From Deltaproteobacteria bacterium (GTDB taxonomy: Bacteria > JAMCPX01): DNA of 64,000 nucleotides. The DNA lies in NCBI GenBank assembly GCA_023382265.1, contig JAMCPX010000030.1:1-64000 (forward strand). Reading direction: 5' to 3'. Positions 1 through 64,000 of this stretch are shown here, in pieces. The notes beneath the pieces are model-generated. The model was not told where the DNA came from. It did no database searches and saw only the letters and a list, made by a program, of their open reading frames with translations. Position numbers and translations under genes: made by a program. Each line of letters begins with the position of its first letter. Position 1 is the first letter of the stretch.

Positions 1-40
1 ACAGTGTTCTCCATTTTTCAAACACGATATCCATGTTATA

Positions 41-58
41 CGGAACAGCAAAGTTCCG
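41..58. terminator. Possible weak hairpin after the ompA-like gene
   Basis: A perfect six-base inverted repeat (CGGAAC / GTTCCG, six-base loop) lies directly beyond the stop of the minus-strand ompA-like gene. It could end that transcript, but there is no clear T-run on the minus strand, so the call is weak. Confidence 0.3.
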
Positions 59-1840
59 TTATTCTATTGTAAACTGTATATTAACCCTTCTATTGATGGC
101 CCTTGCACCTGAGGTTGTGTTTGGTTCTACAGGCTGCGCCTCACCATAACCTTTTGCCTTTAATCGGTCAGGGTTTATTCCATGCTGGATAAGGTATTTC
201 ATGACGGAATCCGCCCTTGACACGGAGAGTTTTTCATTAAACGCAGCGGTACCCGTATTATCCGTGTTCCCTTCTATTACTATGTGAATGGAAGGGTTTT
301 CCTTTAACAGGGTTACCAGGTCATTTAGTATCGGATAGAAGACCGGTAATATTTCTGCGCTGCCCGTTTCAAAGTGAATGGATTGAGCCCTTATCGTTAT
401 CCGGCTTATCGCCTTTTCAAGTACCGGAGACGGTTTGTTCTCCGTTACAGCAGCTGCCTGTGGTGCGGCTGCCAGGTTTTGTTCAAGCGTAAAACTGGTA
501 ACGGTTTTCTCGTTGTTCCTCACCTCCACATTGATCGTCTGGCTTGTAAAGCCCTGTGCAGAGGCTGTAACTTCGTAGTTACCCGGAGGCAGCTTGGCAG
601 AATAAATGCCGGTTACAGGCTCTGTCCCTACAGGCGGTATTGCCATATTGTTGAATGATATGACCGCTGCAAGCGGGTTACCCGCGGTATCGGAGACCGT
701 ACCTGTGAGTCCTACGAATTGTGGTGCTTTTCTCCGCGTAACGGCATTCTCGCCGGGCAGTATTGTATAACTTGCACCTATAACGGCAGTCCACAATGGT
801 ATACCCCTCACGTTCCTTGTTACACCGGACGAGCCGGGAACATTTACCGGCTCTACCTTTGTAAGCCCTATCTCTGCCGCAAGGTCTATCGTGAGCCTTT
901 TGACCGGGGTAAACCTTACACCGGGAATTATGAATTGAGGAGACTGATCATAATGAAGAGATGGCCCGGAACCGCCGGTGTTTATCACTTGATTTGTGTA
1001 ATATTGGATAAACGGCGTTATAAGAGCGAGCGGAATCTCAAGCCCGGCAGCACCAAGTACCTGGTTACTGTGGTATACTCCAAGAGCGTATTCTATTTCA
1101 TTGTATGGAAATCCGGCAGCGTATAAATCGGAAGCGGTCGTATAAGGACCTATCGTGTAGTTTGGTGCGGGCATTAGATATCTTGAATTGTCCCACTTAT
1201 ACCCTAAATTAAGATCGAACACTATGGGCACGTTCTTTATGACATCAAGCTCTTTTGTCCCCAGTATCCTTGCACCAAAATTAGTCGCATTTAACTTATA
1301 CCCAAATACACCGCTGTTTGTGTGTAATTGTGCAAAAGCATCGATACCTATAAAAAAACCGTCCGATAACGGATGGCTTACCTTAAAACCGCCTGTCAAA
1401 TCCCCGAACATCTGGTATATGTTGTCCTTGCCGTTTGAACCGTTTACTATCGTATGTGCAAAGTTTGATTCGTTCAGGTATACCTCAAGCCAGTTTGTTG
1501 CACCATAAGTTGCATTCACATTTCCCTCAAACCTCTCGTTTACATCGCCCGCTGTGTTGAGCAGATCTTTGGAATAAAAATATAACCCATTTACTCCAAG
1601 CATTATGGCTCCCGCAGGAAGACTCTCGGCCGAAACGACATTGATGATCCCTGTCTCACCGTTAATGGCAGGACCAGCCGGTGATGCAGCATCCGCAGTC
1701 ACCGTGATGAGAAAAATTGCAGTGCATATTATTAATCCGAAAAATACAAGGAAACTTCGCTCAAACAAACCAGCAGCCGTTTCTTTAAATATCGTTTTTA
1801 TTGCCTCTCTAACCTTCATGCCCTTTATAATTGTGTTCAT
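59..1840 (-). CDS. OmpA-family outer membrane protein with carboxypeptidase-regulatory-like domain
   Basis: The C-terminal ~110 residues form an OmpA/MotB peptidoglycan-binding domain: a 'HFETGSAEI' strand, 'VIEGNTDNTG', 'LSVSRADSVMKYL' and 'NRRVNIQFTIE' at the very end. Before it is a short carboxypeptidase-regulatory-like beta domain (about residues 375-450, 'GTVSDTAGNPLAAVISF'). The N-terminal half after the signal sequence looks like a beta-barrel region. The chosen start at 1840 has an AGGAG ribosome site about ten bases upstream and gives a membrane/signal segment ending near 'ADA'; an upstream ATG at 1927 is possible but has no comparable site. Likely role: outer-membrane anchor to peptidoglycan. 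It is transcribed alone, divergent from the pentapeptide gene. Confidence 0.85.
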   Translation of the reverse strand: MNTIIKGMKVREAIKTIFKETAAGLFERSFLVFFGLIICTAIFLITVTADAASPAGPAINGETGIINVVSAESLPAGAIMLGVNGLYFYSKDLLNTAGDVNERFEGNVNATYGATNWLEVYLNESNFAHTIVNGSNGKDNIYQMFGDLTGGFKVSHPLSDGFFIGIDAFAQLHTNSGVFGYKLNATNFGARILGTKELDVIKNVPIVFDLNLGYKWDNSRYLMPAPNYTIGPYTTASDLYAAGFPYNEIEYALGVYHSNQVLGAAGLEIPLALITPFIQYYTNQVINTGGSGPSLHYDQSPQFIIPGVRFTPVKRLTIDLAAEIGLTKVEPVNVPGSSGVTRNVRGIPLWTAVIGASYTILPGENAVTRRKAPQFVGLTGTVSDTAGNPLAAVISFNNMAIPPVGTEPVTGIYSAKLPPGNYEVTASAQGFTSQTINVEVRNNEKTVTSFTLEQNLAAAPQAAAVTENKPSPVLEKAISRITIRAQSIHFETGSAEILPVFYPILNDLVTLLKENPSIHIVIEGNTDNTGTAAFNEKLSVSRADSVMKYLIQHGINPDRLKAKGYGEAQPVEPNTTSGARAINRRVNIQFTIE

Positions 1841-2146
1841 GTCTTTGTTTATCTCCTGTATAAGTTTTAATCCATAATCAATCGTAACGTACTGCATGAT
1901 GTTAGAATCCCTTTTTATAAAAAGCAAGAAAATCTGGTTTTGTGGAATCCTTCTTTTTGAAGATTTTTATGGCATTTATAAAAAATTTATTATACCATTT
2001 TTCAAGAAAACTGGTTTGAGCTGAATTATGATCCGTAAAACTTGCTCATACAGTTTTCGAATAGTACATATTGCACGCAGGACAACCAACGAATCATATC
2101 TTTCTGCTTGCAACTATCTATTAATTAGTATAATAAGCTATAAATT
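1841..2146. other. Divergent intergenic region
   Basis: About 300 bases between the ompA-like gene (minus) and the pentapeptide-repeat gene (plus). It is AT-rich and holds the ribosome site of the ompA-like gene and a candidate plus-strand promoter at 2108-2134. No further ORF or RNA gene is evident. Confidence 0.6.
2108..2134 (+). promoter_or_regulatory. Candidate sigma-70 promoter of the pentapeptide/cyclase operon
   Basis: TTGCAA (2108-2113), a 15-base spacer and a perfect TATAAT (2129-2134). The ATG at 2147 follows the -10 box by only 12 bases and has no Shine-Dalgarno sequence, so the mRNA would have a leader of about five bases. The spacer is short, so the -35 assignment is uncertain. 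Confidence 0.4.
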
Positions 2147-3607
2147 ATGACGAGGGAAGAACTGATAAAAATCATATCAGAGAACAAGGGGAAAGTGGTA
2201 GAGCTTTCTAATGTAAACCTTTCCGGCGAACATCTCAAAGGCCTCGATTTAACAGGGATAAAGTTAAGGAATTCCGATCTGTCCGGTATGGATCTGTCTG
2301 AGGCAATACTTGACAACGCCGATCTGTCATTTTGTATCATGAAAGAGACAAAACTCATTAATACTTCAATTAAAAACTCCAACATGCAGGGTACAAACCT
2401 TACAAAGATTGATGCGAGGGATGCTGATTTCTCAAACGCAAACCTGCAGGAAGTAAATATGACATCGGCAACAATAGAGAATGCCAATTTTACAGGTTGC
2501 ATTATGATAAAAGCAAATCTAACGGGTGTAAATGCAAAAGAAGCTACTTTTGATACTGTCAGAGCGAATGGAATAAACTTGACAGGTGCACTTCTTTACA
2601 GGGCAAGTTTTGTCAATTCGAATATGGAATATGCGAATTTATCAGAGACAGACCTGCGAGGAGCAGATCTCTCTGGAGCTACTTTAAAAGGAGTGAATAT
2701 AAAGAAGTCTCTATTAACCGAGGTATCACTGAGAAAGATATTCATGCCCTCAACGGATTTAAGAGATGTAAACCTGTCAGGATTGGATCTGTCGGAGGCT
2801 GTTATTACTTCTGCACAGATGAGTAATGTAAAACTCATAGATGTCAATTTAAGAGGTGCTAACCTGGAGGGCTCACAGCTTGATTTTGCACAGCTTTCTG
2901 GGGCAATACTTGATTATGCAAAACTCGATAAAGCGGCATTTAACGGTGCAACACTTGAACGGGCGAGCATGCAGAATGCCTCTTGCATAAATACAAACTT
3001 TTCTGCTGCAAACATGAAAGGTACAATAATCACGCATGCCATCATGTCAAGAGCGAATCTGAAGGAGGCTAATCTTTCAGGCGCTGTAATAACCCACTCT
3101 AACCTCTCTTATGCCGATCTTACAGGTGCCAATCTAAGTAACTCGGATTTAAGGGAATCCAATATAGAGGGTGCAATGCTTCATAATACCATACTTACCA
3201 ATGCACAGATCTCAAGCAGAATAGCCAAGTCTGTATGCTTGTGGTGCGGCTATAAACAGGAGACGAAGGATATATGCGAACATTGCGGTAAAACGATTAA
3301 TATCCCCGGGCCCGTTGTAAAAACAATAGCCCTTTTTGTCATACTCCCCATAATAAGCCTCATTTCAGGTCCTCTGATCTTTGTTATAAATGGTTTTCAA
3401 GCTTTTAATATAAACCTGATACCTTTGAAAATGGGTGCTTTGATGTTCCAGGTAGGTATAGTCTTAACTTTACTGAATTTGATAGCCTCGCTGATAATGA
3501 TAGCGATCTTGTGGCATAAACCTTTGATAGAAGGCACAGGATATATAAAGGGATCTATTTCAATAGCACTTATAAGTATCTTAGCTTACATGATTATACT
3601 GATATAG
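2147..3607 (+). CDS. Pentapeptide-repeat protein with zinc ribbon and C-terminal membrane segments
   Basis: Residues ~15-350 are almost continuous pentapeptide repeats of the A(D/N)LXX type (for example 'DLSGMDLSEAILDNADLS'), which fold as a right-handed quadrilateral beta-helix. Next comes a CxxC...CxxC zinc ribbon ('CLWCG', 'CEHCGK', about residues 365-385), then about three hydrophobic segments (about 395-486). The helix is therefore probably a cytoplasmic or surface scaffold tethered to the membrane. The downstream FHA-GAF-cyclase gene starts nine bases after the stop, implying co-transcription and a shared signalling role. The exact function is unknown; the repeat family also includes gyrase-protecting proteins, but their membrane layout differs. 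Confidence 0.85.
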   Translation: MTREELIKIISENKGKVVELSNVNLSGEHLKGLDLTGIKLRNSDLSGMDLSEAILDNADLSFCIMKETKLINTSIKNSNMQGTNLTKIDARDADFSNANLQEVNMTSATIENANFTGCIMIKANLTGVNAKEATFDTVRANGINLTGALLYRASFVNSNMEYANLSETDLRGADLSGATLKGVNIKKSLLTEVSLRKIFMPSTDLRDVNLSGLDLSEAVITSAQMSNVKLIDVNLRGANLEGSQLDFAQLSGAILDYAKLDKAAFNGATLERASMQNASCINTNFSAANMKGTIITHAIMSRANLKEANLSGAVITHSNLSYADLTGANLSNSDLRESNIEGAMLHNTILTNAQISSRIAKSVCLWCGYKQETKDICEHCGKTINIPGPVVKTIALFVILPIISLISGPLIFVINGFQAFNINLIPLKMGALMFQVGIVLTLLNLIASLIMIAILWHKPLIEGTGYIKGSISIALISILAYMIILI

Positions 3608-3616
3608 CCGTGCCTT

Positions 3617-5116
3617 ATGCCCTCTTTGTTTTACAAATACAAAGGCAGCCATTATGAAGAGATCCATGTGATAGAGCATGATGTTTTAAGTGTAGGCAGG
3701 CTTCCTTCGAATGATCTTTCTCTTAAGGAGCCAAGCGTATCAAGAAACCATTTCATAATAAAAAAACAATCGGACGGTTATTATATATATGACAACGGCA
3801 GCTCAAATGGGACATTCCTTAATGATGTAAAGATTATAATGCCTGTTAGATTAATGCATAACGACAGGATTGCAGCGGGTACGGTTTCAATAATATTTAA
3901 GGAAGACAATCTTACAACGGTTAAAGAGATCAATGAACAGGAACTGGAATATGTTGCAAAATCACCGTCTATATTAAGCAGCGCATACCTTAATGTTATA
4001 TATTCGGTTGCAAGAGAACTCATATACCCGCAGGAAAATTCCATATTCTATGACATGACTATAAAAATGTTATGCAATGCCGTTAAGGGGGAATACGGAG
4101 GTATACTGATAATTGATGATAAAACCGGAGAACTGTGTCTTATAGCTTCAAACAAGGAAAATGGACCAGGCGTGGCCGGTATAAGTTCATCTGTAATTGA
4201 TAGGGCGGTAAAAAACCGCGCGGCTGTCCTTGTAAAGAATGCGGGTATGGATAACAGATTCCTGAAGGACCGTACGATCTACAGTATGGGTATTTCTTCA
4301 GCACTATGTGCACCCATATGGGAAAAAGATCACACATACGGAGCATTGTATATTGATCGCAGAGCGGATCCTTCGGCATTTAGTGAAGAACATTTAGACC
4401 TTATAACGATAGTATCAAACCTGTTGGCGCTCAATATAGCCCATGAGAAGCTCATCAACAAGCTTGCCGATGAGAAGAGTGTATCGGAACAATTGAAACG
4501 TTTCGTTCCGATCGAGGCCGTATCAAACTTACTTGAAGTAATAAAAAATAACCCGTCTGCCTTATGGGATGTTAATGAAATTGATTCAGCCACCGTGATG
4601 TTTGCGGATATTGTTGGCTTTACCACATTAACGGAAAAAACAAAACCCCGAGAGATTGCACGAATTCTACGATCGTTTTTTGATAAGTCCACGAATATTG
4701 TTCTTAGTAACGGCGGCTCTATAAATAAGTTTCTCGGCGACGGCTTTATGGCAGTATTTGGCGCGCCAGTATTACATTCAGATGATCCCGATAGAGCGAT
4801 AAGATCAGCCATTGAGCTTATGAAATGGATACATGATGAAAACAGCGGAATCAAATTATCATTGAGAATAGGCATAGATACAGGCCGTGTTGTTAGTATA
4901 ATGGTTGGTTCTACAAAAAGGCTTGAATATACGGTTATGGGTAACAGTGTTAATGCTGCATCAAGACTTCAGGCAATGGCGGGTGTTAATCAAATATTGG
5001 TATCGAGTGAAACGAACAGCCATCTAAGAATGTCTGTCAATGTAAAACTGGTAGGCGATGTTTCTGTGAAAGGAAAAGATAAACCGCTCAAAGTTTATCG
5101 GATAATCTGGGAATGA
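3617..5116 (+). CDS. FHA-GAF-class III adenylate/guanylate cyclase
   Basis: An N-terminal FHA phosphothreonine-binding domain (about residues 20-90; 'SVGRLPSNDL', 'SVSRNHF', 'NGSSNGTFLN') is followed by a GAF sensor domain (about 130-285) and a class III nucleotide cyclase domain (about 320-495). Cyclase hallmarks are visible: the metal-binding 'VMFADIVGFTTL', 'NKFLGDGFMAVFG', and 'YTVMGNSVNAASR' carrying the transition-state Asn and Arg. It probably makes cAMP, but nucleotide choice cannot be fixed from sequence. There is no membrane segment, so it is soluble. The close upstream pentapeptide protein may recruit it to the membrane, with FHA reading a phosphorylated partner; that link is inference. 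Confidence 0.9.
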   Translation: MPSLFYKYKGSHYEEIHVIEHDVLSVGRLPSNDLSLKEPSVSRNHFIIKKQSDGYYIYDNGSSNGTFLNDVKIIMPVRLMHNDRIAAGTVSIIFKEDNLTTVKEINEQELEYVAKSPSILSSAYLNVIYSVARELIYPQENSIFYDMTIKMLCNAVKGEYGGILIIDDKTGELCLIASNKENGPGVAGISSSVIDRAVKNRAAVLVKNAGMDNRFLKDRTIYSMGISSALCAPIWEKDHTYGALYIDRRADPSAFSEEHLDLITIVSNLLALNIAHEKLINKLADEKSVSEQLKRFVPIEAVSNLLEVIKNNPSALWDVNEIDSATVMFADIVGFTTLTEKTKPREIARILRSFFDKSTNIVLSNGGSINKFLGDGFMAVFGAPVLHSDDPDRAIRSAIELMKWIHDENSGIKLSLRIGIDTGRVVSIMVGSTKRLEYTVMGNSVNAASRLQAMAGVNQILVSSETNSHLRMSVNVKLVGDVSVKGKDKPLKVYRIIWE

Positions 5117-5172
5117 AGGCAAATGACGACGTGTACTTATTCTTCAAAAGCCGCCTTTGGGGATAAGCTGGT

Positions 5173-6678
5173 TTAAGGTTTTGAAAAATACTGTGCTATC
5201 TGTTCTACGAGCGACTCGATAGTGTACTGGGAAGGCTGTATGCTGACTTTAAGTCCTTTTTTAACAGCAGTCTCGGCGGTTATTGGCCCGATACAGGCTA
5301 TAACGGAAGTTTTAATAATATTTGCCGCATCTTGCTCAAACATCTCAAAAAAGTTTTTTACTGTTGAAGAACTTGTAAATATTGCAAGATCCACTCCATC
5401 CTTTAAATACGGTATAAATTCATAATTTATTTCTGCCTTGACCGTCTTATACACCGGGGCAACATCAACGAATGCACCCTTGTGGTTTAATTCATCCACC
5501 AGAACCATTCGTGCCTCCTGTGCCCTTGGTATAAGGATCCTCTTGCCTTTAACGCTATTGCCGAGCATTGATATAAGTCCTTCCGCATTAAATTCCTCAG
5601 GAACACCGCGTACATCAAGTCTTAAATCTTGTATAGCCTTTGCAGTTTTGGGACCTATCGCAAGTATGCTTGAGTTGGCAAGTGCACGGATATCTTTGTG
5701 ATTATATGATATCCTGTCAATAAAATATTTTACGCCGTTTACGCTTGTGAATATGATGATGTCATACTTTTCAAGCATAGATATTGCTTTATCAAGAATC
5801 GTATAATCATCAGGTTCAGTGATCTTTATAGTCGGCTGTTCAATAACGAGTGCGCCGAGATCTTCAAGCGACTGTTTAAGATATGCGCCCTCTTTCTCCG
5901 CTCTTGTGACAAGTACCTTTTTACCAAACAGTGGAAGTTTCTCAAACCAGTTAATGTGATTGTGAAATTCAACAACCTTGCCGATCACTATAACAGCAGG
6001 AGGGGATGAAGGTTTTGTATCTGTTTCGAATAAATCTATTAGACTCGTTATGCTGCTTGACTGGGTGGGTAGTGTTCCCCATCTGATCAAACTAACCGGT
6101 TCAGCAGGAGCTCTGCCGCTCTTTATGAGTTTTTCTGCGATCTCCTTAATGTTTGTCAAACCCATGAGGATGACAATCGTGTCAATCTTTGCGATTGCAT
6201 CCCAGTTAAGTTCTTCTATGCTGCCGTGGGTATGTTTATGACCTGTTATAATAACCACGGATGATGAAACATCTCTGTGGGTAAGCGGGATACCTGAATA
6301 AAGAGGAACCGCACTGAACGAGGATACTCCGGCTACTATTTCAAAATCGATGCCAGCATTGGATATCGCAAGCGCCTCTTCGCTCCCCCTGCCGAATAAG
6401 AAGGGATCCCCGCCTTTAAGTCTCACCACCTTGTATCCTTTTTTTGCCCTGTCAATTAAAATATTGTTTATATCTGTCTGCGGTATTGAATGCTCTCCGT
6501 GCATTTTCCCCGCATAGATCAGCTCTATAGATCGTTTTGCATGCCTTAGTATCTCCTTATTTACAAGGTAATCATAAACAATAACATCTGCATCACCGAT
6601 GTGTCTTACGGCTTTCAATGTAATAAGCTCAGGGTTTCCGGGCCCGGCACCTACTATGTAAACCTTACCCCTTTTCAT
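5173..6678 (-). CDS. cobA-hemD: Uroporphyrinogen-III C-methyltransferase / uroporphyrinogen-III synthase fusion
   Basis: Residues 1-~245 are a SUMT/CobA methyltransferase: 'VGAGPGNPELITLKA', 'VRLKGGDPFLFGRG', 'AGVSSFSAVP' and 'PLTHRD'. It uses SAM to convert uroporphyrinogen III to precorrin-2. Residues ~255-501 are a HemD domain ('KKVLVTRAEKEGAYL', 'IFTSVNGVKYF', 'AIGPKTAKAI', 'IFTSSSTVKNFFE'), which cyclises hydroxymethylbilane to uroporphyrinogen III. The fusion is common in Gram-positives and delta-type Proteobacteria. It is the last gene of the minus-strand tetrapyrrole operon, overlapping hemC by four bases. With the separate Met8-like gene at the operon head it covers the siroheme branch. 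Confidence 0.95.
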   Translation of the reverse strand: MKRGKVYIVGAGPGNPELITLKAVRHIGDADVIVYDYLVNKEILRHAKRSIELIYAGKMHGEHSIPQTDINNILIDRAKKGYKVVRLKGGDPFLFGRGSEEALAISNAGIDFEIVAGVSSFSAVPLYSGIPLTHRDVSSSVVIITGHKHTHGSIEELNWDAIAKIDTIVILMGLTNIKEIAEKLIKSGRAPAEPVSLIRWGTLPTQSSSITSLIDLFETDTKPSSPPAVIVIGKVVEFHNHINWFEKLPLFGKKVLVTRAEKEGAYLKQSLEDLGALVIEQPTIKITEPDDYTILDKAISMLEKYDIIIFTSVNGVKYFIDRISYNHKDIRALANSSILAIGPKTAKAIQDLRLDVRGVPEEFNAEGLISMLGNSVKGKRILIPRAQEARMVLVDELNHKGAFVDVAPVYKTVKAEINYEFIPYLKDGVDLAIFTSSSTVKNFFEMFEQDAANIIKTSVIACIGPITAETAVKKGLKVSIQPSQYTIESLVEQIAQYFSKP

Positions 6679-7574
6679 ACATTTAGTATCTTCGCAGCTC
6701 CGAGTTCAAGCAGTGTTTCTGCAAGTGTTTCACCCGTTTTGTATGCGTTCTCCTGTTTATCTTTTACGGTGTTGGAGTAAAAGATTCCGCCATCGGGGCT
6801 TGCAACAAAGCCTTTTATAATAATATCGGCACCGGAAAGCTCAGCGTGGGCACCGAGTGGAGTATTGCAACTCCCGCCTATGCGTGTTGTAAAACCCCTT
6901 TCAGCCAGTGACCTTATAAAGGTTTCGGTATGACTGATCATGTTTAGTACATGGATCAGATGATTAGAATCTTTGTGAATCTGGATAGCTATTATACCCT
7001 GTCCTGCTGCCGGTATTATATCAAGCCTTTCAATGAACTCCGGTTTTATTCCGAGTCTGTTTATTCCGGCATAGGCAACGATAACCGCATCGTACGATCC
7101 TTCATTCATTTTTTTTATTCTGGTATCAACGTTTCCTCTCAAGAGTTTAAAATCCATGGCATTATTAAGCCTTTTAATCTGAACTATTCTCCTGAGGCTT
7201 GTTGTCCCGATAACGGAATGTGGTTTTAGTGTGGTAAAGGTTAGAGGTTTGTTGAATATGATTGCATCCCACGGGCTTTCAGCAGGTGGGGTTGCTGCTA
7301 TATAAAGACTGCCGGGAATATCCGCAGGCATATCCTTCATGCTGTGAACAGCAATGTCTACCTCTTTTGATAAAAGAGCCTTTTCGATCTCCTTAACAAA
7401 TAAGCCCTTACCTCCGATATCGGTGAGTGAAACATCCTGTATGGCATCACCCGATGTTTTGATTATCACAAGTTCCACATTAATGTCATGATCAACCGAT
7501 TCTATAAGTGATTTAACATAATTTGCCTGCCATAAGGCAAGCTTACTGCCCCTTGTTCCTATTTTTATTTTCAT
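6675..7574 (-). CDS. hemC: Hydroxymethylbilane synthase (porphobilinogen deaminase)
   Basis: A full-length deaminase of 299 residues. Visible signatures include 'IGTRGSKLALWQA' at the N-terminus, 'HSMKDMPADIP', 'LLRGNVDTRIKKM' and 'GGSCNTPLGAHA', whose cysteine carries the dipyrromethane cofactor. It joins four porphobilinogen units into hydroxymethylbilane. It overlaps hemA upstream and cobA-hemD downstream by four bases each (ATGA junctions), indicating translational coupling. Confidence 0.97.
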   Translation of the reverse strand: MKIKIGTRGSKLALWQANYVKSLIESVDHDINVELVIIKTSGDAIQDVSLTDIGGKGLFVKEIEKALLSKEVDIAVHSMKDMPADIPGSLYIAATPPAESPWDAIIFNKPLTFTTLKPHSVIGTTSLRRIVQIKRLNNAMDFKLLRGNVDTRIKKMNEGSYDAVIVAYAGINRLGIKPEFIERLDIIPAAGQGIIAIQIHKDSNHLIHVLNMISHTETFIRSLAERGFTTRIGGSCNTPLGAHAELSGADIIIKGFVASPDGGIFYSNTVKDKQENAYKTGETLAETLLELGAAKILNV

Positions 7575-8830
7575 ATATTGAATAACCTTTTAATGGAGTC
7601 TATGTACTTAAGGACCTCGCCTCTTTTATGCTCATTCTTAATTGTAGCTATTGGATCGTGGAGTAATTTGTTTATTATGCCTCTCGACATTGCGTCCATA
7701 ATTCCGATCTCTTTTTCTGAAGGATTTTTCAGCTTTGTAATAGCCTCTTTTAGCTCTTCCTGTCTGACCGTCTCAAACTTGCTTTTCAATGATACGATTG
7801 CCGGTACAAGGGAAAGCTCGCTTATCCAGTTAATAAATTTATTCACCTCTTCTTCTATCAGCGTTTCAGCTTCATGAGAAGCCTTTTCCCGTTCTTTAAG
7901 ATTTTTATTGGCAGCACCCTTGAGATCATCTATATCAAACAGAAATACTCCTTCGATATCGGATATGGAAGATTCAATATTTCTTGGTACCGATATATCT
8001 ATAAAGAATAACGGTTTGTGCTGTCTTCCTTTCATGATCTTATGCATGTGATCATAAGTGATGAGATAATGATCTGCCGATGTCGAACATATAATAATAT
8101 CAAGATCAAGCAATTGATTATACATCTCTTCAAACTCTATGGCTCTGCCGTTCAGTTTTTCGGCAAGCCGGGCTGCATGCTCAAACGTTCTGCTTGCAAC
8201 AATGAGTTCTGTTGCCCCAGATTCACGCAAGTATCTTGCCGCATCCTCTGCCATTTCTCCGGCACCCATGAGCATTATACTCTTTCCACTGAGTAAACCG
8301 AATATCTTTTTTGCAAGCTCTACTGCAACAGAGCTTACAGAAACACTATAAAACCCGATCGATGTATCGGTCCTTACCTTTTTAGCAATGCTGAAAGACC
8401 TGTGCATCAATCTATTAAGTATAGGTCCTGTAGTGGAATTAAAAGAGGCTATTTTATACGCATTTTTTATCTGGCCGAGTATTTGTGCTTCACCTATAAC
8501 CATTGAATCAAGGCTGCTTGCTACCCTAAACACATGTTCTACCGCCCTCCTGTCAGTATAGGTGTACATGTGGGCTGACAGTGTATCCGGTTCAATTGAT
8601 CTGGTATTGTTAATAAATAGTTTTACCTCTTTTTCTACCTTTTCTGCCTCATCTGTAACAATGTAGAATTCTGTCCTGTTGCAGGTTGATAAGATAATCA
8701 ATTCATTAATCTCCTGGATGGTGATAAGCTTTTTAAGTATGTCGGGCAGTTCTTGTTCTGTAAAGCTGACCCTTTCTCTGAGCTCAACGGATGCTGATTT
8801 ATGATTTAATCCTGTTACAAGTAATTTCAT
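7571..8830 (-). CDS. hemA: Glutamyl-tRNA reductase
   Basis: This 419-residue protein reduces glutamyl-tRNA(Glu) to glutamate-1-semialdehyde, the first committed step of C5-pathway tetrapyrrole synthesis. The N-terminal domain shows 'GLNHKSASVELRE' and the nucleophilic cysteine in 'LSTCNRTEFY'. The central NADPH domain has 'GAGEMAEDAARYL', and a helical dimerisation domain lies at the C-terminus. It starts three bases after the ccsA-like gene and overlaps hemC by four bases, fitting one operon. Confidence 0.97.
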   Translation of the reverse strand: MKLLVTGLNHKSASVELRERVSFTEQELPDILKKLITIQEINELIILSTCNRTEFYIVTDEAEKVEKEVKLFINNTRSIEPDTLSAHMYTYTDRRAVEHVFRVASSLDSMVIGEAQILGQIKNAYKIASFNSTTGPILNRLMHRSFSIAKKVRTDTSIGFYSVSVSSVAVELAKKIFGLLSGKSIMLMGAGEMAEDAARYLRESGATELIVASRTFEHAARLAEKLNGRAIEFEEMYNQLLDLDIIICSTSADHYLITYDHMHKIMKGRQHKPLFFIDISVPRNIESSISDIEGVFLFDIDDLKGAANKNLKEREKASHEAETLIEEEVNKFINWISELSLVPAIVSLKSKFETVRQEELKEAITKLKNPSEKEIGIMDAMSRGIINKLLHDPIATIKNEHKRGEVLKYIDSIKRLFNI

Positions 8831-8833
8831 GGC

Positions 8834-9640
8834 TTAAAAATTATGGAAACCTTTAAAAATAAAGTTAACTCCTATAAAACCAAAAATCACGAACAGAAAA
8901 CAAACAATAGATACTATCGCGAATTTTTTCCCGCGCCATCCGAGACTTATTCTTCCATGCAGAGAAATAACGTAAGCCAGCCATATAATTAAAGACCATG
9001 TCTCTTTTGGATCCCATGTCCAATAATGACTAAATGCCCTATCTGCCCATAGAGCACCTGTGAGTATCCCGAGTGTAAGAAACGGTAAGCCTATTGTTAA
9101 GGTTTTGTAATCAAGATCATCAAGAACAAATAGCGATGGAAGCCACTTTGTCAGCCATATAATGCGTCTGTGCTTTAGCCATTTCTCCTGAAACAAATAC
9201 ATCACGGATGTAATAAAAGATAATGCAAAAAGCCCATAAGCAATGATTGATAAAAAAACGTGTATCGGAAATATGTCTGTATTGAAAATAGGACTTAATT
9301 CGTGCACGTGTCTCTTGAGCAGAATTGATACGACAATTAGTATAAGTATTATCGGGCTTGAAAATCCAAGTATAGGAGTCGTTCCTTTAAAAATGACTGT
9401 TATAAGAATGGTTCCAATAGCAAGTGACCATGCAAAAAGGTATACGGCATCTTTTATTGATGTCATCGGGAAGGTGCCGATTCTTTTATAGACTATAAAC
9501 ATGAAGAGAGTTTGTAATACGATTGCAATAACAACGATTATCTCACCCGTTAGGACTAATCTCTTATCGTGATAAAATGCCGTAAATATCCCTGATACGG
9601 TAACAAGTATGTACAGTAAAATTATTATACCGTTTATCAT
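8834..9640 (-). CDS. CcsA/HemX-type cytochrome c assembly membrane protein
   Basis: A 268-residue protein with about eight hydrophobic segments and the heme-handling tryptophan-rich motif 'HYWTWDPKETWSLI' near residues 205-220, plus histidines in the preceding and following segments. The CcsA/CcmC/CcmF family presents heme for cytochrome c maturation (system II). HemX-type members located beside hemA have also been linked to control of glutamyl-tRNA reductase level. Position between the met8-like gene and hemA supports either reading; no CcsB (ResB) partner is in the window. Confidence 0.88.
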   Translation of the reverse strand: MINGIIILLYILVTVSGIFTAFYHDKRLVLTGEIIVVIAIVLQTLFMFIVYKRIGTFPMTSIKDAVYLFAWSLAIGTILITVIFKGTTPILGFSSPIILILIVVSILLKRHVHELSPIFNTDIFPIHVFLSIIAYGLFALSFITSVMYLFQEKWLKHRRIIWLTKWLPSLFVLDDLDYKTLTIGLPFLTLGILTGALWADRAFSHYWTWDPKETWSLIIWLAYVISLHGRISLGWRGKKFAIVSIVCFLFVIFGFIGVNFIFKGFHNF

Positions 9641-9642
9641 TC

Positions 9643-10296
9643 TTATTCTACCTTTGCCCGTATGGTGTGAATATAGTTGTGGAGGTATTTATTCATGTTT
9701 TGTTTATCATTGTTTTTTATATAACAATTAAGTTTTTTTACGGATAATTTATCAAGGGCTTTTTCTATATCAATCCTTATGCCTTCTTTTTTCATTGTAA
9801 GCAATTCCCTTCTCATTCTTATCATTGTATTTAATAACTTAGTATATTCGGGGGTAAAAATTCTGGCAATCTTTTTTTTTAAGAATTTTGAAACATAGGG
9901 AGCATTGCCATCCGTAGATACGGAAATAACAATATTGCCCTTTCTTAATACGGCTGGTACTATGAAATCGCAATATACAGCCGTATCGGCTGCATTCATA
10001 AAAATGTGTTTACCCCTTGTATCATAATAAATCTGTTTATTCGTGCCGGGGTTACTTGTTGCAGCGTAAACGATGTCAGAATCTTTTAGGTCCTCTTTTC
10101 TATATGTCCTGTTTATAAGCCGGATCATTCCTTTTTTATCAAGTCTATGTATCTTTGCTCCTGCCCTCGGTGCAACTACTTTAACCTTTGCCCCTGCATT
10201 TAACAGGGAGATTACCTTCTTATAAGCGGTATCTCCGCCTCCTATGACAACACCTTTTCTCCCATTAATATTTAGATTGATCGGATAATGCTTCAC
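9643..10296 (-). CDS. Precorrin-2 dehydrogenase / sirohydrochlorin ferrochelatase (Met8/CysG-N type)
   Basis: The N-terminal Rossmann motif 'GVVIGGGDTAYKKVISLL' followed by 'VKVVAPRAG' and 'AATSNPGTNKQIY' marks the NAD-dependent domain that oxidises precorrin-2. The remainder contains 'GNIVISVSTDGNAPYVSKFL', typical of the CysG N-terminal domain, which also inserts iron to give siroheme. At 217 residues it matches the stand-alone form. The start is GTG at 10296. It is the first gene of the tetrapyrrole operon, ending two bases before the ccsA-like gene. Confidence 0.9.
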   Translation of the reverse strand: MKHYPINLNINGRKGVVIGGGDTAYKKVISLLNAGAKVKVVAPRAGAKIHRLDKKGMIRLINRTYRKEDLKDSDIVYAATSNPGTNKQIYYDTRGKHIFMNAADTAVYCDFIVPAVLRKGNIVISVSTDGNAPYVSKFLKKKIARIFTPEYTKLLNTMIRMRRELLTMKKEGIRIDIEKALDKLSVKKLNCYIKNNDKQNMNKYLHNYIHTIRAKVE

Positions 10297-10403
10297 TTAT
10301 TATTTACTTAACCTCGTATAATATCATTGTTTGCTGTATTTATAATTGCAGCGGTTTCCATTCCTGTTAGAATGCCTTTTAATATGCGGATTATTGCCAT
10401 TGT

Positions 10404-10991
10404 TTAAAAAGAATATCCAAACCCAAAATTTAGAAATATACCGCTGAGATTAACATTGCCTACACCAGGAATTATGGGGGAGAGATATTGATAGCCCATA
10501 TCCATATTCAATAAAAAACTGGGTACGTTTGACGCTAAAAGAAAATTCGTTCCGATACCCGTTCTTAAGCCTATCACTAATAAATTTTGGTTAGCCTGCT
10601 GGTTCTGTACGGATGTCGAGGAAGATATAATCGTATAATTGAGTAAAGAAAACATATAAGGTTGTACATGGGCATACCTAATGATTTGAAATCTGAGTCC
10701 TGTGTCAATAGATGGTAATATCGTTATTGTGTCGTTCATAATTCCCGAATCGTTTTCTATGTTAAAGGTTTCACTATTTGACGTCTGGGCGGTTCTCCCT
10801 CTTAAATCCACGCATAACCATTGATGGTATACATTAAAACTATAACCGATCTGCACTGTATTTGAAGGGTTGGAAAGCAGATTGAGAGACTGCGTGAGAT
10901 CGAGGCTCTCAGAAGAAACGGTAAGAGTATCCGCCTTTGCATAACAAGTTACAGCAAGTATTATAAACAGCGTAATAATGGATCTTCTCAT
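10404..10991 (-). CDS. Small outer-membrane beta-barrel-like protein
   Basis: The 195-residue product begins with a clear Sec signal peptide (about residues 1-20, 'TCYAKA' before the mature chain). The rest alternates hydrophobic and polar residues and ends with 'GIFLNFGFGYSF', a terminal aromatic residue as seen in outer-membrane barrels. I do not recognise a family. It stands alone between the tetrapyrrole operon and a divergent membrane protein gene. Role unknown. Confidence 0.65.
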   Translation of the reverse strand: MRRSIITLFIILAVTCYAKADTLTVSSESLDLTQSLNLLSNPSNTVQIGYSFNVYHQWLCVDLRGRTAQTSNSETFNIENDSGIMNDTITILPSIDTGLRFQIIRYAHVQPYMFSLLNYTIISSSTSVQNQQANQNLLVIGLRTGIGTNFLLASNVPSFLLNMDMGYQYLSPIIPGVGNVNLSGIFLNFGFGYSF

Positions 10992-11084
10992 CTCGTTAGT
11001 TTAAGACAAAAAAAAATAAAAGTAAACCCCGTTGGAAAAATCGCGGCTTTAGACAGTGACATTTTTACAAGAAATCAAAATCAG

Positions 11085-11175
11085 CATACCATCACCCGCC
11101 ATTTCTCCGGAGGCGCATCCGCCTTTAGCTGAAAGGACGGCAGGGCTTTCTAAAGGGATAAAATTTTTTATTAAA
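11085..11175. other. GC-rich patch able to form hairpins
   Basis: In the AT-rich gap upstream of the gene at 11241, a GC-rich stretch contains AGGCG/CGCCT and GAAAG/CTTTC inverted repeats and ends in a run of six T. It might be a terminator or an RNA leader element. It matches no riboswitch class I can recognise by eye. Confidence 0.25.
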
Positions 11176-11240
11176 CATCCTTAATTTGTTTGACATAAAT
11201 GGCTTTAAGTAACATGTATAGTATAAAAGGGGGACATATT

Positions 11241-11627
11241 ATGAAGCTCGTTATTTTTATGTTATTGGCTGTTATCGGACAAACGGGTGCAGAGATCATT
11301 GCTTATTTATGGAAGCTATGGAGGTACACATCGAAAAAAAACTTTGTTCTTCATATGCTTCTTGTTGTTGCAATTGTTTTCGGCGGATTAGCTTATTTTA
11401 CAGCAGATATGCGGTGGTTTATAAGATATTTGATCGGATTCGGGTTTGGATTTTTATACGAATATGCAAATGCAACGGGTTTAGACCTGTTCTATTTCCC
11501 AAATAATAAATTTCTTATGTTTAAAAATAAGTATATAATAATGACAATCATGGCCATGTTATGGGGTCTATACCCGCTTATCATACCTGTAGTTTATAGA
11601 GCGGTGATAGTAAGATACGTACATTAA
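11241..11627 (+). CDS. Four-helix membrane protein of unknown function
   Basis: A 128-residue protein with about four hydrophobic segments. The start at 11241 is preferred over an in-frame ATG at 11199 because GGGGG lies about seven bases upstream and a TTGACA promoter-like sequence (11189-11194) precedes the earlier ATG. No recognised motif is present; 'GFGFLYEYANATGLDLFYFPNNK' lies between the second and third segments. It ends nine bases from the stop of the convergent sensor gene. Function unknown. Confidence 0.6.
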   Translation: MKLVIFMLLAVIGQTGAEIIAYLWKLWRYTSKKNFVLHMLLVVAIVFGGLAYFTADMRWFIRYLIGFGFGFLYEYANATGLDLFYFPNNKFLMFKNKYIIMTIMAMLWGLYPLIIPVVYRAVIVRYVH

Positions 11628-11636
11628 CCGAGAAAA

Positions 11637-12665
11637 CTATGCTACAGCAGGTAGTGTTATGACAAAACTTGAACCTATTCCAAATTCACTGACAGCCTGC
11701 ATACTGCCCGAGTGTGCTTGAATAATTCTCTTAGCCGTAAGCACCTCAAGATATAGTTTTTCCTCATCTTTAAGATGAGAGAAACTATAATTGTCGGTTA
11801 TATTTTCAAAGATTGATTCTGCAACACCCGTACCCGTATTTGATACTAAAATCAAGATCTGATTAATTTGGTTGATGCTCGTATTCCGTATTTCGATATT
11901 CAAAACACCTCTTTCTCCGCTCTCTTTTATTGCATAACTGAGAAGATTTACCATTCCTTTTATGAACTTTTCCCTATCCAGTTTTACGGTAGAGTTATTG
12001 CAATTATAAGTGCTGTAAACACGGGTACCCTGTTTTTTAGCAAACGATTTTATAGTGCTAATAGAAGACTTCATGACCATAAGTACATCAACATCTTCAA
12101 GCTCAAGATTAAGAATCCCTGATGTTAATTCGTTTATATCCAGGAGGGTATCAAGTGCCTGCATCAGCATCTTTGTTGCATCTTTAACACTTTCGAATCC
12201 TTTCATATCAGTTAATATCTGTTTGTTATGAAATTGATCGTAGAGTGTATAAATTGGATCCTTTAATTCATTTATTATCATTGATGTTAATTCTGCCCTT
12301 TGTATTAATAAATGTTCCTCAACAGTTATATCAAGCATGTTGAGTATGAAACCTATATACTTTTCTCCTACCATTATCGGAGACACCCCGAGTTTCAAAA
12401 ATCTGTTCTTTTCTTCTATGTTAATCCTTAGAGGGGTATTTGTATCTCTTACCTTGTTTATTGATTCGGAGATTTTTTCCCAGTTATCCTTGCTGAATAA
12501 GGACACAATAGGTACTCCAACCATATCTTCTATATCTTTATTGAAGAATTTTAGAGCAGACGGATTTACATAAACAATGTTAAAAGTTGTATCAGCTATA
12601 ACAATCCCGCTATCAACAAAAGCAAGCAGGGTCTTCATCTTTTTTATAAGATCCAAACCAAACAT
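11637..12665 (-). CDS. PAS-containing degenerate histidine kinase (pseudokinase)
   Basis: Residues ~10-120 form a PAS domain ('DSGIVIADTTFNIVYVNPSA'). The following region aligns with a HisKA-HATPase core, but key residues are changed. The H-box reads 'INELKDPIYTL' with Asn in place of the phospho-acceptor His. The N-box reads 'NLLSYAIKES' with the metal-binding Asn replaced by Tyr. The G1 box reads 'NTGTGV' with Asn for Asp. The G2-like end 'FGIGSSFVITLP' remains. It is therefore unlikely to autophosphorylate and may act as a sensor or scaffold. It is the last gene of the J-domain/Hsp70/TPR operon, starting one base after the TPR gene. Confidence 0.8.
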   Translation of the reverse strand: MFGLDLIKKMKTLLAFVDSGIVIADTTFNIVYVNPSALKFFNKDIEDMVGVPIVSLFSKDNWEKISESINKVRDTNTPLRINIEEKNRFLKLGVSPIMVGEKYIGFILNMLDITVEEHLLIQRAELTSMIINELKDPIYTLYDQFHNKQILTDMKGFESVKDATKMLMQALDTLLDINELTSGILNLELEDVDVLMVMKSSISTIKSFAKKQGTRVYSTYNCNNSTVKLDREKFIKGMVNLLSYAIKESGERGVLNIEIRNTSINQINQILILVSNTGTGVAESIFENITDNYSFSHLKDEEKLYLEVLTAKRIIQAHSGSMQAVSEFGIGSSFVITLPAVA

Positions 12666-12666
12666 A

Positions 12667-13239
12667 TTAAATAGCTATGACTCCAAGTTTATTAAGTTTA
12701 TGAAACCTTCTCATAACATCAAATTGCTCTATTGTCTCTATCAGCTGTACGATCTCTTCAATATCAAAATAGCCGTCTATGAGAGAGATTATATATCCGT
12801 CTTCTTTATCAAGATTATACTTTATAATTTCCTGATCATTTGTATTTAATCTCGGAACTACTTTTAAACCGCCAAGATCATCATAGTATGTCTTTATTAA
12901 ATGCGCCTTTGCAATTGAAAGATAGCCCAAAAGCTGTTTGTTGGACGAGTAATCTTTATTGATCAAATGCTCAAGAAAATCATACGCTAATTCAAACCTC
13001 TGTACTTTTAGAAGATCTCTTATATATTTTATATTCGTAAACTCTGTTTCTTTTTTATCCATATTAATTGTTTTTGTTTCATCCTTCTCCTTTGCTGAAT
13101 TTATATAGTCAACCGCTTGTTGATTGCCTGGATCCAATTCAATCACCTTTCCCCATACATCAACCGCTTCTTCTATCTTACCTACACCATAAAAAGCTAA
13201 ACCATCATCAAGCAATTGTTTTATATCTTCTGAATTCAT
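12667..13239 (-). CDS. TPR protein with C-terminal 'ISLIDG' module
   Basis: A 190-residue protein. Residues ~1-45 are a TPR pair ('GLAFYGVGKIEEAVDVWGKVIELDPGNQQAVDYI'). The C-terminal ~50 residues contain 'GYIISLIDGYFDIEEIVQLIE' and end 'LNKLGVIAI', a small helical, winged-helix-like module. The same module occurs at the N-terminus of the J-domain protein in this operon. It overlaps the Hsp70 gene by four bases and is one base from the pseudokinase gene. It is probably an adaptor in the same machine; the molecular role is unknown. Confidence 0.7.
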   Translation of the reverse strand: MNSEDIKQLLDDGLAFYGVGKIEEAVDVWGKVIELDPGNQQAVDYINSAKEKDETKTINMDKKETEFTNIKYIRDLLKVQRFELAYDFLEHLINKDYSSNKQLLGYLSIAKAHLIKTYYDDLGGLKVVPRLNTNDQEIIKYNLDKEDGYIISLIDGYFDIEEIVQLIETIEQFDVMRRFHKLNKLGVIAI

Positions 13240-14813
13240 ATTTCTTTGAGTTCTATTTCGAGCGACGTTATCCGGTTTTTAATCTCATCTATCTCGCTCT
13301 TTGTCAACCCTGTACGTCCCTCTATCATTACGCTCTGCTCTGCCCCTGTATCCGAATCAACAGCGCTTACTGTAAGTATACCTTCACCATTTAAATCAAA
13401 TATAACATCTATGTTAGGCTCACCTTTTTTTGCAGGTCTTATGCCGCTTAATACAAACTCTCCAAGTAATTCATTGTCTTTTACAAAATTGTAAACGCCC
13501 TGGAATACAGATACCCTCACTGCATTCTGGTTATCATAAGTTGTCGTAAATCTACGTTTTTTTGTCACCGGAACTGTAGAGTTCTGTACTATAATCTCTA
13601 CAAAGGCTCCTCCTTTTGTTTCTATGCCAAGCGATAATGCTGTAATATCAACAAGAATATTGGAAGGTAATGGTGATGTTATATTATAAGCATGTATCGC
13701 AGCACCTTCTGCAACAACCTCATCCGGATTTATATTCTTGTTTGGCTGTTTGCCAAAAAAGTCCGTAACCATTTTTGCAACAAGAGGAGACCTTGTTTGA
13801 CCCCCTACAAGCATTACTGAATCAATATCTTCTACTTTTATCTCTGCTTTTTCAATCGCTTCCTTACATATCAAAATCGTTCGTTCTATAAGATCTTTCA
13901 TAAGCTCTTCAAGCTCCTGTCTTGTGATCGTCGTATTAAGATGGACAGGCCCGCGGCTGGATTCTGTCAGAAATGGTAAAGATATATGCACCTCTGTTTG
14001 AACGGATAGATCGATTTTTGCCCTCTCTGCGGCATCTTTCAGCCTTTGCATCGCGAGAACATCCTTGCTCAGATCCGTGTTGTTTTTTTTGTTGAATTCA
14101 TCCGTAATATATTTTATCAATAAGTTGTCTATATCCTCGCCGCCCAGATAGGTGTTTCCTGACGTTGATAGTACTTCATAGACACCTTCACCAAACTCAA
14201 GTATGGATATGTCAAACGTTCCGCCTCCAAGATCATAAATAGCGATAAGTCCATTCTTCTTGTTATATTTTTGACCATAAGCAATAGCTGATGCGGTTGG
14301 CTCATTTATAATCCTTAGTACCTTTAAACCCGTTATCTCTGCTGCATCCTTTGTCGCCTGTCTTTGATTTTCGTTAAAATATGCAGGCACTGTTATACAG
14401 ACACCTTCTATTTCATCATCAAGAAACTCCTCTGCTATCCTTTTCACCTCAAGTAGTATACCTGCACTAATCTCGGGAATGCTCATTACCTTTCTTCCAC
14501 AAACAACCCTCGTATCTCCATGCGGACCTGCTACAATCTCATAAGGCAGCCTTTCTTTTGCCAGCTTAACTTCATTGCTTTCAAATCGCCTGCCTATAAG
14601 CCTTTTCGCTGCAAATATGGTATTTCTGGGATTTGTTATAACCTGCCGTTTAGCCCTTGCACCAACAAGTATCTTATCATCTTTTGTAATAGCAAAATAA
14701 CTTGGTATAAGCCTGCTTCCGGTTGATGAAGGTATGATAAATGGCTTGCCCGCAATTATCGTTGCAGCACATGTATTCGTAGTGCCTAAATCTATTCCAA
14801 TCACTTTACCCAT
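13236..14813 (-). CDS. Hsp70/DnaK-like chaperone with truncated lid
   Basis: The ATPase domain (about residues 1-370) is intact: 'GIDLGTTNTCAA', 'VPAYFNENQRQATKDAAEITGL', 'IYDLGGGTFDIS' and 'VMLVGGQTRSPLV'. The linker and beta-sandwich substrate domain follow ('DITALSLGIET', 'GILTVSAVD'). The protein stops at 525 residues, where DnaK normally has another ~90-110 residues of helical lid. It lies between its dedicated J-domain protein (one base upstream) and a TPR protein (four-base overlap). No grpE is nearby. This looks like a specialised Hsp70 rather than the housekeeping dnaK, so no symbol is given. Confidence 0.92.
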   Translation of the reverse strand: MGKVIGIDLGTTNTCAATIIAGKPFIIPSSTGSRLIPSYFAITKDDKILVGARAKRQVITNPRNTIFAAKRLIGRRFESNEVKLAKERLPYEIVAGPHGDTRVVCGRKVMSIPEISAGILLEVKRIAEEFLDDEIEGVCITVPAYFNENQRQATKDAAEITGLKVLRIINEPTASAIAYGQKYNKKNGLIAIYDLGGGTFDISILEFGEGVYEVLSTSGNTYLGGEDIDNLLIKYITDEFNKKNNTDLSKDVLAMQRLKDAAERAKIDLSVQTEVHISLPFLTESSRGPVHLNTTITRQELEELMKDLIERTILICKEAIEKAEIKVEDIDSVMLVGGQTRSPLVAKMVTDFFGKQPNKNINPDEVVAEGAAIHAYNITSPLPSNILVDITALSLGIETKGGAFVEIIVQNSTVPVTKKRRFTTTYDNQNAVRVSVFQGVYNFVKDNELLGEFVLSGIRPAKKGEPNIDVIFDLNGEGILTVSAVDSDTGAEQSVMIEGRTGLTKSEIDEIKNRITSLEIELKEI

Positions 14814-14814
14814 T

Positions 14815-15918
14815 TTATTTCACCATACCCTTTAATTGTTTTATAGTAACATTAATTTCATCATTTATAAATCCGTATTCGATTGTATGTTCGTATTCTA
14901 CTATAGCACTCTTTAATAAACCTGCTTTTTTATATATCTTTGCAAGTAAGAGATGGTAATCGGGGTTTTTAGGCTCACAGGTTATTGCCTTCTGACAATA
15001 AGAACTTGCATCTTTTAAAGACCCTGTGTTAAAATCATACAGAACAGAGGCGAGTTTATAGTATATCGACTGTTTTTCGTCTGTTAATTCTAATGCATTT
15101 TTTAAAGCATTAACAGCTTCTTGCGGTTTATTTGTTTCGATATACATATTTGCGTTATTAACGAGCTCTTTATATCTGTTAAGTCTCATATAGTGCTCTG
15201 CTTCTTTTAATTTATTGATATACTCTTTCTCATAAGGGTTATATGCATTAGCGAATTTAAGATTTATATAAGCTGTTGAATAATCATCTTTCAAAAATGC
15301 TTTTATTCCGATTTTATAATATTCTGCTGCTTTTTGAACATTCTTCTTTATTTGATTATATGGATCATCTGCGGGTGATAGGGCTTGTGGCGCAGTTCTA
15401 TTTTCAGGAGTCCCCTTTAAAACGGTTGGTTCAAACTGTTCAGGCTTTTTAGCTGTTTCAGAAACCGTACCTTTCAAAACCTCATAAGCTTCCTGTATCT
15501 TTTTGTATATATCGGATAACACCCTTTTATCTTCTTTATTAACAGACTTCGCATACATTCCGTCAGGATGATACATTTTTGTCCTTTCATAATAGGCATT
15601 CCTGATCTTCTCACCTGCTGCTTTTCGATCAACTCCAAGAATTGTATATGGATCCGCATACTCATACAACTGAAGAAGCTCTTTTAGTGAATTATTACTC
15701 ATTGACTCCTGTGAAACCTTTTTCTGTTGAATTTCAACCATTTCTATGGCAATTAATTTGTCAACGATTTTTTGTACAATTGACAACCCAAGACCGCTTA
15801 CTTTTGCTATGCCTGACAATGCAGTTCTTCCATCTATAAGAGAAATGATAAATTTCTCTTGTTCATTCAATCCCGATATAGAATGTGCTTGTTTTTTGAG
15901 TCTTGGGACGGTATCCAT
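14815..15918 (-). CDS. J-domain protein with 'ISLIDG' module and TPR repeats
   Basis: The chosen start at 15918 gives 367 residues. A TTG codon at 15960 is in frame but coincides with the -35 box of a strong promoter. Residues ~5-65 hold the 'FIISLIDGRTALSGIAKVSGL' module. A J domain follows at about 85-145 ('DPYTILGVDRKAAGEKIRNAYY') with the essential HPD motif in 'YHPDG'. After a ~40-residue linker, several TPR repeats run to the C-terminus ('AKIYKKAGLLKSAIVEYEHTIEYG'). It should stimulate the Hsp70 encoded one base downstream and recruit clients through its TPRs. First gene of the operon. Confidence 0.9.
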   Translation of the reverse strand: MDTVPRLKKQAHSISGLNEQEKFIISLIDGRTALSGIAKVSGLGLSIVQKIVDKLIAIEMVEIQQKKVSQESMSNNSLKELLQLYEYADPYTILGVDRKAAGEKIRNAYYERTKMYHPDGMYAKSVNKEDKRVLSDIYKKIQEAYEVLKGTVSETAKKPEQFEPTVLKGTPENRTAPQALSPADDPYNQIKKNVQKAAEYYKIGIKAFLKDDYSTAYINLKFANAYNPYEKEYINKLKEAEHYMRLNRYKELVNNANMYIETNKPQEAVNALKNALELTDEKQSIYYKLASVLYDFNTGSLKDASSYCQKAITCEPKNPDYHLLLAKIYKKAGLLKSAIVEYEHTIEYGFINDEINVTIKQLKGMVK

Positions 15919-15930
15919 ATAATGGCGCTG

Positions 15931-15960
15931 ATTATATAGATTAAAGATATTGCGTGTCAA
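15931..15960 (-). promoter_or_regulatory. Strong sigma-70 promoter of the J/Hsp70/TPR operon
   Basis: On the minus strand, TTGACA (15960-15955), an 18-base spacer and TATAAT (15936-15931) match the consensus perfectly. The ATG at 15918 is only 12 bases beyond the -10 box and has no ribosome site, implying an almost leaderless transcript. Confidence 0.7.
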
Positions 15961-16277
15961 GTATCACTTACTGCTTATAATATCTGCACCTTTTCAGGAT
16001 TAAGCTTTTCTGAACTTCCGGATAACAAGACTTGTTATAAACAGTAACGGGCGTACCGATATTATGCCTCCACATCTTGTGCCTCCAATGCGGTTATAGA
16101 TAAAAAGACCTGCTGTATGTACGATGGATATCACGGTGATAAAAATTTGTATTGTTTTTTTTAATAAAAAATGCTTGACTATTACCATTGATGATAAGGA
16201 GGCAGTACCGGGCATTTAAAATTTATTTTAAAAAACAGCCAAGAGCTGAAAAAATCTAAAAAAATAAAGGAGGAAAA
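15961..16277. other. Intergenic region upstream of the SWIB gene
   Basis: About 315 AT-rich bases beyond the minus-strand J-operon promoter. It ends in a strong AGGAGG ribosome site for the SWIB-domain gene. A 71-codon minus-strand ORF (16000-16215) lies here, but nothing about it looks like a real gene. No RNA gene is recognised. Confidence 0.5.
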
Positions 16278-16562
16278 ATGGTAGCAAAGAAAAAAAGTTC
16301 AAAATCCACGAGGAAGCCGAATGCGGCATTCATGAGGCCTATGCAAATCAGCGAGGAACTGGCGGAGATAGTTGGAAGCAAGCCTTTGCCGAGGACACAG
16401 ATTGTGAAGAAACTGTGGGAGTATATCAAGAAGCATAAGCTTCAGGACACAAAGAACAGGAGAAACATCAATGCTGATGACAATCTGAAGGCTGTGTTCG
16501 GAGGGAAGAAGACGGTATCAATGTTTGAGATGACAAAGTTGGTGAATAAGCATCTTAAGTAA
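16278..16562 (+). CDS. SWIB/MDM2-domain protein
   Basis: A 94-residue basic protein. Almost all of it is a SWIB domain (about residues 18-94: 'FMRPMQISEELAEIVG', 'LPRTQIVKKLWEYIKKHKLQD', 'NRRNINADDNLKAVFGG', 'VSMFEMTKLVNKHLK') behind a lysine-rich tail. In eukaryotes SWIB domains occur in chromatin remodelers and topoisomerase-linked proteins; stand-alone bacterial copies occur in chlamydiae and some Proteobacteria, with suspected DNA-associated roles. A strong AGGAGG site precedes the ATG. Lysine is encoded mostly by AAG, unlike the AAA-rich neighbours, which fits high expression or transfer. It is monocistronic, with a terminator after it. Confidence 0.92.
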   Translation: MVAKKKSSKSTRKPNAAFMRPMQISEELAEIVGSKPLPRTQIVKKLWEYIKKHKLQDTKNRRNINADDNLKAVFGGKKTVSMFEMTKLVNKHLK

Positions 16563-16612
16563 TCAGCCCTTTGTAGGGACATCATTGGTTTCTTAATAAC
16601 ATATCTTCAATC

Positions 16613-16650
16613 GCAGCGGCAGGTTTTTTCTGCCGCTGCAATCCTTTAGT
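16613..16650 (+). terminator. Rho-independent terminator after the SWIB gene
   Basis: A perfect ten-base stem (GCAGCGGCAG / CTGCCGCTGC, 16613-16622 and 16630-16639) with a seven-base loop, followed by a T-rich tail. It can also stop the convergent CoA-ligase transcript. Confidence 0.85.
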
Positions 16651-16682
16651 TTTTTACATATTAAGTATCTTTTTTATTTCAG

Positions 16683-18227
16683 TCAGTGATCCGGTCTTTT
16701 ATCAACAACATACTCAGCCTTGATACCTGTTTTTGCAAACAGATCTGTTTCTATCGCCTTTTCATCCTTCTCAAAGATAATCTCATCGGGCGTGAGTTCT
16801 ATAAAGGCCTTAACTCTGTGGTTAAGAGCTTCTTTTACCGTATCCTCCTGCGCATCTTTATGAATGCTAATCCTAAGTTTTATAACGTCCATGGAGAATG
16901 GATCATTTTGTGATTTCTTATTAATGATAATCTGGAAGCTTGAGACCCCTGGTGTATCCCGCACCGCAGTTATGAAATCAGGCAGAAGCACCTTCGTCCC
17001 TCTGATCTTTGTAAAATCTTTGTCATACCTTATAATTGGAGGGTACATCCTCGGCGCGGTAAGCCCGCATCTCGGACATCTATCATAAGAAATCCCGCCT
17101 TTTACGAGATCACCAGTCCAGTACCGTGTGAATACTGTGCCCCTCCAGCCTATATGACTGAATACGAGTATCCCCGGCTCACCTTCTTTAACAGGTTTTT
17201 TGGTTACCGGATCAAGCAATTCCCAGAAATAAAATCTTGGATCAAGATGAATACCGCAGTCATAGTCTGGTTCAATGAATGCCCATTTTAATTCTGTAGA
17301 GCCGTAGGAGCAGATGATTCTGAATTTAGGATGTGCACCTAATTTTCTCGCGAGATCAAGTATATAAGCCTCGAGCTCAGGGCTTACACCTTCAGCGCCG
17401 AGTATTACGCCTTCAAAAAAGGGAAGATCAGGAATGTCTCCATGATCATGCATGTCTGCCGCCTTTCTCAGCCAGTAAACCAGATAAGATGGAACAGAAG
17501 TTATGCCATTAAACCTGCCCTGTGCAAAGATTCTTATCTGTTGATCGGTTGGTATGACCTTGCCGCCAAACGAATCAAAACTCGAAACACCGACAAATAT
17601 CTTAGTAAGCACAGCCTGGAAAAAAGCAAGATGTGGTGCACCGGGAAATGTATTAAAGTTGATCTTATCAAAGGTTGCTCTTGGTGCATCCGCCTGCATG
17701 TCCTTTGGTTCAATGAATACCATGTAAGCAATCTCATTAAGGATTTTTTTCATATCATAGGATGTATAAACAGCAGGTGTAGGATCCCCTGTTGATCCTG
17801 CACTTGCATGAAAGTGAAGAGGAAACCATTCTTGTGTAACCCTTCTTGTAATCTTGTCTTTAAGGCTCATGTTTCTGTATTGGGATACCTTGTCTACAGG
17901 GATATTAAATATTGCCTGTAAAAGATATTTTATTAGGAGCCGTTTATCTATCATTGCTGTATCATATGCCGTAAGAGATTCTTTTGTAGGGAATTTGGGT
18001 TGAAGAATAAATGCGCGCGGGTCTTTTCTATAATCTGTCTTTGTAATCAAAGGCAGATTTATAAAGTCTTCATAGGTCTTGAGCATATCGGGATTAATCC
18101 CCATCTCTTTATATGTTTTCCTTATATACGGGTGGTATGGGTAAACATAATGTTTAATGTAATGTAGCAATCTTTCGATGCTCTCTTTTTTTTGTTTCCG
18201 GGGACTAAGTTTTAAGAATTTATTCAT
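16683..18227 (-). CDS. Phenylacetate-CoA ligase-like AMP-forming enzyme
   Basis: A 514-residue member of the PaaK/CapK branch of the adenylate-forming superfamily. The phosphate loop is 'HASAGSTGDPTPAVYT', the adenine-site motif is 'CSYGSTELKWAF', and the A8-type region is 'FTRYWTGDLVKGG'. A 'CPRCG' pair follows it. Such enzymes activate aromatic or other carboxylic acids to CoA thioesters. The start at 18227 has AGGAGGGG just upstream. It is divergent from the acyl-CoA dehydrogenase gene across 69 bases, so it probably supplies the acyl-CoA used by that operon. The substrate cannot be read from sequence. Confidence 0.82.
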   Translation of the reverse strand: MNKFLKLSPRKQKKESIERLLHYIKHYVYPYHPYIRKTYKEMGINPDMLKTYEDFINLPLITKTDYRKDPRAFILQPKFPTKESLTAYDTAMIDKRLLIKYLLQAIFNIPVDKVSQYRNMSLKDKITRRVTQEWFPLHFHASAGSTGDPTPAVYTSYDMKKILNEIAYMVFIEPKDMQADAPRATFDKINFNTFPGAPHLAFFQAVLTKIFVGVSSFDSFGGKVIPTDQQIRIFAQGRFNGITSVPSYLVYWLRKAADMHDHGDIPDLPFFEGVILGAEGVSPELEAYILDLARKLGAHPKFRIICSYGSTELKWAFIEPDYDCGIHLDPRFYFWELLDPVTKKPVKEGEPGILVFSHIGWRGTVFTRYWTGDLVKGGISYDRCPRCGLTAPRMYPPIIRYDKDFTKIRGTKVLLPDFITAVRDTPGVSSFQIIINKKSQNDPFSMDVIKLRISIHKDAQEDTVKEALNHRVKAFIELTPDEIIFEKDEKAIETDLFAKTGIKAEYVVDKRPDH

Positions 18228-18248
18228 AAGCCCCTCCTTTTTATATGC

Positions 18249-18278
18249 TTTATATGTTTTTATTGACATTTATGTCAA
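18249..18278 (-). promoter_or_regulatory. Consensus-like promoter of the CoA-ligase gene
   Basis: On the minus strand, TTGACA (18278-18273), an 18-base spacer and TATAAA (18254-18249). The start codon at 18227 lies 21 bases beyond the -10 box with a good ribosome site between them. The -35 box is part of a perfect palindrome. Confidence 0.65.
18263..18278. promoter_or_regulatory. Palindromic operator candidate
   Basis: TTGACATTTATGTCAA is a perfect 7-2-7 inverted repeat centred in the 69-base divergent region between the CoA-ligase and acyl-CoA dehydrogenase genes. It overlaps the -35 box of the ligase promoter and offers a TTGACA in the other direction too. A dimeric repressor bound here could control both sides. 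No regulator gene lies next to it. Confidence 0.5.
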
Positions 18279-18296
18279 GAATTTATAAAAGGAGAT

Positions 18297-19517
18297 ATGT
18301 TTGATTCATTTTTATCACAGGAATATAATGCTATAAAAGAGAATGCACACAGGTTTGCACTCAATAATATAAAGCCCGTTGCTCAGCAATTGGATAACGA
18401 AGAATTAAAACCTTATGATATAGCAAAAAGGGCTGTGAGAGAGCTATTCGGCGGGGATAGTATTAATAGCGTAGAAGAACTTATGGAGCTTTACAAAGAT
18501 CGTGACATATTAAGTGCAAGCCTTATTTCTATTGAACTCGCTAAGATGGCACCCGCAATTGTAATGGCAATAGGTGCAAGTATAGAACTATGCGGGGCAA
18601 CAATCCTGTTTAAAGGTTCAGAAGAGCAAAAGATCAAGTATGCTTTACCGCTCTTTAAAGGAGAAAAAGTTGGCTGTTTTGGTTTAACAGAGCCGGATGC
18701 AGGTAGTGATGTGATGAGCCTTAAGACAAAGGCAGTAAGGCAGGGAGATTATTACATTATCAGCGGTACAAAAACCTTTATAACAAACGCACCCGATGCG
18801 GATGTTTTTATAGTGTATGCGAGATCCGATCCGAATGCATCAGGCCACAAAGGTATTACCGCATTTATCCTTGAGAGAGGCATGTATGGGTTATCAACAA
18901 GTAAACCTCTCAATAAAATGGGATTAAGGGGTTCACCAACGGGCGAGATATATATGGATGAGGTTAGGGTGCCTGCAACAAACATTGTAGGTAAGGAGCA
19001 TAAGGCGTTTTATGAACTCATGGATACCTTAAGAATAGAGCACACAACACTCCCGTCTATGGCAATCGGCATTATGGAGAGGGTCCTTGACGATTCAATA
19101 AGGTATGCGAAACAACGCGTTCAGTTTGGTCAGAATATTATCTTTTTTGAAGGCATACAGTTTAAGCTCGCAAGGATGTACGTAGCATTGCAGCATAGCT
19201 ATGCAATATTATTTTTACTTACACAGTTGTATAAGAACGGCAAAGATATTACAGCACTTGCAAGTGCAGCAAAGGTGTATACCTCTGAAGAGGCTGTTAA
19301 TGCCTGCCTTGATGCCATACAGATACACGGCGGTTATGGTTACATGAGGGAGTATGAGATTGAGCGGTTTATGCGGGATGCAAAGCTGCTTGAGATTGGG
19401 GCAGGCACCACAGAGATACAGCTTTTGATCATTACACGTTCACTTATGATGACCGAGACTTTTTATTATAATCCCATATTCACACCCGATGATAAATCGG
19501 AGAGTGGTTATATATGA
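18297..19517 (+). CDS. Acyl-CoA dehydrogenase
   Basis: A 406-residue FAD enzyme with family signatures 'CFGLTEPDAGSDVMSLKT' and 'QIHGGYGYMREYEIERFMRDAKLLEIGAGTTEIQ'. It oxidises an acyl-CoA to the 2-enoyl-CoA and passes electrons to ETF. In the second signature, the residue before the GGYGY motif is His ('QIHGGYGY'), as in many family members. A GGAGAT ribosome site overlaps the short space before ATG. It is the first gene of an operon with the thiolase-fold, DUF35 and MaoC genes; the next ORF overlaps its stop (ATGA). Confidence 0.95.
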   Translation: MFDSFLSQEYNAIKENAHRFALNNIKPVAQQLDNEELKPYDIAKRAVRELFGGDSINSVEELMELYKDRDILSASLISIELAKMAPAIVMAIGASIELCGATILFKGSEEQKIKYALPLFKGEKVGCFGLTEPDAGSDVMSLKTKAVRQGDYYIISGTKTFITNAPDADVFIVYARSDPNASGHKGITAFILERGMYGLSTSKPLNKMGLRGSPTGEIYMDEVRVPATNIVGKEHKAFYELMDTLRIEHTTLPSMAIGIMERVLDDSIRYAKQRVQFGQNIIFFEGIQFKLARMYVALQHSYAILFLLTQLYKNGKDITALASAAKVYTSEEAVNACLDAIQIHGGYGYMREYEIERFMRDAKLLEIGAGTTEIQLLIITRSLMMTETFYYNPIFTPDDKSESGYI

Positions 19518-20683
19518 ACGTTAATATGCTCGGTGCAGCAATATCCGAGATCAAGGCGAATCTTTCCGGTACTGTAAAAGAGATGGTCTCCGATGTTTTT
19601 TTTAAGGCTGTCAAGGATGCAGGACTTGAACCTCAAGATGTGGACGGGTTATTTATCACCCCTATGAGCTTTGCTGGTATGTCATCCGCCATGCTTGCAT
19701 GTAACTTGTCTGATTATCTTGGTTTAAATTTAAAAAGCCTTTCGCTGGTTGAATGCGGAGGTACGTCATCAACAGATGCATTACATTACGCTATAGACGA
19801 GATCCTCCTCAAAAGGAATAAAATAAATATTGTAATAGGAATTGATGTTAAGTTTGATCCATTTGAAGATATTGAATATGGCATACCGAATGCCGTTATT
19901 ACGCAACATGCATTATATGGCGTTCATTTTGCACAGTATGGTATTGGAACACCTGTGCCTTTTTATGCAATGAGCGCCCAGAGATATATTTATGAGTATA
20001 ATATAAATCCATGGGAGGCTGCACATCTTCCCGTTATCCTGAGAGACAATGCTATAAAAAATCTCTATGCACAATTTAAAACCCGGATAACAATTGATGA
20101 TGTGCTGAATTCACGCGTGATCTCACCACCGTTAAGGTTACTTGATTGTTCTACATTTTCAACAGGTGCTGCTGCATGCGTACTTGGAGCAGAAGAAATA
20201 AAATGTAAGAAACCGGCAGTCAGGATCAAAGGTATTGGTGAGTATCATCACGCATCTAATTTTATTCCATACAATGGAAGCATTACGACATTTGAAAGCT
20301 TAATCAAATCGGCACACGAAGCGTATGAAGAGGCAGGTATAAAACCGGAGGATGTGGATGTAGCAGAGGTATACGGTGTGTTTTCATATACGGAACTGAT
20401 GATCTATGAGGATCTTGGATTTTTCAAGAAGGGTGATGCCGTCCATCATGTCAAAGATGGTGAAACAAAGATCGATGGAGATATTCCAATCAACACCAGC
20501 GGCGGCAGGCTTTCAATTGGGCACCCTGCAGGTGCAACGCCGTTGATAGAGCTTGCCGAAATTTTATGGCAGTTACGCGGAGAGGCAGGAGAGAGACAGG
20601 TAAAAAATCCGGACATAGGGCTTGTTCATGCAGAGCATGGTATGCTAAACGGGAGTATGGTTATAATACTTGAGAGGGTCTGA
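19514..20683 (+). CDS. Thiolase-fold protein (lipid-transfer/aldolase-like), catalytic cysteines absent
   Basis: A 389-residue thiolase-superfamily protein. The 'GHPAGATPLIELAEI' His motif is present. At the usual nucleophile site ('CaSG') it reads 'ECGGTSSTDAL', so the Cys position is Gly, with a Cys two residues earlier. The C-terminal Cys motif is replaced by 'EHGMLNGSMVI'. This pattern fits non-decarboxylating relatives such as the Ltp2-type retro-aldolases, which pair with a DUF35 partner; the next gene, starting within this stop (TGATG), is a DUF35 protein. Likely reaction: C-C cleavage or another Claisen/aldol step on an acyl-CoA. A conventional thiolase role is less likely. Confidence 0.85.
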   Translation: MNVNMLGAAISEIKANLSGTVKEMVSDVFFKAVKDAGLEPQDVDGLFITPMSFAGMSSAMLACNLSDYLGLNLKSLSLVECGGTSSTDALHYAIDEILLKRNKINIVIGIDVKFDPFEDIEYGIPNAVITQHALYGVHFAQYGIGTPVPFYAMSAQRYIYEYNINPWEAAHLPVILRDNAIKNLYAQFKTRITIDDVLNSRVISPPLRLLDCSTFSTGAAACVLGAEEIKCKKPAVRIKGIGEYHHASNFIPYNGSITTFESLIKSAHEAYEEAGIKPEDVDVAEVYGVFSYTELMIYEDLGFFKKGDAVHHVKDGETKIDGDIPINTSGGRLSIGHPAGATPLIELAEILWQLRGEAGERQVKNPDIGLVHAEHGMLNGSMVIILERV

Positions 20684-21105
20684 TGGATATACCTTTTACG
20701 CTAAAGGTTTACAATGAAAAATCGTTGAGTTATTATGGTGACGATATTACAAAAAAGTTTTTTGAAAGACTCAAGAGCAAAGAGTTTTCAACTGTTAGAT
20801 GTAAGAAATGCGGTAAGATTTTGTTACCGCCAAAACCATTTTGTGATATGTGTTATGGCAGTAAATTGGAATGGGTGCAATTGCCTTCAAGTGGTCGTTT
20901 GTATGCATTTACACAGCAGGGCAAGGCGTTCAGATTCTCTACGCCGGATGTTATAGGTATTGTTGAATTTGACAATAGATGCCGCATTCTAACACGAATC
21001 AATGGTAGATACGAAGATTTAAAAATAGGGATGCAGGTAGAACTTGAATTTTTAGAACTTGAACAAGGCGTTGTATTACATCAGTTTAAGCTTGTTCATA
21101 AATAA
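20683..21105 (+). CDS. DUF35 OB-fold/zinc-ribbon acyl-CoA partner protein
   Basis: A 140-residue protein with an N-terminal rubredoxin-like zinc ribbon (CxxC pairs 'CKKCGK' and 'CDMC', about residues 44-65) and a C-terminal OB-fold ('GRLYAFTQQGKAF...VIGIVEFDNRCRILTRING'). This is the DUF35 family, which binds acyl-CoA and forms obligate complexes with thiolase-fold enzymes. Its ATG overlaps the stop of the thiolase-fold gene, indicating coupled synthesis of a complex. Confidence 0.92.
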   Translation: MDIPFTLKVYNEKSLSYYGDDITKKFFERLKSKEFSTVRCKKCGKILLPPKPFCDMCYGSKLEWVQLPSSGRLYAFTQQGKAFRFSTPDVIGIVEFDNRCRILTRINGRYEDLKIGMQVELEFLELEQGVVLHQFKLVHK

Positions 21106-21128
21106 AAATTAATAGAAGGAGGTTTGAA

Positions 21129-21569
21129 ATGGCAGTAGATAAAAAATTTATAGGTAAAAAATATCCTCCGGTAGAATATGAGGTATGTAAAGAGAAGATA
21201 AAGGAGTATGCAACAGCAATCGGCGATCTTAACTCTTTATATTTTGATGAAGCAAAAGCAAAGGAAAGCCCCTATAAGGGTATTGTAGCTCCGCCAATGT
21301 TTGTTGTTGTGTATGCAAAGGATGTTTTAAGTCAGGCTTTGTTTGACCATGATATGTCGTTGGATGTAGCAATGCTGGTACACGGAGAACAGGAGTATGA
21401 ATTTATTGAACCTGTAAGGCCTGGAGATGTGATTGTTACGGAAGGATATATCTCTGATATTTATGAAAAGAGCGACAAGGATTTCGTTGTAGTAGGGAGT
21501 ATCTCAAAGAGGAAATCTGATAACGGTATCGTAAGTAAAGGCAAGTGGACATTTGTCATAAGAAGGTAA
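21129..21569 (+). CDS. MaoC-like dehydratase subunit (FAS1-DH type)
   Basis: A 146-residue hot-dog-fold protein of the HadA/HadC-like 'N-terminal half of MaoC dehydratase' type ('EYATAIGDLNSLYFDEAKAK', 'APPMFVVVY', 'VHGEQEYEFIEPVRPGD'). Such subunits usually lack a complete active site and pair with a HadB-like subunit, encoded here directly downstream. A strong AGGAGG site precedes the ATG. Expected role: hydration of a 2-enoyl-CoA made by the upstream dehydrogenase. Confidence 0.88.
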   Translation: MAVDKKFIGKKYPPVEYEVCKEKIKEYATAIGDLNSLYFDEAKAKESPYKGIVAPPMFVVVYAKDVLSQALFDHDMSLDVAMLVHGEQEYEFIEPVRPGDVIVTEGYISDIYEKSDKDFVVVGSISKRKSDNGIVSKGKWTFVIRR

Positions 21570-21581
21570 AAGGAGGTGCAT

Positions 21582-21977
21582 ATGTCTTTAAATGCAAAAG
21601 TAGGTGATACGTTTACTCTTCAGAAAGATGTTGATAAGTACAGGCCCATTTTTTACGCAGGAGCATCAGGCGATTTTAACCCAATACATATAGACGCTGA
21701 ATTCGGCAAGATGGTAGGACTCGGAGGTGCGATTCTTCAAGGGCTTTGTACCATGGCTTTTGTGATGCAAACGGTTTCTGAGTGGGTGCAAGATCCTTAT
21801 AAGGTAAAAAGGCTTAAGGTAAGATTTGCAAAGCCTGTACTGCCGGAGGACACGGTGATGATAACAGGCAGGGTGACAAAGATAGAAAATAATAAAGCTT
21901 ATTGTGAACTTATAGCAAAAAGACAAACAGGCGATGAGGTTATAAATAATGCATTTACAGAAGTAGATATGGGTTAG
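21582..21977 (+). CDS. MaoC-like dehydratase, catalytic subunit (HadB type)
   Basis: A 131-residue hot-dog hydratase with the catalytic Asp-x4-His signature in 'GASGDFNPIHID', followed by 'GLGGAILQGLCTMAFV'. The ATG at 21582 is chosen over an in-frame GTG at 21576 because AGGAGG (21571-21576) would then be correctly spaced. With the preceding subunit it should form a heteromeric (R)-type enoyl-CoA hydratase. It is the last gene of the operon. Confidence 0.9.
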   Translation: MSLNAKVGDTFTLQKDVDKYRPIFYAGASGDFNPIHIDAEFGKMVGLGGAILQGLCTMAFVMQTVSEWVQDPYKVKRLKVRFAKPVLPEDTVMITGRVTKIENNKAYCELIAKRQTGDEVINNAFTEVDMG

Positions 21978-22023
21978 ACGTTTGTTGGTGCGTTTGTTAT
22001 AAAAACAATAAAAATACAAGGGT

Positions 22024-22056
22024 GCTGTATCATTGTTTAGACAATGGAGCTTTATT
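22024..22056 (+). terminator. Possible terminator after the hydratase genes
   Basis: CATTGT (22031-22036) and ACAATG (22041-22046) form a hairpin flanked by GCT/AGC, then TTTATTT. The stem is modest, so confidence is low. Confidence 0.35.
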
Positions 22057-22167
22057 TCACGAGCATAAAAGTAAAACCGTTTCATACATTAAAGAACAAG
22101 CAGAAACGGGATTGATCCCAGCCCCTTTGATCATGCTACAATTTTTCGGATTAAACAGGGAGGTTAT

Positions 22168-23766
22168 ATGAGTCTTAAAGGTACAGTAACAAGAAATGGC
22201 GACAGGTATCTCGTATCTGTAAATCCAGCAAACCTTGAACCCATCGGTGAACTCAAGATCATGGGTGATGAGGAAATAAAAAAAAAGGTGAATAACGCTG
22301 ATATCGCGTTCGTTTTATGGTCTAAACTGACAATAGATCAAAGATCGGAATACCTTATCGCTGTAAAGGATTACATAATAAAGCATTATGATGACATTAC
22401 AGAGATTATATCAAAAGAGATGGGTAAACCAAGGATAGAAGCAGCTATTGCAGAGTTGATGCTTGTTGTGGATTTGATAGATTACTTTGTAAAAAGGGCT
22501 GAAAAATTGCTTGGAGATGAACCTATCAAGCTGCACCTTGCAAAGGCCATAAAATCAAGCAAAATCAACTTCAGACCTTACGGGGTTATTGCCGTTATTT
22601 CCCCGTGGAACTATCCGTTTGCCATACCAATGAGTGAAATAGTGCTTGCACTGCTTGCGGGTAATACCATTGTGTTTAAGCCCGCATCGGATGTTATCTT
22701 TATCGGAAAGAAGATAGAAGAGATCTTTCGTGCGGTAAACCTGCCGGAAGGCGTATTTAATCTTATAATAGGTCCCGGGAGTTCTGTTGGTAAAAGTATG
22801 ATAGGTCCCAAAATAAGGAAGGTCGTATTTACAGGTAGTGTGCCTGTTGGCAAGCAGGTAATGGAAACTGCCTCCAGATATCTTATACCAGTTGTGCTTG
22901 AGCTTGGCGGTAAAGATCCGATGATCGTATGTGAAGATGCAAATATAGAGCTTGCAGCTAATGGAGCAGTATGGGGGGCTTTTACTAATGCAGGACAGGT
23001 ATGTGCATCGATAGAGCGTGTTTATGTTATGGAAAAGGCTGCGGATGAATTTATTAAAAAGGTTGTAGAAAAAACGATAAAGATAAGGGTGGGAGAGGAT
23101 AACGGGTTCGATGTAGAAATGGGACCTATGGTAAATGAGGGACAGCTGCATATTGTCGAGGATCAGGTTTTAGATGCCAGGGGTAAGGGGGCAAAGATTC
23201 TTACAGGTGGAGAAAGAATAAAAGATATGAAAGGTTTTTTCTATCCCCCAACCGTTCTTACAGAGGTAAATGACAAAATGGATTGTATGACAGAAGAGAC
23301 GTTCGGGCCGCTGCTTCCTATAATGATTGTAAAAGATGAAAAACAGGCAATAGAACTTGCAAATGATACTGTGTATGGATTAACAGCATCGGTGTGGACA
23401 AAAGATAGAGATAAGGGAGAGAGAATCGCGCGTGAGCTAAATGCCGGAACTGTTACAGTAAACGAACATGCATATACTTACGGTTTGCCGGAAACGCCAT
23501 GGGGTGGGATCAAGGATAGCGGCATAGGCAGGACTCACTCTAAGATAGGATTAATGGAAATGGTTATTCCATATCATATAAATATAGATCACCTTCCCGA
23601 TAGTATGACATGGAGACCGTGGTTTTATCCTTATTCCAAAGAGAAGTATGAATTTTTTAAAAGATCAACTTCGGCGTTTGGCACAGGTATAGGAGAAAAA
23701 ATAAAAAACCTTGCGGGACTCGCTAGTTTGTTGTTAAGTTCAACTACTCGGAAAAAAATATTTTAG
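22168..23766 (+). CDS. Aldehyde dehydrogenase
   Basis: A 532-residue NAD(P)-dependent aldehyde dehydrogenase. Hallmarks are 'SPWNYPFAIP', 'FTGSVPVGKQV', the general-base Glu in 'LELGGKDP', and the nucleophilic Cys in 'NAGQVCASIERVYV'; 'EETFGPLLPI' follows. A C-terminal extension of roughly 60 residues ends in a hydrophobic/basic segment, suggesting weak membrane association as in fatty-aldehyde enzymes. A GGGAGG site precedes the ATG. The 190-base gap from the MaoC genes suggests its own promoter. It may oxidise the aldehyde released by the upstream aldolase-like enzyme, which is inference. Confidence 0.93.
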   Translation: MSLKGTVTRNGDRYLVSVNPANLEPIGELKIMGDEEIKKKVNNADIAFVLWSKLTIDQRSEYLIAVKDYIIKHYDDITEIISKEMGKPRIEAAIAELMLVVDLIDYFVKRAEKLLGDEPIKLHLAKAIKSSKINFRPYGVIAVISPWNYPFAIPMSEIVLALLAGNTIVFKPASDVIFIGKKIEEIFRAVNLPEGVFNLIIGPGSSVGKSMIGPKIRKVVFTGSVPVGKQVMETASRYLIPVVLELGGKDPMIVCEDANIELAANGAVWGAFTNAGQVCASIERVYVMEKAADEFIKKVVEKTIKIRVGEDNGFDVEMGPMVNEGQLHIVEDQVLDARGKGAKILTGGERIKDMKGFFYPPTVLTEVNDKMDCMTEETFGPLLPIMIVKDEKQAIELANDTVYGLTASVWTKDRDKGERIARELNAGTVTVNEHAYTYGLPETPWGGIKDSGIGRTHSKIGLMEMVIPYHINIDHLPDSMTWRPWFYPYSKEKYEFFKRSTSAFGTGIGEKIKNLAGLASLLLSSTTRKKIF

Positions 23767-23776
23767 GAGGTAAGTA

Positions 23777-24355
23777 ATGATTATTCAGGCAACAGCGATA
23801 AGGGTAGGGATGGTTATAGAGTTCAACAAGGATCTATACAGTGTTATGTACGTCAATCATGTTACACCTGGTAACTGGCGCGGCATGGTACAGACGAAGC
23901 TTAAAAATTTGAAAACAGGATCTAACCTTGAGAACAGATTTAGGCCGGAGGATAAAGTAGAAAAGGCTAACCTTGATGAGAAAGAGATGGAGTATATATA
24001 CAAAGATGGCGATCACTATGTATTTATGGATACAGAGACTTATGAACAGCTTATGTTAGGAGAAGATGTGATAGGTGAAGAAATGTATTATATAGTTCCA
24101 AACGCAAAGGTAAAAATAGTATTTTATGAGGGTAAACCTGTTAGTGTAGAATTGCCGCTTACAGTAGAGCTTGATGTTGTTGAAACAGAGCCTAATCTGA
24201 AAACGGCTACAATTACAAACACGACAAAGACCGCCAGACTTGAAACTGGACTTGTTGTACAGGTACCTCCGTTTGTGGAAACCGGAGCAAGAATCAAGAT
24301 AGATACTGCGGAAGGCAAATATGTGGAGCGCGTACAAAAAAGTAAAAAGGAGTAG
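23777..24355 (+). CDS. efp: Elongation factor P
   Basis: A 192-residue EF-P with the KOW-like N-domain, two OB domains and the C-terminal signature 'VVQVPPFVETGARIKIDT'. It helps ribosomes through polyproline stretches. The tip loop reads 'VTPGNWRGMV' where E. coli has 'VKPGKGQAFA', so the modified Lys34 position is Asn and the following residues differ. It is therefore not a substrate for EpmA-type lysylation or Arg rhamnosylation. It follows the aldehyde dehydrogenase gene by ten bases and has a strong ribosome site. Confidence 0.95.
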   Translation: MIIQATAIRVGMVIEFNKDLYSVMYVNHVTPGNWRGMVQTKLKNLKTGSNLENRFRPEDKVEKANLDEKEMEYIYKDGDHYVFMDTETYEQLMLGEDVIGEEMYYIVPNAKVKIVFYEGKPVSVELPLTVELDVVETEPNLKTATITNTTKTARLETGLVVQVPPFVETGARIKIDTAEGKYVERVQKSKKE

Positions 24356-24357
24356 AT

Positions 24358-25149
24358 ATGAAAAAGAGTATTATAACAATCACAATTATAATAAGTATGC
24401 TGTTAACTGCAAAAGTATATGCAGGCTATAAAATAGTGCAGTTGCAAACAACAATGAGCGGACTGGATACAAGCACCATTCTCTTAGAAAAGAATAAGTA
24501 TAAGATAGTCAATCCGGCGGAAACGGTTATAATTGATTTTGCTCACAACAGGATAAATCTGCTCAGAGGACAATCGAAATCATACTGGGAAGGTACAATA
24601 GAGCAGTACATTAAAGCAATAACAGACATGGCGAATGTATCAAAGGATAGAATGATGCAGGCTATAAAAAAACTCCCTAAAGATCAGCAGGAACAAATTA
24701 TTGAAATGCACGGGCTTGATGTAAAAGAACCACATGTAAAGGTAAGCGTAAAAGAAACAAATCAAGCAGAAAAGATCTCGGGATACAATGCACAAAAGTT
24801 CGTTGTTAATGCAAATGGTATGTCATATGAGGAAGTATGGATTGCAAGAGCAATAGATATAAAAAAATATATTGACCCTGTAAAATTGCAGTCGTTTAAC
24901 GCAAAGATAAAAAAGGCTGCAATAGGAGGGACAATAGCGGGTGATATAGGCTTATCAAAGCCATACATGAAACTTATAGAGCTGGGTTATCCTGTTAAGG
25001 TAGTATCGCACAACGGTATGACGACATCGGTAGAGAGTGTGAAAAAAATGAATATAAGCAATAGGGAATTTGAAATCCCATCAGGATATAAAAGAGTTCA
25101 ATCGCTGCAGGAATATTTCATGTCAGGACATGGAGCAGGCATGTACTGA
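24358..25149 (+). CDS. Exported DUF4412-like protein
   Basis: A 263-residue protein with an N-terminal signal peptide (about residues 1-22, ending 'KVYA'). The mature part resembles proteins annotated DUF4412: a beta-rich domain with 'YEEVWIARAIDIKKY' and 'EIPSGYKRVQSLQEYF' near the C-terminus. It is probably periplasmic or outer-membrane associated. It begins two bases after efp, whose last codons contain its AAGGAG ribosome site. Function unknown. Confidence 0.65.
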   Translation: MKKSIITITIIISMLLTAKVYAGYKIVQLQTTMSGLDTSTILLEKNKYKIVNPAETVIIDFAHNRINLLRGQSKSYWEGTIEQYIKAITDMANVSKDRMMQAIKKLPKDQQEQIIEMHGLDVKEPHVKVSVKETNQAEKISGYNAQKFVVNANGMSYEEVWIARAIDIKKYIDPVKLQSFNAKIKKAAIGGTIAGDIGLSKPYMKLIELGYPVKVVSHNGMTTSVESVKKMNISNREFEIPSGYKRVQSLQEYFMSGHGAGMY

Positions 25150-25234
25150 AAAGACTTATATCTTAATTGATCCAAAAAACACAATAGGGTTGCAGGGGCA
25201 GGTTTTTATGGCTACAGTATTACATTATAATCAA

Positions 25235-25264
25235 AAGCTCCCAGGTGCAAGCGTAAGGGAGCTT
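25235..25264 (+). terminator. Hairpin terminator candidate
   Basis: AAGCTCCC (25235-25242) and GGGAGCTT (25257-25264) form a perfect eight-base stem with a 14-base loop, between the DUF4412-like gene and the perR-like promoter. The T-tail is weak. Confidence 0.5.
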
Positions 25265-25290
25265 CATTTCCACACAAATAATAATTTTAC

Positions 25291-25318
25291 TTGACAATAC
25301 TTATTATTATATTATAAT
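25291..25318 (+). promoter_or_regulatory. Promoter of the perR-ahpC operon
   Basis: TTGACA (25291-25296), a 16-base spacer and TATAAT (25313-25318), all consensus. The ATG at 25330 follows the -10 box by 11 bases, leaving almost no leader and no ribosome site. Confidence 0.75.
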
Positions 25319-25326
25319 AATTATAA
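25312..25326. promoter_or_regulatory. PerR-type operator
   Basis: TTATAATAATTATAA is a perfect 7-1-7 palindrome identical to the classical PerR box consensus (TTATAATNATTATAA). It covers the -10 box and reaches to within three bases of the regulator's start codon. Binding would block initiation, giving autoregulation and peroxide-responsive control of perR-ahpC. Confidence 0.8.
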
Positions 25327-25329
25327 ACT

Positions 25330-25746
25330 ATGAAAGTGGATTTGGAAAAGTATAGGGCTTTAAATCTTAAATTAACTCCTCAGAGAATAGCTATTTTTGA
25401 GTACCTTGAAGGGAATAAAAGTCATCCTTCTGTTTACGACGTTTATAAATATGTAGTCAAAAAGTTTCCATCAATGTCTTTTGCCACTGTTTATAATACA
25501 TTAAATACACTTGTAAGAAATGGTAAATTAAAAGAGTTGTCCGTGGATCCCGATAAAAAAAGATTTGATCCCAATACACATCCACATCACCATCTCAGAT
25601 GTATTAAATGCAGCAAAATAATTGATGTGGAATTGGATTATAACCTTGATTTACCTGATAATAAATTCAAGGATTTTGAGATCCTTGGCAGTGAAATAGA
25701 ATTTTATGGGTTATGTAATGATTGTAAAAATAAAATTAAGCAATAA
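25330..25746 (+). CDS. perR: PerR-like Fur-family peroxide regulator
   Basis: A 138-residue Fur-family repressor: winged helix ('LTPQRIAIFEYLEGNKSHPSVYDVY', 'FATVYNTLNTLV'), regulatory metal ligands in 'HPHHHLRCIKC', and structural zinc from two CxxC motifs ('CIKC', 'CNDC'). The adjoining ahpC and the PerR-type box at its own promoter argue for the PerR rather than the iron-sensing Fur role. In PerR, iron-catalysed oxidation of ligand histidines releases the DNA. It is the first gene of the operon, 21 bases before ahpC. Confidence 0.85.
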   Translation: MKVDLEKYRALNLKLTPQRIAIFEYLEGNKSHPSVYDVYKYVVKKFPSMSFATVYNTLNTLVRNGKLKELSVDPDKKRFDPNTHPHHHLRCIKCSKIIDVELDYNLDLPDNKFKDFEILGSEIEFYGLCNDCKNKIKQ

Positions 25747-25767
25747 TTTTAAAGGAGGTAAGAACAT

Positions 25768-26364
25768 ATGGACACGATAAAAATAGGACAAAAAGTACCC
25801 GATTTTGAGCTTCAAACTTATGAACCGGCAGAGGGTAAGTACGGTAAGTTTAATTTAAACGGTGCAATAAAAAATAACAAATGGGTCATTCTGGTTTTTT
25901 ACCCGGCAGACTTTACATTCGTTTGCCCCACGGAACTATCTGACGTAGCAGATAAACAGGATGAGTTAAAAAAAACAGGGTGTGAGATAGTATCCATAAG
26001 TACAGACACACAACATGTTCATCTTGCATGGCAGGCACAAGAGAAGTTACTTGAACATGTAAAATATCACATGGGTGCAGATCCAAACGGCAGTGTAAGT
26101 AAATTGTTCGGTGTATATGATGAGAATACAGGGCTGGCATTAAGGGGCACATTCATTATAAATCCCGACGGCGTTGTTGTTGGATCAGAAATAAACTACT
26201 ACAATGTCGGCAGGAGCGCTGATGAGCTTTTACGAAAGATTAAAGCCTATATATACGTAAGAGTGCATCCTGAAGAGGTATGTCCTGCCAAATGGAAGCC
26301 CGGTGAGAAAACAATTAAGCCCGGTGAAAATATTGTCGGTAAAATCTATTCAGTTTTAAAGTGA
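25768..26364 (+). CDS. ahpC: Typical 2-Cys peroxiredoxin AhpC
   Basis: A 198-residue peroxiredoxin. The peroxidatic Cys is in 'FYPADFTFVCPTELSDV' and the resolving Cys in 'HPEEVCPAKWKPG'. It reduces hydrogen peroxide and organic peroxides in the cytoplasm. No ahpF is adjacent, so electrons may come from a thioredoxin-type donor. A strong AAAGGAGG site precedes the ATG. Co-transcription with perR under the PerR box is expected. Confidence 0.95.
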   Translation: MDTIKIGQKVPDFELQTYEPAEGKYGKFNLNGAIKNNKWVILVFYPADFTFVCPTELSDVADKQDELKKTGCEIVSISTDTQHVHLAWQAQEKLLEHVKYHMGADPNGSVSKLFGVYDENTGLALRGTFIINPDGVVVGSEINYYNVGRSADELLRKIKAYIYVRVHPEEVCPAKWKPGEKTIKPGENIVGKIYSVLK

Positions 26365-26370
26365 TTGTAA

Positions 26371-26414
26371 TTTCTGAAGTCCGGGGAGGAATTTGCCAGT
26401 CCCGGCTTCAGAAA
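26371..26414. terminator. Bidirectional hairpin between ahpC and the crotonase gene
   Basis: TTTCTGAAG/CTTCAGAAA (nine base pairs) plus inner CCGGG/CCCGG, with one bulged base, form a long stem between convergent genes. A long T-run is missing, but the stem is strong. Confidence 0.65.
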
Positions 26415-26439
26415 CTCGGTACTGAACATAAGAGCCGGT

Positions 26440-27222
26440 TTATTTACCATGAAAGACCGGTTTGCGTTTTTCAATAAATGCCATGCCTGCCTCTATAAAG
26501 TCCTGTGTGTTTGCACAGGCAGATATGCCTTCTCTTTCAAGTTCAAGGATTCTTTCGAACGGGGATGAAAAAGCCTGATTGATATTGCGTTTTGCAAATC
26601 CGTATGCAACGGTAGGACCCCTTGCTATTGATTTTGTAAACCCTACCGCTTCTTTCATAAAGATATCATCCTCGAACACCCTGTTAATAAGTCCTATCTC
26701 TAATGCTTGCTGCATATTTATAACAGGATTCAAGAGTATATACTCCATTGCCCTTTTAGGTCCAACGTGCTGTGTTAAAAGTGCTGTTGCGCCTCCATCA
26801 GGGGTTAAACCGATTTTTGTATATGCGAGATTAAACACTGCTGATCTGGAAGCAACTATCAAATCACATGCAAGTGCGAGGCTGACTCCGGCGCCCGCAG
26901 CAGTGCCGTTTAAACCGGCTATAACAGGTTTTTTTAGCATTTTTATTGTATTTACTATGCCGTTTAAAAAAACGGTAAGCTCTTTAAAGAATTTACTTTT
27001 TGGATCAGGGCTTGTAACCATGTCCTTAACATCTCCGCCGCTTGAAAATGCTTTACCTCTACCTGTAAGTAGTATTGCTCTGATCTTTTCATTATATTCT
27101 ACGTCTAACAATATTTTTAAAAGTGTCTCGCCAAGTTCTGCATTAATTGCATTCATTGCCTCAGGCCTGTTTAGTGTTATCATGGCAAGTTCATCCTGTT
27201 TATCGTATTCAACAACACCCAT
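26440..27222 (-). CDS. Enoyl-CoA hydratase/isomerase family protein (PaaG-like)
   Basis: A 260-residue crotonase. The oxyanion-hole motifs are 'KAFSSGGDVKDM' and 'NGTAAGAGVSLALACD'. At the second catalytic position it has 'IGLTPDGGATALL', with Asp as in PaaG-type isomerases rather than the Glu of classical hydratases. It may isomerise or hydrate an enoyl-CoA, possibly of aromatic origin; substrate unknown. A GGGAGG site precedes the ATG. It is monocistronic and divergent from the BtrH-like gene. Confidence 0.88.
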   Translation of the reverse strand: MGVVEYDKQDELAMITLNRPEAMNAINAELGETLLKILLDVEYNEKIRAILLTGRGKAFSSGGDVKDMVTSPDPKSKFFKELTVFLNGIVNTIKMLKKPVIAGLNGTAAGAGVSLALACDLIVASRSAVFNLAYTKIGLTPDGGATALLTQHVGPKRAMEYILLNPVINMQQALEIGLINRVFEDDIFMKEAVGFTKSIARGPTVAYGFAKRNINQAFSSPFERILELEREGISACANTQDFIEAGMAFIEKRKPVFHGK

Positions 27223-27429
27223 TTTTACCTCCCATTTAATTCACTTATACATGAAAACAATCTTATTGATTTAAAAGTTTTAAGCTATTTGATACAAAAA
27301 TGCAATTAGATTTGCAGGGGTGATTTTTAAACCGGCCAGAAAAACAAGGAGAAGAATAAAATGATGGTAGACCTTAATACAGAAATATGATATTAATAAC
27401 TTGTGTATGATTTATTTTAGAGGTGATGA

Positions 27430-28392
27430 ATGGCTGAGCGCATAATTAAAGAATGGGTTCATAATCCCGGTAGACACTGTGCTTCAACTGCGATTTCCGA
27501 TCTTATGAACTTTTATGGTTATGAGTTATCCGAGCCGGAATGTTTCGGAATAGGGGAAGGCATTGGCTTTTGGTACATAGAAGGCATGGATCCTAAAAGG
27601 ATAATGCATTTTCGCTCTATTGATCTCGAAGAGCAGTTCTTCAAAAATATAGGCATAGATTTTAAATGGAATAATTCCAATAATAGCGATGAGATAAAAC
27701 AACTGCTTATTGACAGCATAAACAAGGAGATTCCCGTTCTTTTAAGGACGGACATATTTTATCTTGATTATTACAAAAGTAAAACCCATTTTCCAGGACA
27801 TACAGTCTTATTATGGGGCTATGATCCGGATAACAATACAGCTTACGTTACCGATACAGGACATGGCGGACAGATTCTGGTCCCTTTTAACCCATTGCTT
27901 GAGGCTGTTATGCACGGCAGTTTTATGAATGGCGATCAGCCGCATGTTGCACCCATAACAAAACCAATGTCAATACCCGACAAAAAGAAGTTATCCCGGT
28001 TAGCTGCATCCAATAATGCAAAGCGTATGCTTGATAATAATGATTTTGCAGGCTATGGCGTAAAGGGTATAAGCATGGCATCCCAAAAACTTTTTGAATG
28101 GGAAGAGCTTGAAGACTGGAAATGGCTGAGCCGATTTGCATATCAGGTCATAGAAAAGAGAGGTACAGGCGGCGGTGGGTTTAGAAAGATGTATTCGGAG
28201 TTTATTCAAGGATTTGCAAGAAAAGGTCTTGTTAAACTTATGGACGATATTGCATCAAGATGGTCGGAGCTTGCTCATGTATTCAAGAGCATCAGCGAAT
28301 CTTCAGAACCTGATTTTACGATGGCATCCGATATGCTTTATATTCAAGCTATAAGAGAAGAAGAATTCTATTCTCACCTCACAACCGTCTGA
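27430..28392 (+). CDS. BtrH_N/DUF4872-type protein (papain-like fold)
   Basis: A 320-residue protein. Residues ~12-160 resemble the BtrH N-terminal domain: Cys in 'GRHCASTAISDLMNFYG', 'FGIGEGIGFWYI', and 'FPGHTVLLWGYD' with a likely catalytic His. The C-terminal half is helical, like the associated DUF4872. In butirosin biosynthesis BtrH transfers an acyl group from a carrier protein. No carrier or antibiotic genes are near, so the substrate is unknown. A GAGGTGAT ribosome site precedes the ATG. Its last 19 bases overlap the convergent phosphatase gene. Confidence 0.75.
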   Translation: MAERIIKEWVHNPGRHCASTAISDLMNFYGYELSEPECFGIGEGIGFWYIEGMDPKRIMHFRSIDLEEQFFKNIGIDFKWNNSNNSDEIKQLLIDSINKEIPVLLRTDIFYLDYYKSKTHFPGHTVLLWGYDPDNNTAYVTDTGHGGQILVPFNPLLEAVMHGSFMNGDQPHVAPITKPMSIPDKKKLSRLAASNNAKRMLDNNDFAGYGVKGISMASQKLFEWEELEDWKWLSRFAYQVIEKRGTGGGGFRKMYSEFIQGFARKGLVKLMDDIASRWSELAHVFKSISESSEPDFTMASDMLYIQAIREEEFYSHLTTV

Positions 28393-28949
28393 GACAAGTG
28401 AGATGCCTGAGCGGGCTGCCATTTATCAAAAAATTTATCCATTGCATATGTTGGTCCGATAGGGATGTGTCCGTAGATAATAGAAAGTTCATCATCCGCT
28501 TCTGATTTTGGTTCTTTGTCTACGATTACCTTCCATATTGCTGCTGCAAGTCCTGATCTGTCCGCCCCTGCTTTACAATGCATCAATACAGGGCGCTGTG
28601 CTATTCTGAAAATATGGATCAGTTGATTTATCTCTTGTACATCTGGTTCATGCTCTGCCGACAATGGTATATCATAGTGAGTTACATTGTATGTTTTACT
28701 TGCCTCTATCTCTGTTTTATACCAATGCTCATTTACACGTTTAGCCCTTAAATTTATTATACTTTTGATGTTATACCGTCTTATATAATGCTTAAGTTCA
28801 TTCTTATCAAGCTGTGCTGATCTGTAAGCCTCGTTTCTTGTGATTGCATGAAAATTCCCTTGCCAGGTTTCATACCATGCATAGCCTGCCAATGACACAA
28901 GAAATATTGATGCTGCAATAAGTAATTTCTTTTTAATATTTTTAAACAT
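28374..28949 (-). CDS. Membrane-anchored tyrosine/dual-specificity phosphatase
   Basis: A 191-residue protein with an N-terminal hydrophobic anchor (about residues 8-25). A phosphatase domain follows, with the Cx5R loop in 'LMHCKAGADRSGLAAAIW' and the upstream 'IKSIINLRAKR'. It would act in the periplasm if the anchor is uncleaved. The ATG lies within the last codons of the RND gene (eight-base overlap), so it belongs to the efflux operon, although a functional link is not obvious. Substrate unknown. Confidence 0.85.
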   Translation of the reverse strand: MFKNIKKKLLIAASIFLVSLAGYAWYETWQGNFHAITRNEAYRSAQLDKNELKHYIRRYNIKSIINLRAKRVNEHWYKTEIEASKTYNVTHYDIPLSAEHEPDVQEINQLIHIFRIAQRPVLMHCKAGADRSGLAAAIWKVIVDKEPKSEADDELSIIYGHIPIGPTYAMDKFFDKWQPAQASHLSQTVVR

Positions 28950-31900
28950 GACCTTTTTTTGTAAAGAGATAATACACCACCGGCAGTACTATAATAAGCA
29001 GGAACACCGACAAAGAGAACCCCCCGATGATAGCTATTGCGAGTGGCTTGTGCATCTGTGCCCCGGTTCCAAGCCCGAGCGCAAGAGGCATTAAAGCAAG
29101 TATTGCTGCAAGAGCTGTCATCAAAATGGGTCTTATACGCAGACTCCCAGCCTTTATAACAGCCTCTTTTAAAGGGTATCCGCTCTTCAAGGCGTCCTGA
29201 ATATAATGCACAACAAATATACCGTTTTCAGCCACAATACCCACAATCATGATCGTCCCCATTAAAGATGAAATGTTAAGAGGGGTATTAGTCAGATATA
29301 AAAGTCCGAGCACACCGAAGAACGATGGAAATATAATGCTGTAAATGATGAGAGGAACCGCAAGTGATTCAAATTCGAGGATCATAACGGTAAATACCAG
29401 AGCGACTGCCATAAGCAGAACCATAAGAAGGCCTTTGAATGACTCCTGCTGATTCTTATAAACGCCTCCATAGTTTATTGTGGTACCTGGCGGCAGCGTA
29501 AGCTTCTTTGCCAGTTCTGATTTAACGTCCCTCATAACGCTACCAAGGTCCCTTCCGCTTATCCTGCCTGTAACCGCAAGCATCTGGCGCAGGTTTTCCC
29601 TGTCAATCTCTGCCTGGCCTCCCATAACCTCAAGATTGGCAATGGATTTAAGCGGTACTACAAGCCCATTGGGCGTCACAACCTGCATTGATTCAAGTTT
29701 TTTTATTGTATCTGTCTCTGATGCAGGCATGAGAACTCTTATATTAATGACCTTTTCTCCCTCTCGTACATTTGTTGCTACCGTGCCCCACAGCGCAGTG
29801 GTAACATAATCAGACACATACTGCGGTGTAACGCCTACAAGTCCAGCCTTCAGAGGATCAACGTGTATATCTATTGCAGGGCCGCTGATCGTAATACCGT
29901 TGAATACATCAACAACCCCTTTTATTTTAGTGATAATATTCGCTATTTTGTTTGCTATAGTATCAAGCACGCCCGTATTGTCGGAGAATATCTTTATATC
30001 AATGGGCATTGGAGAGCCTGTCATATCGCCGATAAGATCCTGCATGATCTGTCCGAAATCAACATATATCTTACCGGGTTCTGCCTGGTAGACCTTCTGC
30101 CTGAGTTCATTAATCACCTGTTCGATGGATTTATTCCTGTGATTTTTAAGCCGTATCAGGAAGTCGCCTGTATTCGGCTCCGTTATAAAAAACCCGAGTT
30201 GTGTACCTGTTCTTCTTGAAAACGATTTGACCTCCTTGATACGAAGAATGATTTTCTCTATCTTTTTAAGAATGCGGTTCGTTTCCTCAAGCGTTGTTCC
30301 GGGCGGAGTAAAATAATCCATGACAAATGCGCCTTCATCCATTGCCGGCATAAACCCTGTTCCTACATGCCGCTCCAGTATCCACGATCCTGCAACCAGT
30401 ACAACAATGGCCAGCACAACGTACAAAGGCTTCCGTATAATTTTATGCATGGCAGTCTCATAACTGTCGGTCAATGCCTTCATGACCTTACCTTCTTTTG
30501 CCTCTTTTTCCGTATCCTTGAGAAAGATCATGGCAAGTACGGGAGTCAGGGTAATCGAGATAATCATGGATACGGTCAGCGCAGATGCCATGGTCAGGGC
30601 GAGTGCCTTAAAGAATGCGCCCGTTACACCACCGAGAAACGCAAGCGGAAAGAAAACTACGATTGTACTCAGGCTTGAGCCAACTATAGCGGGCAGCATC
30701 TCTTTAACGCCTGTTTCAACTGCCTTCTTCTTTGACCCGTGTGCATGGAAATGCCTGATGATATTCTCGAGTACGACAATAGAATCGTCTATGATAAGCC
30801 CAATGGATGCAGCCATGCCTCCCAGGGTCATAAGGTTCAATGTCTGGCCGAAGAGTTTCATCAGAACGACCGTTATAATAAGCGTGATAGGCAGGGTGAT
30901 GGCGGTAATAAACATGATACGTACGTTTCGTAAGAACAAAAACATGATGACAATGGCAATGAACACGCCAAAGAGAATTGCATCCCGCACACTCCCGTAG
31001 GATTCTTCGATCAGGCTGGACTGATTGTACCACGTTGATATATGCAGGGATGGAGGCAATTGAGGCTTCAGCTCTGCAAGTTTGTTTTTGAGCTCTTTTG
31101 CTATTGCTATGGTGTTCGCACCTGGCTGACGCAGTATGTTCATCAAAACGGCATTATGACCATTGCTGGTTATGCGAATGTATTGCTTTTTCACCGATGT
31201 TTCTACCTTTGCAACATCCCGAACATAGACAGGTACACCCTTTTTATTCGCTATCAATGTATCTTTCATTGCCGTCGTCGATGTAAAAAGCCCTGTCGGC
31301 TGGACCATGTAGAGCTCATAATTCTTGCCGATGTAACCCGCGGATGAAATGATGTTCGTTTCCTTTAAGCCGTTGATCACATCATTGAGTGTGAGGTGGT
31401 ATGCAACAAGCCTCTGCGGATTTACAACAACATGATATTCTTTGATCTTTCCGCCCTGTACCACAACCTGGGACACGCCTTTTAGCCTGCCAAGAATGGG
31501 TCTGAGTGTGTAATATCCTACATCTCTCAACTGCACCATGTTGAGTGTTTCCGAGGTCAGGCTCAGTCCTATAATGGGGAACTGGCTTGGTCTCATCCAG
31601 TTGACTGTAACAGATGCAGTTTGCGGTAATTTTGATCTAATCTGATTTATTGCATTCTGTGTTAACTGAAGTGCCTTGAACATGTCCGTACCCCAGACAA
31701 AGTTTACAAAGATCTGCATGGAGCCGCGGCTTGTTGCCGACCTTACATCCGTTACACCTGGGACAGAGTATATCGATTCTTCAATGGGCTTTGTTACCTC
31801 TATCATCATCTTCTCAATGGGCATGTCTCCATTGTCTGCAAGGATTACAAGCCTTGGGAAAGTTATCTCCGGAAATATGGCCACGGGCATTGTGTTGAGC

Positions 31901-31983
31901 AGGATAATACCTACCGCCGCCAATACAACGGAGAGGAATATGATGCCTTTTTTGTGTGTCTCAAAAAATTTGGAGATATCCAT
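28942..31983 (-). CDS. RND-family efflux transporter permease
   Basis: A 1013-residue inner-membrane proton-driven exporter with the usual 12 membrane segments and two large periplasmic loops. The fourth segment carries the paired Asp in 'ASIGLIIDDSIVVLENI', as in HAE/AcrB-type pumps. Other marks are 'FPEITFPRLVI', 'PGVTDVRSATSRGSMQIFV' and 'GIVAENGIFVVHYI'. The adaptor and outer-membrane genes lie upstream in the same orientation. Substrates are unknown; metal-export signature residues of CusA are not obvious. Confidence 0.93.
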   Translation of the reverse strand: MDISKFFETHKKGIIFLSVVLAAVGIILLNTMPVAIFPEITFPRLVILADNGDMPIEKMMIEVTKPIEESIYSVPGVTDVRSATSRGSMQIFVNFVWGTDMFKALQLTQNAINQIRSKLPQTASVTVNWMRPSQFPIIGLSLTSETLNMVQLRDVGYYTLRPILGRLKGVSQVVVQGGKIKEYHVVVNPQRLVAYHLTLNDVINGLKETNIISSAGYIGKNYELYMVQPTGLFTSTTAMKDTLIANKKGVPVYVRDVAKVETSVKKQYIRITSNGHNAVLMNILRQPGANTIAIAKELKNKLAELKPQLPPSLHISTWYNQSSLIEESYGSVRDAILFGVFIAIVIMFLFLRNVRIMFITAITLPITLIITVVLMKLFGQTLNLMTLGGMAASIGLIIDDSIVVLENIIRHFHAHGSKKKAVETGVKEMLPAIVGSSLSTIVVFFPLAFLGGVTGAFFKALALTMASALTVSMIISITLTPVLAMIFLKDTEKEAKEGKVMKALTDSYETAMHKIIRKPLYVVLAIVVLVAGSWILERHVGTGFMPAMDEGAFVMDYFTPPGTTLEETNRILKKIEKIILRIKEVKSFSRRTGTQLGFFITEPNTGDFLIRLKNHRNKSIEQVINELRQKVYQAEPGKIYVDFGQIMQDLIGDMTGSPMPIDIKIFSDNTGVLDTIANKIANIITKIKGVVDVFNGITISGPAIDIHVDPLKAGLVGVTPQYVSDYVTTALWGTVATNVREGEKVINIRVLMPASETDTIKKLESMQVVTPNGLVVPLKSIANLEVMGGQAEIDRENLRQMLAVTGRISGRDLGSVMRDVKSELAKKLTLPPGTTINYGGVYKNQQESFKGLLMVLLMAVALVFTVMILEFESLAVPLIIYSIIFPSFFGVLGLLYLTNTPLNISSLMGTIMIVGIVAENGIFVVHYIQDALKSGYPLKEAVIKAGSLRIRPILMTALAAILALMPLALGLGTGAQMHKPLAIAIIGGFSLSVFLLIIVLPVVYYLFTKKGHV

Positions 31984-32015
31984 ATTATTATAATATTATT
32001 TATATATTTTAGATT

Positions 32016-32080
32016 GTCATTCCTGCAAAAAAAGGAATTCAGTTTTCCTGTTTTTGGATTCCCGTTTACACGGTAATGAC
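32016..32080. repeat. Degenerate REP/dRS3-like inverted repeat
   Basis: GTCATTCC at 32016 and GGTAATGAC at 32072-32080 form the ends, with inner GGAATTCAG / GGATTCC arms. The layout resembles the dispersed 'GTCATTCCCGC...GCGGGAATGAC' palindromes of many proteobacterial genomes. It lies in the 142-base gap between the adaptor and permease genes. Confidence 0.5.
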
Positions 32081-32125
32081 GAGGCAGCACATATGCGTAC
32101 GCTCATTTTACCAACTATCCTTATT

Positions 32126-33148
32126 CTAATCATTGCCTTTCTGCGGGCTTTTTGTCTGTATAGGTTTATTAACAGGTGAATTCGTTTCCACCTTTATGCT
32201 CGTACCGTCTGCAAGTGCATAATTGCCCTGCGTTATAACGAGTTGTCCCTGGCTCAGACCCTTAAGGATTTCCACCCTGTCATCCTCTTCGTAACCTGTC
32301 TTAACTGTAACGGATCTGGCAATAGAATCCTGTCTCACAACCATGACATACTCCCTGCCAGTATCCGGATCAAAGAGTATTGCATCCTTTGGTACGATGA
32401 GCGTATTTTTGTGTGTGCTGCTTATTATATCAACAACTGCGAACATCCCGTCTTTTATGTCCTGATCCCTGTTGGGAAAGCTCACATTGAGTTTGACGGT
32501 CTGTGTTTCCTGAGATACCGTCGGGTTGATTGTAACAATTCTGCCTTTGAACACATCACCGGGTAAAGACAGGAAATGTATAAGTACAGCATCGCCGATC
32601 CCAACCTGTTCAAGATATATGGAAGGAAGATCTACATGAAGATATGTGCTTGAGAGATCCTCTACTGTAACGATAGGTGCGTTTGCCTGAACAAGAGCGT
32701 TACTGCTTACATATCTCTTGCTGACATATCCGTTGAAGGGAGATGATAAAGATATAATGCCGAGTCTCAGAAAGTATCTCTTCATTGTTGCAGGTAAAGA
32801 TACACTGCCCCTGATAGCTGCTTCTGCCTCGATAGGTCTTATGCGGGCAACAGTACTGCCTTTTTTAAGGAAGTCTCCTTCCCGTACAAGAAGTTCGGTA
32901 ACTACTCCTTGCACCGGTGAATTAATATCGACCTTTTTTAGTACATCTACCTTTCCGGTTGCCTGTATCATATGGTTAACGTTACCTCTTATAACAGCCG
33001 TAGCTTTTACTTTTACCCTGATAGATGACTGTTCTGCCTGCTTTTTGCCGGCACAGGAACTCATAAATATCATACTCCATATCGTGTACATAAAGAACAG
33101 TGAGAAAAGGATTTTCCTTATCCTGTAATTCCTTTGTTTATCATTCAT
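32126..33148 (-). CDS. RND efflux periplasmic adaptor lipoprotein
   Basis: A 340-residue membrane-fusion protein. The N-terminus is a lipoprotein signal with lipobox 'FMSSC'. Next come the two halves of the lipoyl domain ('QGVVTELLVREGDFLKKGSTVARI' and 'SPFNGYVSKRYVSSNALV') and a beta-barrel domain. Only about 25 residues separate the lipoyl halves, so the usual long alpha-helical hairpin is nearly missing. The ATG overlaps the outer-membrane gene's end by eight bases. It should bridge the permease and the TolC-type channel. Confidence 0.9.
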   Translation of the reverse strand: MNDKQRNYRIRKILFSLFFMYTIWSMIFMSSCAGKKQAEQSSIRVKVKATAVIRGNVNHMIQATGKVDVLKKVDINSPVQGVVTELLVREGDFLKKGSTVARIRPIEAEAAIRGSVSLPATMKRYFLRLGIISLSSPFNGYVSKRYVSSNALVQANAPIVTVEDLSSTYLHVDLPSIYLEQVGIGDAVLIHFLSLPGDVFKGRIVTINPTVSQETQTVKLNVSFPNRDQDIKDGMFAVVDIISSTHKNTLIVPKDAILFDPDTGREYVMVVRQDSIARSVTVKTGYEEDDRVEILKGLSQGQLVITQGNYALADGTSIKVETNSPVNKPIQTKSPQKGND

Positions 33149-34427
33149 ATATTTTGCCTCTTAATAATTGTATTTTAAATAATGCAAGGTAAAAATCTTT
33201 TTGTGCAATTGCCAGTGCAAGCTGGGCATTTTTCAACAACTGTTGATCAAGAAGCACCTCGTAACTGCCGATCCTTCCGCCTCCGCTGTAGCGGGCTTCC
33301 GAATAATCAAAATTTTGTTTTGCTATACTTATGTCTCTCTTATATAGAGTGATTCGCTCGATAGCATTTTGTAATGCTCCAATAGTGTTATGATAAGAAA
33401 GCGTAAGTTCGTTGAGGAACAGGGCTTTTTTGTAATGGATCGTATTTTTTAACAAGCTTGCTTTTTCAACATTATAACCGATCTCACCCCATCTAAACAG
33501 AGGGAAATTCATCGTTGCAAAGTACGAATATCCACGGTACTGATCCACGGCTGCAGGAAACGATTCTCCAAGCCATCCTACGTCCGCTTCAAGACTTAAA
33601 ATAGGCAGGTATTGCGACTTTGCCGATTGTACGCGGTATTTCTCGGCTCTCTCCTCATAATCAATTGCCTGTAATGTAGGATTGCTTGAAAAGGTATCCG
33701 TATTTATACGTTCAACATTCGCCGGAGCAGTAAACGTGGCAGACCGTTTTTTAAGGTTAACTCCGTCTGTCATCGGTATGCCTGTAAGCGATGTGAGTAT
33801 ATTCAACTGTGCGTGTTTATTTAATATTGAATTTTGCAGGTTTGCCTGTGCAGCGTCAAGCTCTATCTGTGTTCTTAGCACATCATTCTCTGTAACAAGT
33901 CCTGAAGATAATAAACGTTTTGCGAGTGAGAGATAGACTCCAAGGTTATGTATGTTCTCCTGTAAAATCATGATCTCCTGATTATAAAAAAGCGCCTCTG
34001 TATATGCACTTTTTACAGCGTAGGCAATCTCATTTTCTGTCGCATGCTGATAATATTTCTGTGCTTCATAAGACATCTTTCTCCGTGAGCTTTCGAACCA
34101 CCGTGTTGGATTGAACAGGTCAACCTGCGCAATAGCCTGTAAAGAGGCAATCCCGCCATTTGTGACAGCAACATCATAACCGTAAGCCTTTCCATAAGCT
34201 GCTGAAAGATTGAAAGAGGGGAGTAAGCCTGCGAACTTACTTTTATACGCCATTTGATAAGCCCGTGCATTTGTTGTAGACTCGAGAGAGAGAGGATACT
34301 TGGAAACCGCATGTTCAATGCATTGTTTCATTGTTATTGTCTGATCCGCAAAAGCAGTTGTTGTAATATCAAATGCGATAAACAGCAACAGCCATATTTT
34401 TTTTATATGTATACCTTTTTTTTTCAT
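33141..34427 (-). CDS. TolC-family outer-membrane efflux protein
   Basis: The chosen start at 34427 gives 428 residues with a signal peptide ending near 'TTAFA'; AGGAA lies upstream. Two outer-membrane efflux protein repeats follow: long amphipathic helices with 'LAKRLLSSGLVTENDVLRTQIELDAAQANLQ' in the first half and 'YSEARYSGGGRIGSYEVLLDQQLL' in the second. It forms the outer-membrane exit duct. First gene of the efflux operon, ahead of the adaptor, RND permease and phosphatase. Confidence 0.9.
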   Translation of the reverse strand: MKKKGIHIKKIWLLLFIAFDITTTAFADQTITMKQCIEHAVSKYPLSLESTTNARAYQMAYKSKFAGLLPSFNLSAAYGKAYGYDVAVTNGGIASLQAIAQVDLFNPTRWFESSRRKMSYEAQKYYQHATENEIAYAVKSAYTEALFYNQEIMILQENIHNLGVYLSLAKRLLSSGLVTENDVLRTQIELDAAQANLQNSILNKHAQLNILTSLTGIPMTDGVNLKKRSATFTAPANVERINTDTFSSNPTLQAIDYEERAEKYRVQSAKSQYLPILSLEADVGWLGESFPAAVDQYRGYSYFATMNFPLFRWGEIGYNVEKASLLKNTIHYKKALFLNELTLSYHNTIGALQNAIERITLYKRDISIAKQNFDYSEARYSGGGRIGSYEVLLDQQLLKNAQLALAIAQKDFYLALFKIQLLRGKIYE

Positions 34428-34683
34428 TATTATTCCTAATTTTAATAAATTAATGTTATTTATAATTATAAACAAACTGAGCCGGTCTTGTCAAAATAGA
34501 GTATAATGTCTAAACACTAACAATATGATGACAGTATCATTACAATTTTGTAATCCAAATTTGCATGTTTACCATGGTAATCTGTACCGGAACCATTTAT
34601 ACTGGAAACATCATAAATAAACAACTTGATTTTAAAAATAAAATATGTTTTATTTAATGATTATTACAAAAGGGAGAGGTAAC

Positions 34684-36420
34684 ATGTATAAAAGATTTTT
34701 AGTCTATATCGGTGTTGGATTGGTGTATATGGCTATGGTGATATCAGGCTGCAGCAGCGGTAGCAGCAGTTCTACCAATCCCGGTTATGCAAATATATGT
34801 AATAGCTTTGCAGGCGGCACAAGACTTTTAAGCATATCGCCAACTACAGGTAGCCAGTTTGGCGATCAAAAGGTTACGGCAGTTATAAACAATTTTAATG
34901 CGGGCATTACAACAACAGCTTATCTGGGTAACATGGTAAGGGATTTTACGGTTACATCCCAATCAGGCAATGATGTTACCATAAGTTTTACAACAGCAGG
35001 TACACCGACCGCAGGAACGTATCCCCTTGTTATTTCCAACGGTAACGGTGTTTGTGAATATTATGAAAATGTGTACACCTATACCCCGCCTTTAAATAAG
35101 GTATTTAATACGTTTGTGGCAATAGGAGCAAGCTACACAGCAGGCTTTCAATCGGACAGCTATAATGGTGTTGCACAACTTAATGGACCTGCTACGTGGG
35201 TTGCAAGAATGGCGGGTGCATATTTTCCGCTACCATTATTCAAAATGCCGGGCATTCCACCCGCACCTGGATTTGATATACTTGATACAACCGGAAATAT
35301 TTCATTAAACAGTAGCGATCTTGTTTCTATCATAGAAAATGCCCTTATAAACCCGAAAACACAACAGTTTAATATCCCAGGCGTATTTGTAAATCCTTAT
35401 GTCCCGACGTATAACATAGCAATACCGGGTGCTGTTATTCAAGATGTAGTACTCGGACCAAATTCCCAATCTGGCAGGGTATTGGGTGTAATAGTACTTT
35501 CTAATATACTTTTTGAGCCGTTAGTTAATAATTTATTTGAAACGGTGGATATTCAGCCTGAGACTGTTATGGCTCAGGAATTGCATCCTACAATCATAAT
35601 GAGTACCGACCTGTACGGCAATGACATTATTGATGATAATACCACCCTTACGCAATTTACGCAGTTCATCACCCAGGCTGTGCAGGCATTTGCATCGACC
35701 GGTGCACAGGTATTTCTTGGAAACGTCCCACACATAAGTATATTTCCATCGAAACAACAGGGTGTGATCAATCAACTTGCCCAATGCCAATTAACCTTAA
35801 GTGATGTGCCTCTTCAGCAGCTTGATAATGCATCATGCTACGGCAGCAATTGTACCGATAACTGTTCAACGTTTAGCTCTAATTTTACATCTAATACAAA
35901 AGATGCAGGTTGTATTAAGGCTGCATGCGAGTCTATGGCGGGGACTAATAACAGGCTTGAGTCATTCAATAGTGAGTTTGCACAGGTTGTATCCCAATAC
36001 CCAAACGTACACATTGTACCGTTTGATGCACTTATGCGGGGTGATATTTCGTTAGCAGGACAGAGAATTAGTTTTGATACCTATGGTTTTCCTATTTACA
36101 AGATCAACGGGCAGACAATAACACTTAACCACCTTGGCGGGTTTTTCAGTCTTGACGGCCTGCATCCTACAAATACGGGTTATGCAATAATCGCATCCAT
36201 ATTTGTGCAGACAATAAATAATATACTCGGTACAAATGTCCCTTTGCCGCCGCTTGATAGTATTCTTGCCTCTGATCCATTATCACCAACAGCATTATCC
36301 GGTTATTGTTCACAGACTTCCAATAAAGAAAAGTTATATTGTCAATGTGTAAATGGATCCGGAGATCCCATGAGCGTAACGACATTCACATGCGAGACGC
36401 AATATAACATATACAAATAA
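34684..36420 (+). CDS. SGNH/GDSL-hydrolase-like lipoprotein
   Basis: The start at 34684 is preceded by GGGAGAGG; it gives 578 residues. The lipobox is 'VISGC' near residue 23, followed by a serine-rich linker. An IPT/TIG-like beta domain lies at about 45-130. The hydrolase part opens with 'FVAIGASYTAGF' (block I with Ala in the usual Asp place, Ser kept) and closes with 'LDGLHPTNTGYAII' (block V Asp and His). An insertion near residues 375-425 has several cysteines. It is probably a surface or periplasmic esterase; substrate unknown. Confidence 0.8.
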   Translation: MYKRFLVYIGVGLVYMAMVISGCSSGSSSSTNPGYANICNSFAGGTRLLSISPTTGSQFGDQKVTAVINNFNAGITTTAYLGNMVRDFTVTSQSGNDVTISFTTAGTPTAGTYPLVISNGNGVCEYYENVYTYTPPLNKVFNTFVAIGASYTAGFQSDSYNGVAQLNGPATWVARMAGAYFPLPLFKMPGIPPAPGFDILDTTGNISLNSSDLVSIIENALINPKTQQFNIPGVFVNPYVPTYNIAIPGAVIQDVVLGPNSQSGRVLGVIVLSNILFEPLVNNLFETVDIQPETVMAQELHPTIIMSTDLYGNDIIDDNTTLTQFTQFITQAVQAFASTGAQVFLGNVPHISIFPSKQQGVINQLAQCQLTLSDVPLQQLDNASCYGSNCTDNCSTFSSNFTSNTKDAGCIKAACESMAGTNNRLESFNSEFAQVVSQYPNVHIVPFDALMRGDISLAGQRISFDTYGFPIYKINGQTITLNHLGGFFSLDGLHPTNTGYAIIASIFVQTINNILGTNVPLPPLDSILASDPLSPTALSGYCSQTSNKEKLYCQCVNGSGDPMSVTTFTCETQYNIYK

Positions 36421-36437
36421 CCTTTACCGGACATTAT

Positions 36438-36890
36438 ATGTATACGGTTGTCAGGTACTATGTAAAGGCTGCCATTGTATTCCTGTTTCTCGGCATACTG
36501 CTCGGCGCCTACATGAGCTATGAGATCAATATTAGGGAAGTAGACATACCACATTCTATCGTAACGGCGCATACGCATCTCATACTCGTAGGTTTTGTTA
36601 TGATGCTTATCATGGGCGTTGCTCTGTGGCTTTTCCCAAGGCCGAGGGAAAGGGTTTTCTATAGCCCATACCTTTCTGAGGTTACATTTTATGTAATGTT
36701 TTTTTCAATCTTATTCAGGGCAATCGGAGAGACATTGGATGGGTTCATAACAATACCACTGATAGGATGGGATGTTTTAATTGCTTCATGGATTGAGGTT
36801 ATAGGCATAATACTGTTTTTCATAAATATATGGCAGAGGATAAAGCCTATTGGCAGTCATTTCAGGGAAGAAAAGGGTGAGAAGTTTTAA
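36438..36890 (+). CDS. Small heme-copper oxidase subunit I-like membrane protein
   Basis: A 150-residue protein with four hydrophobic segments. 'SIVTAHTHLILVGFVMMLIMGVALWLFPRP' resembles the second helix of subunit I of cbb3/NorB-type oxidases, including the low-spin heme His. It is about one quarter the length of a true catalytic subunit and lacks the copper-site histidines, so it cannot be an oxidase alone. It starts 17 bases after the SGNH gene. It may be a heme-binding sensor or assembly protein; that is a guess. Confidence 0.65.
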   Translation: MYTVVRYYVKAAIVFLFLGILLGAYMSYEINIREVDIPHSIVTAHTHLILVGFVMMLIMGVALWLFPRPRERVFYSPYLSEVTFYVMFFSILFRAIGETLDGFITIPLIGWDVLIASWIEVIGIILFFINIWQRIKPIGSHFREEKGEKF

Positions 36891-36976
36891 CCCATAAAAT
36901 CAATAAGGAAATTTATTCATTCGCCCGAGGTATCCATGCAAATGATGGGCCGTGTGATCCCCAGCTATCAGAATTG

Positions 36977-37006
36977 TTGACTTTTGTTCAAAAGAGAGTC
37001 AATAAT
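36977..37006. promoter_or_regulatory. Palindrome and possible promoter upstream of the hybrid kinase
   Basis: CTTTTGTTCAAAAG (36981-36994) is a perfect 6-2-6 palindrome nested between TTGACT (36977-36982) and AGTCAA (36997-37002). TTGACT with AATAAT (37001-37006) at an 18-base spacing could be a promoter, with the palindrome as its operator. Confidence 0.35.
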
Positions 37007-37034
37007 TTATCCATACAAGGAGGTGTGCTGAAAA

Positions 37035-39017
37035 TTGCTCCAATTTGTATACAAAAATATCTTTATTTTAGCCTTACTCCCTGTTGCTTTTCTCATAGAT
37101 GTAATGTTTTTACAGTATCAAGCTCCATGTATGTTTAAAACAGGGGATGTAAAATTCACCGCAGGCGCGGACACGACTACAGGTGTGGATTATTTATCAC
37201 ATTTTACAGCATTACATATCATCGACAAACATGGAGAAAGTGTCCATGCTACAGGCAAGTCAGCGTCTTTAGAAACATCGGGTATTATAATATTATCGCT
37301 AATCCTGATATTTGTCATTTATTCTTTGGTTGTTCTGTTATATTTACCCATGAAAAGGCTCATGCCGCTTATAGAAGATATTGATAAAGAAGGCTTTGTA
37401 ATAGATAACAGAGTAAAAACAGGCATATTCAGTTTTAACATACTATACAGGATTAAAGGCATAATTGAACATTTAAAACATAAGACAAAACATCTTGAAT
37501 CAATTGTTGAAGAAAAGAATAAAGAGCTCCAGAGGAAAGAATTTTATATAAATCACATGCACAACGCTGTGTGGGCGCTTGATGAAAATAATAACACGAT
37601 TGATGTAAATCCCGCTTTTACAGAATTGTTCGGTTACGCAAAAGAAGAAATGCTTGGTAAAAATGTCTTTGAATTCTTTGATGAAAAAAATAAAGATATA
37701 ATGAGGGCTGAATTTAGTAAACGAATAATGAGGACAATAACAACTTACGAGATCAATATTATTACTAAAACCGGTAAAGAACTGCCTATTCTTATAACAG
37801 GTGTTCCTGTTATAGAGAATGATAAGCTTGTGGGCAAACTCGGTGTTATTACTGATATCAGCTCCATACGCTTAACGCAGGCAGAGATAAGGCAAAAAAA
37901 CGTTGAACTCGAGAAGGCTAATAAGGCTAAGTCAGAATTTCTTGCAAATATGTCGCATGAATTAAGAACGCCATTGAATGCTGTTATCGGGTTTTCCGAG
38001 ATATTGCTTATGGAAAGTATGGGAGAATTGAATGAAAAACAAAGGGATTATATAAAGTCTATTCTCGAATCAGGCGAATACCTGCTTAATCTGATAAATG
38101 ATATACTCGACCTTTCCAGAGTTGAATCGGGACAGATGATATTTGAACCGTCCGAATTTTATATAAAAGATGTAGTTGAACAGAGTATAGCAATAATAAA
38201 GGAACGCGCACTAAAGAAGCGTATAAATATCCATGTAGAATATGATGAGACAGTAACAACTATATATGCAGATGAGAGGAAAATAAAGCAGGTATTATAT
38301 AATTTGCTCAGCAATGCTATAAAATTTACACCATCCGGCGGCAATGTAACTGTTGGAATAAATATGGATGGTAGAAATGTTTTATTCACTGTAGGAGATA
38401 CCGGTATAGGGATACCGAAAGAACTCATACCAAGACTTTTTCAGCCGTTCTCCCAGTTGCACCCTGAACATGAATCAATACATGAAGGTACAGGACTTGG
38501 GCTTACAATAGTAAAGTCTTTTATAGAGCTTCACGGCGGAGATGTATGGGTTGAAAGCATCCCAGCAAAAGGCAGCCAATTCTACTTTACAATCCCTGCA
38601 GATATAAAACATGGATATGTAAAGGTACAATCACAAAAACTACAAAAAACAGGTAAATGTAATACCGCATTTGTAATAGAATGGGATCAAGCATTATCAA
38701 AGCTTATAAGAAGTTATCTTGAGGATGCAGGATTAAGGGTAGAGTCTGCTTATGATGGTGACGAGGCTTTAACAAGACTTAAAAGATTTTCGCCTGATAT
38801 CATAATTCTTAACCCTTCTATTCCGAATAGTAAGGGATGGCATATAATAAAGAGCCTTCGGGAAAATCCAGCTGCAAATAATATACCAATCGTTATTATT
38901 TCATCTATGGAGGAGAGTAAGGATGCACTTAAATTTGGTGCATATGCATTTATACTGATACCTTTTGATAAAAAGGTATTTATAGAAGAAATTAATAAGA
39001 TTTGTGGGAGGGTATAA
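37035..39017 (+). CDS. Hybrid sensor histidine kinase (PAS-HisKA-HATPase-receiver)
   Basis: A 660-residue protein started by TTG at 37035, with AGGAGG about ten bases upstream. Two membrane segments (about 7-27 and 83-105) bracket a small periplasmic loop. A coiled coil and PAS domain follow (about 170-290). The HisKA H-box is 'ANMSHELRTPLNAVIGF' and the ATPase motifs are 'NLLSNAIKFTP', 'DTGIGIP' and 'GTGLGLTIVKSF', all intact. The C-terminal receiver has 'IIILNPSIPNSKGW', with Asn where the phosphorylated Asp should be, so it cannot take the phosphate in the usual way. Phosphate probably passes to the CheY-like protein encoded next. Confidence 0.93.
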   Translation: MLQFVYKNIFILALLPVAFLIDVMFLQYQAPCMFKTGDVKFTAGADTTTGVDYLSHFTALHIIDKHGESVHATGKSASLETSGIIILSLILIFVIYSLVVLLYLPMKRLMPLIEDIDKEGFVIDNRVKTGIFSFNILYRIKGIIEHLKHKTKHLESIVEEKNKELQRKEFYINHMHNAVWALDENNNTIDVNPAFTELFGYAKEEMLGKNVFEFFDEKNKDIMRAEFSKRIMRTITTYEINIITKTGKELPILITGVPVIENDKLVGKLGVITDISSIRLTQAEIRQKNVELEKANKAKSEFLANMSHELRTPLNAVIGFSEILLMESMGELNEKQRDYIKSILESGEYLLNLINDILDLSRVESGQMIFEPSEFYIKDVVEQSIAIIKERALKKRINIHVEYDETVTTIYADERKIKQVLYNLLSNAIKFTPSGGNVTVGINMDGRNVLFTVGDTGIGIPKELIPRLFQPFSQLHPEHESIHEGTGLGLTIVKSFIELHGGDVWVESIPAKGSQFYFTIPADIKHGYVKVQSQKLQKTGKCNTAFVIEWDQALSKLIRSYLEDAGLRVESAYDGDEALTRLKRFSPDIIILNPSIPNSKGWHIIKSLRENPAANNIPIVIISSMEESKDALKFGAYAFILIPFDKKVFIEEINKICGRV

Positions 39018-39403
39018 TAAAGATACTTGTTGTAGAGGATGAACCTAAAAGTGTAAAACTTATGAGGGATATCATTAAGATGAGGGCTCACACTATAATG
39101 GAGGCAAACAACGGTGTGTTGGCACTAAGGCTTATAAATGAGCATATCCCTGATCTTATATTTGTGGATATAAACCTGCCTGGTATGGATGGACTTACAC
39201 TGACAAAGCTCATAAAGATAAATCCAAGGATAAATAATATACCTGTTGTTGCAGTTACGGCATCCGCAATGAAAGGTGATAAGCAGAGGTTTTTGCAGGC
39301 AGGGTATGATGAATACATAAGTAAGCCGTTTCACGTAAATGAAATTATTGATATTTTGAATAAGTATGATGTTGATGCTAAGAAGGCACAAAGGCATAAT
39401 TGA
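39017..39403 (+). CDS. CheY-like response regulator (apparent ATA start)
   Basis: A single receiver domain of about 128 residues with intact acidic pair ('VVEDEP'), phospho-acceptor Asp ('IFVDINLPGMDG'), Thr/Ser ('VAVTASAM') and Lys ('ISKPF'). The receiver fold begins exactly at 'KILVVEDEP'. GGGAGGG (39006-39012) lies just before, so initiation at the ATA at 39017 (overlapping the kinase TAA) is the best-placed option. A TTG at 39002 is the only conventional codon but would put the ribosome site inside the coding region. It is the only phosphorylatable receiver of the operon. Confidence 0.85.
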   Translation: MKILVVEDEPKSVKLMRDIIKMRAHTIMEANNGVLALRLINEHIPDLIFVDINLPGMDGLTLTKLIKINPRINNIPVVAVTASAMKGDKQRFLQAGYDEYISKPFHVNEIIDILNKYDVDAKKAQRHN

Positions 39404-40432
39404 ATTAACGTACTTGTCGCGGATGACAGGATAGAAAACCTTAAATTAATCGAGGCAATACTTTTACCTCTTGGGTATAACATAATAGCGGTAAATAACG
39501 GCAAACAGGCGATTGATAAGATTAAAACAATTGAACCTGATATAGCACTTATAAATGTGCTTATGCCTGAAGTAGATGGTATAGAGGTATGCAGGCTAAT
39601 TAAAGCAGATAAACAAACGTCTTCAGTTCCTGTAATCATAATTACCGCACTCGACGACACAGAATCAAAGATAAGTGCACTTTCTGCAGGTGCAGATGAA
39701 TTTCTTACAAAACCGATCGATCGTTCCGAGCTGATATTAAGGGTAAAGAATCTTCTGAAAGTAAAACAGCACGTTGACAGCTTAAATAAAATAATAAGCG
39801 AGAAAACACGCTCTCTTCAAAGCACAATAGAAACGTTGAAGCAAGGTCAGATAAAAACAATTTATAAGCTGTCGAAGGTAGTTGAATATATGGATCAAAA
39901 TATAGGCAATCATAATGAAAGGGTTAGCAGATATGTGATGATAATAACCAACGCACTTGGAATATCAAGGGATGAAGCGGAAACCATATCTGTTGCAAGT
40001 TGTATGCATGATATTGGTAAAATTGGTGTGCCGCAGTCAATACTTTTAAAGCCTGATAGTCTTACGACAAACGAGTTTAAACAAGTTAAAGAGCATACTA
40101 CAATAGGTGCTAATATATTAAGCAGTGCAGGCTCAAAGATACTTGATCTTGCTGCTGAGATTGCATTGACACATCATGAGAGATGGGAGGGCAATGGCTA
40201 TCCCATGGGTTTAGCAGGGAATTTAATACCGATAACAGGGAGGATCACTGCCATTGCAGATGTATTTGATGCTTTAACTATGAAGAAAACATATAGACCC
40301 GCATTCTCAGTAGAGAATGCTATTGAGGCTATAAATGCAGAATCAGGTAAACATTTCGATCCGGAGCTTGTTGATGTGTTCTTAAAACGGATCAAAGACA
40401 TAATTGAAGTAACGTACCTTTTAAAGGACTGA
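39404..40432 (+). CDS. HD-GYP phosphodiesterase with degenerate receiver (apparent ATT start)
   Basis: The complete receiver is readable from 39404 ('NVLVADDRIENLKLIEAIL'), directly after the TGA of the previous gene and in the same frame. No ATG, GTG or TTG occurs before 39554, well inside the receiver, so the ATT at 39404 is the likely start (342 residues). The phospho-acceptor is Asn ('IALINVLMPEVDG'). A coiled linker leads to an HD-GYP domain with 'NHNERVSRY', 'SCMHDIGKIGVP', 'HHERWEGNGYPMGL' and 'IADVFDALT', all metal ligands present. It should hydrolyse cyclic-di-GMP. Readthrough of the TGA to make a two-receiver protein is the alternative. Confidence 0.85.
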   Translation: MNVLVADDRIENLKLIEAILLPLGYNIIAVNNGKQAIDKIKTIEPDIALINVLMPEVDGIEVCRLIKADKQTSSVPVIIITALDDTESKISALSAGADEFLTKPIDRSELILRVKNLLKVKQHVDSLNKIISEKTRSLQSTIETLKQGQIKTIYKLSKVVEYMDQNIGNHNERVSRYVMIITNALGISRDEAETISVASCMHDIGKIGVPQSILLKPDSLTTNEFKQVKEHTTIGANILSSAGSKILDLAAEIALTHHERWEGNGYPMGLAGNLIPITGRITAIADVFDALTMKKTYRPAFSVENAIEAINAESGKHFDPELVDVFLKRIKDIIEVTYLLKD

Positions 40433-40570
40433 ATCATTTTAGATACCTATATCAAAACACGAGTTGTAAACATATTTTCAATGGGTGACCATGTTTTTCT
40501 CCAACAATCTTTAAACCATGACCTAAATATAGAGGTTTTTACAGTATATGATGTTGATGTTAAGGTCTAA
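40433..40570 (+). pseudogene. Possible remnant of another receiver domain
   Basis: After the HD-GYP stop the same frame stays open for 45 codons. 'VVNIFSMGDHVFLQQSLNHD' looks like the first strand and helix of a receiver domain ('vlivDDHplvreGLr'), with one acidic residue. The frame ends inside the start of the GH31 gene. There is no conventional start codon before the internal ATG at 40481. It is probably a decayed gene fragment; the likeness is short and could be chance. Confidence 0.25.
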
Positions 40571-43010
40571 ATCGTATAGCCTGGTGATATTTCTTGTGTT
40601 ACTCTGGCTTGTTTCTTGTCAATCGAGCCATTCGGATTTTCTTACATTCAAAGAGCAGGGGTATAACTTAGCTATTAATCCTGACCACTTTTCTTATCAT
40701 ATATTCTTAAATAACGGCAATGTTATTAATGGGGTTAATTTTACATTTACAAGCTTTGATGGCTCTGTTAGTAACATAAGCACCAATTACTCTACCACTG
40801 CTAATAGTAATACTATACAAATGGTTGTGGGTGACAGTATTGGTAATAAGTTTGCTATAGATTTTACCTTAAGTGCGTATCAATTTACAGTAAGTATTTT
40901 TGCGATTGATCCTCAAAATATAAGGTGGGGTGGCGGGTGTTATGGAATAAGCCAGGGAGAACACATACTTGGTCTTGGGGAAAACTTTGATAGCATAGAC
41001 AACTATGGTAAAGTAAGAAGAATGTATCTTGAAATTCTACCATCCAGTGAAACCGATACAAATGAGGTACATGTTCCGATACCGTTTCTTATATCGACAA
41101 AAGGCTATGCTTTGTTTGTTAACAACAAGGATCAGGGAATTTTTGATGTCGGTGCTGCAAGCTCTGATCTGCTGTGTTTCAATTTTATTACATCGTCACT
41201 CGAGCTTCATTACTTTTTCAAGGCTAAGAGTGATCTGCCAGTAAAGTTTGTTGAGGATTATGCTGCAACAGCAGGTTATCCACCTTTACCTCCTGCATGG
41301 GCATTTGCGAGCATGTTTTGGAGAGATGAATATCCGTTGTCTACAGGTGATCAGGATATACTTGATGACGCCTATCAATTAAGGACAAGGCACATACCTG
41401 TTTCTGTATTATGGATAGATGCACCATGGGAAACCGGAGAAAATACATTTGATTATGATCTAACAAGGTTTAGTCAACCTACCCAAACAATATCCCAGCT
41501 TCAGAGTGAAGGTTTTTATGTTATAAACTGGGCAACAGAGCATATAAATGATCCTGTTCAGTCAAATGAACCTGCAACAGCACCATACTTTGATCAATGT
41601 GAGACAAATGGATATTTTGTTACAGGTTCAACAAGTTCTACGCTTCTGTTGCCATGGGGTAGGGGGGTTGCAGGAATCATTGATTTTACAAACCCTAATG
41701 CCAATGCATGGTATAAGATACTTATTAAAAAGCCTTTAGAAATGGGTAGCAGAGGATTCAAATTGGATTATGGAGAGGACGTTGTTCCCTCATTGGCTGG
41801 CACGCCAATTGATATATACAGGTTTTACAATAATGGCAGGGCTTACAATATGCATGCTGAATATAAGCTCTTATATCACAAAGATTTCTATGAGACTGCA
41901 ACTGCATTCTATCCAAAAGCTACAAATGGAGCTGATAATTTCTTTATAATTGCACGAACAGGTACTATAGGCTCACAATCCTATGTTGATGCTATCTGGC
42001 CCGGAGACCTCGATAACAACTTTTCTCCAAATACCATGTACTTTACCCAACCAGCAGCAAATGGTACATTACCCGGCTATGTGGGCGGATTGAAGTCATC
42101 AATACTTGGAGGCATAAATCTTGGTATTGTAGGCTTTCCTTTTTACGGCTCTGATATTGGCGGATATCGGGGTGGAACACCTACAGAAGAAGTAATGGCA
42201 AGATGGATAGAGTTCGGAGCATTCTCACCTATTATGCAGTATGGAGGTGCTGGTGACAGAAGACCATGGGTTGTATACGATCAACAGTTGTTGTCCATTT
42301 ATGAAACATACACAACATTGCATGCATTGTTATTCCCATATATATATTCAAACGCATACCAGGCTCATATTAAAGGTGTGCCTATAATGATGCCCTTATA
42401 CCTTCAATTTCCAAATGACCCGGAGATATTTAACAATCCATTTGAATACATGTTTGGTGATGCGATACTCGTCACACCTGTTGTATCGCAAAATATAAGC
42501 GAAGCTTCGGTGTATCTACCTGCTGGTAATTGGTATCCATTCAATGGCAGTATCGCAGTTGCAGGTGGTATAAGTGTGACTGTAAATACACCTCTTAATA
42601 CTATTCCAATTTTTGTTAGAACTGGTTCAATAATCCCTATGCTCACATATACCCCTGATACATTTATAACAGGAACAACGGTTACTGTTACAACACTCGC
42701 AAATGTCATAACAGCACAAACATTGCGTGTATATCCTGGTGCAAATGGGAATTTTACAATGTATGATGGTTCATCATTTACCCTGGTATCATCAAGTACA
42801 GGGTTAAATCCACAACATGGTATGAACCTTATAAACCAGTATGGTCAATCACTCCAGCCCTGCAATGTAATTGATAGCGGTGCGATTGCGTGCGGTATAA
42901 TCACAGGGGCTGATTTTACTGTGAATGGCAATATAAATGGAATCAATCTTTTTACCCTGTATGCAAAGCCATCTAATCCAGGTACAGTCTATAGGATAGA
43001 AGTATTTTAA
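40548..43010 (+). CDS. Glycoside hydrolase family 31 lipoprotein
   Basis: An 820-residue protein with a lipoprotein signal (lipobox 'WLVSC', about residue 25), so probably outer-membrane tethered. An N-terminal galactose-mutarotase-like domain precedes the (beta/alpha)8 barrel. The nucleophile Asp lies in 'GFKLDYGEDVVP', close to the K-x-D-x-G-E form of alpha-xylosidases such as YicI. The acid/base is probably the Asp of 'WPGDLDNNF'. 'FYGSDIGGY' and C-terminal beta domains follow. Likely an alpha-glucosidase or alpha-xylosidase. Downstream of the HD-GYP gene but separately started. Confidence 0.92.
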   Translation: MMLMLRSKSYSLVIFLVLLWLVSCQSSHSDFLTFKEQGYNLAINPDHFSYHIFLNNGNVINGVNFTFTSFDGSVSNISTNYSTTANSNTIQMVVGDSIGNKFAIDFTLSAYQFTVSIFAIDPQNIRWGGGCYGISQGEHILGLGENFDSIDNYGKVRRMYLEILPSSETDTNEVHVPIPFLISTKGYALFVNNKDQGIFDVGAASSDLLCFNFITSSLELHYFFKAKSDLPVKFVEDYAATAGYPPLPPAWAFASMFWRDEYPLSTGDQDILDDAYQLRTRHIPVSVLWIDAPWETGENTFDYDLTRFSQPTQTISQLQSEGFYVINWATEHINDPVQSNEPATAPYFDQCETNGYFVTGSTSSTLLLPWGRGVAGIIDFTNPNANAWYKILIKKPLEMGSRGFKLDYGEDVVPSLAGTPIDIYRFYNNGRAYNMHAEYKLLYHKDFYETATAFYPKATNGADNFFIIARTGTIGSQSYVDAIWPGDLDNNFSPNTMYFTQPAANGTLPGYVGGLKSSILGGINLGIVGFPFYGSDIGGYRGGTPTEEVMARWIEFGAFSPIMQYGGAGDRRPWVVYDQQLLSIYETYTTLHALLFPYIYSNAYQAHIKGVPIMMPLYLQFPNDPEIFNNPFEYMFGDAILVTPVVSQNISEASVYLPAGNWYPFNGSIAVAGGISVTVNTPLNTIPIFVRTGSIIPMLTYTPDTFITGTTVTVTTLANVITAQTLRVYPGANGNFTMYDGSSFTLVSSSTGLNPQHGMNLINQYGQSLQPCNVIDSGAIACGIITGADFTVNGNINGINLFTLYAKPSNPGTVYRIEVF

Positions 43011-43084
43011 CTTTAGTTCTTTCCCGTAGCTTATAAAATAAGGTTTTTTGTTTAACCTTTACCTGCTGGATCCAAAAGTGATTT

Positions 43085-43300
43085 TCACCAGATCCCCGGC
43101 AATAAACGGTAACGCACTTTTTGAGCGTATTCCTCGTATCCTTCAAGCACTTGTTGGAGCGTGAGGTCTTCTAACCGGGTTCGTACGACAAAGAGCGATG
43201 CAGACAGGAGCACCAGCGATATTATATATTGACGCAGATTTTTCGTCTCTGCCCGCTCACCTTCTCGCAGGCGCGAACAAACTTGAGGCTCTTTATTCAT
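43085..43300 (-). pseudogene. C-terminal fragment of an isoprenylcysteine methyltransferase-like protein
   Basis: The minus-strand frame ends 'RTRLEDLTLQQVLEGYEEY' then 'RYRLLPGIW', which matches the conserved C-terminus of ICMT/PEMT-type membrane methyltransferases. Only the last ~60 residues with one membrane segment remain; no start or upstream helices are found. The base composition is visibly more GC-rich than the neighbours. It is probably a relic of a transferred gene. The rest of the 43011-43439 gap holds no other gene. Confidence 0.5.
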
Positions 43301-43400
43301 CGCCACGTTCACTACAAAAACTTTCCTATTTTTAAATGCATTTTTTGGGTTAATTATCTGCAATGATAGAACCGCGGGTGGGTAAGATTTGCAGGGGTTC

Positions 43401-43428
43401 TTGACAAGAAGCATAATTTTATTAGAGT
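43401..43428 (+). promoter_or_regulatory. Candidate promoter of the CorC-type gene
   Basis: TTGACA (43401-43406), a 16-base spacer and TAGAGT (43423-43428). The ATG at 43440 follows by 11 bases without a ribosome site, as at other operon heads in this window. The -10 match is only 4 of 6. Confidence 0.35.
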
Positions 43429-43439
43429 AAAATCATTAT

Positions 43440-44762
43440 ATGGATGTATCAAGCTCATTTATATTAAGACTATTGTTAATCGGGTTTTTTATCTTGTTAA
43501 ATGCCTTATTTGCAGCCTCAGAAATAGCGATAATAATTGTTAAGGCAAAGGGTATTAAAAAGGAAAAAAACAAAGGTAAAATCCAGGATAGTTTACAATT
43601 TCTTGTAAATGATACGAAGAGATTATTTTCCACTATTCAGATAATGGTAACAATAGTCGGCTTTCTATCTTCAGCGGTTGCATCAGAATGGTACGCCTCA
43701 CCGTTAGCTGATTACTTTTTTTTACATATAGGATTCTTGAACATAACTCAATGGCATATCGTTACGATTATTTTCGTTACCATCATTATCTCATACTTAT
43801 TCCTTGTACTTGGTGAACTTTTCCCTAAAGCTATTGCTGTGGAATATGCCGATAAAATAGCACTTATTATGGCACCAGTTATAAACATGACTTCTAAGCT
43901 TCTTTCCCCATTTGTAGAATTTCTGACATTGTCAGTTAATATGATCGGCAGGATATTTGGTTTAAAACTGAAAGGTAAGTCATCAATCATTACACAGGAT
44001 GAGATACGGGCTATTATAGATACGGGTGCAAAAGAAGGTGTTGTAGAGCCTGACGCAAAACAGATGCTTTATTCTATTTTAGAATTTAGTGATACGATGG
44101 TCAAGGAGATCATGATACCGAGAGTTGATGTCACGGCAATAGAAAAGGATACCCCGTTAGATGATTCGTTGAACAGGATGATAGAATCAGGATATTCACG
44201 CATGCCCATCTATGAAAAGGACATGGACCATGTTCTTGGTATTGTCCATATAAAAGACCTGCTTGATGCAAAGAATAAAGGAAAAACATTATTGCAGATA
44301 CTCAGAATTGCTTCTTTTATACCCGATACAATGAGGCTGGACGATGCTATAAAGGAGTTCAGAAAAAGGGACATTCAGATGGCTGTCGTAACGGATGAAT
44401 ACGGAGGTATCTCAGGTATAGTAACCATGGAAGATATACTTGAAGAATTGGTAGGGGAGATAAGGGATGAATACGACCTAATGGAGGAGGAACCCATACA
44501 GCATATTCTGGATGGAATAATATCTCTCGGTAATGTGAAGATCGCCGATATCAATGAAGCTATAGGGGTTGGCATAGATGATACAAAGATAAGTACTATC
44601 GGAGGGTTTGTAACAAGCATGCTCGGGCATTATCCCTCAGTAGGTGAGGTATACGAGGACGAACAATTGAGAATAACGGTTATAAAAGTTAAAGGCAGGA
44701 TTCCGGAAAAATTAAAGGTTACAAAAAAACTTGTTGAGGAATCAAATATGGATGCATTTTAA
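43440..44762 (+). CDS. CNNM/CorC (hemolysin-family) transporter-like protein
   Basis: A 440-residue protein with an N-terminal DUF21/CNNM membrane domain (about 1-190, with 'NALFAASEIAII' and 'LVLGELFPKAIAVEYADK'). Two CBS domains follow (about 205-330, 'MIPRVDVTAIEKDTPLDDSLNRMIESGYSRMPIYE'), then a C-terminal CorC_HlyC domain ('GNVKIADINEAIG'). The family is linked to magnesium and cobalt efflux. Downstream FAD oxidoreductase follows by 18 bases, so they may be co-transcribed. Confidence 0.93.
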   Translation: MDVSSSFILRLLLIGFFILLNALFAASEIAIIIVKAKGIKKEKNKGKIQDSLQFLVNDTKRLFSTIQIMVTIVGFLSSAVASEWYASPLADYFFLHIGFLNITQWHIVTIIFVTIIISYLFLVLGELFPKAIAVEYADKIALIMAPVINMTSKLLSPFVEFLTLSVNMIGRIFGLKLKGKSSIITQDEIRAIIDTGAKEGVVEPDAKQMLYSILEFSDTMVKEIMIPRVDVTAIEKDTPLDDSLNRMIESGYSRMPIYEKDMDHVLGIVHIKDLLDAKNKGKTLLQILRIASFIPDTMRLDDAIKEFRKRDIQMAVVTDEYGGISGIVTMEDILEELVGEIRDEYDLMEEEPIQHILDGIISLGNVKIADINEAIGVGIDDTKISTIGGFVTSMLGHYPSVGEVYEDEQLRITVIKVKGRIPEKLKVTKKLVEESNMDAF

Positions 44763-44780
44763 AAGTTAGCGGAGCGTTGT

Positions 44781-46082
44781 ATGTATGATTTTATAATAGT
44801 TGGTGCAGGGATAGCAGGGCTTGAACTTGGGGCTATGCTTGGTCAGGATGGATATAGAGTGCTTGTGCTTGAGCAGGCACAGCATGTTGGCGGCAGAGCA
44901 TTTATACATGAGAAGGACGGGTTTATCCTTGATAATGGAATACACCTTGTACGGTTTGGTAAAAAAAGTGCAATCGCAAAGGTAATAAACCGCATCGGCG
45001 GTAATATTGAATTTAAACAACTCGGTAAATCATATTTTGTTGATCAGAACAATAACTTTGTTTTATTCCCCACGAGTCCGTCAGGTTTCTTTAAAAGTGA
45101 GATGTTTACAATCGCAGAACGGCTTAAGGCTTTGTTCGTCATGCTGCAGATAAAAATGAACAAATATAAGGATACGGAAAATCTTACCGTATCGGATTGG
45201 ATGGTTAATGAACATATACAAAAAGGATTGAAAAGATATTTTTCACTTGTTTCAGGCTCGATGCTTGTGTGCCCCGATATTGCCGTTGCATCGCTCAGTG
45301 CATTAACAGAGAATATAAGTAAGGTTTTAAAAACAGGCATATCTGTAGAATATCCATTACATGGCTGGGCAAAAGATATAATAGAGCCTATTACAAACAA
45401 GATAAAACAGAGTGGAGAGATCAGAGTAAACAGCAAGGTTAGATCTGTAATCATTGAGAATGGCAGGGCAACGGGTGTCAGGCTTAGCAATGATAATATA
45501 AAGGCAAATAATATTATTATTGATGTCCCATCACAGTATATCGACGAGATACTTGATACAGGTTTAATTCATGATAACAGCTTAAAAAATGCGTCAAACC
45601 TTGTTCCTACTGCAGGGATATCAATAGATTATGCGTTAGACGGTATTATAAGTGATATTGATGGATTGATTTATTTTGAAGATCCTTTAAGTTTTGGCTG
45701 TTTTGTATCCAGCCTTTCATCAAATGTTGCACCTAAAGATAAATCTTTGTTAACATGGTTTTGCCCAATTGTGCATGAGAAAATAAAGAATGATGCCGTT
45801 GTAAAAGGATATCAGGACAGGCTTGAAAAAAAGATAGAGTCCGTATTCCCTGAAATAAAGAGAAGGGCTATATTTAAACGCGTTTTACATTTTGATATGG
45901 TTGATGGCGTAGAATTAAATATAAATCAACTGAGACAAAAAAGGATCAATTTTGCATTAAATGGAGTAGAGAATCTTTATTTTGTTGGGGATACTACGTC
46001 TGCCCGTGGAGCAGGCGGAGATGTTGCACATGAGTCAAGCATTGAATGCTATGAAGAGATAACCGGTAAAACAGTCAAATGA
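44781..46082 (+). CDS. FAD-dependent amine-oxidase/phytoene-desaturase-like oxidoreductase
   Basis: A 433-residue flavoprotein with the dinucleotide fold 'DFIIVGAGIAGLELGAML', 'VLVLEQAQHVGGRAF' and the C-terminal FAD motif 'ENLYFVGDTTSARGAGGDVAHESS'. It belongs to the NAD(P)/FAD amine-oxidase superfamily that includes phytoene desaturases and protoporphyrinogen oxidases. No carotenoid gene is near, so the substrate is unknown. Its stop overlaps the following metallophosphoesterase gene (ATGA). Confidence 0.85.
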   Translation: MYDFIIVGAGIAGLELGAMLGQDGYRVLVLEQAQHVGGRAFIHEKDGFILDNGIHLVRFGKKSAIAKVINRIGGNIEFKQLGKSYFVDQNNNFVLFPTSPSGFFKSEMFTIAERLKALFVMLQIKMNKYKDTENLTVSDWMVNEHIQKGLKRYFSLVSGSMLVCPDIAVASLSALTENISKVLKTGISVEYPLHGWAKDIIEPITNKIKQSGEIRVNSKVRSVIIENGRATGVRLSNDNIKANNIIIDVPSQYIDEILDTGLIHDNSLKNASNLVPTAGISIDYALDGIISDIDGLIYFEDPLSFGCFVSSLSSNVAPKDKSLLTWFCPIVHEKIKNDAVVKGYQDRLEKKIESVFPEIKRRAIFKRVLHFDMVDGVELNINQLRQKRINFALNGVENLYFVGDTTSARGAGGDVAHESSIECYEEITGKTVK

Positions 46083-47146
46083 AGAAAGCCATAAAACTTG
46101 TTGTGAGTGATTTACATCTCGGGAGGGGACCCACGTTTGATGACGGTATAAAAAATCCGTATGAGGATTTCTGGTTTGATGGAAGCTTCGCAGAATTCGT
46201 AGAATATTACACCGCAGGGCAGTACAGGGATTTTAATGTTGAACTTATAATCAACGGCGATTTTGTTAATCTTCTTCAGCCTGATATACTTATTGACGGT
46301 GTTACAATCACGGAACCCGACAGCATGCTTATGCTGCAGAGGGTCCTCAATGGCCACGCCGTATTTTTTGAAACGCTTAAACAATTCATGAACCAGCCGG
46401 AACATCAGCTCAGCTTTATAATAGGAAATCATGATCAGGGATTTTTGTGGTATAGGATAGAAGCATTATTAAAAAATGAGATTTCAGAGAGGATTATGTT
46501 TTATCCGCGTTCCAGAAGCTTCGATGGTATATACATAGAACATGGGAATCATTACGATATGCTGAATGGCTTTGATGTTAAGGAATATTCAGAAAAGGAC
46601 TTTGAAGGCAGACGCGTTCTTAATATACCATGGGGCAGCTATTTTGTCATGACCTTTATTTATCCGAGGAAGAAAAAAATACCATATCTTGATAAGATTA
46701 AACCATTAAGAAAATATATAAGATGGGGGCTTTTATTCGATACGGTGAATACACTCAAGATCGTATCTCGGATGGTACTCTTCTATTTTAGAAACAGGTT
46801 TCACAGGGATCCGCAGAGAAGAAAAAAATTTAGTATCAACATTGAACACATAATGGAATCTCTAAGATTAAATTCGTTGACAGAAGTTGCGATATCCATT
46901 CTCAGGCACACAAACTACAGGGTTGTTATATTTGGACACAGCCATAAAGCAATGCACATAGAATTAGAAGGCAAAGAATATATCAACACGGGCACATGGA
47001 CAGAAATGATAAATATGAATATTGAAAACCTCGGCAGGCATACAAGACTTAATTATGCGTTGATTGATTATAGAGTGAATCCTGTCGGCGTAACTTTACG
47101 GGAATGGCATGGTAAACATAAAATAGAAGAGGTTTCATCATTTTAA
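46079..47146 (+). CDS. Calcineurin-type metallophosphoesterase (LpxH-like superfamily)
   Basis: A 355-residue protein with all five metal motifs: 'VSDLHLGRG', 'IINGDFVNL', 'IIGNHDQGF', 'IEHGNHYD' and 'VIFGHSHKA'. The superfamily includes UDP-2,3-diacylglucosamine hydrolases, and the position before lipopolysaccharide genes hints at envelope work. It is larger than LpxH, with a basic central insertion that could bind membranes. The substrate is not proven. It abuts the O-antigen-ligase-like gene with no spacer. Confidence 0.85.
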   Translation: MKKAIKLVVSDLHLGRGPTFDDGIKNPYEDFWFDGSFAEFVEYYTAGQYRDFNVELIINGDFVNLLQPDILIDGVTITEPDSMLMLQRVLNGHAVFFETLKQFMNQPEHQLSFIIGNHDQGFLWYRIEALLKNEISERIMFYPRSRSFDGIYIEHGNHYDMLNGFDVKEYSEKDFEGRRVLNIPWGSYFVMTFIYPRKKKIPYLDKIKPLRKYIRWGLLFDTVNTLKIVSRMVLFYFRNRFHRDPQRRKKFSINIEHIMESLRLNSLTEVAISILRHTNYRVVIFGHSHKAMHIELEGKEYINTGTWTEMINMNIENLGRHTRLNYALIDYRVNPVGVTLREWHGKHKIEEVSSF

Positions 47147-48400
47147 ATGATAAGTATATTTGATATCAAATGGCTGTTTCTTTTTTTTGTTGGTGCAATA
47201 TATCTATCTATTTCTCTGTATGAAGCGGTGCTCGTATTAATCATTCTTATCTTTTTACTGCGATTCAGCACCATTCCAAAACATCGATTTGCAGGCTCAT
47301 TAACCATTCCCGTTTTCTTGTTTTTTATTGGCATGATCCTGCCTACAATGTTGTTTGAAACTCATTCGAAATATGCGATGCAGGCCGTAATAAGGGCTGT
47401 TTTTGCGTTGATCTACTTTCCGGCACTTCTTCTTGATACCGCGGATGAAAAACTGCTGAAAAAGTATGCTTTCATTATCCTGACAGGCGGGATGCTGTTT
47501 TCCGCAGCTGCATATATAAAATTCTTTCTATTAATGCCACAACATGCCAGCGGGTTATGGGGCAGCGGTTTTGAGCTGGGCAATCTGGTATCACTGTCAA
47601 TGTGTATATCTCTTGCTTTTTTGTTTTCGATAAAAAAAAGCACAAATAAAATACTCATGTTCACTGCCTTTGCTTTTATGTTTGGAGCTATTGTACTGAC
47701 TTTTGAACGAACAGCATGGTTAGACGTTTTCTGGGGTATTGCGTTTTTCTTTTTTGCCGTGCAGCATAAAATAAAAGTAAAACCCGCTGTCCTCATAACC
47801 GGTATATTAAGTATACTCCTATTATTTTCCATACTACTGTCTGTGTTTGCAAAGCATGATCCAAGATTCGTGATTTTAAAGAAAATAATAATAAATCATA
47901 ATATCAGTTTACATGAAATAAACATACTGAGTTCCGACCGCCTCTATAAATTAAAGGCATCCATAGCTATCATAAAACACGATATTGATATGAAGCATTA
48001 TGCACCCCTCATTCTTGGACACGGGTTCAGGGCAGGGTCAACTCTGTCGCAATACTATGGTTCACAACCGGTTAAAACATCTTTCGAATCCATCTCTTTT
48101 TTAGGTGAATACATAGATACGGGCATTATAGGTATTCTTTATATGTTGTTTATCTATGGTGCATTTATTAAACTCATTTTCAGGGTGAGAAACCTCCATC
48201 CGAAGTCGCAGGAATCCGGGTTTTTGCTTACCGGGCTTACGGCAGGGGTAGGTGCTTACTTTTTCGGCTCTCTGTTTAATATGTTTGCGACCTCTCCATT
48301 TTTTTATTACCTGTTCTTGTTCGGCGTTATTGAACGTTCAGTAAGGTACTTTACTCCCATAACTAACGGAAATCCCCGTTTGGATGGAAAGCCTCTATGA
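47147..48400 (+). CDS. O-antigen ligase/polymerase-like membrane protein
   Basis: A 417-residue protein with about ten membrane segments and a large periplasmic loop. The Wzy_C/WaaL signatures are 'TFERTAWLDVFWG' in a helix and 'PLILGHGFRAGSTLSQYYG' in the loop. Such proteins join O-antigen chains to lipid A-core or polymerise repeat units. It starts immediately after the phosphoesterase stop and overlaps the next glycosyltransferase by four bases, within the glycan operon. Confidence 0.8.
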   Translation: MISIFDIKWLFLFFVGAIYLSISLYEAVLVLIILIFLLRFSTIPKHRFAGSLTIPVFLFFIGMILPTMLFETHSKYAMQAVIRAVFALIYFPALLLDTADEKLLKKYAFIILTGGMLFSAAAYIKFFLLMPQHASGLWGSGFELGNLVSLSMCISLAFLFSIKKSTNKILMFTAFAFMFGAIVLTFERTAWLDVFWGIAFFFFAVQHKIKVKPAVLITGILSILLLFSILLSVFAKHDPRFVILKKIIINHNISLHEINILSSDRLYKLKASIAIIKHDIDMKHYAPLILGHGFRAGSTLSQYYGSQPVKTSFESISFLGEYIDTGIIGILYMLFIYGAFIKLIFRVRNLHPKSQESGFLLTGLTAGVGAYFFGSLFNMFATSPFFYYLFLFGVIERSVRYFTPITNGNPRLDGKPL

Positions 48401-49476
48401 AAGTTACATTTATATTGCCCGGGTTTCCACGGAAACCCGTCGGAGGTTTCAGGGTTGTTTATGAGTATGCTAATCATCTGGCAGCACGGGGGCATGATGT
48501 CTATATTGTGCACCATTGGGCTCATTCAAAACCAGCCACCGTATTTCATTCACTCGGCAGCTTTACCACGTACGTTAAAGATGTACTTAGAATCCGTCAT
48601 GCGATCAAGAAATGGCAGCCGCTCAGCAGACAGGTTAAGGTACTATGCGTCCACGATATCACGACGAGTTCTATTCCTGACGGCGACGCTGTTTTTGCTA
48701 CGGCATGGCAAACCGCTGAATCTGTGATGCAGTTACCGGGCAGAAAGGGGAAAAAATTTTACATGGTAATGGATTTTGGCGATTATTTTGGGCCACAAGA
48801 GGAATTGAAAAAAACGTGGAAGTTTCCTTTAAAGAAGATAGCAATCTCCCGATGGATTTTTAATAATGTTGCTGTGATTGCGGGTACGGAAAATCTAACC
48901 TACATACCTCTTGGTATTAACCATAAAATATTTCATATAAAAAATAACACTGATAACAGACCTTACCACTTAGCGATGATGTATGCGCCGGGTTATTACA
49001 AAGCTGCGGAAGACGGTATAGCGGCAATGGAGATCTGCAAAATACGGTATCCTGATTTAAAGGCTGTCGTATTCGGGAATACGGGCTCTTCATCGAGGAA
49101 CTCACAATGGATAAATTATGAATATAGGGTTAGTAATCGTGAACTTGTACAAATATACAATAGTTCACGGATCTTTATAAGCAGTAGTATAGGCGAGGGG
49201 TTTGCATTTCCTTCTGCTGAGGCAATGGCATGCGGGTGTGCGGTAGCATCAACCGATTGCGGCGGCAATAGAGACTATGCGGAGGATGGGGTGACTGCTT
49301 TATTATCGCCGCCTAATAACCCTAAAGCTCTGGCAGATAATGTACTGAAGCTCTTAAATAATGAGGGCGTAAGAAAAAGGATTTCTATAGCAGGCTTTGA
49401 ACGTATACAGGAATTCAAATGGTACAGGAGTGCAGAGTTGTTGGAAAATGTTTTGCTGGAACGCACAAGAGCATAA
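48397..49476 (+). CDS. Glycosyltransferase family 4 protein
   Basis: A 359-residue GT-B glycosyltransferase. The N-terminal fold begins 'MKVTFILPGFPRKPVGGFRVVYEYANHLA'-like (glycine-rich acceptor loop). The C-terminal nucleotide-sugar site is 'SSIGEGFAFPSAEAMACGCAVASTDCGGNRDYAEDG', with the E-x7-E pattern. It probably adds a hexose to lipopolysaccharide. It overlaps the ligase-like gene by four bases. Confidence 0.88.
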   Translation: MKVTFILPGFPRKPVGGFRVVYEYANHLAARGHDVYIVHHWAHSKPATVFHSLGSFTTYVKDVLRIRHAIKKWQPLSRQVKVLCVHDITTSSIPDGDAVFATAWQTAESVMQLPGRKGKKFYMVMDFGDYFGPQEELKKTWKFPLKKIAISRWIFNNVAVIAGTENLTYIPLGINHKIFHIKNNTDNRPYHLAMMYAPGYYKAAEDGIAAMEICKIRYPDLKAVVFGNTGSSSRNSQWINYEYRVSNRELVQIYNSSRIFISSSIGEGFAFPSAEAMACGCAVASTDCGGNRDYAEDGVTALLSPPNNPKALADNVLKLLNNEGVRKRISIAGFERIQEFKWYRSAELLENVLLERTRA

Positions 49477-49500
49477 AGATTGTTATGAAAGAGATCACTT

Positions 49501-50673
49501 ATGGATAAAATGCCCTGTGTCGGGATTTTGAGGGAGAAAAATATCAATCCATGGGAAATTCAGAATTACATTCCCTTAAGGGATAAGATGGATATTGTAT
49601 TGTTTATGCCCAATGATAATGGTTTTGATATTACGGGTATTGATCTACCGGTATATAACCTTAATAAACTTTCAGAGACCACGTACAATGTTTTTCATCC
49701 GGTTAAGTATATTAAACGGGCTTTCAGCTCACACTTCGAAAAGGTTTTTTATTATCCAAACGAGATAGAGAAGAAGGCCAATACTCTTAACATACTTCAT
49801 ACCGTTGATTTAAAAGCAAGGATGACCTACACAGGCGCATATCTAAAGGGGAAACACGGGTTCAAGTTGATCGTCACGGTATGGGAAAATATTCCATTCC
49901 TGTATAAAAATAAGCCCCGCTGGCAGAAAATGAGATCATTTATACTTCAACACGCCGATGGTATTATTGCTGTAACGCAGGGTGCCAAAGAGGCACTTCT
50001 GATTGAGGGGGTACCGGAGCATAAAATTACTCTGATACACTATGGAATAGATGTGAATGCATTTAAGCCTTTGGAAAGAGAAGCGATATATTCCGATCGA
50101 TTCCGCATAAAAGATAAAGAAAGGATCATACTTTTTATTGGAAGACTTGTTCCCGAAAAGGGTATTTATCAATTACTCTTTGCAGCAAGATACCTTTTAT
50201 CAGGAGATATGGGTTTTCCAGTCAAATTGTTTATAGTGGGAACAGGCAGAGAACGGGATCTCATAACACAACTTATCAGGGAATGGGGGCTGGAAGAAAA
50301 GATCGTTCTTATTCCATACATACCTTATCACGAACTTCCACACCTCTATAATCTTGCCGATATATTTGTGCTTCCAAGCTTTCCCACAAGTGAATGGCAA
50401 GAGCAATTCGGTATGGTTTTGCTTGAGGCAATGGCAAGCGGGAAGGCAATTGTCGGTTCAACTTCGGGTGCAATTCCGGAGGTGTTGGGTGATGCCGGTT
50501 TACTCGTTCCTTCCGGTGATTGGATAGCCCTTGCCAATGTATTAAAAAGACTTTTAGAGGACGAAACGCTGCGGAATAAATTAGGTGCTAAGGCAGCAGA
50601 TCTTGCAAAAGAAAAATACGATTCTCGGAAAATCGCACAACAAATCTATCTCTTTTATAAAAAGTTCATCTAA
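49501..50673 (+). CDS. Glycosyltransferase family 4 protein
   Basis: A 390-residue GT-B enzyme. Visible motifs are 'FIGRLVPEKGIYQLLFAA' at the start of the C-terminal domain, 'YIPYHELPHLYNLADIFVLPS' and 'EQFGMVLLEAMASGKAIVG' with the E-x7-E pair. Part of the glycan operon; donor and acceptor unknown. The next GT2 gene starts 13 bases after its stop. Confidence 0.9.
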   Translation: MDKMPCVGILREKNINPWEIQNYIPLRDKMDIVLFMPNDNGFDITGIDLPVYNLNKLSETTYNVFHPVKYIKRAFSSHFEKVFYYPNEIEKKANTLNILHTVDLKARMTYTGAYLKGKHGFKLIVTVWENIPFLYKNKPRWQKMRSFILQHADGIIAVTQGAKEALLIEGVPEHKITLIHYGIDVNAFKPLEREAIYSDRFRIKDKERIILFIGRLVPEKGIYQLLFAARYLLSGDMGFPVKLFIVGTGRERDLITQLIREWGLEEKIVLIPYIPYHELPHLYNLADIFVLPSFPTSEWQEQFGMVLLEAMASGKAIVGSTSGAIPEVLGDAGLLVPSGDWIALANVLKRLLEDETLRNKLGAKAADLAKEKYDSRKIAQQIYLFYKKFI

Positions 50674-50686
50674 CGGAGAATATGCA

Positions 50687-51619
50687 ATGGGGACAAGCAT
50701 CGTAATAACGAGCTGGAACGGGAAGGAAAGACTGAAAATATCACTTCCTTCCATAATGCACGCATGGGAAAGCCACCCGGAAGTTATTCGTGAAATAATA
50801 GTTGTTGATGATGCTTCCAGTGATGATACGGAAGAGTTTCTGCGATTGCAATTCCCACAGATTAGAATGATTAAAAATAAACAAAACCGTGGTTTTATTT
50901 ACTCAAGTAACAAAGGCGTTCATGAGGCTCGGGAAGATATTGCAGTTCTACTCAACAATGATGTGACAGTGAGTAATAATTTTTTAGATGCTGTTATCCC
51001 TAATTTTGATGATTCATCCGTATTTGCCGTCACTTTTAGATCTCTGGGAGACGATGAGAAAACCTTCCGGGAAGGTGGAAAGAGCATGGTGTTTTCTTTA
51101 GGCTTCCCGCATATTAGACATGCTTTAAGGCATCAAGCGGAGAACAACAAATATTCTTTGTATGCTGTAGGTGGGCACTGCGCAGTAAGAAAACAGATGT
51201 TTCTTGCTCTTGGTGGATTTGATGAACTTTTCCATCCAGGCTACTGGGAAGATGTGGACATATCATGGAGGGCATGGAAAAACGGATGGAAGGTGCTTTA
51301 CGAACCGGAAAGTGTAGTTTATCATAAAGAGATCAGTACAATGAAAACCTCCTTCAAGCGTTTTACACTCAAAACCATTAAAGCGAGGAATCGTTTGCTT
51401 TTTATCTGGAAGAATATCAGTTCACCATTTCTTATGTCAGAACATATCTTTTTTCTTGTTATTAGAACCGTTACATCTATAATTACATTGGATATTTATT
51501 TTTATCCTGCCTTATTTTCTGCCCTCAGGTTACTGCCCCTTGTTTTTAAAAGGCGAAAAACAGAAGAGTTTAATGGGAATATGTCTGATAGGACTACTAT
51601 AAGGATTGGAAGGGATTGA
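50687..51619 (+). CDS. Glycosyltransferase family 2 protein
   Basis: The ATG at 50687 with GGAGAA upstream is chosen over an in-frame upstream ATG that lies inside the previous gene; it gives 310 residues. GT-A motifs: 'SIVITSWNGKERLKISLPS', 'IIVVDDASSDDTEEFL', 'AVLLNNDVTVSNNF' (the metal-binding DxD is 'NND'-like) and 'GYWEDVDISWRAWKNGWK'. This resembles rhamnosyltransferase-type enzymes. It ends the first glycan operon; a new promoter-like sequence follows. Confidence 0.88.
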   Translation: MGTSIVITSWNGKERLKISLPSIMHAWESHPEVIREIIVVDDASSDDTEEFLRLQFPQIRMIKNKQNRGFIYSSNKGVHEAREDIAVLLNNDVTVSNNFLDAVIPNFDDSSVFAVTFRSLGDDEKTFREGGKSMVFSLGFPHIRHALRHQAENNKYSLYAVGGHCAVRKQMFLALGGFDELFHPGYWEDVDISWRAWKNGWKVLYEPESVVYHKEISTMKTSFKRFTLKTIKARNRLLFIWKNISSPFLMSEHIFFLVIRTVTSIITLDIYFYPALFSALRLLPLVFKRRKTEEFNGNMSDRTTIRIGRD

Positions 51620-51666
51620 ATCAAACCAGGATTCTTTATAAACTGCCGGTGAAGAACTGGTATTAT

Positions 51667-51695
51667 TTGACATAAAGTTATTAATTCATTATTTT
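51667..51695 (+). promoter_or_regulatory. Candidate promoter for the Trm112-like/heptosyltransferase genes
   Basis: TTGACA (51667-51672), a 17-base spacer and TATTTT (51690-51695) lie between the GT2 gene and the Trm112-like gene. The -10 is only 4 of 6. Confidence 0.4.
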
Positions 51696-51728
51696 ACAAA
51701 TATATCTCAATATTGAGGAAGGATGATG

Positions 51729-51908
51729 ATGGCTATAAGCAAAGAGCTTCTTGATATACTTGCATGTCCACAGTGCAAGGGTGATCTTGAACTTGAAAAA
51801 GATGAAAAGGGCCTTATCTGCCGCAGGTGTAATCTCAAATACACTATTGCGGATGACATACCCGTGATGCTGGTTGATGAGGCAATAAAGCTAAATGAAC
51901 AAAAATGA
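51729..51908 (+). CDS. Trm112-family small zinc-ribbon protein
   Basis: A 59-residue protein of the Trm112/YcaR type: 'LLDILACPQCKGDLELEKDEKGLICRRCNLKYTIADDIPVMLVDEA' contains two CxxC zinc pairs. Three tandem ATGs occur; the third (51729) has the best spacing from GAGGAAGG. Bacterial members often sit beside lipid A or lipopolysaccharide genes (next to lpxK in E. coli). It overlaps the heptosyltransferase gene by 14 bases, suggesting coupled translation. Confidence 0.92.
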   Translation: MAISKELLDILACPQCKGDLELEKDEKGLICRRCNLKYTIADDIPVMLVDEAIKLNEQK

Positions 51909-52896
51909 TGAACCGCATCTCATACTTATTATCCAGACAGCCTTTCTTGGTGATATAGTCTTAACAATTCCATTTTTAAGGGTTTTAAGATCACACTTTA
52001 AAAACGCTGAAATTCTTTTGCTCACAACGCCTGTGGGTGAGGAGCTTTTAAATGATCAGGATGTCGCGGATAGAATTATTATCTATGATAAAAATGGAAG
52101 AGAGCGCGGTTTAAAATCGTATGCAGCTAAAATAAAAGAAATAAAAGCTTATAACTTTGATACGGTCATATCCCCGCACCGTTCCATGAGATCGGGGACA
52201 ATCGCATTGTTTTCGGGCGCAAAAAATAGAGTGGGTTATTCTATACCGTCCTTGATACCATTTTATAATGTTAGAGTTAAGAGAGATAAACTTCAGCACG
52301 AGGTAGATAGGATATTTGCATTGCTTGAGCCTTTTCACATAAAACCATCATCCGGTGAGAGATACCCTTTAATCAATGTTACAGGCATACAAAGGTCTTC
52401 TAATACAATAGGTATTGCACCAGGCTCTGTATGGCATACAAAAAGATGGCTGGGAAAGGGTTACGCAGATGTGATAAAGCAGCTTCATAAAAATGATTTT
52501 AACATCGTGTTGATTGGCAGTAAAGAAGATAAACCGGTATCTGACAGAATAAGATCACTTGTAGACGCAGAGATCACAGATTTAACAGGTAAAACCGATA
52601 TTCATGATCTTATTAAAACCATCGCAGGATTAACATTACTTATAACAAATGACAATGGTGCAATGCAGGTTGCACAAGCCGTTAATACCCCCATTATTGC
52701 TATATTCGGGCCGACCATACCTGAACAGGGTTTTGCGCCTATGAGGCCTAATACGGTTATTGTTCAGGCGGGCAAACTTTACTGCAGGCCGTGCTCTCCT
52801 CATGGACCAAATGAATGTCCTGAAGGACATTTTCTCTGTATGAACTCTATAAAACCGGAGCATGTAATGAATGCCGTGCATGCACTTCTTGTTTAA
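51895..52896 (+). CDS. waaF: Lipopolysaccharide heptosyltransferase (GT9 family)
   Basis: A 333-residue GT9 enzyme: 'LIIQTAFLGDIVLTIPFLRVLR' at the N-terminus, 'IGIAPGSVWHTKRW' and 'LLITNDNGAMQVAQAVNTPIIAIFGPT' in the donor-site domain, and a Cys-containing C-terminus typical of heptosyltransferase II. It transfers ADP-heptose to the lipopolysaccharide inner core. The waaF rather than waaC assignment rests on general likeness. Confidence 0.85.
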   Translation: MNKNDEPHLILIIQTAFLGDIVLTIPFLRVLRSHFKNAEILLLTTPVGEELLNDQDVADRIIIYDKNGRERGLKSYAAKIKEIKAYNFDTVISPHRSMRSGTIALFSGAKNRVGYSIPSLIPFYNVRVKRDKLQHEVDRIFALLEPFHIKPSSGERYPLINVTGIQRSSNTIGIAPGSVWHTKRWLGKGYADVIKQLHKNDFNIVLIGSKEDKPVSDRIRSLVDAEITDLTGKTDIHDLIKTIAGLTLLITNDNGAMQVAQAVNTPIIAIFGPTIPEQGFAPMRPNTVIVQAGKLYCRPCSPHGPNECPEGHFLCMNSIKPEHVMNAVHALLV

Positions 52897-52930
52897 TCCG
52901 AAGAGTAGAGAAAAAGATCAACTAATATTT

Positions 52931-53773
52931 CTAATGCAGCAGCTCTATTACAAGCCTGTCAAGTATTAGATTATTGCTTATTTTCCCTTCCCTGAGTGCA
53001 AGACTATATTTGTAGATTAGATTAAGACCTTTTACAAACCTCTCTTCATAAGAGTTCTGGAGTAGCTGTCTGAATTTCCATGCGATTGCACCTATTACCA
53101 TGATAGGCTCACTGCCCGTATCTTTTATTTTTTTTAAATCCCTTAATGCCGATTTCTCATCCATCTTTATTATATCATCAACAAACTTGAACGTGTCAGC
53201 CTTATCGATATTGAAAGTCAACTCACTTACGGTATTTTCATCTATGAATCCGTCTTTCCCTGCATACGTAGCAAGTTTTGTTAATTCATTCTCCACTATC
53301 CCCCATGTAGATATTTCAAGAATGCTAACAAGCATGTCTATTGCCTCTTTTGTTATCTTTATCTGATGTTGTTTTATATGATTTTGTATTAAACCGTATG
53401 TTGTTAGATTGATCTGTACATGCCTTTTAATATGTTTTGAAGATAGTAATTCCTGAAATTGCTTTTCTTTTAACACATCGGACTCTTCAGAACTCATGAT
53501 AAGGCACAAGTTGGTAATATTAGAGTTTGAAAACCTGTTCAGTACATCTACCGTATTAGACCGGAGTGATTCAAAATCGTTTATGATAACCACTTTTTTT
53601 TGTGAAAAGAGTGACGATGTGAACAATGCATTATCTATCTGTCCCGTATTCGCTTCATTACCGTCGAAAACTTCTACAGAATCATTATCTTTTGTATACT
53701 CTTTTTTTAACTTCCTGATAAGGTCTGTATTGTAAGAGCTATCTTTACTTATTATGATATGTATATCCGGCAT
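52931..53773 (-). CDS. holA: DNA polymerase III delta subunit
   Basis: About 280 residues from the ATG at 53773, chosen because it avoids overlap with lptE. Typical HolA features: 'VVIINDFESL', 'LCLIMSSEESDVLKEK', 'LVSILEISTWGIVENELTKLATY', 'KADTFKFVDDIIKMDEKSALRDL' and 'PIMVIGAIAWKFRQLL'. It opens the sliding clamp in the clamp loader. The lptE-holA order is a common genomic pairing. Confidence 0.9.
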   Translation of the reverse strand: MPDIHIIISKDSSYNTDLIRKLKKEYTKDNDSVEVFDGNEANTGQIDNALFTSSLFSQKKVVIINDFESLRSNTVDVLNRFSNSNITNLCLIMSSEESDVLKEKQFQELLSSKHIKRHVQINLTTYGLIQNHIKQHQIKITKEAIDMLVSILEISTWGIVENELTKLATYAGKDGFIDENTVSELTFNIDKADTFKFVDDIIKMDEKSALRDLKKIKDTGSEPIMVIGAIAWKFRQLLQNSYEERFVKGLNLIYKYSLALREGKISNNLILDRLVIELLH

Positions 53774-53777
53774 ATTT

Positions 53778-54293
53778 TTAAAAATTACTATGCATGGCAT
53801 CAAATGCCCTATGCGTCATTGAGACTGCGAGAGATTGCACGGCATTATGTTCAAGCTCTTTTGTTATCAGCGGATCATTTACAGGATTAAAATCAATACT
53901 CTCTGTAAAACCGTTCATCTCCCATAGCGTTTTATCGGTCATTTTTTGAACGAGTTTTATGTTAACTACAACCGTCAGCTGATAAACACTTGCGGTGCCT
54001 GTACTTGAGAAAAAAATAGGGACAGAGTTGTAAGATGTTATAGTACCTTCTACAATGGCTTCTGCATTCTGTTTTGAAACAAGTTCTGAGTCTGATGAAT
54101 CTGCTATGGTTTTTCTCATGGCTTCAGTAAAATAGTCCTCTATCTCAACCTCGTTGGTAATATTTGTAAATATGGGCACGTACAGCTTTGAAACCACTTT
54201 TGGGATAACTCCAACGCCTCTTCCGAAATGGTATCCGCACTCTGCTATGTGCGGTATTATCATTAGTATCAATATATATTTTAAATACTTCAT
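53778..54293 (-). CDS. lptE: LPS assembly lipoprotein LptE
   Basis: From the ATG at 54293 the product has 171 residues with a lipoprotein signal (lipobox 'IAEC') followed by 'GYHFGRG', the start typical of LptE. 'VYVPIFTN'-like strand ('KLYVPIFTNITNEVEIEDYFTEAM') and 'LIEGTI'-like ('IVEGTITSYNS') complete the family pattern. It plugs LptD in the outer membrane for lipopolysaccharide export. It lies four bases before holA. Confidence 0.88.
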   Translation of the reverse strand: MKYLKYILILMIIPHIAECGYHFGRGVGVIPKVVSKLYVPIFTNITNEVEIEDYFTEAMRKTIADSSDSELVSKQNAEAIVEGTITSYNSVPIFFSSTGTASVYQLTVVVNIKLVQKMTDKTLWEMNGFTESIDFNPVNDPLITKELEHNAVQSLAVSMTHRAFDAMHSNF

Positions 54294-54370
54294 ATAAGTA
54301 TAATTAACATTAATATATATTTTCTCAAGATGTTTTAACAATGATCGGGAATAGAAGTCTTAATCTGTGA

Positions 54371-54399
54371 TTGACATCTATTGGTGATAGTTTTATCGT
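54371..54399 (+). promoter_or_regulatory. Candidate promoter of the RACo-like gene
   Basis: TTGACA (54371-54376), a 17-base spacer and TATCGT (54394-54399). It lies in the short divergent region with lptE. The TTG of the -35 box is in frame with the gene, but the ATG at 54428 is preferred as start. Confidence 0.45.
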
Positions 54400-54427
54400 T
54401 AGAAATGCACATACGGATAAAATAGTC

Positions 54428-55996
54428 ATGTTCATAAAATCAAGAATACTGTTAAATGACAAGGAATACAACCTCTGCACAAATAATCCATGCAGTCTTC
54501 TTGAGGTAATAGAGCAGTCAGGGACCATAACCGATGCACCCTGTGCAGGCATGGGAAAATGCGGTAAATGCAAGGTTATGGTCTATGGAAATCTTCAACC
54601 CGATGATCTCGAAACGGAGCTTCTTACAGAGAGTGAGATAAAATCCGGCATCAGGCTTGCATGCAGGAAAAGGATTATCCCTGACGGGATTACTATAAAA
54701 ATAAAGACCGGAGAAAAACCGTCTTTAAGAACGATCTATAGCATTACGCCGTCCGATATTGCCGTTGCAATTGATCTTGGCACAACAACAATACTCATTA
54801 GTCTCGTAAACCTTTTGGACAATAACCTAATTGCCGTACATAGTGTGCCGAACCCTCAGAGAATTTATGGGGCTGATGTTATATCAAGAATAAAGTCGGG
54901 ACTTGACGGATCTACTCTTTTAAAAATGAAGTATGTAACGGTAAACACGATTGCAAATGGGATTGAAAAGCTTATAAAAGATATCGGTATAGACAGGGAC
55001 AGAATAAGATCAATTTATATAGCGGGTAATACAACAATGGAACATATCATCGCTGGAATGGATCTATCAGGGCTTGCAAAGGCACCTTATAAACCTGCAT
55101 TTATAAATATGCTTGTGTTGACCGAACTAAAGACGAAGCTGGATATCAAAATCGACGATATATACCTTTTCCCTCTTATTGCCGGTTTTGTCGGGGGTGA
55201 TACAATAGCTTCCATACTTGCAACGGACATGGACATTTCAGAAGAACCTGTTGCCCTGATTGATATCGGCACAAATGCAGAGATAGTTGTTGGTAACAGG
55301 GATAATATATATGTCAGTTCTTCGCCTGCGGGTCCTGCATTTGAAGGCGGCCAGATAAAGCATGGAATGAGGGCGCAGGATGGAGCAATACAGAATATAG
55401 TTATAAATGATGACTCAATCAGCCTCGATGTAAAAGGTAATACCGAGCCGGAAGGTATATCCGGATCAGGCCTTATTAGAATCATATCCGAACTTACAAA
55501 GTCTAAAATCATAACGGAGTCCGGTGAGCTTCTCGACCCAGGGCATATTGCAAACAACCTTGCTATCAGATCAGTTCACAAAAATGGAGAGCAGGCTTTT
55601 ATGCTTTATAGATCGCTCAATAATGAGGTTTATCTTTATCAATCGGATATACGGGCATTGCAGCTTGCAAAATCAGGGATAGCTGCTGGTTTAAAAACGC
55701 TTATAACCAGATCCGGCATAAAACCGTCAAAACTCTTTCTTGCAGGTGCATTCGGTAATTACCTAAACCCCGAGGATCTGGTTCTTATAGGTATGCTACC
55801 GTTATCCCTCGCATCGAAAACATACTTTATAGGTGATAGCGTAATTTCAGGACTCAAGAGGTTCATTTTAAACGAGCCCGAGGTTGATATTGAAAAACTT
55901 TTATCAAAAATAAAGCATATCGAACTTGCACAGGAGCCTTCATTTAACAAAGAATTTATATCAATGCTTGAATTGAAACCGACAAATTATATTTAA
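54428..55996 (+). CDS. Ferredoxin/ASKHA-domain protein (RACo-like, DUF4445)
   Basis: About 522 residues. The N-terminal plant-type [2Fe-2S] ferredoxin has Cys ligands in 'DAPCAGMGKCGKCKVMV' and 'GIRLACRKRI'. A middle domain and a C-terminal ASKHA ATPase domain follow ('VAIDLGTTTILISL', 'IAGNTTMEHIIAG', 'ALIDIGTNAEIVVG', 'FLAGAFGNYLNPEDLVLIGMLP'). The family reductively activates corrinoid iron-sulfur or methyltransferase proteins. No corrinoid protein is in the window, so the target must lie elsewhere or differ. It is divergent from lptE. Confidence 0.9.
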   Translation: MFIKSRILLNDKEYNLCTNNPCSLLEVIEQSGTITDAPCAGMGKCGKCKVMVYGNLQPDDLETELLTESEIKSGIRLACRKRIIPDGITIKIKTGEKPSLRTIYSITPSDIAVAIDLGTTTILISLVNLLDNNLIAVHSVPNPQRIYGADVISRIKSGLDGSTLLKMKYVTVNTIANGIEKLIKDIGIDRDRIRSIYIAGNTTMEHIIAGMDLSGLAKAPYKPAFINMLVLTELKTKLDIKIDDIYLFPLIAGFVGGDTIASILATDMDISEEPVALIDIGTNAEIVVGNRDNIYVSSSPAGPAFEGGQIKHGMRAQDGAIQNIVINDDSISLDVKGNTEPEGISGSGLIRIISELTKSKIITESGELLDPGHIANNLAIRSVHKNGEQAFMLYRSLNNEVYLYQSDIRALQLAKSGIAAGLKTLITRSGIKPSKLFLAGAFGNYLNPEDLVLIGMLPLSLASKTYFIGDSVISGLKRFILNEPEVDIEKLLSKIKHIELAQEPSFNKEFISMLELKPTNYI

Positions 55997-56059
55997 CCGT
56001 ATAAAATAATTCCTTGAATTTTTAAAAGTAATATTTTAGCCTTAAAAAGTGGAGGATTT

Positions 56060-57121
56060 ATGGAATTGAGATGCTGTATTTTTAACAATATGAATTCGGG
56101 TAAAAACAGAAAATATAGATACAATAAAGATAAGTTTCTGCAGTTTGTTCCAGATGATTTCAGGATTATTGATGCGTATTCACTTAATGAGCTTAACGAG
56201 GCAGTGCATGTAATAAAAGATGAGGGGATAAACATGCTTATGGTGAATGGTGGTGACGGGACATTGCAACAGCTTTTAACTGCACTTATTAATGCGATGC
56301 CGGCTGATTCATTGCCGATCATACTGCCGTTAAGAGGCGGGACATCGAATACGGTCCAGGGTGCTATCGGGGTAAGGAAGAATCCGATTGATACCGTGAA
56401 GATTCTATTAAAACATCTTGAACTCTATGATAAAGGTGAAGAAAGTATATCATCACTTTCTGTAAAACCGTTAAAACTAACGGATTCTAAATACGGAATA
56501 AAGTATGGATTTACTTTTACTAATGGACTTGTTTACAGGGTGCAGAAATTATACACAGAGCAGGAAAATCCTACATTCACCACTGTTATCAATCTTATAA
56601 CAAGTACAATAGGCGGTTATGCAATAGGGCACACCGGAACGAAAAAATATTATAGCAAGATCAATGCAGAACTTTATATCGACGGTAATAGATACCCGGA
56701 GCAAAGGTATCTTCTCATGTTTGCCGCCGTATTCCAGAGGCTTTTATTATGGTTTAAGCCTTTTTACCAGCCCGAAAAAAAGGGCATTAATAATTTTTAC
56801 TTTATTGCAAGCGCTGTTGACCCGTGGATTGCTATAAAAAATCTTCGTGCGTTTACAACAGGGAAAGAGATACCCCCTCATACATTCAATGGAGTACCGT
56901 CTAATGTAAGAATAAATGCAGAATGCGGATATGCACTAGATGGAGAGCTTGTAAATGACGAATATACAGATATTATATTGGAGGAAGGTCCGTTGCTCAA
57001 GTTTTTTGTTGTTCCTGAAACAATAAGAACATCTTATGGCATAACATATAAGGCATACATAAATCCCGAGCATGTAAATAAATACGATAAAGATAATCAG
57101 ATTACGTTCTCATTGTTTTAA
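56060..57121 (+). CDS. Diacylglycerol-kinase-catalytic-domain protein
   Basis: A 353-residue lipid-kinase-like protein. The ATP-binding hallmark 'MVNGGDGTLQQLL' lies near residue 60, followed by 'PLRGGTSNTVQGAIG' where the family has G-T-x-N-D/T. The C-terminal half is a beta-sandwich with 'ALDGELVND', matching the 'DGE' end motif of the family. It phosphorylates a diacylglycerol or another lipid; exact substrate unknown. GGAGG precedes the ATG. Confidence 0.85.
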   Translation: MELRCCIFNNMNSGKNRKYRYNKDKFLQFVPDDFRIIDAYSLNELNEAVHVIKDEGINMLMVNGGDGTLQQLLTALINAMPADSLPIILPLRGGTSNTVQGAIGVRKNPIDTVKILLKHLELYDKGEESISSLSVKPLKLTDSKYGIKYGFTFTNGLVYRVQKLYTEQENPTFTTVINLITSTIGGYAIGHTGTKKYYSKINAELYIDGNRYPEQRYLLMFAAVFQRLLLWFKPFYQPEKKGINNFYFIASAVDPWIAIKNLRAFTTGKEIPPHTFNGVPSNVRINAECGYALDGELVNDEYTDIILEEGPLLKFFVVPETIRTSYGITYKAYINPEHVNKYDKDNQITFSLF

Positions 57122-57233
57122 CCTGGAAAAGCGGTTGATCCTGACGATGCATTTAAAAATAATGAGGTTTATGCGGTGAGCAGTATTGAGCAAATATGTA
57201 TGGTAAGGCTGTATAAAACTACCTCTTATTTTA

Positions 57234-57262
57234 TAGACAAAATAACTGAATGAGCATAAGAT
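57234..57262 (+). promoter_or_regulatory. Candidate leaderless promoter of the two-domain glycosyltransferase
   Basis: TAGACA (57234-57239), a 17-base spacer and TAAGAT (57257-57262). Transcription starting seven bases later would begin at the A of the ATG (57269). No ribosome site precedes this gene. Confidence 0.4.
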
Positions 57263-57268
57263 AATTAT

Positions 57269-59470
57269 ATGTCCAAGTATCAGCCCACTCAGTGGTTTGA
57301 AACGCATACATTCCATAGTCAGGATTTTTCCAATCTTCAATCCCTTTTGCTATTAAAACAGAAAAGGGGGCTCAAGATCAGCCTTTGTTTACCCGCGCTT
57401 AATGAAGAAGCAACCATAGGTAATGTTATTTCTGTATTAAAGAGTGCACTTTACGATGATATCAGATTGATAGATGAAATTGTTGTAATTGACAGCTCGT
57501 CAAGTGACGGGACAAGGGATATTGCAAAAGGACTCGGTGCAAAGGTTTATATGCATAGGGACATTATGCCGTTACTCGGTACGTACAGCGGGAAGGGTGA
57601 GGCACTATTCAAAAGCTTATACGTACTCGAAGGTGACATTGTTGTCTGGATAGATGCGGATATCAAAAACATGGATCCAAGGTTTGTTTATGGTTTGATA
57701 GGTCCGATACTGAGGAATAAGCATATCCTGTTCACGAAGGGTTTTTATATAAGGCCAATACAATCAGGGATTGAGCTTAAATCTGTAGGAGGTGGAAGGG
57801 TTACTGAGTTACTCGCCAGGCCGTTACTGAATGCCTTCTATCCGGAGCTTGCCGGCTTTATACAGCCGCTTGCAGGTGAGTATGCCGGGTTTAAACACGT
57901 ATTTGAACAGATCCCTTTCCCAACAGGATACGGGGTTGAAATAGGCATGCTTATATCGTTGTTGAATCTTGTTGGTATGGATGCAATGGCTCAGGTTGAT
58001 CTTGAGATGCGTATACACAGAAATCAGAGATTGACAGACCTAAGCAAGATGTCTTTTGGTATATTGCAAACATTTATGAGAAGACTTCAGGAAGATAAAA
58101 AGGTGGAATTTTATGAGAAGTTTAATACAGAATACTTTCAATCTCTGTTATCATCCGGTGTAAGCAAAATCAATAAAATAGTACTTGAGGAACATGAACG
58201 TGCATCTATTGCATCATTAAAAACGGGTGCCGTTGAAAAGATATCAAACCAGCAAATGGTTTCTGTAGATAAAGGAGATTTTGATATTGTTATAGGAATA
58301 CCAAGCTTTAACAATGTAGATACCATTCCACACGTGCTTGAGGCTGTTACAGTCGGAGTTGGGAAGTATTTCCCTGCAAACCGCTGTATTATAGTAAATT
58401 CTGACGGCGGCTCCACGGATGGAACCCCAGATTTGGTAAAAACATTTAAAGATAGGAATCCGAACGTTGTCTACACTACGCACCCATTATTCCCGGTCCA
58501 CAAACTATCCATCCCATACACGGGTATTCCAGGTAAAGGCAGTGCCGTAAAACTTATTCTTGAAAAAGCCCATGAATACAGGGCAAAGGCATGTATGCTT
58601 GTAGATGCCGACCTCCGCAGCATATCCCCGGAATGGGTAGAAAACCTGCTTGGTCCTGTTATATATAATCAATACGACTTTGTAGCACCATACTATTCAA
58701 GATACAAATACGACGGGACTATAACAAACATGATTGTTTATCCTCTTACAACTGCACTGTACGGTACATCACTCCGTCAACCTATAGGCGGAGATTTCTG
58801 TATATCTCAAAACCTTTATAAAGTGTATCTGGATCAACCGGTCTGGAACACAGACATTGCAAGGTTTGGTATAGACATATGGTTATCCACGCTTGCCATT
58901 GCAGGTGGATACAGGGTATGCCAGTCTTATCTTGGAACCAAGATACACAAAGCTAAAGACCCGGCACTGGATCTCGTAAATATGTTTATACAGGTAATAG
59001 GTACGGCGTTTGCACTTATGGAAACATATAATAACGTGTGGTCGGCGGCAAAAGATGTCAGTACTATACCATTGTACGGTTTTGTATACGAAACGGTTCC
59101 GGAACCTATAAATGTGGATGTTGAAAGAATGCAGAGGCAGTTTGACGGAGAACTTCCTGAAATCGATAATATACTCGGCTTGATATTATCAAAAACTCTG
59201 TACAAAGAGGTCATGTCATTGATACATAAAAAAGAGTTTCCTGATGACCTGTGGGTAGAAGTCGTATACGAATTTGCCTATGCTTTTCATGTAAAAAGGA
59301 TGGACAGAGCATCTATCCTTAAGGCAATGGTTCCTCTTTATCTCGGGAAGGTTGCATCTTTTGTATACAAAACCCTCTATTCGTCTACAAAACAGGCTGA
59401 AGATTCTGTAGAAGAAATCGTGAAAAGCTTTATAAAACATAAAGCATATTTAAAAGAATTGTGGAAATAA
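57269..59470 (+). CDS. Two-domain glycosyltransferase: GpgS-like plus mannosylglycerate-synthase-like
   Basis: A 733-residue soluble protein with two GT-A domains. Domain 1 (about 25-320) resembles glucosyl-3-phosphoglycerate synthase (GT81): 'LCLPALNEEATIGNVI', 'IVVIDSSSSDGT', 'VYMHRDIMPLLGTYSGKGEALFKS' and the metal site 'VVWIDADIKN'. Domain 2 (about 345-733) resembles mannosylglycerate synthase (GT78): 'IPGKGSAVKLILEKA', 'ACMLVDADLRSISPEW', 'QPIGGDFCISQNLY' and 'FGIDIWLSTLAIAGGY'. Together they suggest synthesis of a glycerate-linked compatible solute or glycan, possibly with two sugars. No matching phosphatase gene is adjacent. Confidence 0.82.
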   Translation: MSKYQPTQWFETHTFHSQDFSNLQSLLLLKQKRGLKISLCLPALNEEATIGNVISVLKSALYDDIRLIDEIVVIDSSSSDGTRDIAKGLGAKVYMHRDIMPLLGTYSGKGEALFKSLYVLEGDIVVWIDADIKNMDPRFVYGLIGPILRNKHILFTKGFYIRPIQSGIELKSVGGGRVTELLARPLLNAFYPELAGFIQPLAGEYAGFKHVFEQIPFPTGYGVEIGMLISLLNLVGMDAMAQVDLEMRIHRNQRLTDLSKMSFGILQTFMRRLQEDKKVEFYEKFNTEYFQSLLSSGVSKINKIVLEEHERASIASLKTGAVEKISNQQMVSVDKGDFDIVIGIPSFNNVDTIPHVLEAVTVGVGKYFPANRCIIVNSDGGSTDGTPDLVKTFKDRNPNVVYTTHPLFPVHKLSIPYTGIPGKGSAVKLILEKAHEYRAKACMLVDADLRSISPEWVENLLGPVIYNQYDFVAPYYSRYKYDGTITNMIVYPLTTALYGTSLRQPIGGDFCISQNLYKVYLDQPVWNTDIARFGIDIWLSTLAIAGGYRVCQSYLGTKIHKAKDPALDLVNMFIQVIGTAFALMETYNNVWSAAKDVSTIPLYGFVYETVPEPINVDVERMQRQFDGELPEIDNILGLILSKTLYKEVMSLIHKKEFPDDLWVEVVYEFAYAFHVKRMDRASILKAMVPLYLGKVASFVYKTLYSSTKQAEDSVEEIVKSFIKHKAYLKELWK

Positions 59471-59731
59471 TTTTCACGCAGCATTCTTTTTTCACAAGTA
59501 TATTTCCGGGTTAGCCAAAAAACATAATATGTTATTTGTGCAGCCATCTATAATGTTTGTGGGTTATAAGAGGCAAAGATGCTTGTTCATTTGAGGTGTA
59601 TGAAGTATAGAATTAATTAATGCAAACATAACCCTGAGCCGCCGCATTCATCCAAATTGGACAGACGGGATTTCAATCTTTTGCTGAAATGTTTTGTGTT
59701 TTAATATAAGAGTTAATCAGAAGAGGATAAG

Positions 59732-60958
59732 ATGTTTGGTGAATTTCTTGTAAAGCAAAAGGTTATTACGGTAGAGCAGCTAACAGAAGCGTTAAATTAT
59801 CAGGTGATATATGGAGGCAGGCTTGGTACAAATCTTGTAGAATCAGGGTTTATGAAAGAAGAAGAACTCGTCAGGGAGCTTGCCAAATATCACCATGTCA
59901 GTGCTGTGTCATTTGATTCACTCCTGAATATTGCATCGAGTGTTATAAAGCTAATCCCGAAAAATGTTGCTAAAAAAATCAAAGTGATCCCATTCAATGT
60001 CAGATACAAGGAAAAGATATTGGATGTTATTACCATGGACCCAGCCAGACTTGATATCTTTGACGAGCTTTCCTTCAATATAGGATTGAATGTAAATCCG
60101 TACATAATAAATGAGGTTAAGTTTCTCTATCTCCTTGAAAAATACTATGGGGTAAAAAGAGATATAAGATACATCACACTTTCAAGGACGGATAGAGAAG
60201 AGCTGAACTCAAATAGGTTGCAGCAACAAACTCAAGAAGAGATCTCAGGGACAAAGAAAAAAGAAACGGATACCGGTAAAACAATAATTGAACAGACCGA
60301 AGAGCATGTCGAAGACAATGCCTATAGAGAGTTAAGACCATTATCAGGGAAAGAAGAGTTTACAACGGAGGCAGATTTCGAGAAAATGTTTAAAATGGAA
60401 ACATCGCGGTTCGAGCAGCCCTTGATAGAGCTTTCTCATGAAATGGAGTTAGAAATAATGGAAATCAGAAAACCGCAGAATCTTACTGAAGCCTTGGATA
60501 TGCTGTCAAAAGCGGATTCAAGGAATGATATCGCTGGTGTTGTCCTTGGTTATGCACTTACTATCTTCAAAAGGATTGCCCTGTTTATAATATATAAGGG
60601 CACGGCGATTGGATGGGAAGGGGCCGGTGAGGGAGTTGAACGATTTAATATAAAACAGCTTGTGATACCGCTTGAACAACCTTCTGCTTTTAAATTTGTA
60701 AACGATACAGGTTCATACTTTCTCGGTCCTGTTCAGAATACAGAATTAAACAATGACTTCTTTTTATTGCTTGGAGATAAACCCCCAAAAACTGTTGTGA
60801 TCATGCCTGTTCATTTTAAAGGCAGGTTGGTACAGATGATTTACGGAGACAATGGTAGCAATCAATACGCTTCTCCTGACATAGGTGAACTATTAATTGT
60901 ATTGCAAAAGGTTCCGAAGACGATAGAAAACATGGTATTGAGAAAAAGGAGGATATAG
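59732..60958 (+). CDS. MshEN (GspE/PilB N-terminal) domain protein without ATPase
   Basis: A 408-residue protein. Residues 1-~135 match the MshEN domain of type II secretion/type IV pilus ATPases ('GEFLVKQKVITVEQLTEALNYQ', 'RLGTNLVESGFMKEEELVRELAKYHHV'), which in MshE binds cyclic-di-GMP. A charged linker (about 155-235) follows, then a C-terminal GAF-like alpha/beta region ('VLGYALTIFKRIALFIIYKGTAIGWEG'). There is no Walker motif. It is probably a cyclic-di-GMP-responsive or assembly regulator. GAGG lies upstream of the ATG; the lipase gene starts two bases after its stop. Confidence 0.75.
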   Translation: MFGEFLVKQKVITVEQLTEALNYQVIYGGRLGTNLVESGFMKEEELVRELAKYHHVSAVSFDSLLNIASSVIKLIPKNVAKKIKVIPFNVRYKEKILDVITMDPARLDIFDELSFNIGLNVNPYIINEVKFLYLLEKYYGVKRDIRYITLSRTDREELNSNRLQQQTQEEISGTKKKETDTGKTIIEQTEEHVEDNAYRELRPLSGKEEFTTEADFEKMFKMETSRFEQPLIELSHEMELEIMEIRKPQNLTEALDMLSKADSRNDIAGVVLGYALTIFKRIALFIIYKGTAIGWEGAGEGVERFNIKQLVIPLEQPSAFKFVNDTGSYFLGPVQNTELNNDFFLLLGDKPPKTVVIMPVHFKGRLVQMIYGDNGSNQYASPDIGELLIVLQKVPKTIENMVLRKRRI

Positions 60959-60959
60959 A

Positions 60960-61763
60960 ATGATACTGCTTCATATCTTAGTATGGCTTTTTGTATTTTT
61001 GTTTTTTTTCGTAGGCATACAGTTCATAATAGCGGTTTATGATAATCTTAACTTTCAAGATCACCATGTCGATAGAGGTATCGATATTCTGACTGAATTT
61101 ATCAAAGAGGTGTTTATAACATGGTTTGTATTTGTCGCTTACGTCATAGGCTTTTTTAATTATGATTCCCTTTTGTTGCGAAGAACGTCAAAGCATAAAA
61201 CCCCTATTATCCTTGTACACGGTTATACAATGAACAGGGCTTGTTTTTTATTGATTCATATCAGACTTTTTATGGACGGGTTCAGGGTTTTTACTGTAAA
61301 CCTTTATCCGCCTTTTAAACGGATAGAATCCCTATCAGAGCTGTTAGCGGACAAAGTAGATGAAATAGCAGAAAAAACGGGTGAAAGGGAGGTTTATATA
61401 ATAGGGCATAGTATGGGTGGATTAGTAGCAAGGTATTACAGCTCATCTCCCCGCGGCATGAGCAGGGTTAAGAAAATTATAACCATTGCTACACCACATA
61501 ATGGAACAAGGACAGCTGCGCTTGGTATAGGCATGAATGCTAACGAGATGAAACCTGGCGCTGCATTTTTGGAGACATTACAAACCAGACATCATGCTCC
61601 GCTATATGCGATATGGTCTATATTCGATAATATGGTTGTCCCGCCGCAGACCGGATATTTAAAAGATTATCCGAACTCTTCAGTACAGTTTAAAGGGCAT
61701 ATCACGATGCTTTATTCTTCTGCTGTTTACAAACTGATATTTAATGAGATCAAGGAGCTTTAA
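60960..61763 (+). CDS. Membrane-anchored alpha/beta-hydrolase (lipase-like)
   Basis: A 267-residue hydrolase with an N-terminal hydrophobic region (about 1-65, two segments). 'TPIILVHGYTMNRACF' holds the oxyanion HG motif, 'VYIIGHSMGGLVARYY' the nucleophile Ser in GxSxG, and 'FKGHITMLYSS' the likely catalytic His. It resembles PGAP1/triacylglycerol-lipase-type esterases. It follows the MshEN gene by two bases and precedes the ArsA-type genes by four. Confidence 0.85.
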   Translation: MILLHILVWLFVFLFFFVGIQFIIAVYDNLNFQDHHVDRGIDILTEFIKEVFITWFVFVAYVIGFFNYDSLLLRRTSKHKTPIILVHGYTMNRACFLLIHIRLFMDGFRVFTVNLYPPFKRIESLSELLADKVDEIAEKTGEREVYIIGHSMGGLVARYYSSSPRGMSRVKKIITIATPHNGTRTAALGIGMNANEMKPGAAFLETLQTRHHAPLYAIWSIFDNMVVPPQTGYLKDYPNSSVQFKGHITMLYSSAVYKLIFNEIKEL

Positions 61764-61766
61764 GAT

Positions 61767-62720
61767 ATGATATCCGATCTGCAGCACAAAAGGATTATTT
61801 TTGTTACCGGTAAGGGCGGGGTTGGTAAAAGCACTATTGTATCTTCTATGGGTATTATGTTTAACCGGATGGCTCGTAAGCCGCTTATTGTTGAGTTTTC
61901 TCCTGACAAAAGTATTGAACATATCTTTAACATAAAGGCGGACACATACAGAGAGGTAGAGATAGAAAAAAATCTTTTATATTTCCGCATATCATCTGCA
62001 GAAGCCTTACGGGAGTACATGAAGAGGCAACTGATCATAGATGCATTATCAAGGTTTGTTATGAACACAAAGTTTTACAGATATTTTTCTGATACGGCCC
62101 CTGGTCTTAAAGAGCTTGTTCTTGTTGGCAAGCTTTATGATCTTGAGAGAAAGAGGGATGACAGCGGTGATTACCTGTATGACCCTATTATAGTGGATGC
62201 ACCCCAGCTTGGTAAGTTTATTCCATTTATAAAAACACCGGATACCGTAATAAGGATGTTCAGAATAGGTCCTGTTAAAAAAGAGGCTGAAAAGGTGAAT
62301 AGCCTTGTTTCTTCAGACAAGTGTGCTGTCATTATAGTAACAACCCCGGATAAAATGTCTATAAGCGAAGCACTTGAGGCAAAACAAGCTATTAAACAGC
62401 TATCGCATACTGAACTAAAAATGGTTATCATAAATCGCACACTCTCATTGATGGTACAAAATATGGATATAAATTATTACAAACAAAGGCTTGATGATAT
62501 TATAGATAATAAGGCTGACAAAGTCTCTATATCAAACGCACTTGAAAAACTTTTGAAAAGTATAAGCATAGAGTATGCTAATATAAAAGAATTGAAAGAG
62601 GATCTGCATGATATAGCTACAGTTAGCCTTCCTTTAACAGATACGGATTCGGGTAAGCTTAAGATTGCAGAATCACTTTTTGATTATCTTAGCATGGATA
62701 ATGCGTTTGAAAAAAAATAA
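61767..62720 (+). CDS. ArsA/Get3-family ATPase, first of a pair
   Basis: A 317-residue P-loop ATPase with deviant Walker A 'FVTGKGGVGKSTIVSSMG' of the ArsA/Get3 group. The switch I position reads 'EFSPDKS' instead of the family's 'DPAHS', and switch II 'VDAPQLGKFIPF' is also altered. It is probably a regulatory or heterodimer partner of the second ATPase encoded next. True arsenite-binding cysteines are not evident, so arsenic transport is unlikely. Tail-anchored or client-protein handling is possible. Confidence 0.82.
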   Translation: MISDLQHKRIIFVTGKGGVGKSTIVSSMGIMFNRMARKPLIVEFSPDKSIEHIFNIKADTYREVEIEKNLLYFRISSAEALREYMKRQLIIDALSRFVMNTKFYRYFSDTAPGLKELVLVGKLYDLERKRDDSGDYLYDPIIVDAPQLGKFIPFIKTPDTVIRMFRIGPVKKEAEKVNSLVSSDKCAVIIVTTPDKMSISEALEAKQAIKQLSHTELKMVIINRTLSLMVQNMDINYYKQRLDDIIDNKADKVSISNALEKLLKSISIEYANIKELKEDLHDIATVSLPLTDTDSGKLKIAESLFDYLSMDNAFEKK

Positions 62721-62750
62721 GAACTACATTGTGAGTAAAAGAGGTGATGA

Positions 62751-63872
62751 TTGAAACAGCAAACGGATGTGATAGTTTGTGTCGGAACAGGCGGAGTTGG
62801 TAAAACAACAGTATCATCGGCAGTAGGCGTGCGTGCTGCCATAAAAGGCAAAAGAGCCCTTGTTATGACAATAGATCCGGCAAAAAGGCTTGCACAATCA
62901 ATGGGTATGAAAGAACTTAAAAACACGCCGACCGATATAACGGATATCATTAGAAGATCGGGTACAGGCAAGATAAGCGGCAGGATCGATGCAATGATGC
63001 TTGAGACAAAGGCAACATTCAATAATCTTATAAAGAGATATGCCAGATCTGCGGATAAGGCAAATACGATACTGAATAACCCATATTATCAATATGTTTC
63101 AGGTGAGCTTGCCGGTTCTGAGGATTATATGGCTATGGAAAAGCTTTACGAAATAGAAAATGAGTATGACTATGACCTGATAGTGGTTGATACACCTCCA
63201 GCACGGCATGCGATAAACTTTCTTACAGCACCAAACAGGCTTATACAGCTAATAAGTTCAGGGGTTTTAAAATGGCTTATAAAGCCGTCTACTCTTTTGA
63301 GTTCTTTTGGATTGAATATGCTTAACAAGGCACCTGAAAAAATGATAAAGATATTGAACAACTATGTAGGGCTTGAGATTGTTCAGGAGCTCACGGATTT
63401 TTTTACAGAGTTTGAGGATCTTTATGACGGTTTCAAATCCCGTGCAAAGGATGTAAAGACTTTGCTTTCATCCAAAAAAGTGAATTTTTATATGGTTACA
63501 ATACCAACCCTGGATGCAATTGATGAATCCGTTTATTTTTACAGTATAATGAAAGATTTCGATATAAATTTTCATGGCTTTATAATAAACAAAGTTCATC
63601 CCTATTTCTACTATGATGATACTGTGAGGACTAATACAGAACAGCTTAAAAACAAGCTTAACATTGATGATCAGCTAAGGCTCTTACTTGAAGGAACACT
63701 TAACATGGAAAAAAGGGCTATGGAGGATGAAAGGCTGATACAATACTTAAAAACAAAGATAAAATCGAGTAAACTTTTATATCTGCCTTTGTATCTGATA
63801 CTTGATAAAGATTTAACAGATCCGATGATATTAGTGGAATTTTCAAAGGACTTAGACAGGATTGTACAATAA
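62751..63872 (+). CDS. ArsA/Get3-family ATPase, second of a pair
   Basis: A 373-residue ATPase started by TTG at 62751 with GAGGTGAT directly upstream. It keeps the canonical motifs better than its neighbour: Walker A 'CVGTGGVGKTTVSSAVG', switch I 'TIDPAKRLAQSMG' and switch II 'VVDTPPARHAINFL'. The C-terminal half is helical. A tandem pair of this kind is known in delta-type Proteobacteria; function there is not established. It is followed within four bases by murJ. Confidence 0.88.
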   Translation: MKQQTDVIVCVGTGGVGKTTVSSAVGVRAAIKGKRALVMTIDPAKRLAQSMGMKELKNTPTDITDIIRRSGTGKISGRIDAMMLETKATFNNLIKRYARSADKANTILNNPYYQYVSGELAGSEDYMAMEKLYEIENEYDYDLIVVDTPPARHAINFLTAPNRLIQLISSGVLKWLIKPSTLLSSFGLNMLNKAPEKMIKILNNYVGLEIVQELTDFFTEFEDLYDGFKSRAKDVKTLLSSKKVNFYMVTIPTLDAIDESVYFYSIMKDFDINFHGFIINKVHPYFYYDDTVRTNTEQLKNKLNIDDQLRLLLEGTLNMEKRAMEDERLIQYLKTKIKSSKLLYLPLYLILDKDLTDPMILVEFSKDLDRIVQ

Positions 63873-63876
63873 CCCA

Positions 63877-64000
63877 ATGAGCAGTAAATCGGACATAGTT
63901 AAAGGTGCCGGAGTAGTAGGTATTACAACCCTGATAAGTAGAATACTCGGACTTATAAGGGATATTACATTCGCATATTTTTTTGGTGCTTACACATCCG
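63877..64000 (+). CDS. murJ: MurJ-like lipid II flippase, N-terminal part
   Basis: Forty-one codons before the window ends. 'GAGVVGITTLISRILGLIRD' and 'FAYFFGAY' are the typical N-terminus of MurJ/MviN, the MOP-family flippase that moves lipid II across the inner membrane. The gene is truncated by the window edge, not broken. Confidence 0.85.
   Translation, partial: MSSKSDIVKGAGVVGITTLISRILGLIRDITFAYFFGAYTS

Follow-up and report, generated by a model that had tools for sequence, protein, structure and literature searches.

The 64,000-nt stretch of DNA analysed here (the window) carries, on its forward strand, a gene for an acyl-CoA dehydrogenase (ACAD; 18297..19517, assigned via Pfam and NCBIfam profile matches) that overlaps by 4 nt with the gene for a 389-aa thiolase-fold protein (19514..20683), which lacks both thiolase cysteines and is proposed below, from profile, alignment, tree and AlphaFold2 (AF2) results, to be an acyl-CoA retro-aldolase. 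This protein matches Pfam Thiolase_C_1 (153 bits vs. a cut-off of 28) and reaches the cut-off of no NCBIfam model (best PRK06064, 250.8 bits vs. 420). Its ORF shares one base, in TGATG, with that of a 140-aa DUF35 partner (20683..21105, forward strand), in line with the overlap reported in an earlier note on this DNA. The partner combines a zf-ChsH2 ribbon (CxxC...CxxC, i.e., four Cys; Pfam, 30.6 bits vs. a cut-off of 23.2) with an OB_ChsH2_C domain (47.1 bits vs. 27.1).

Two MaoC-type genes and an aldehyde dehydrogenase (ALDH) gene follow on the same strand, and profile matches confirmed these and the ACAD as the flanking genes that had been named from the sequence. The first MaoC protein (21129..21569) is HadA-like, with GDLNSLY in place of the Asp-Asn-Pro-His hydratase motif, and is likely an inert partner, while the second (21576..21977) is a HadB-like (R)-hydratase with an intact SGDFNPIHID and is likely the catalytic half; the motif used to call the one degenerate and the other intact is what we take to be the hydratase signature. 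The ALDH (22168..23766; Pfam Aldedh) has PRK09407 as its best NCBIfam model, under the cut-off, and no PDB match at the very strict limit of E <= 1e-100. It is followed by an ORF (23777..24355) that, judging by its sequence, presumably encodes EFP. On the reverse strand, a divergent PaaK/FlxY-like acyl-CoA ligase (16683..18269) was recognised via a weak AMP-binding match and has only remote PaaK-type relatives in a PDB search. A DarH-like protein (27430-28392) was matched under the cut-off. No 3-hydroxyacyl-CoA dehydrogenase was present in the operon according to the ORF list and Pfam, as expected if cleavage is aldolytic rather than thiolytic. A promoter/terminator scan gave no excess over shuffled sequence (28 vs. 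a mean of 33.3, and 8 vs. 6.4), and no tRNA was found in the window.

The motifs VECGGTSST, GGRLSIGHP and HAEHGMLNGS are all present in the translation of 19514-20683. Alignment with solved thiolases places Gly83 at the position of the nucleophilic Cys (cf. EAACASG in 6esq), bearing out the previously claimed Cys-to-Gly replacement, and likewise shows that the His motif was rightly considered retained, with His337 corresponding to the GHP His. The second Cys had been considered lost as well, but from the C-terminal EHGMLNGS motif. In SCP2/DUF35-type thiolases, however, this Cys is described as sitting in HDCF instead of the C-terminal CxG motif (PMC12329534), and HDCF reads YGVF here, with Tyr287 at the His and Val289 at the second Cys. 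The loss therefore stands, although its site has to be moved. Judged by sequence, this change from HDCF to YGVF, with the accompanying loss of the second Cys, is the most telling one.

With the numbering checked against the chains, Tyr287 corresponds to TcLtp2 Tyr294 and CtSal Tyr302, His337 to TcLtp2 Tyr344 and CtSal Gln352, and Val289 to TcLtp2 His296 and CtSal Cys304. The catalytic base is reported to be Tyr294 in Ltp2 and Tyr302 in Sal, and the catalytic acid Tyr344 in Ltp2 and Cys304 in Sal, where Gly89 contacts the substrate hydroxyl (PMC12329534). Candidate catalytic residues of the window protein are Tyr287, His337, His375, Glu374 and His245, with Gly83 at the nucleophile position.

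Relatives were collected by scanning genome_contigs with two conserved peptide patterns, a procedure that undercounts members and favours rows bearing those motifs. Of the 29 loci retrieved, 27 grouped with the window protein, while L067 and L068 were judged to lie outside; together with the window and four further members, the clade comprises 32 sequences. Its hosts are Deltaproteobacteria/Myxococcota, Actinomycetota, Planctomycetota, Nitrospirota, Chloroflexota, Calescibacteriota and Asgard archaea (Jordarchaeia, Sigynarchaeota), most of them uncultured (28 of the 29 scanned loci were titled MAG and one a bin, HRbin19). Among 386 genomes, i.e., the window's own and its relatives, 12 contained a member at E <= 1e-60, with one match each. 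In the openly licensed literature, no paper found described this clade in its title or displayed abstract.

Tyr287, His337, His245, Arg332, Glu285, Glu294, Glu299, Glu374, His375 and Gly376 are invariant in all 32 members. Gly83 occurs in the 30 rows (of 32) in which the region is readable; L061, the sole exception among 31 rows, has an N-terminus that is out of frame, and L066 is cut there. The HDxF His position is Tyr in 32/32 rows, and the third position of that motif is Val, Ala or Pro. Moreover, in a set of 58 aligned rows, Arg332, Glu374 and His375 were found in 26/26 clade rows and 0/32 non-clade rows, and His245 in 26/26 and 1/32, the one being 4u4e. With these residues unchanged across so many phyla, chance is excluded as an explanation of the observed Cys loss. 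The locus counts are not independent, because L057 and L058 are near-identical and the window, L040 and L041 share one operon.

A tree of these 58 rows (26 clade and 32 non-clade; IQ-TREE with a mixture model), from which the incomplete L061 and L066 were omitted out of the 28 clade sequences then known, recovered the clade as a single group (support 100/99). This group joined 6ok1 (Ltp2), 9myr (CtSal), 4u4e and L023 (100/99), whereas every Cys/HDxF thiolase and the remaining paralogues fell on the opposite side, and the clade–aldolase split was still supported at 100/99 when five motif blocks were removed. The window protein thus falls with the aldolases instead of with the true thiolases, a grouping with which the earlier note would have considered its reading refuted, and the clade is placed by these alignments as sister to Ltp2/Sal/4u4e. 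With the motif blocks removed, the alternative that unites the clade with the thiolases to the exclusion of the aldolases had an AU p of 0.027. This is a modest rejection, and the group was defined only once the first tree was available.

The AF2 model (27-sequence alignment; mean pLDDT 92.9, pTM 0.93) has a clear thiolase-superfamily fold, with VIA-align Z scores of 46–55 to SCP2-type thiolase-fold chains (6esq 55.0, 7yvy 52.9, PhlC 50.7, 9myr 50.1, 6ok1 47.5 and 4u4e 47.0). Overall fold failed as a means of discriminating aldolases from thiolases, as the latter top the ranking and are also placed first by Foldseek, while identity is 26–33% to both alike. If anything, the modelled fold leans towards thiolases, which counts against the aldolase reading.

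Among characterised systems, the steroid C3 side-chain aldolase TcLtp2-ChsH2(DUF35) (6ok1; 27% identity, sister group) shares the thiolase fold, DUF35, the Gly replacing the nucleophilic Cys and the Tyr base (Tyr294, in YDHF). Ltp2 splits the 17-hydroxy C3 side chain off steroids, yielding a ketone and propionyl-CoA. TcLtp2 differs in having YDHF vs. YGVF, so that His296 lacks an equivalent here, and Tyr344 vs. His337, while Arg332, Glu374 and His375 are added in the window protein and its DUF35 gene is separate from the MaoC genes. The protein had earlier been likened to the Ltp2/ChsH type, an assignment that fails on the missing YDHF His and second Tyr (Tyr344) and on the separate clade with its own residues. 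Membership in Sal was likewise rejected, as the YDC Cys and the Gln are absent. The bile-acid C5 side-chain aldolase CtSal-CtShy(DUF35) (9myr; 27% identity) also has Gly at the nucleophile, Tyr302 as base and DUF35, but belongs to a separate clade with Cys304 vs. Val289 and Gln352 vs. His337; the position of its acid Cys304 is Val, Ala or Pro in 32/32 clade rows, and its oxyanion Gln161, as read from the alignment, is not kept in the clade. CtShy, whose zinc ribbon is described as Cys3His1 (PMC12329534), is a DUF35 fused to a MaoC hydratase, in contrast to the stand-alone four-Cys DUF35 found here. The highest identity among eight PDB chains compared (33%) was to 4u4e, a putative thiolase of Sphaerobacter thermophilus that has the Gly-Gly, the Tyr (in YDSF) and His at the His337 and His245 positions, but lacks Arg332, Glu374, His375 and Met377 and groups with Ltp2/Sal, outside the clade. 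Finally, 6esq (archaeal acetoacetyl-CoA thiolase with DUF35) and 7pxp (benzoylsuccinyl-CoA thiolase BbsAB) share the fold, DUF35 and the GHP His, but keep the nucleophilic Cys and the HDxF His and lie on the other side of the tree.

Neighbouring genes were counted within 7 kb of the gene at all 32 loci, the counts being lower bounds because several contigs are short. DUF35 adjoins the gene in 28 loci, always within 161 bp, and is missing from L049, L057, L058 and L079 (Calescibacterium/HR19 group); all 28 partners keep the four Cys. The other neighbours were ACAD (16 loci), ligase (15, with the L046 match being a 42-residue fragment), ALDH (10), MaoC (7), SDR (7), ECH (6) and Zn-ADH (5). At least two ACADs occurred in seven loci (L043, L055, L059, L060, L062, L075 and L076), five of which also had a Zn-ADH and four of these five an ALDH. 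An ALDH was thus lacking within 7 kb in 22/32 loci, several of them on short contigs; its background, in six member genomes only, is ~24 distinct places in 16.4 Mb, i.e., ~0.02 per 14 kb (split matches merged, one 49-aa fragment dropped). An SDR that could make a 3-ketoacyl-CoA lies next to the gene in L042 and L075. Some family seeds came from the counted loci themselves (L042, L045, L053, L055, L060); Pfam served as a check on the seeds for ligase, ADH and SDR, while the two L055 ACAD seeds rest on BLAST to the window ACAD and, in the case of the large one, also on NCBIfam. In the nearest relatives, G003 (L041) and G005 (L040), whose thiolase-like proteins are 71–72% identical to that of the window, gene order is the same, ligase and EFP included, with the ALDH by the pair. 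In Proteobacteria, the module for bile-acid C5 degradation has been described as comprising a ligase, ACADs, Shy, Sal and Sad (PMC8399759), an enzyme list that the make-up of the window operon matches, aldehyde dehydrogenase included.

The gene pair 19514-20683/20683-21105 therefore likely encodes a thiolase-fold acyl-CoA aldolase and its DUF35 subunit, from a clade sister to Ltp2/Sal. The Gly at the nucleophile position, the Tyr base, the tree and the operon content (i.e., a half-degenerate hydratase pair, no 3-hydroxyacyl-CoA dehydrogenase and a downstream ALDH) jointly suggest that a 3-hydroxyacyl-CoA is cleaved aldolytically. The previously proposed retro-aldolase activity is in this way backed by the loss of both Cys, placement on the aldolase side of the tree, the Tyr base, DUF35 and the C5-like operon, with the activity itself still a prediction, and the best reading of the tested residues is that of a new clade of thiolase-fold acyl-CoA aldolases that would be neither Ltp2 nor Sal.

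We infer the reaction, its direction and the roles of residues as follows. The ACAD would dehydrogenate an acyl-CoA and the MaoC pair would hydrate the product to a 3-hydroxyacyl-CoA, which the thiolase-like protein would probably split to give an aldehyde together with a shortened acyl-CoA; the ALDH could then oxidise the aldehyde, and the divergent ligase may re-activate the resulting acid. Within the active site, the backbone NH groups of Gly82/Gly83 may hold the 3-hydroxyl, whose proton would be taken by Tyr287 to start C–C cleavage. Since Val, Ala or Pro occupies the Cys position, and since the C304H variant of CtSal is reported to be dead, with Cys304 essential as acid (PMC12329534), the acid must come from elsewhere; His337 and the clade-specific His375/Glu374 might hold and re-protonate the enolate thioester, standing in for the second Tyr of Ltp2 or the Cys of Sal.

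The same enzymes could be imagined to run in the opposite direction, in a biosynthetic pathway in which an acyl-CoA enolate is added to an aldehyde or ketone, followed by dehydration via MaoC and reduction via the ACAD. Aldolases are generally known to be reversible, fatty-acid synthesis is a known setting for HadA/HadB-like proteins, and the nearby FlxY-like ligase and DarH-like protein resemble biosynthetic genes (both under cut-offs). Nevertheless, forward addition appears unlikely given the oxidative set (an ALDH in the operon and in 10/32 loci, ligases in 15 and at least two ACADs in seven) and an operon in which Pfam found neither a carrier protein nor a ketosynthase. Little probability also goes to another Cys-independent chemistry, such as decarboxylation of malonyl- or 3-ketoacyl-CoA, or acyl transfer without a covalent enzyme intermediate. 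TbSLP, likewise Cys-less with YDCF, reportedly decarboxylates malonyl-CoA very slowly (PMC12329534), and the fold resembles PhlC and further acyltransferases (Z 50–51) as closely as it does Sal; yet CtSal is reported in the same paper to give no malonyl-CoA decarboxylation, the clade falls with the aldolases rather than the thiolases in the tree, and the operon would supply a 3-hydroxyacyl-CoA rather than a 3-ketoacyl-CoA.

Loss of both thiolase Cys might also mean that the protein has no catalytic activity and is a scaffold on which CoA substrates are bound for the hydratase. DUF35/aldolase parts have been described to bind hydratases in a heteromeric complex (PMC8399759). A scaffold would not need invariant ionisable residues, however, and the 32/32 conservation of Tyr287, His337, His245, Glu374 and His375 across Bacteria and Archaea makes this very unlikely. 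Most improbable of all is an active thiolase operating via Cys81 or another residue. Catalysis by Cys81, which is just two residues upstream of the nucleophile position, was a possibility raised in the earlier note, and the nearest overall fold is that of a thiolase, but position 81 is Cys in only 11 of the 31 rows with a residue there (Asn in 14), and catalysis through it was rejected on that account; moreover, YGVF contains no Cys, the tree excludes the thiolases, and the genome already has strong Thiolase_N and 3HCDH_N proteins.

Returning to the aldolase reading, nearly all thiolase-fold acyl-CoA aldolases described so far in the open literature found belong to the degradation of steroid side chains. 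A clade that spans both domains, has its own set of active-site residues and sits in operons alongside hydratases and aldehyde dehydrogenases would broaden the known reach of aldolytic chain shortening. Such a clade would also offer new C–C-bond catalysts and help to correct the 'acetyl-CoA acetyltransferase/thiolase' labels given to such proteins. More speculatively, and somewhat against the odds, the clade might constitute a third family of thiolase-fold acyl-CoA aldolases, a non-steroid one shared by Bacteria and Asgard archaea, with a Tyr plus His-rich, possibly metal-holding site (Tyr287, His337, His375/Glu374, His245) instead of Tyr/Tyr or Tyr/Cys, that supports general aldolytic acyl-chain shortening, the leaving product being an aldehyde rather than an acyl-CoA.

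As to the substrate, KshA_C had no match in the window's genome and a steroid is therefore without positive support, although this negative weighs little because KshA_C was the single marker looked for and no control genome exceeded the cut-off either. FAD_binding_2, which was also searched, is too general a family to single out a ketosteroid dehydrogenase. The PaaK-like ligase might, as a guess, point to an aromatic acid substrate. Since conventional thiolytic enzymes are encoded in the genome too (strong Thiolase_N proteins number at least three, strong 3HCDH_N proteins two), the aldolytic module would be an extra beside it.

Paired ACADs and a Zn-alcohol dehydrogenase, which is HpnZ-like with a score below the cut-off, recurred around the aldolase gene at five loci of other genomes (L055, 5728–12781; L059, 11184–16647; L060, 4869–9791; L075; and L076), mostly with an ALDH present too and in differing lineages. 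The window itself carries two MaoC genes (21129–21977), of which one retains an intact hydratase motif that is absent from the other, the same pairing as in the heteromeric HadAB and ChsH1-ChsH2 hydratases.

Genome-wide, eight Thiolase_C_1 proteins and seven DUF35 OB-domain places (six above the cut-off) were identified. The nucleophilic Cys was also absent from five of the seven remaining thiolase-like proteins, all encoded outside the window (C1:19917–21047, C8:69412–70578, C39:43136–43579, C30:70548–71585, and C30:71696–72784). These carry either GGATGG with HDAF/HDAY, or YSGF/HTNF, and form a second Cys-less group on a different tree branch from the aldolase clade.

Elsewhere in the window, a BtrH_N/DUF4872 protein (27430–28392, + strand) resembles the acyltransferase DarH (96.7 bits vs. 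a cut-off of 300), and its gene, located ca. 9 kb from the FlxY-like acyl-CoA ligase gene, is possibly related to resorcinol-lipid genes. A RACo-type ASKHA protein (reductive activator of corrinoid enzymes; 54371–55996, + strand) is a hint that the organism has a methyl-transfer metabolism involving corrinoids. Finally, a run of family 1, 2 and 9 glycosyltransferases (44781–52896, + strand), preceded by an amine-oxidase-like flavoprotein, is probably an envelope polysaccharide locus.
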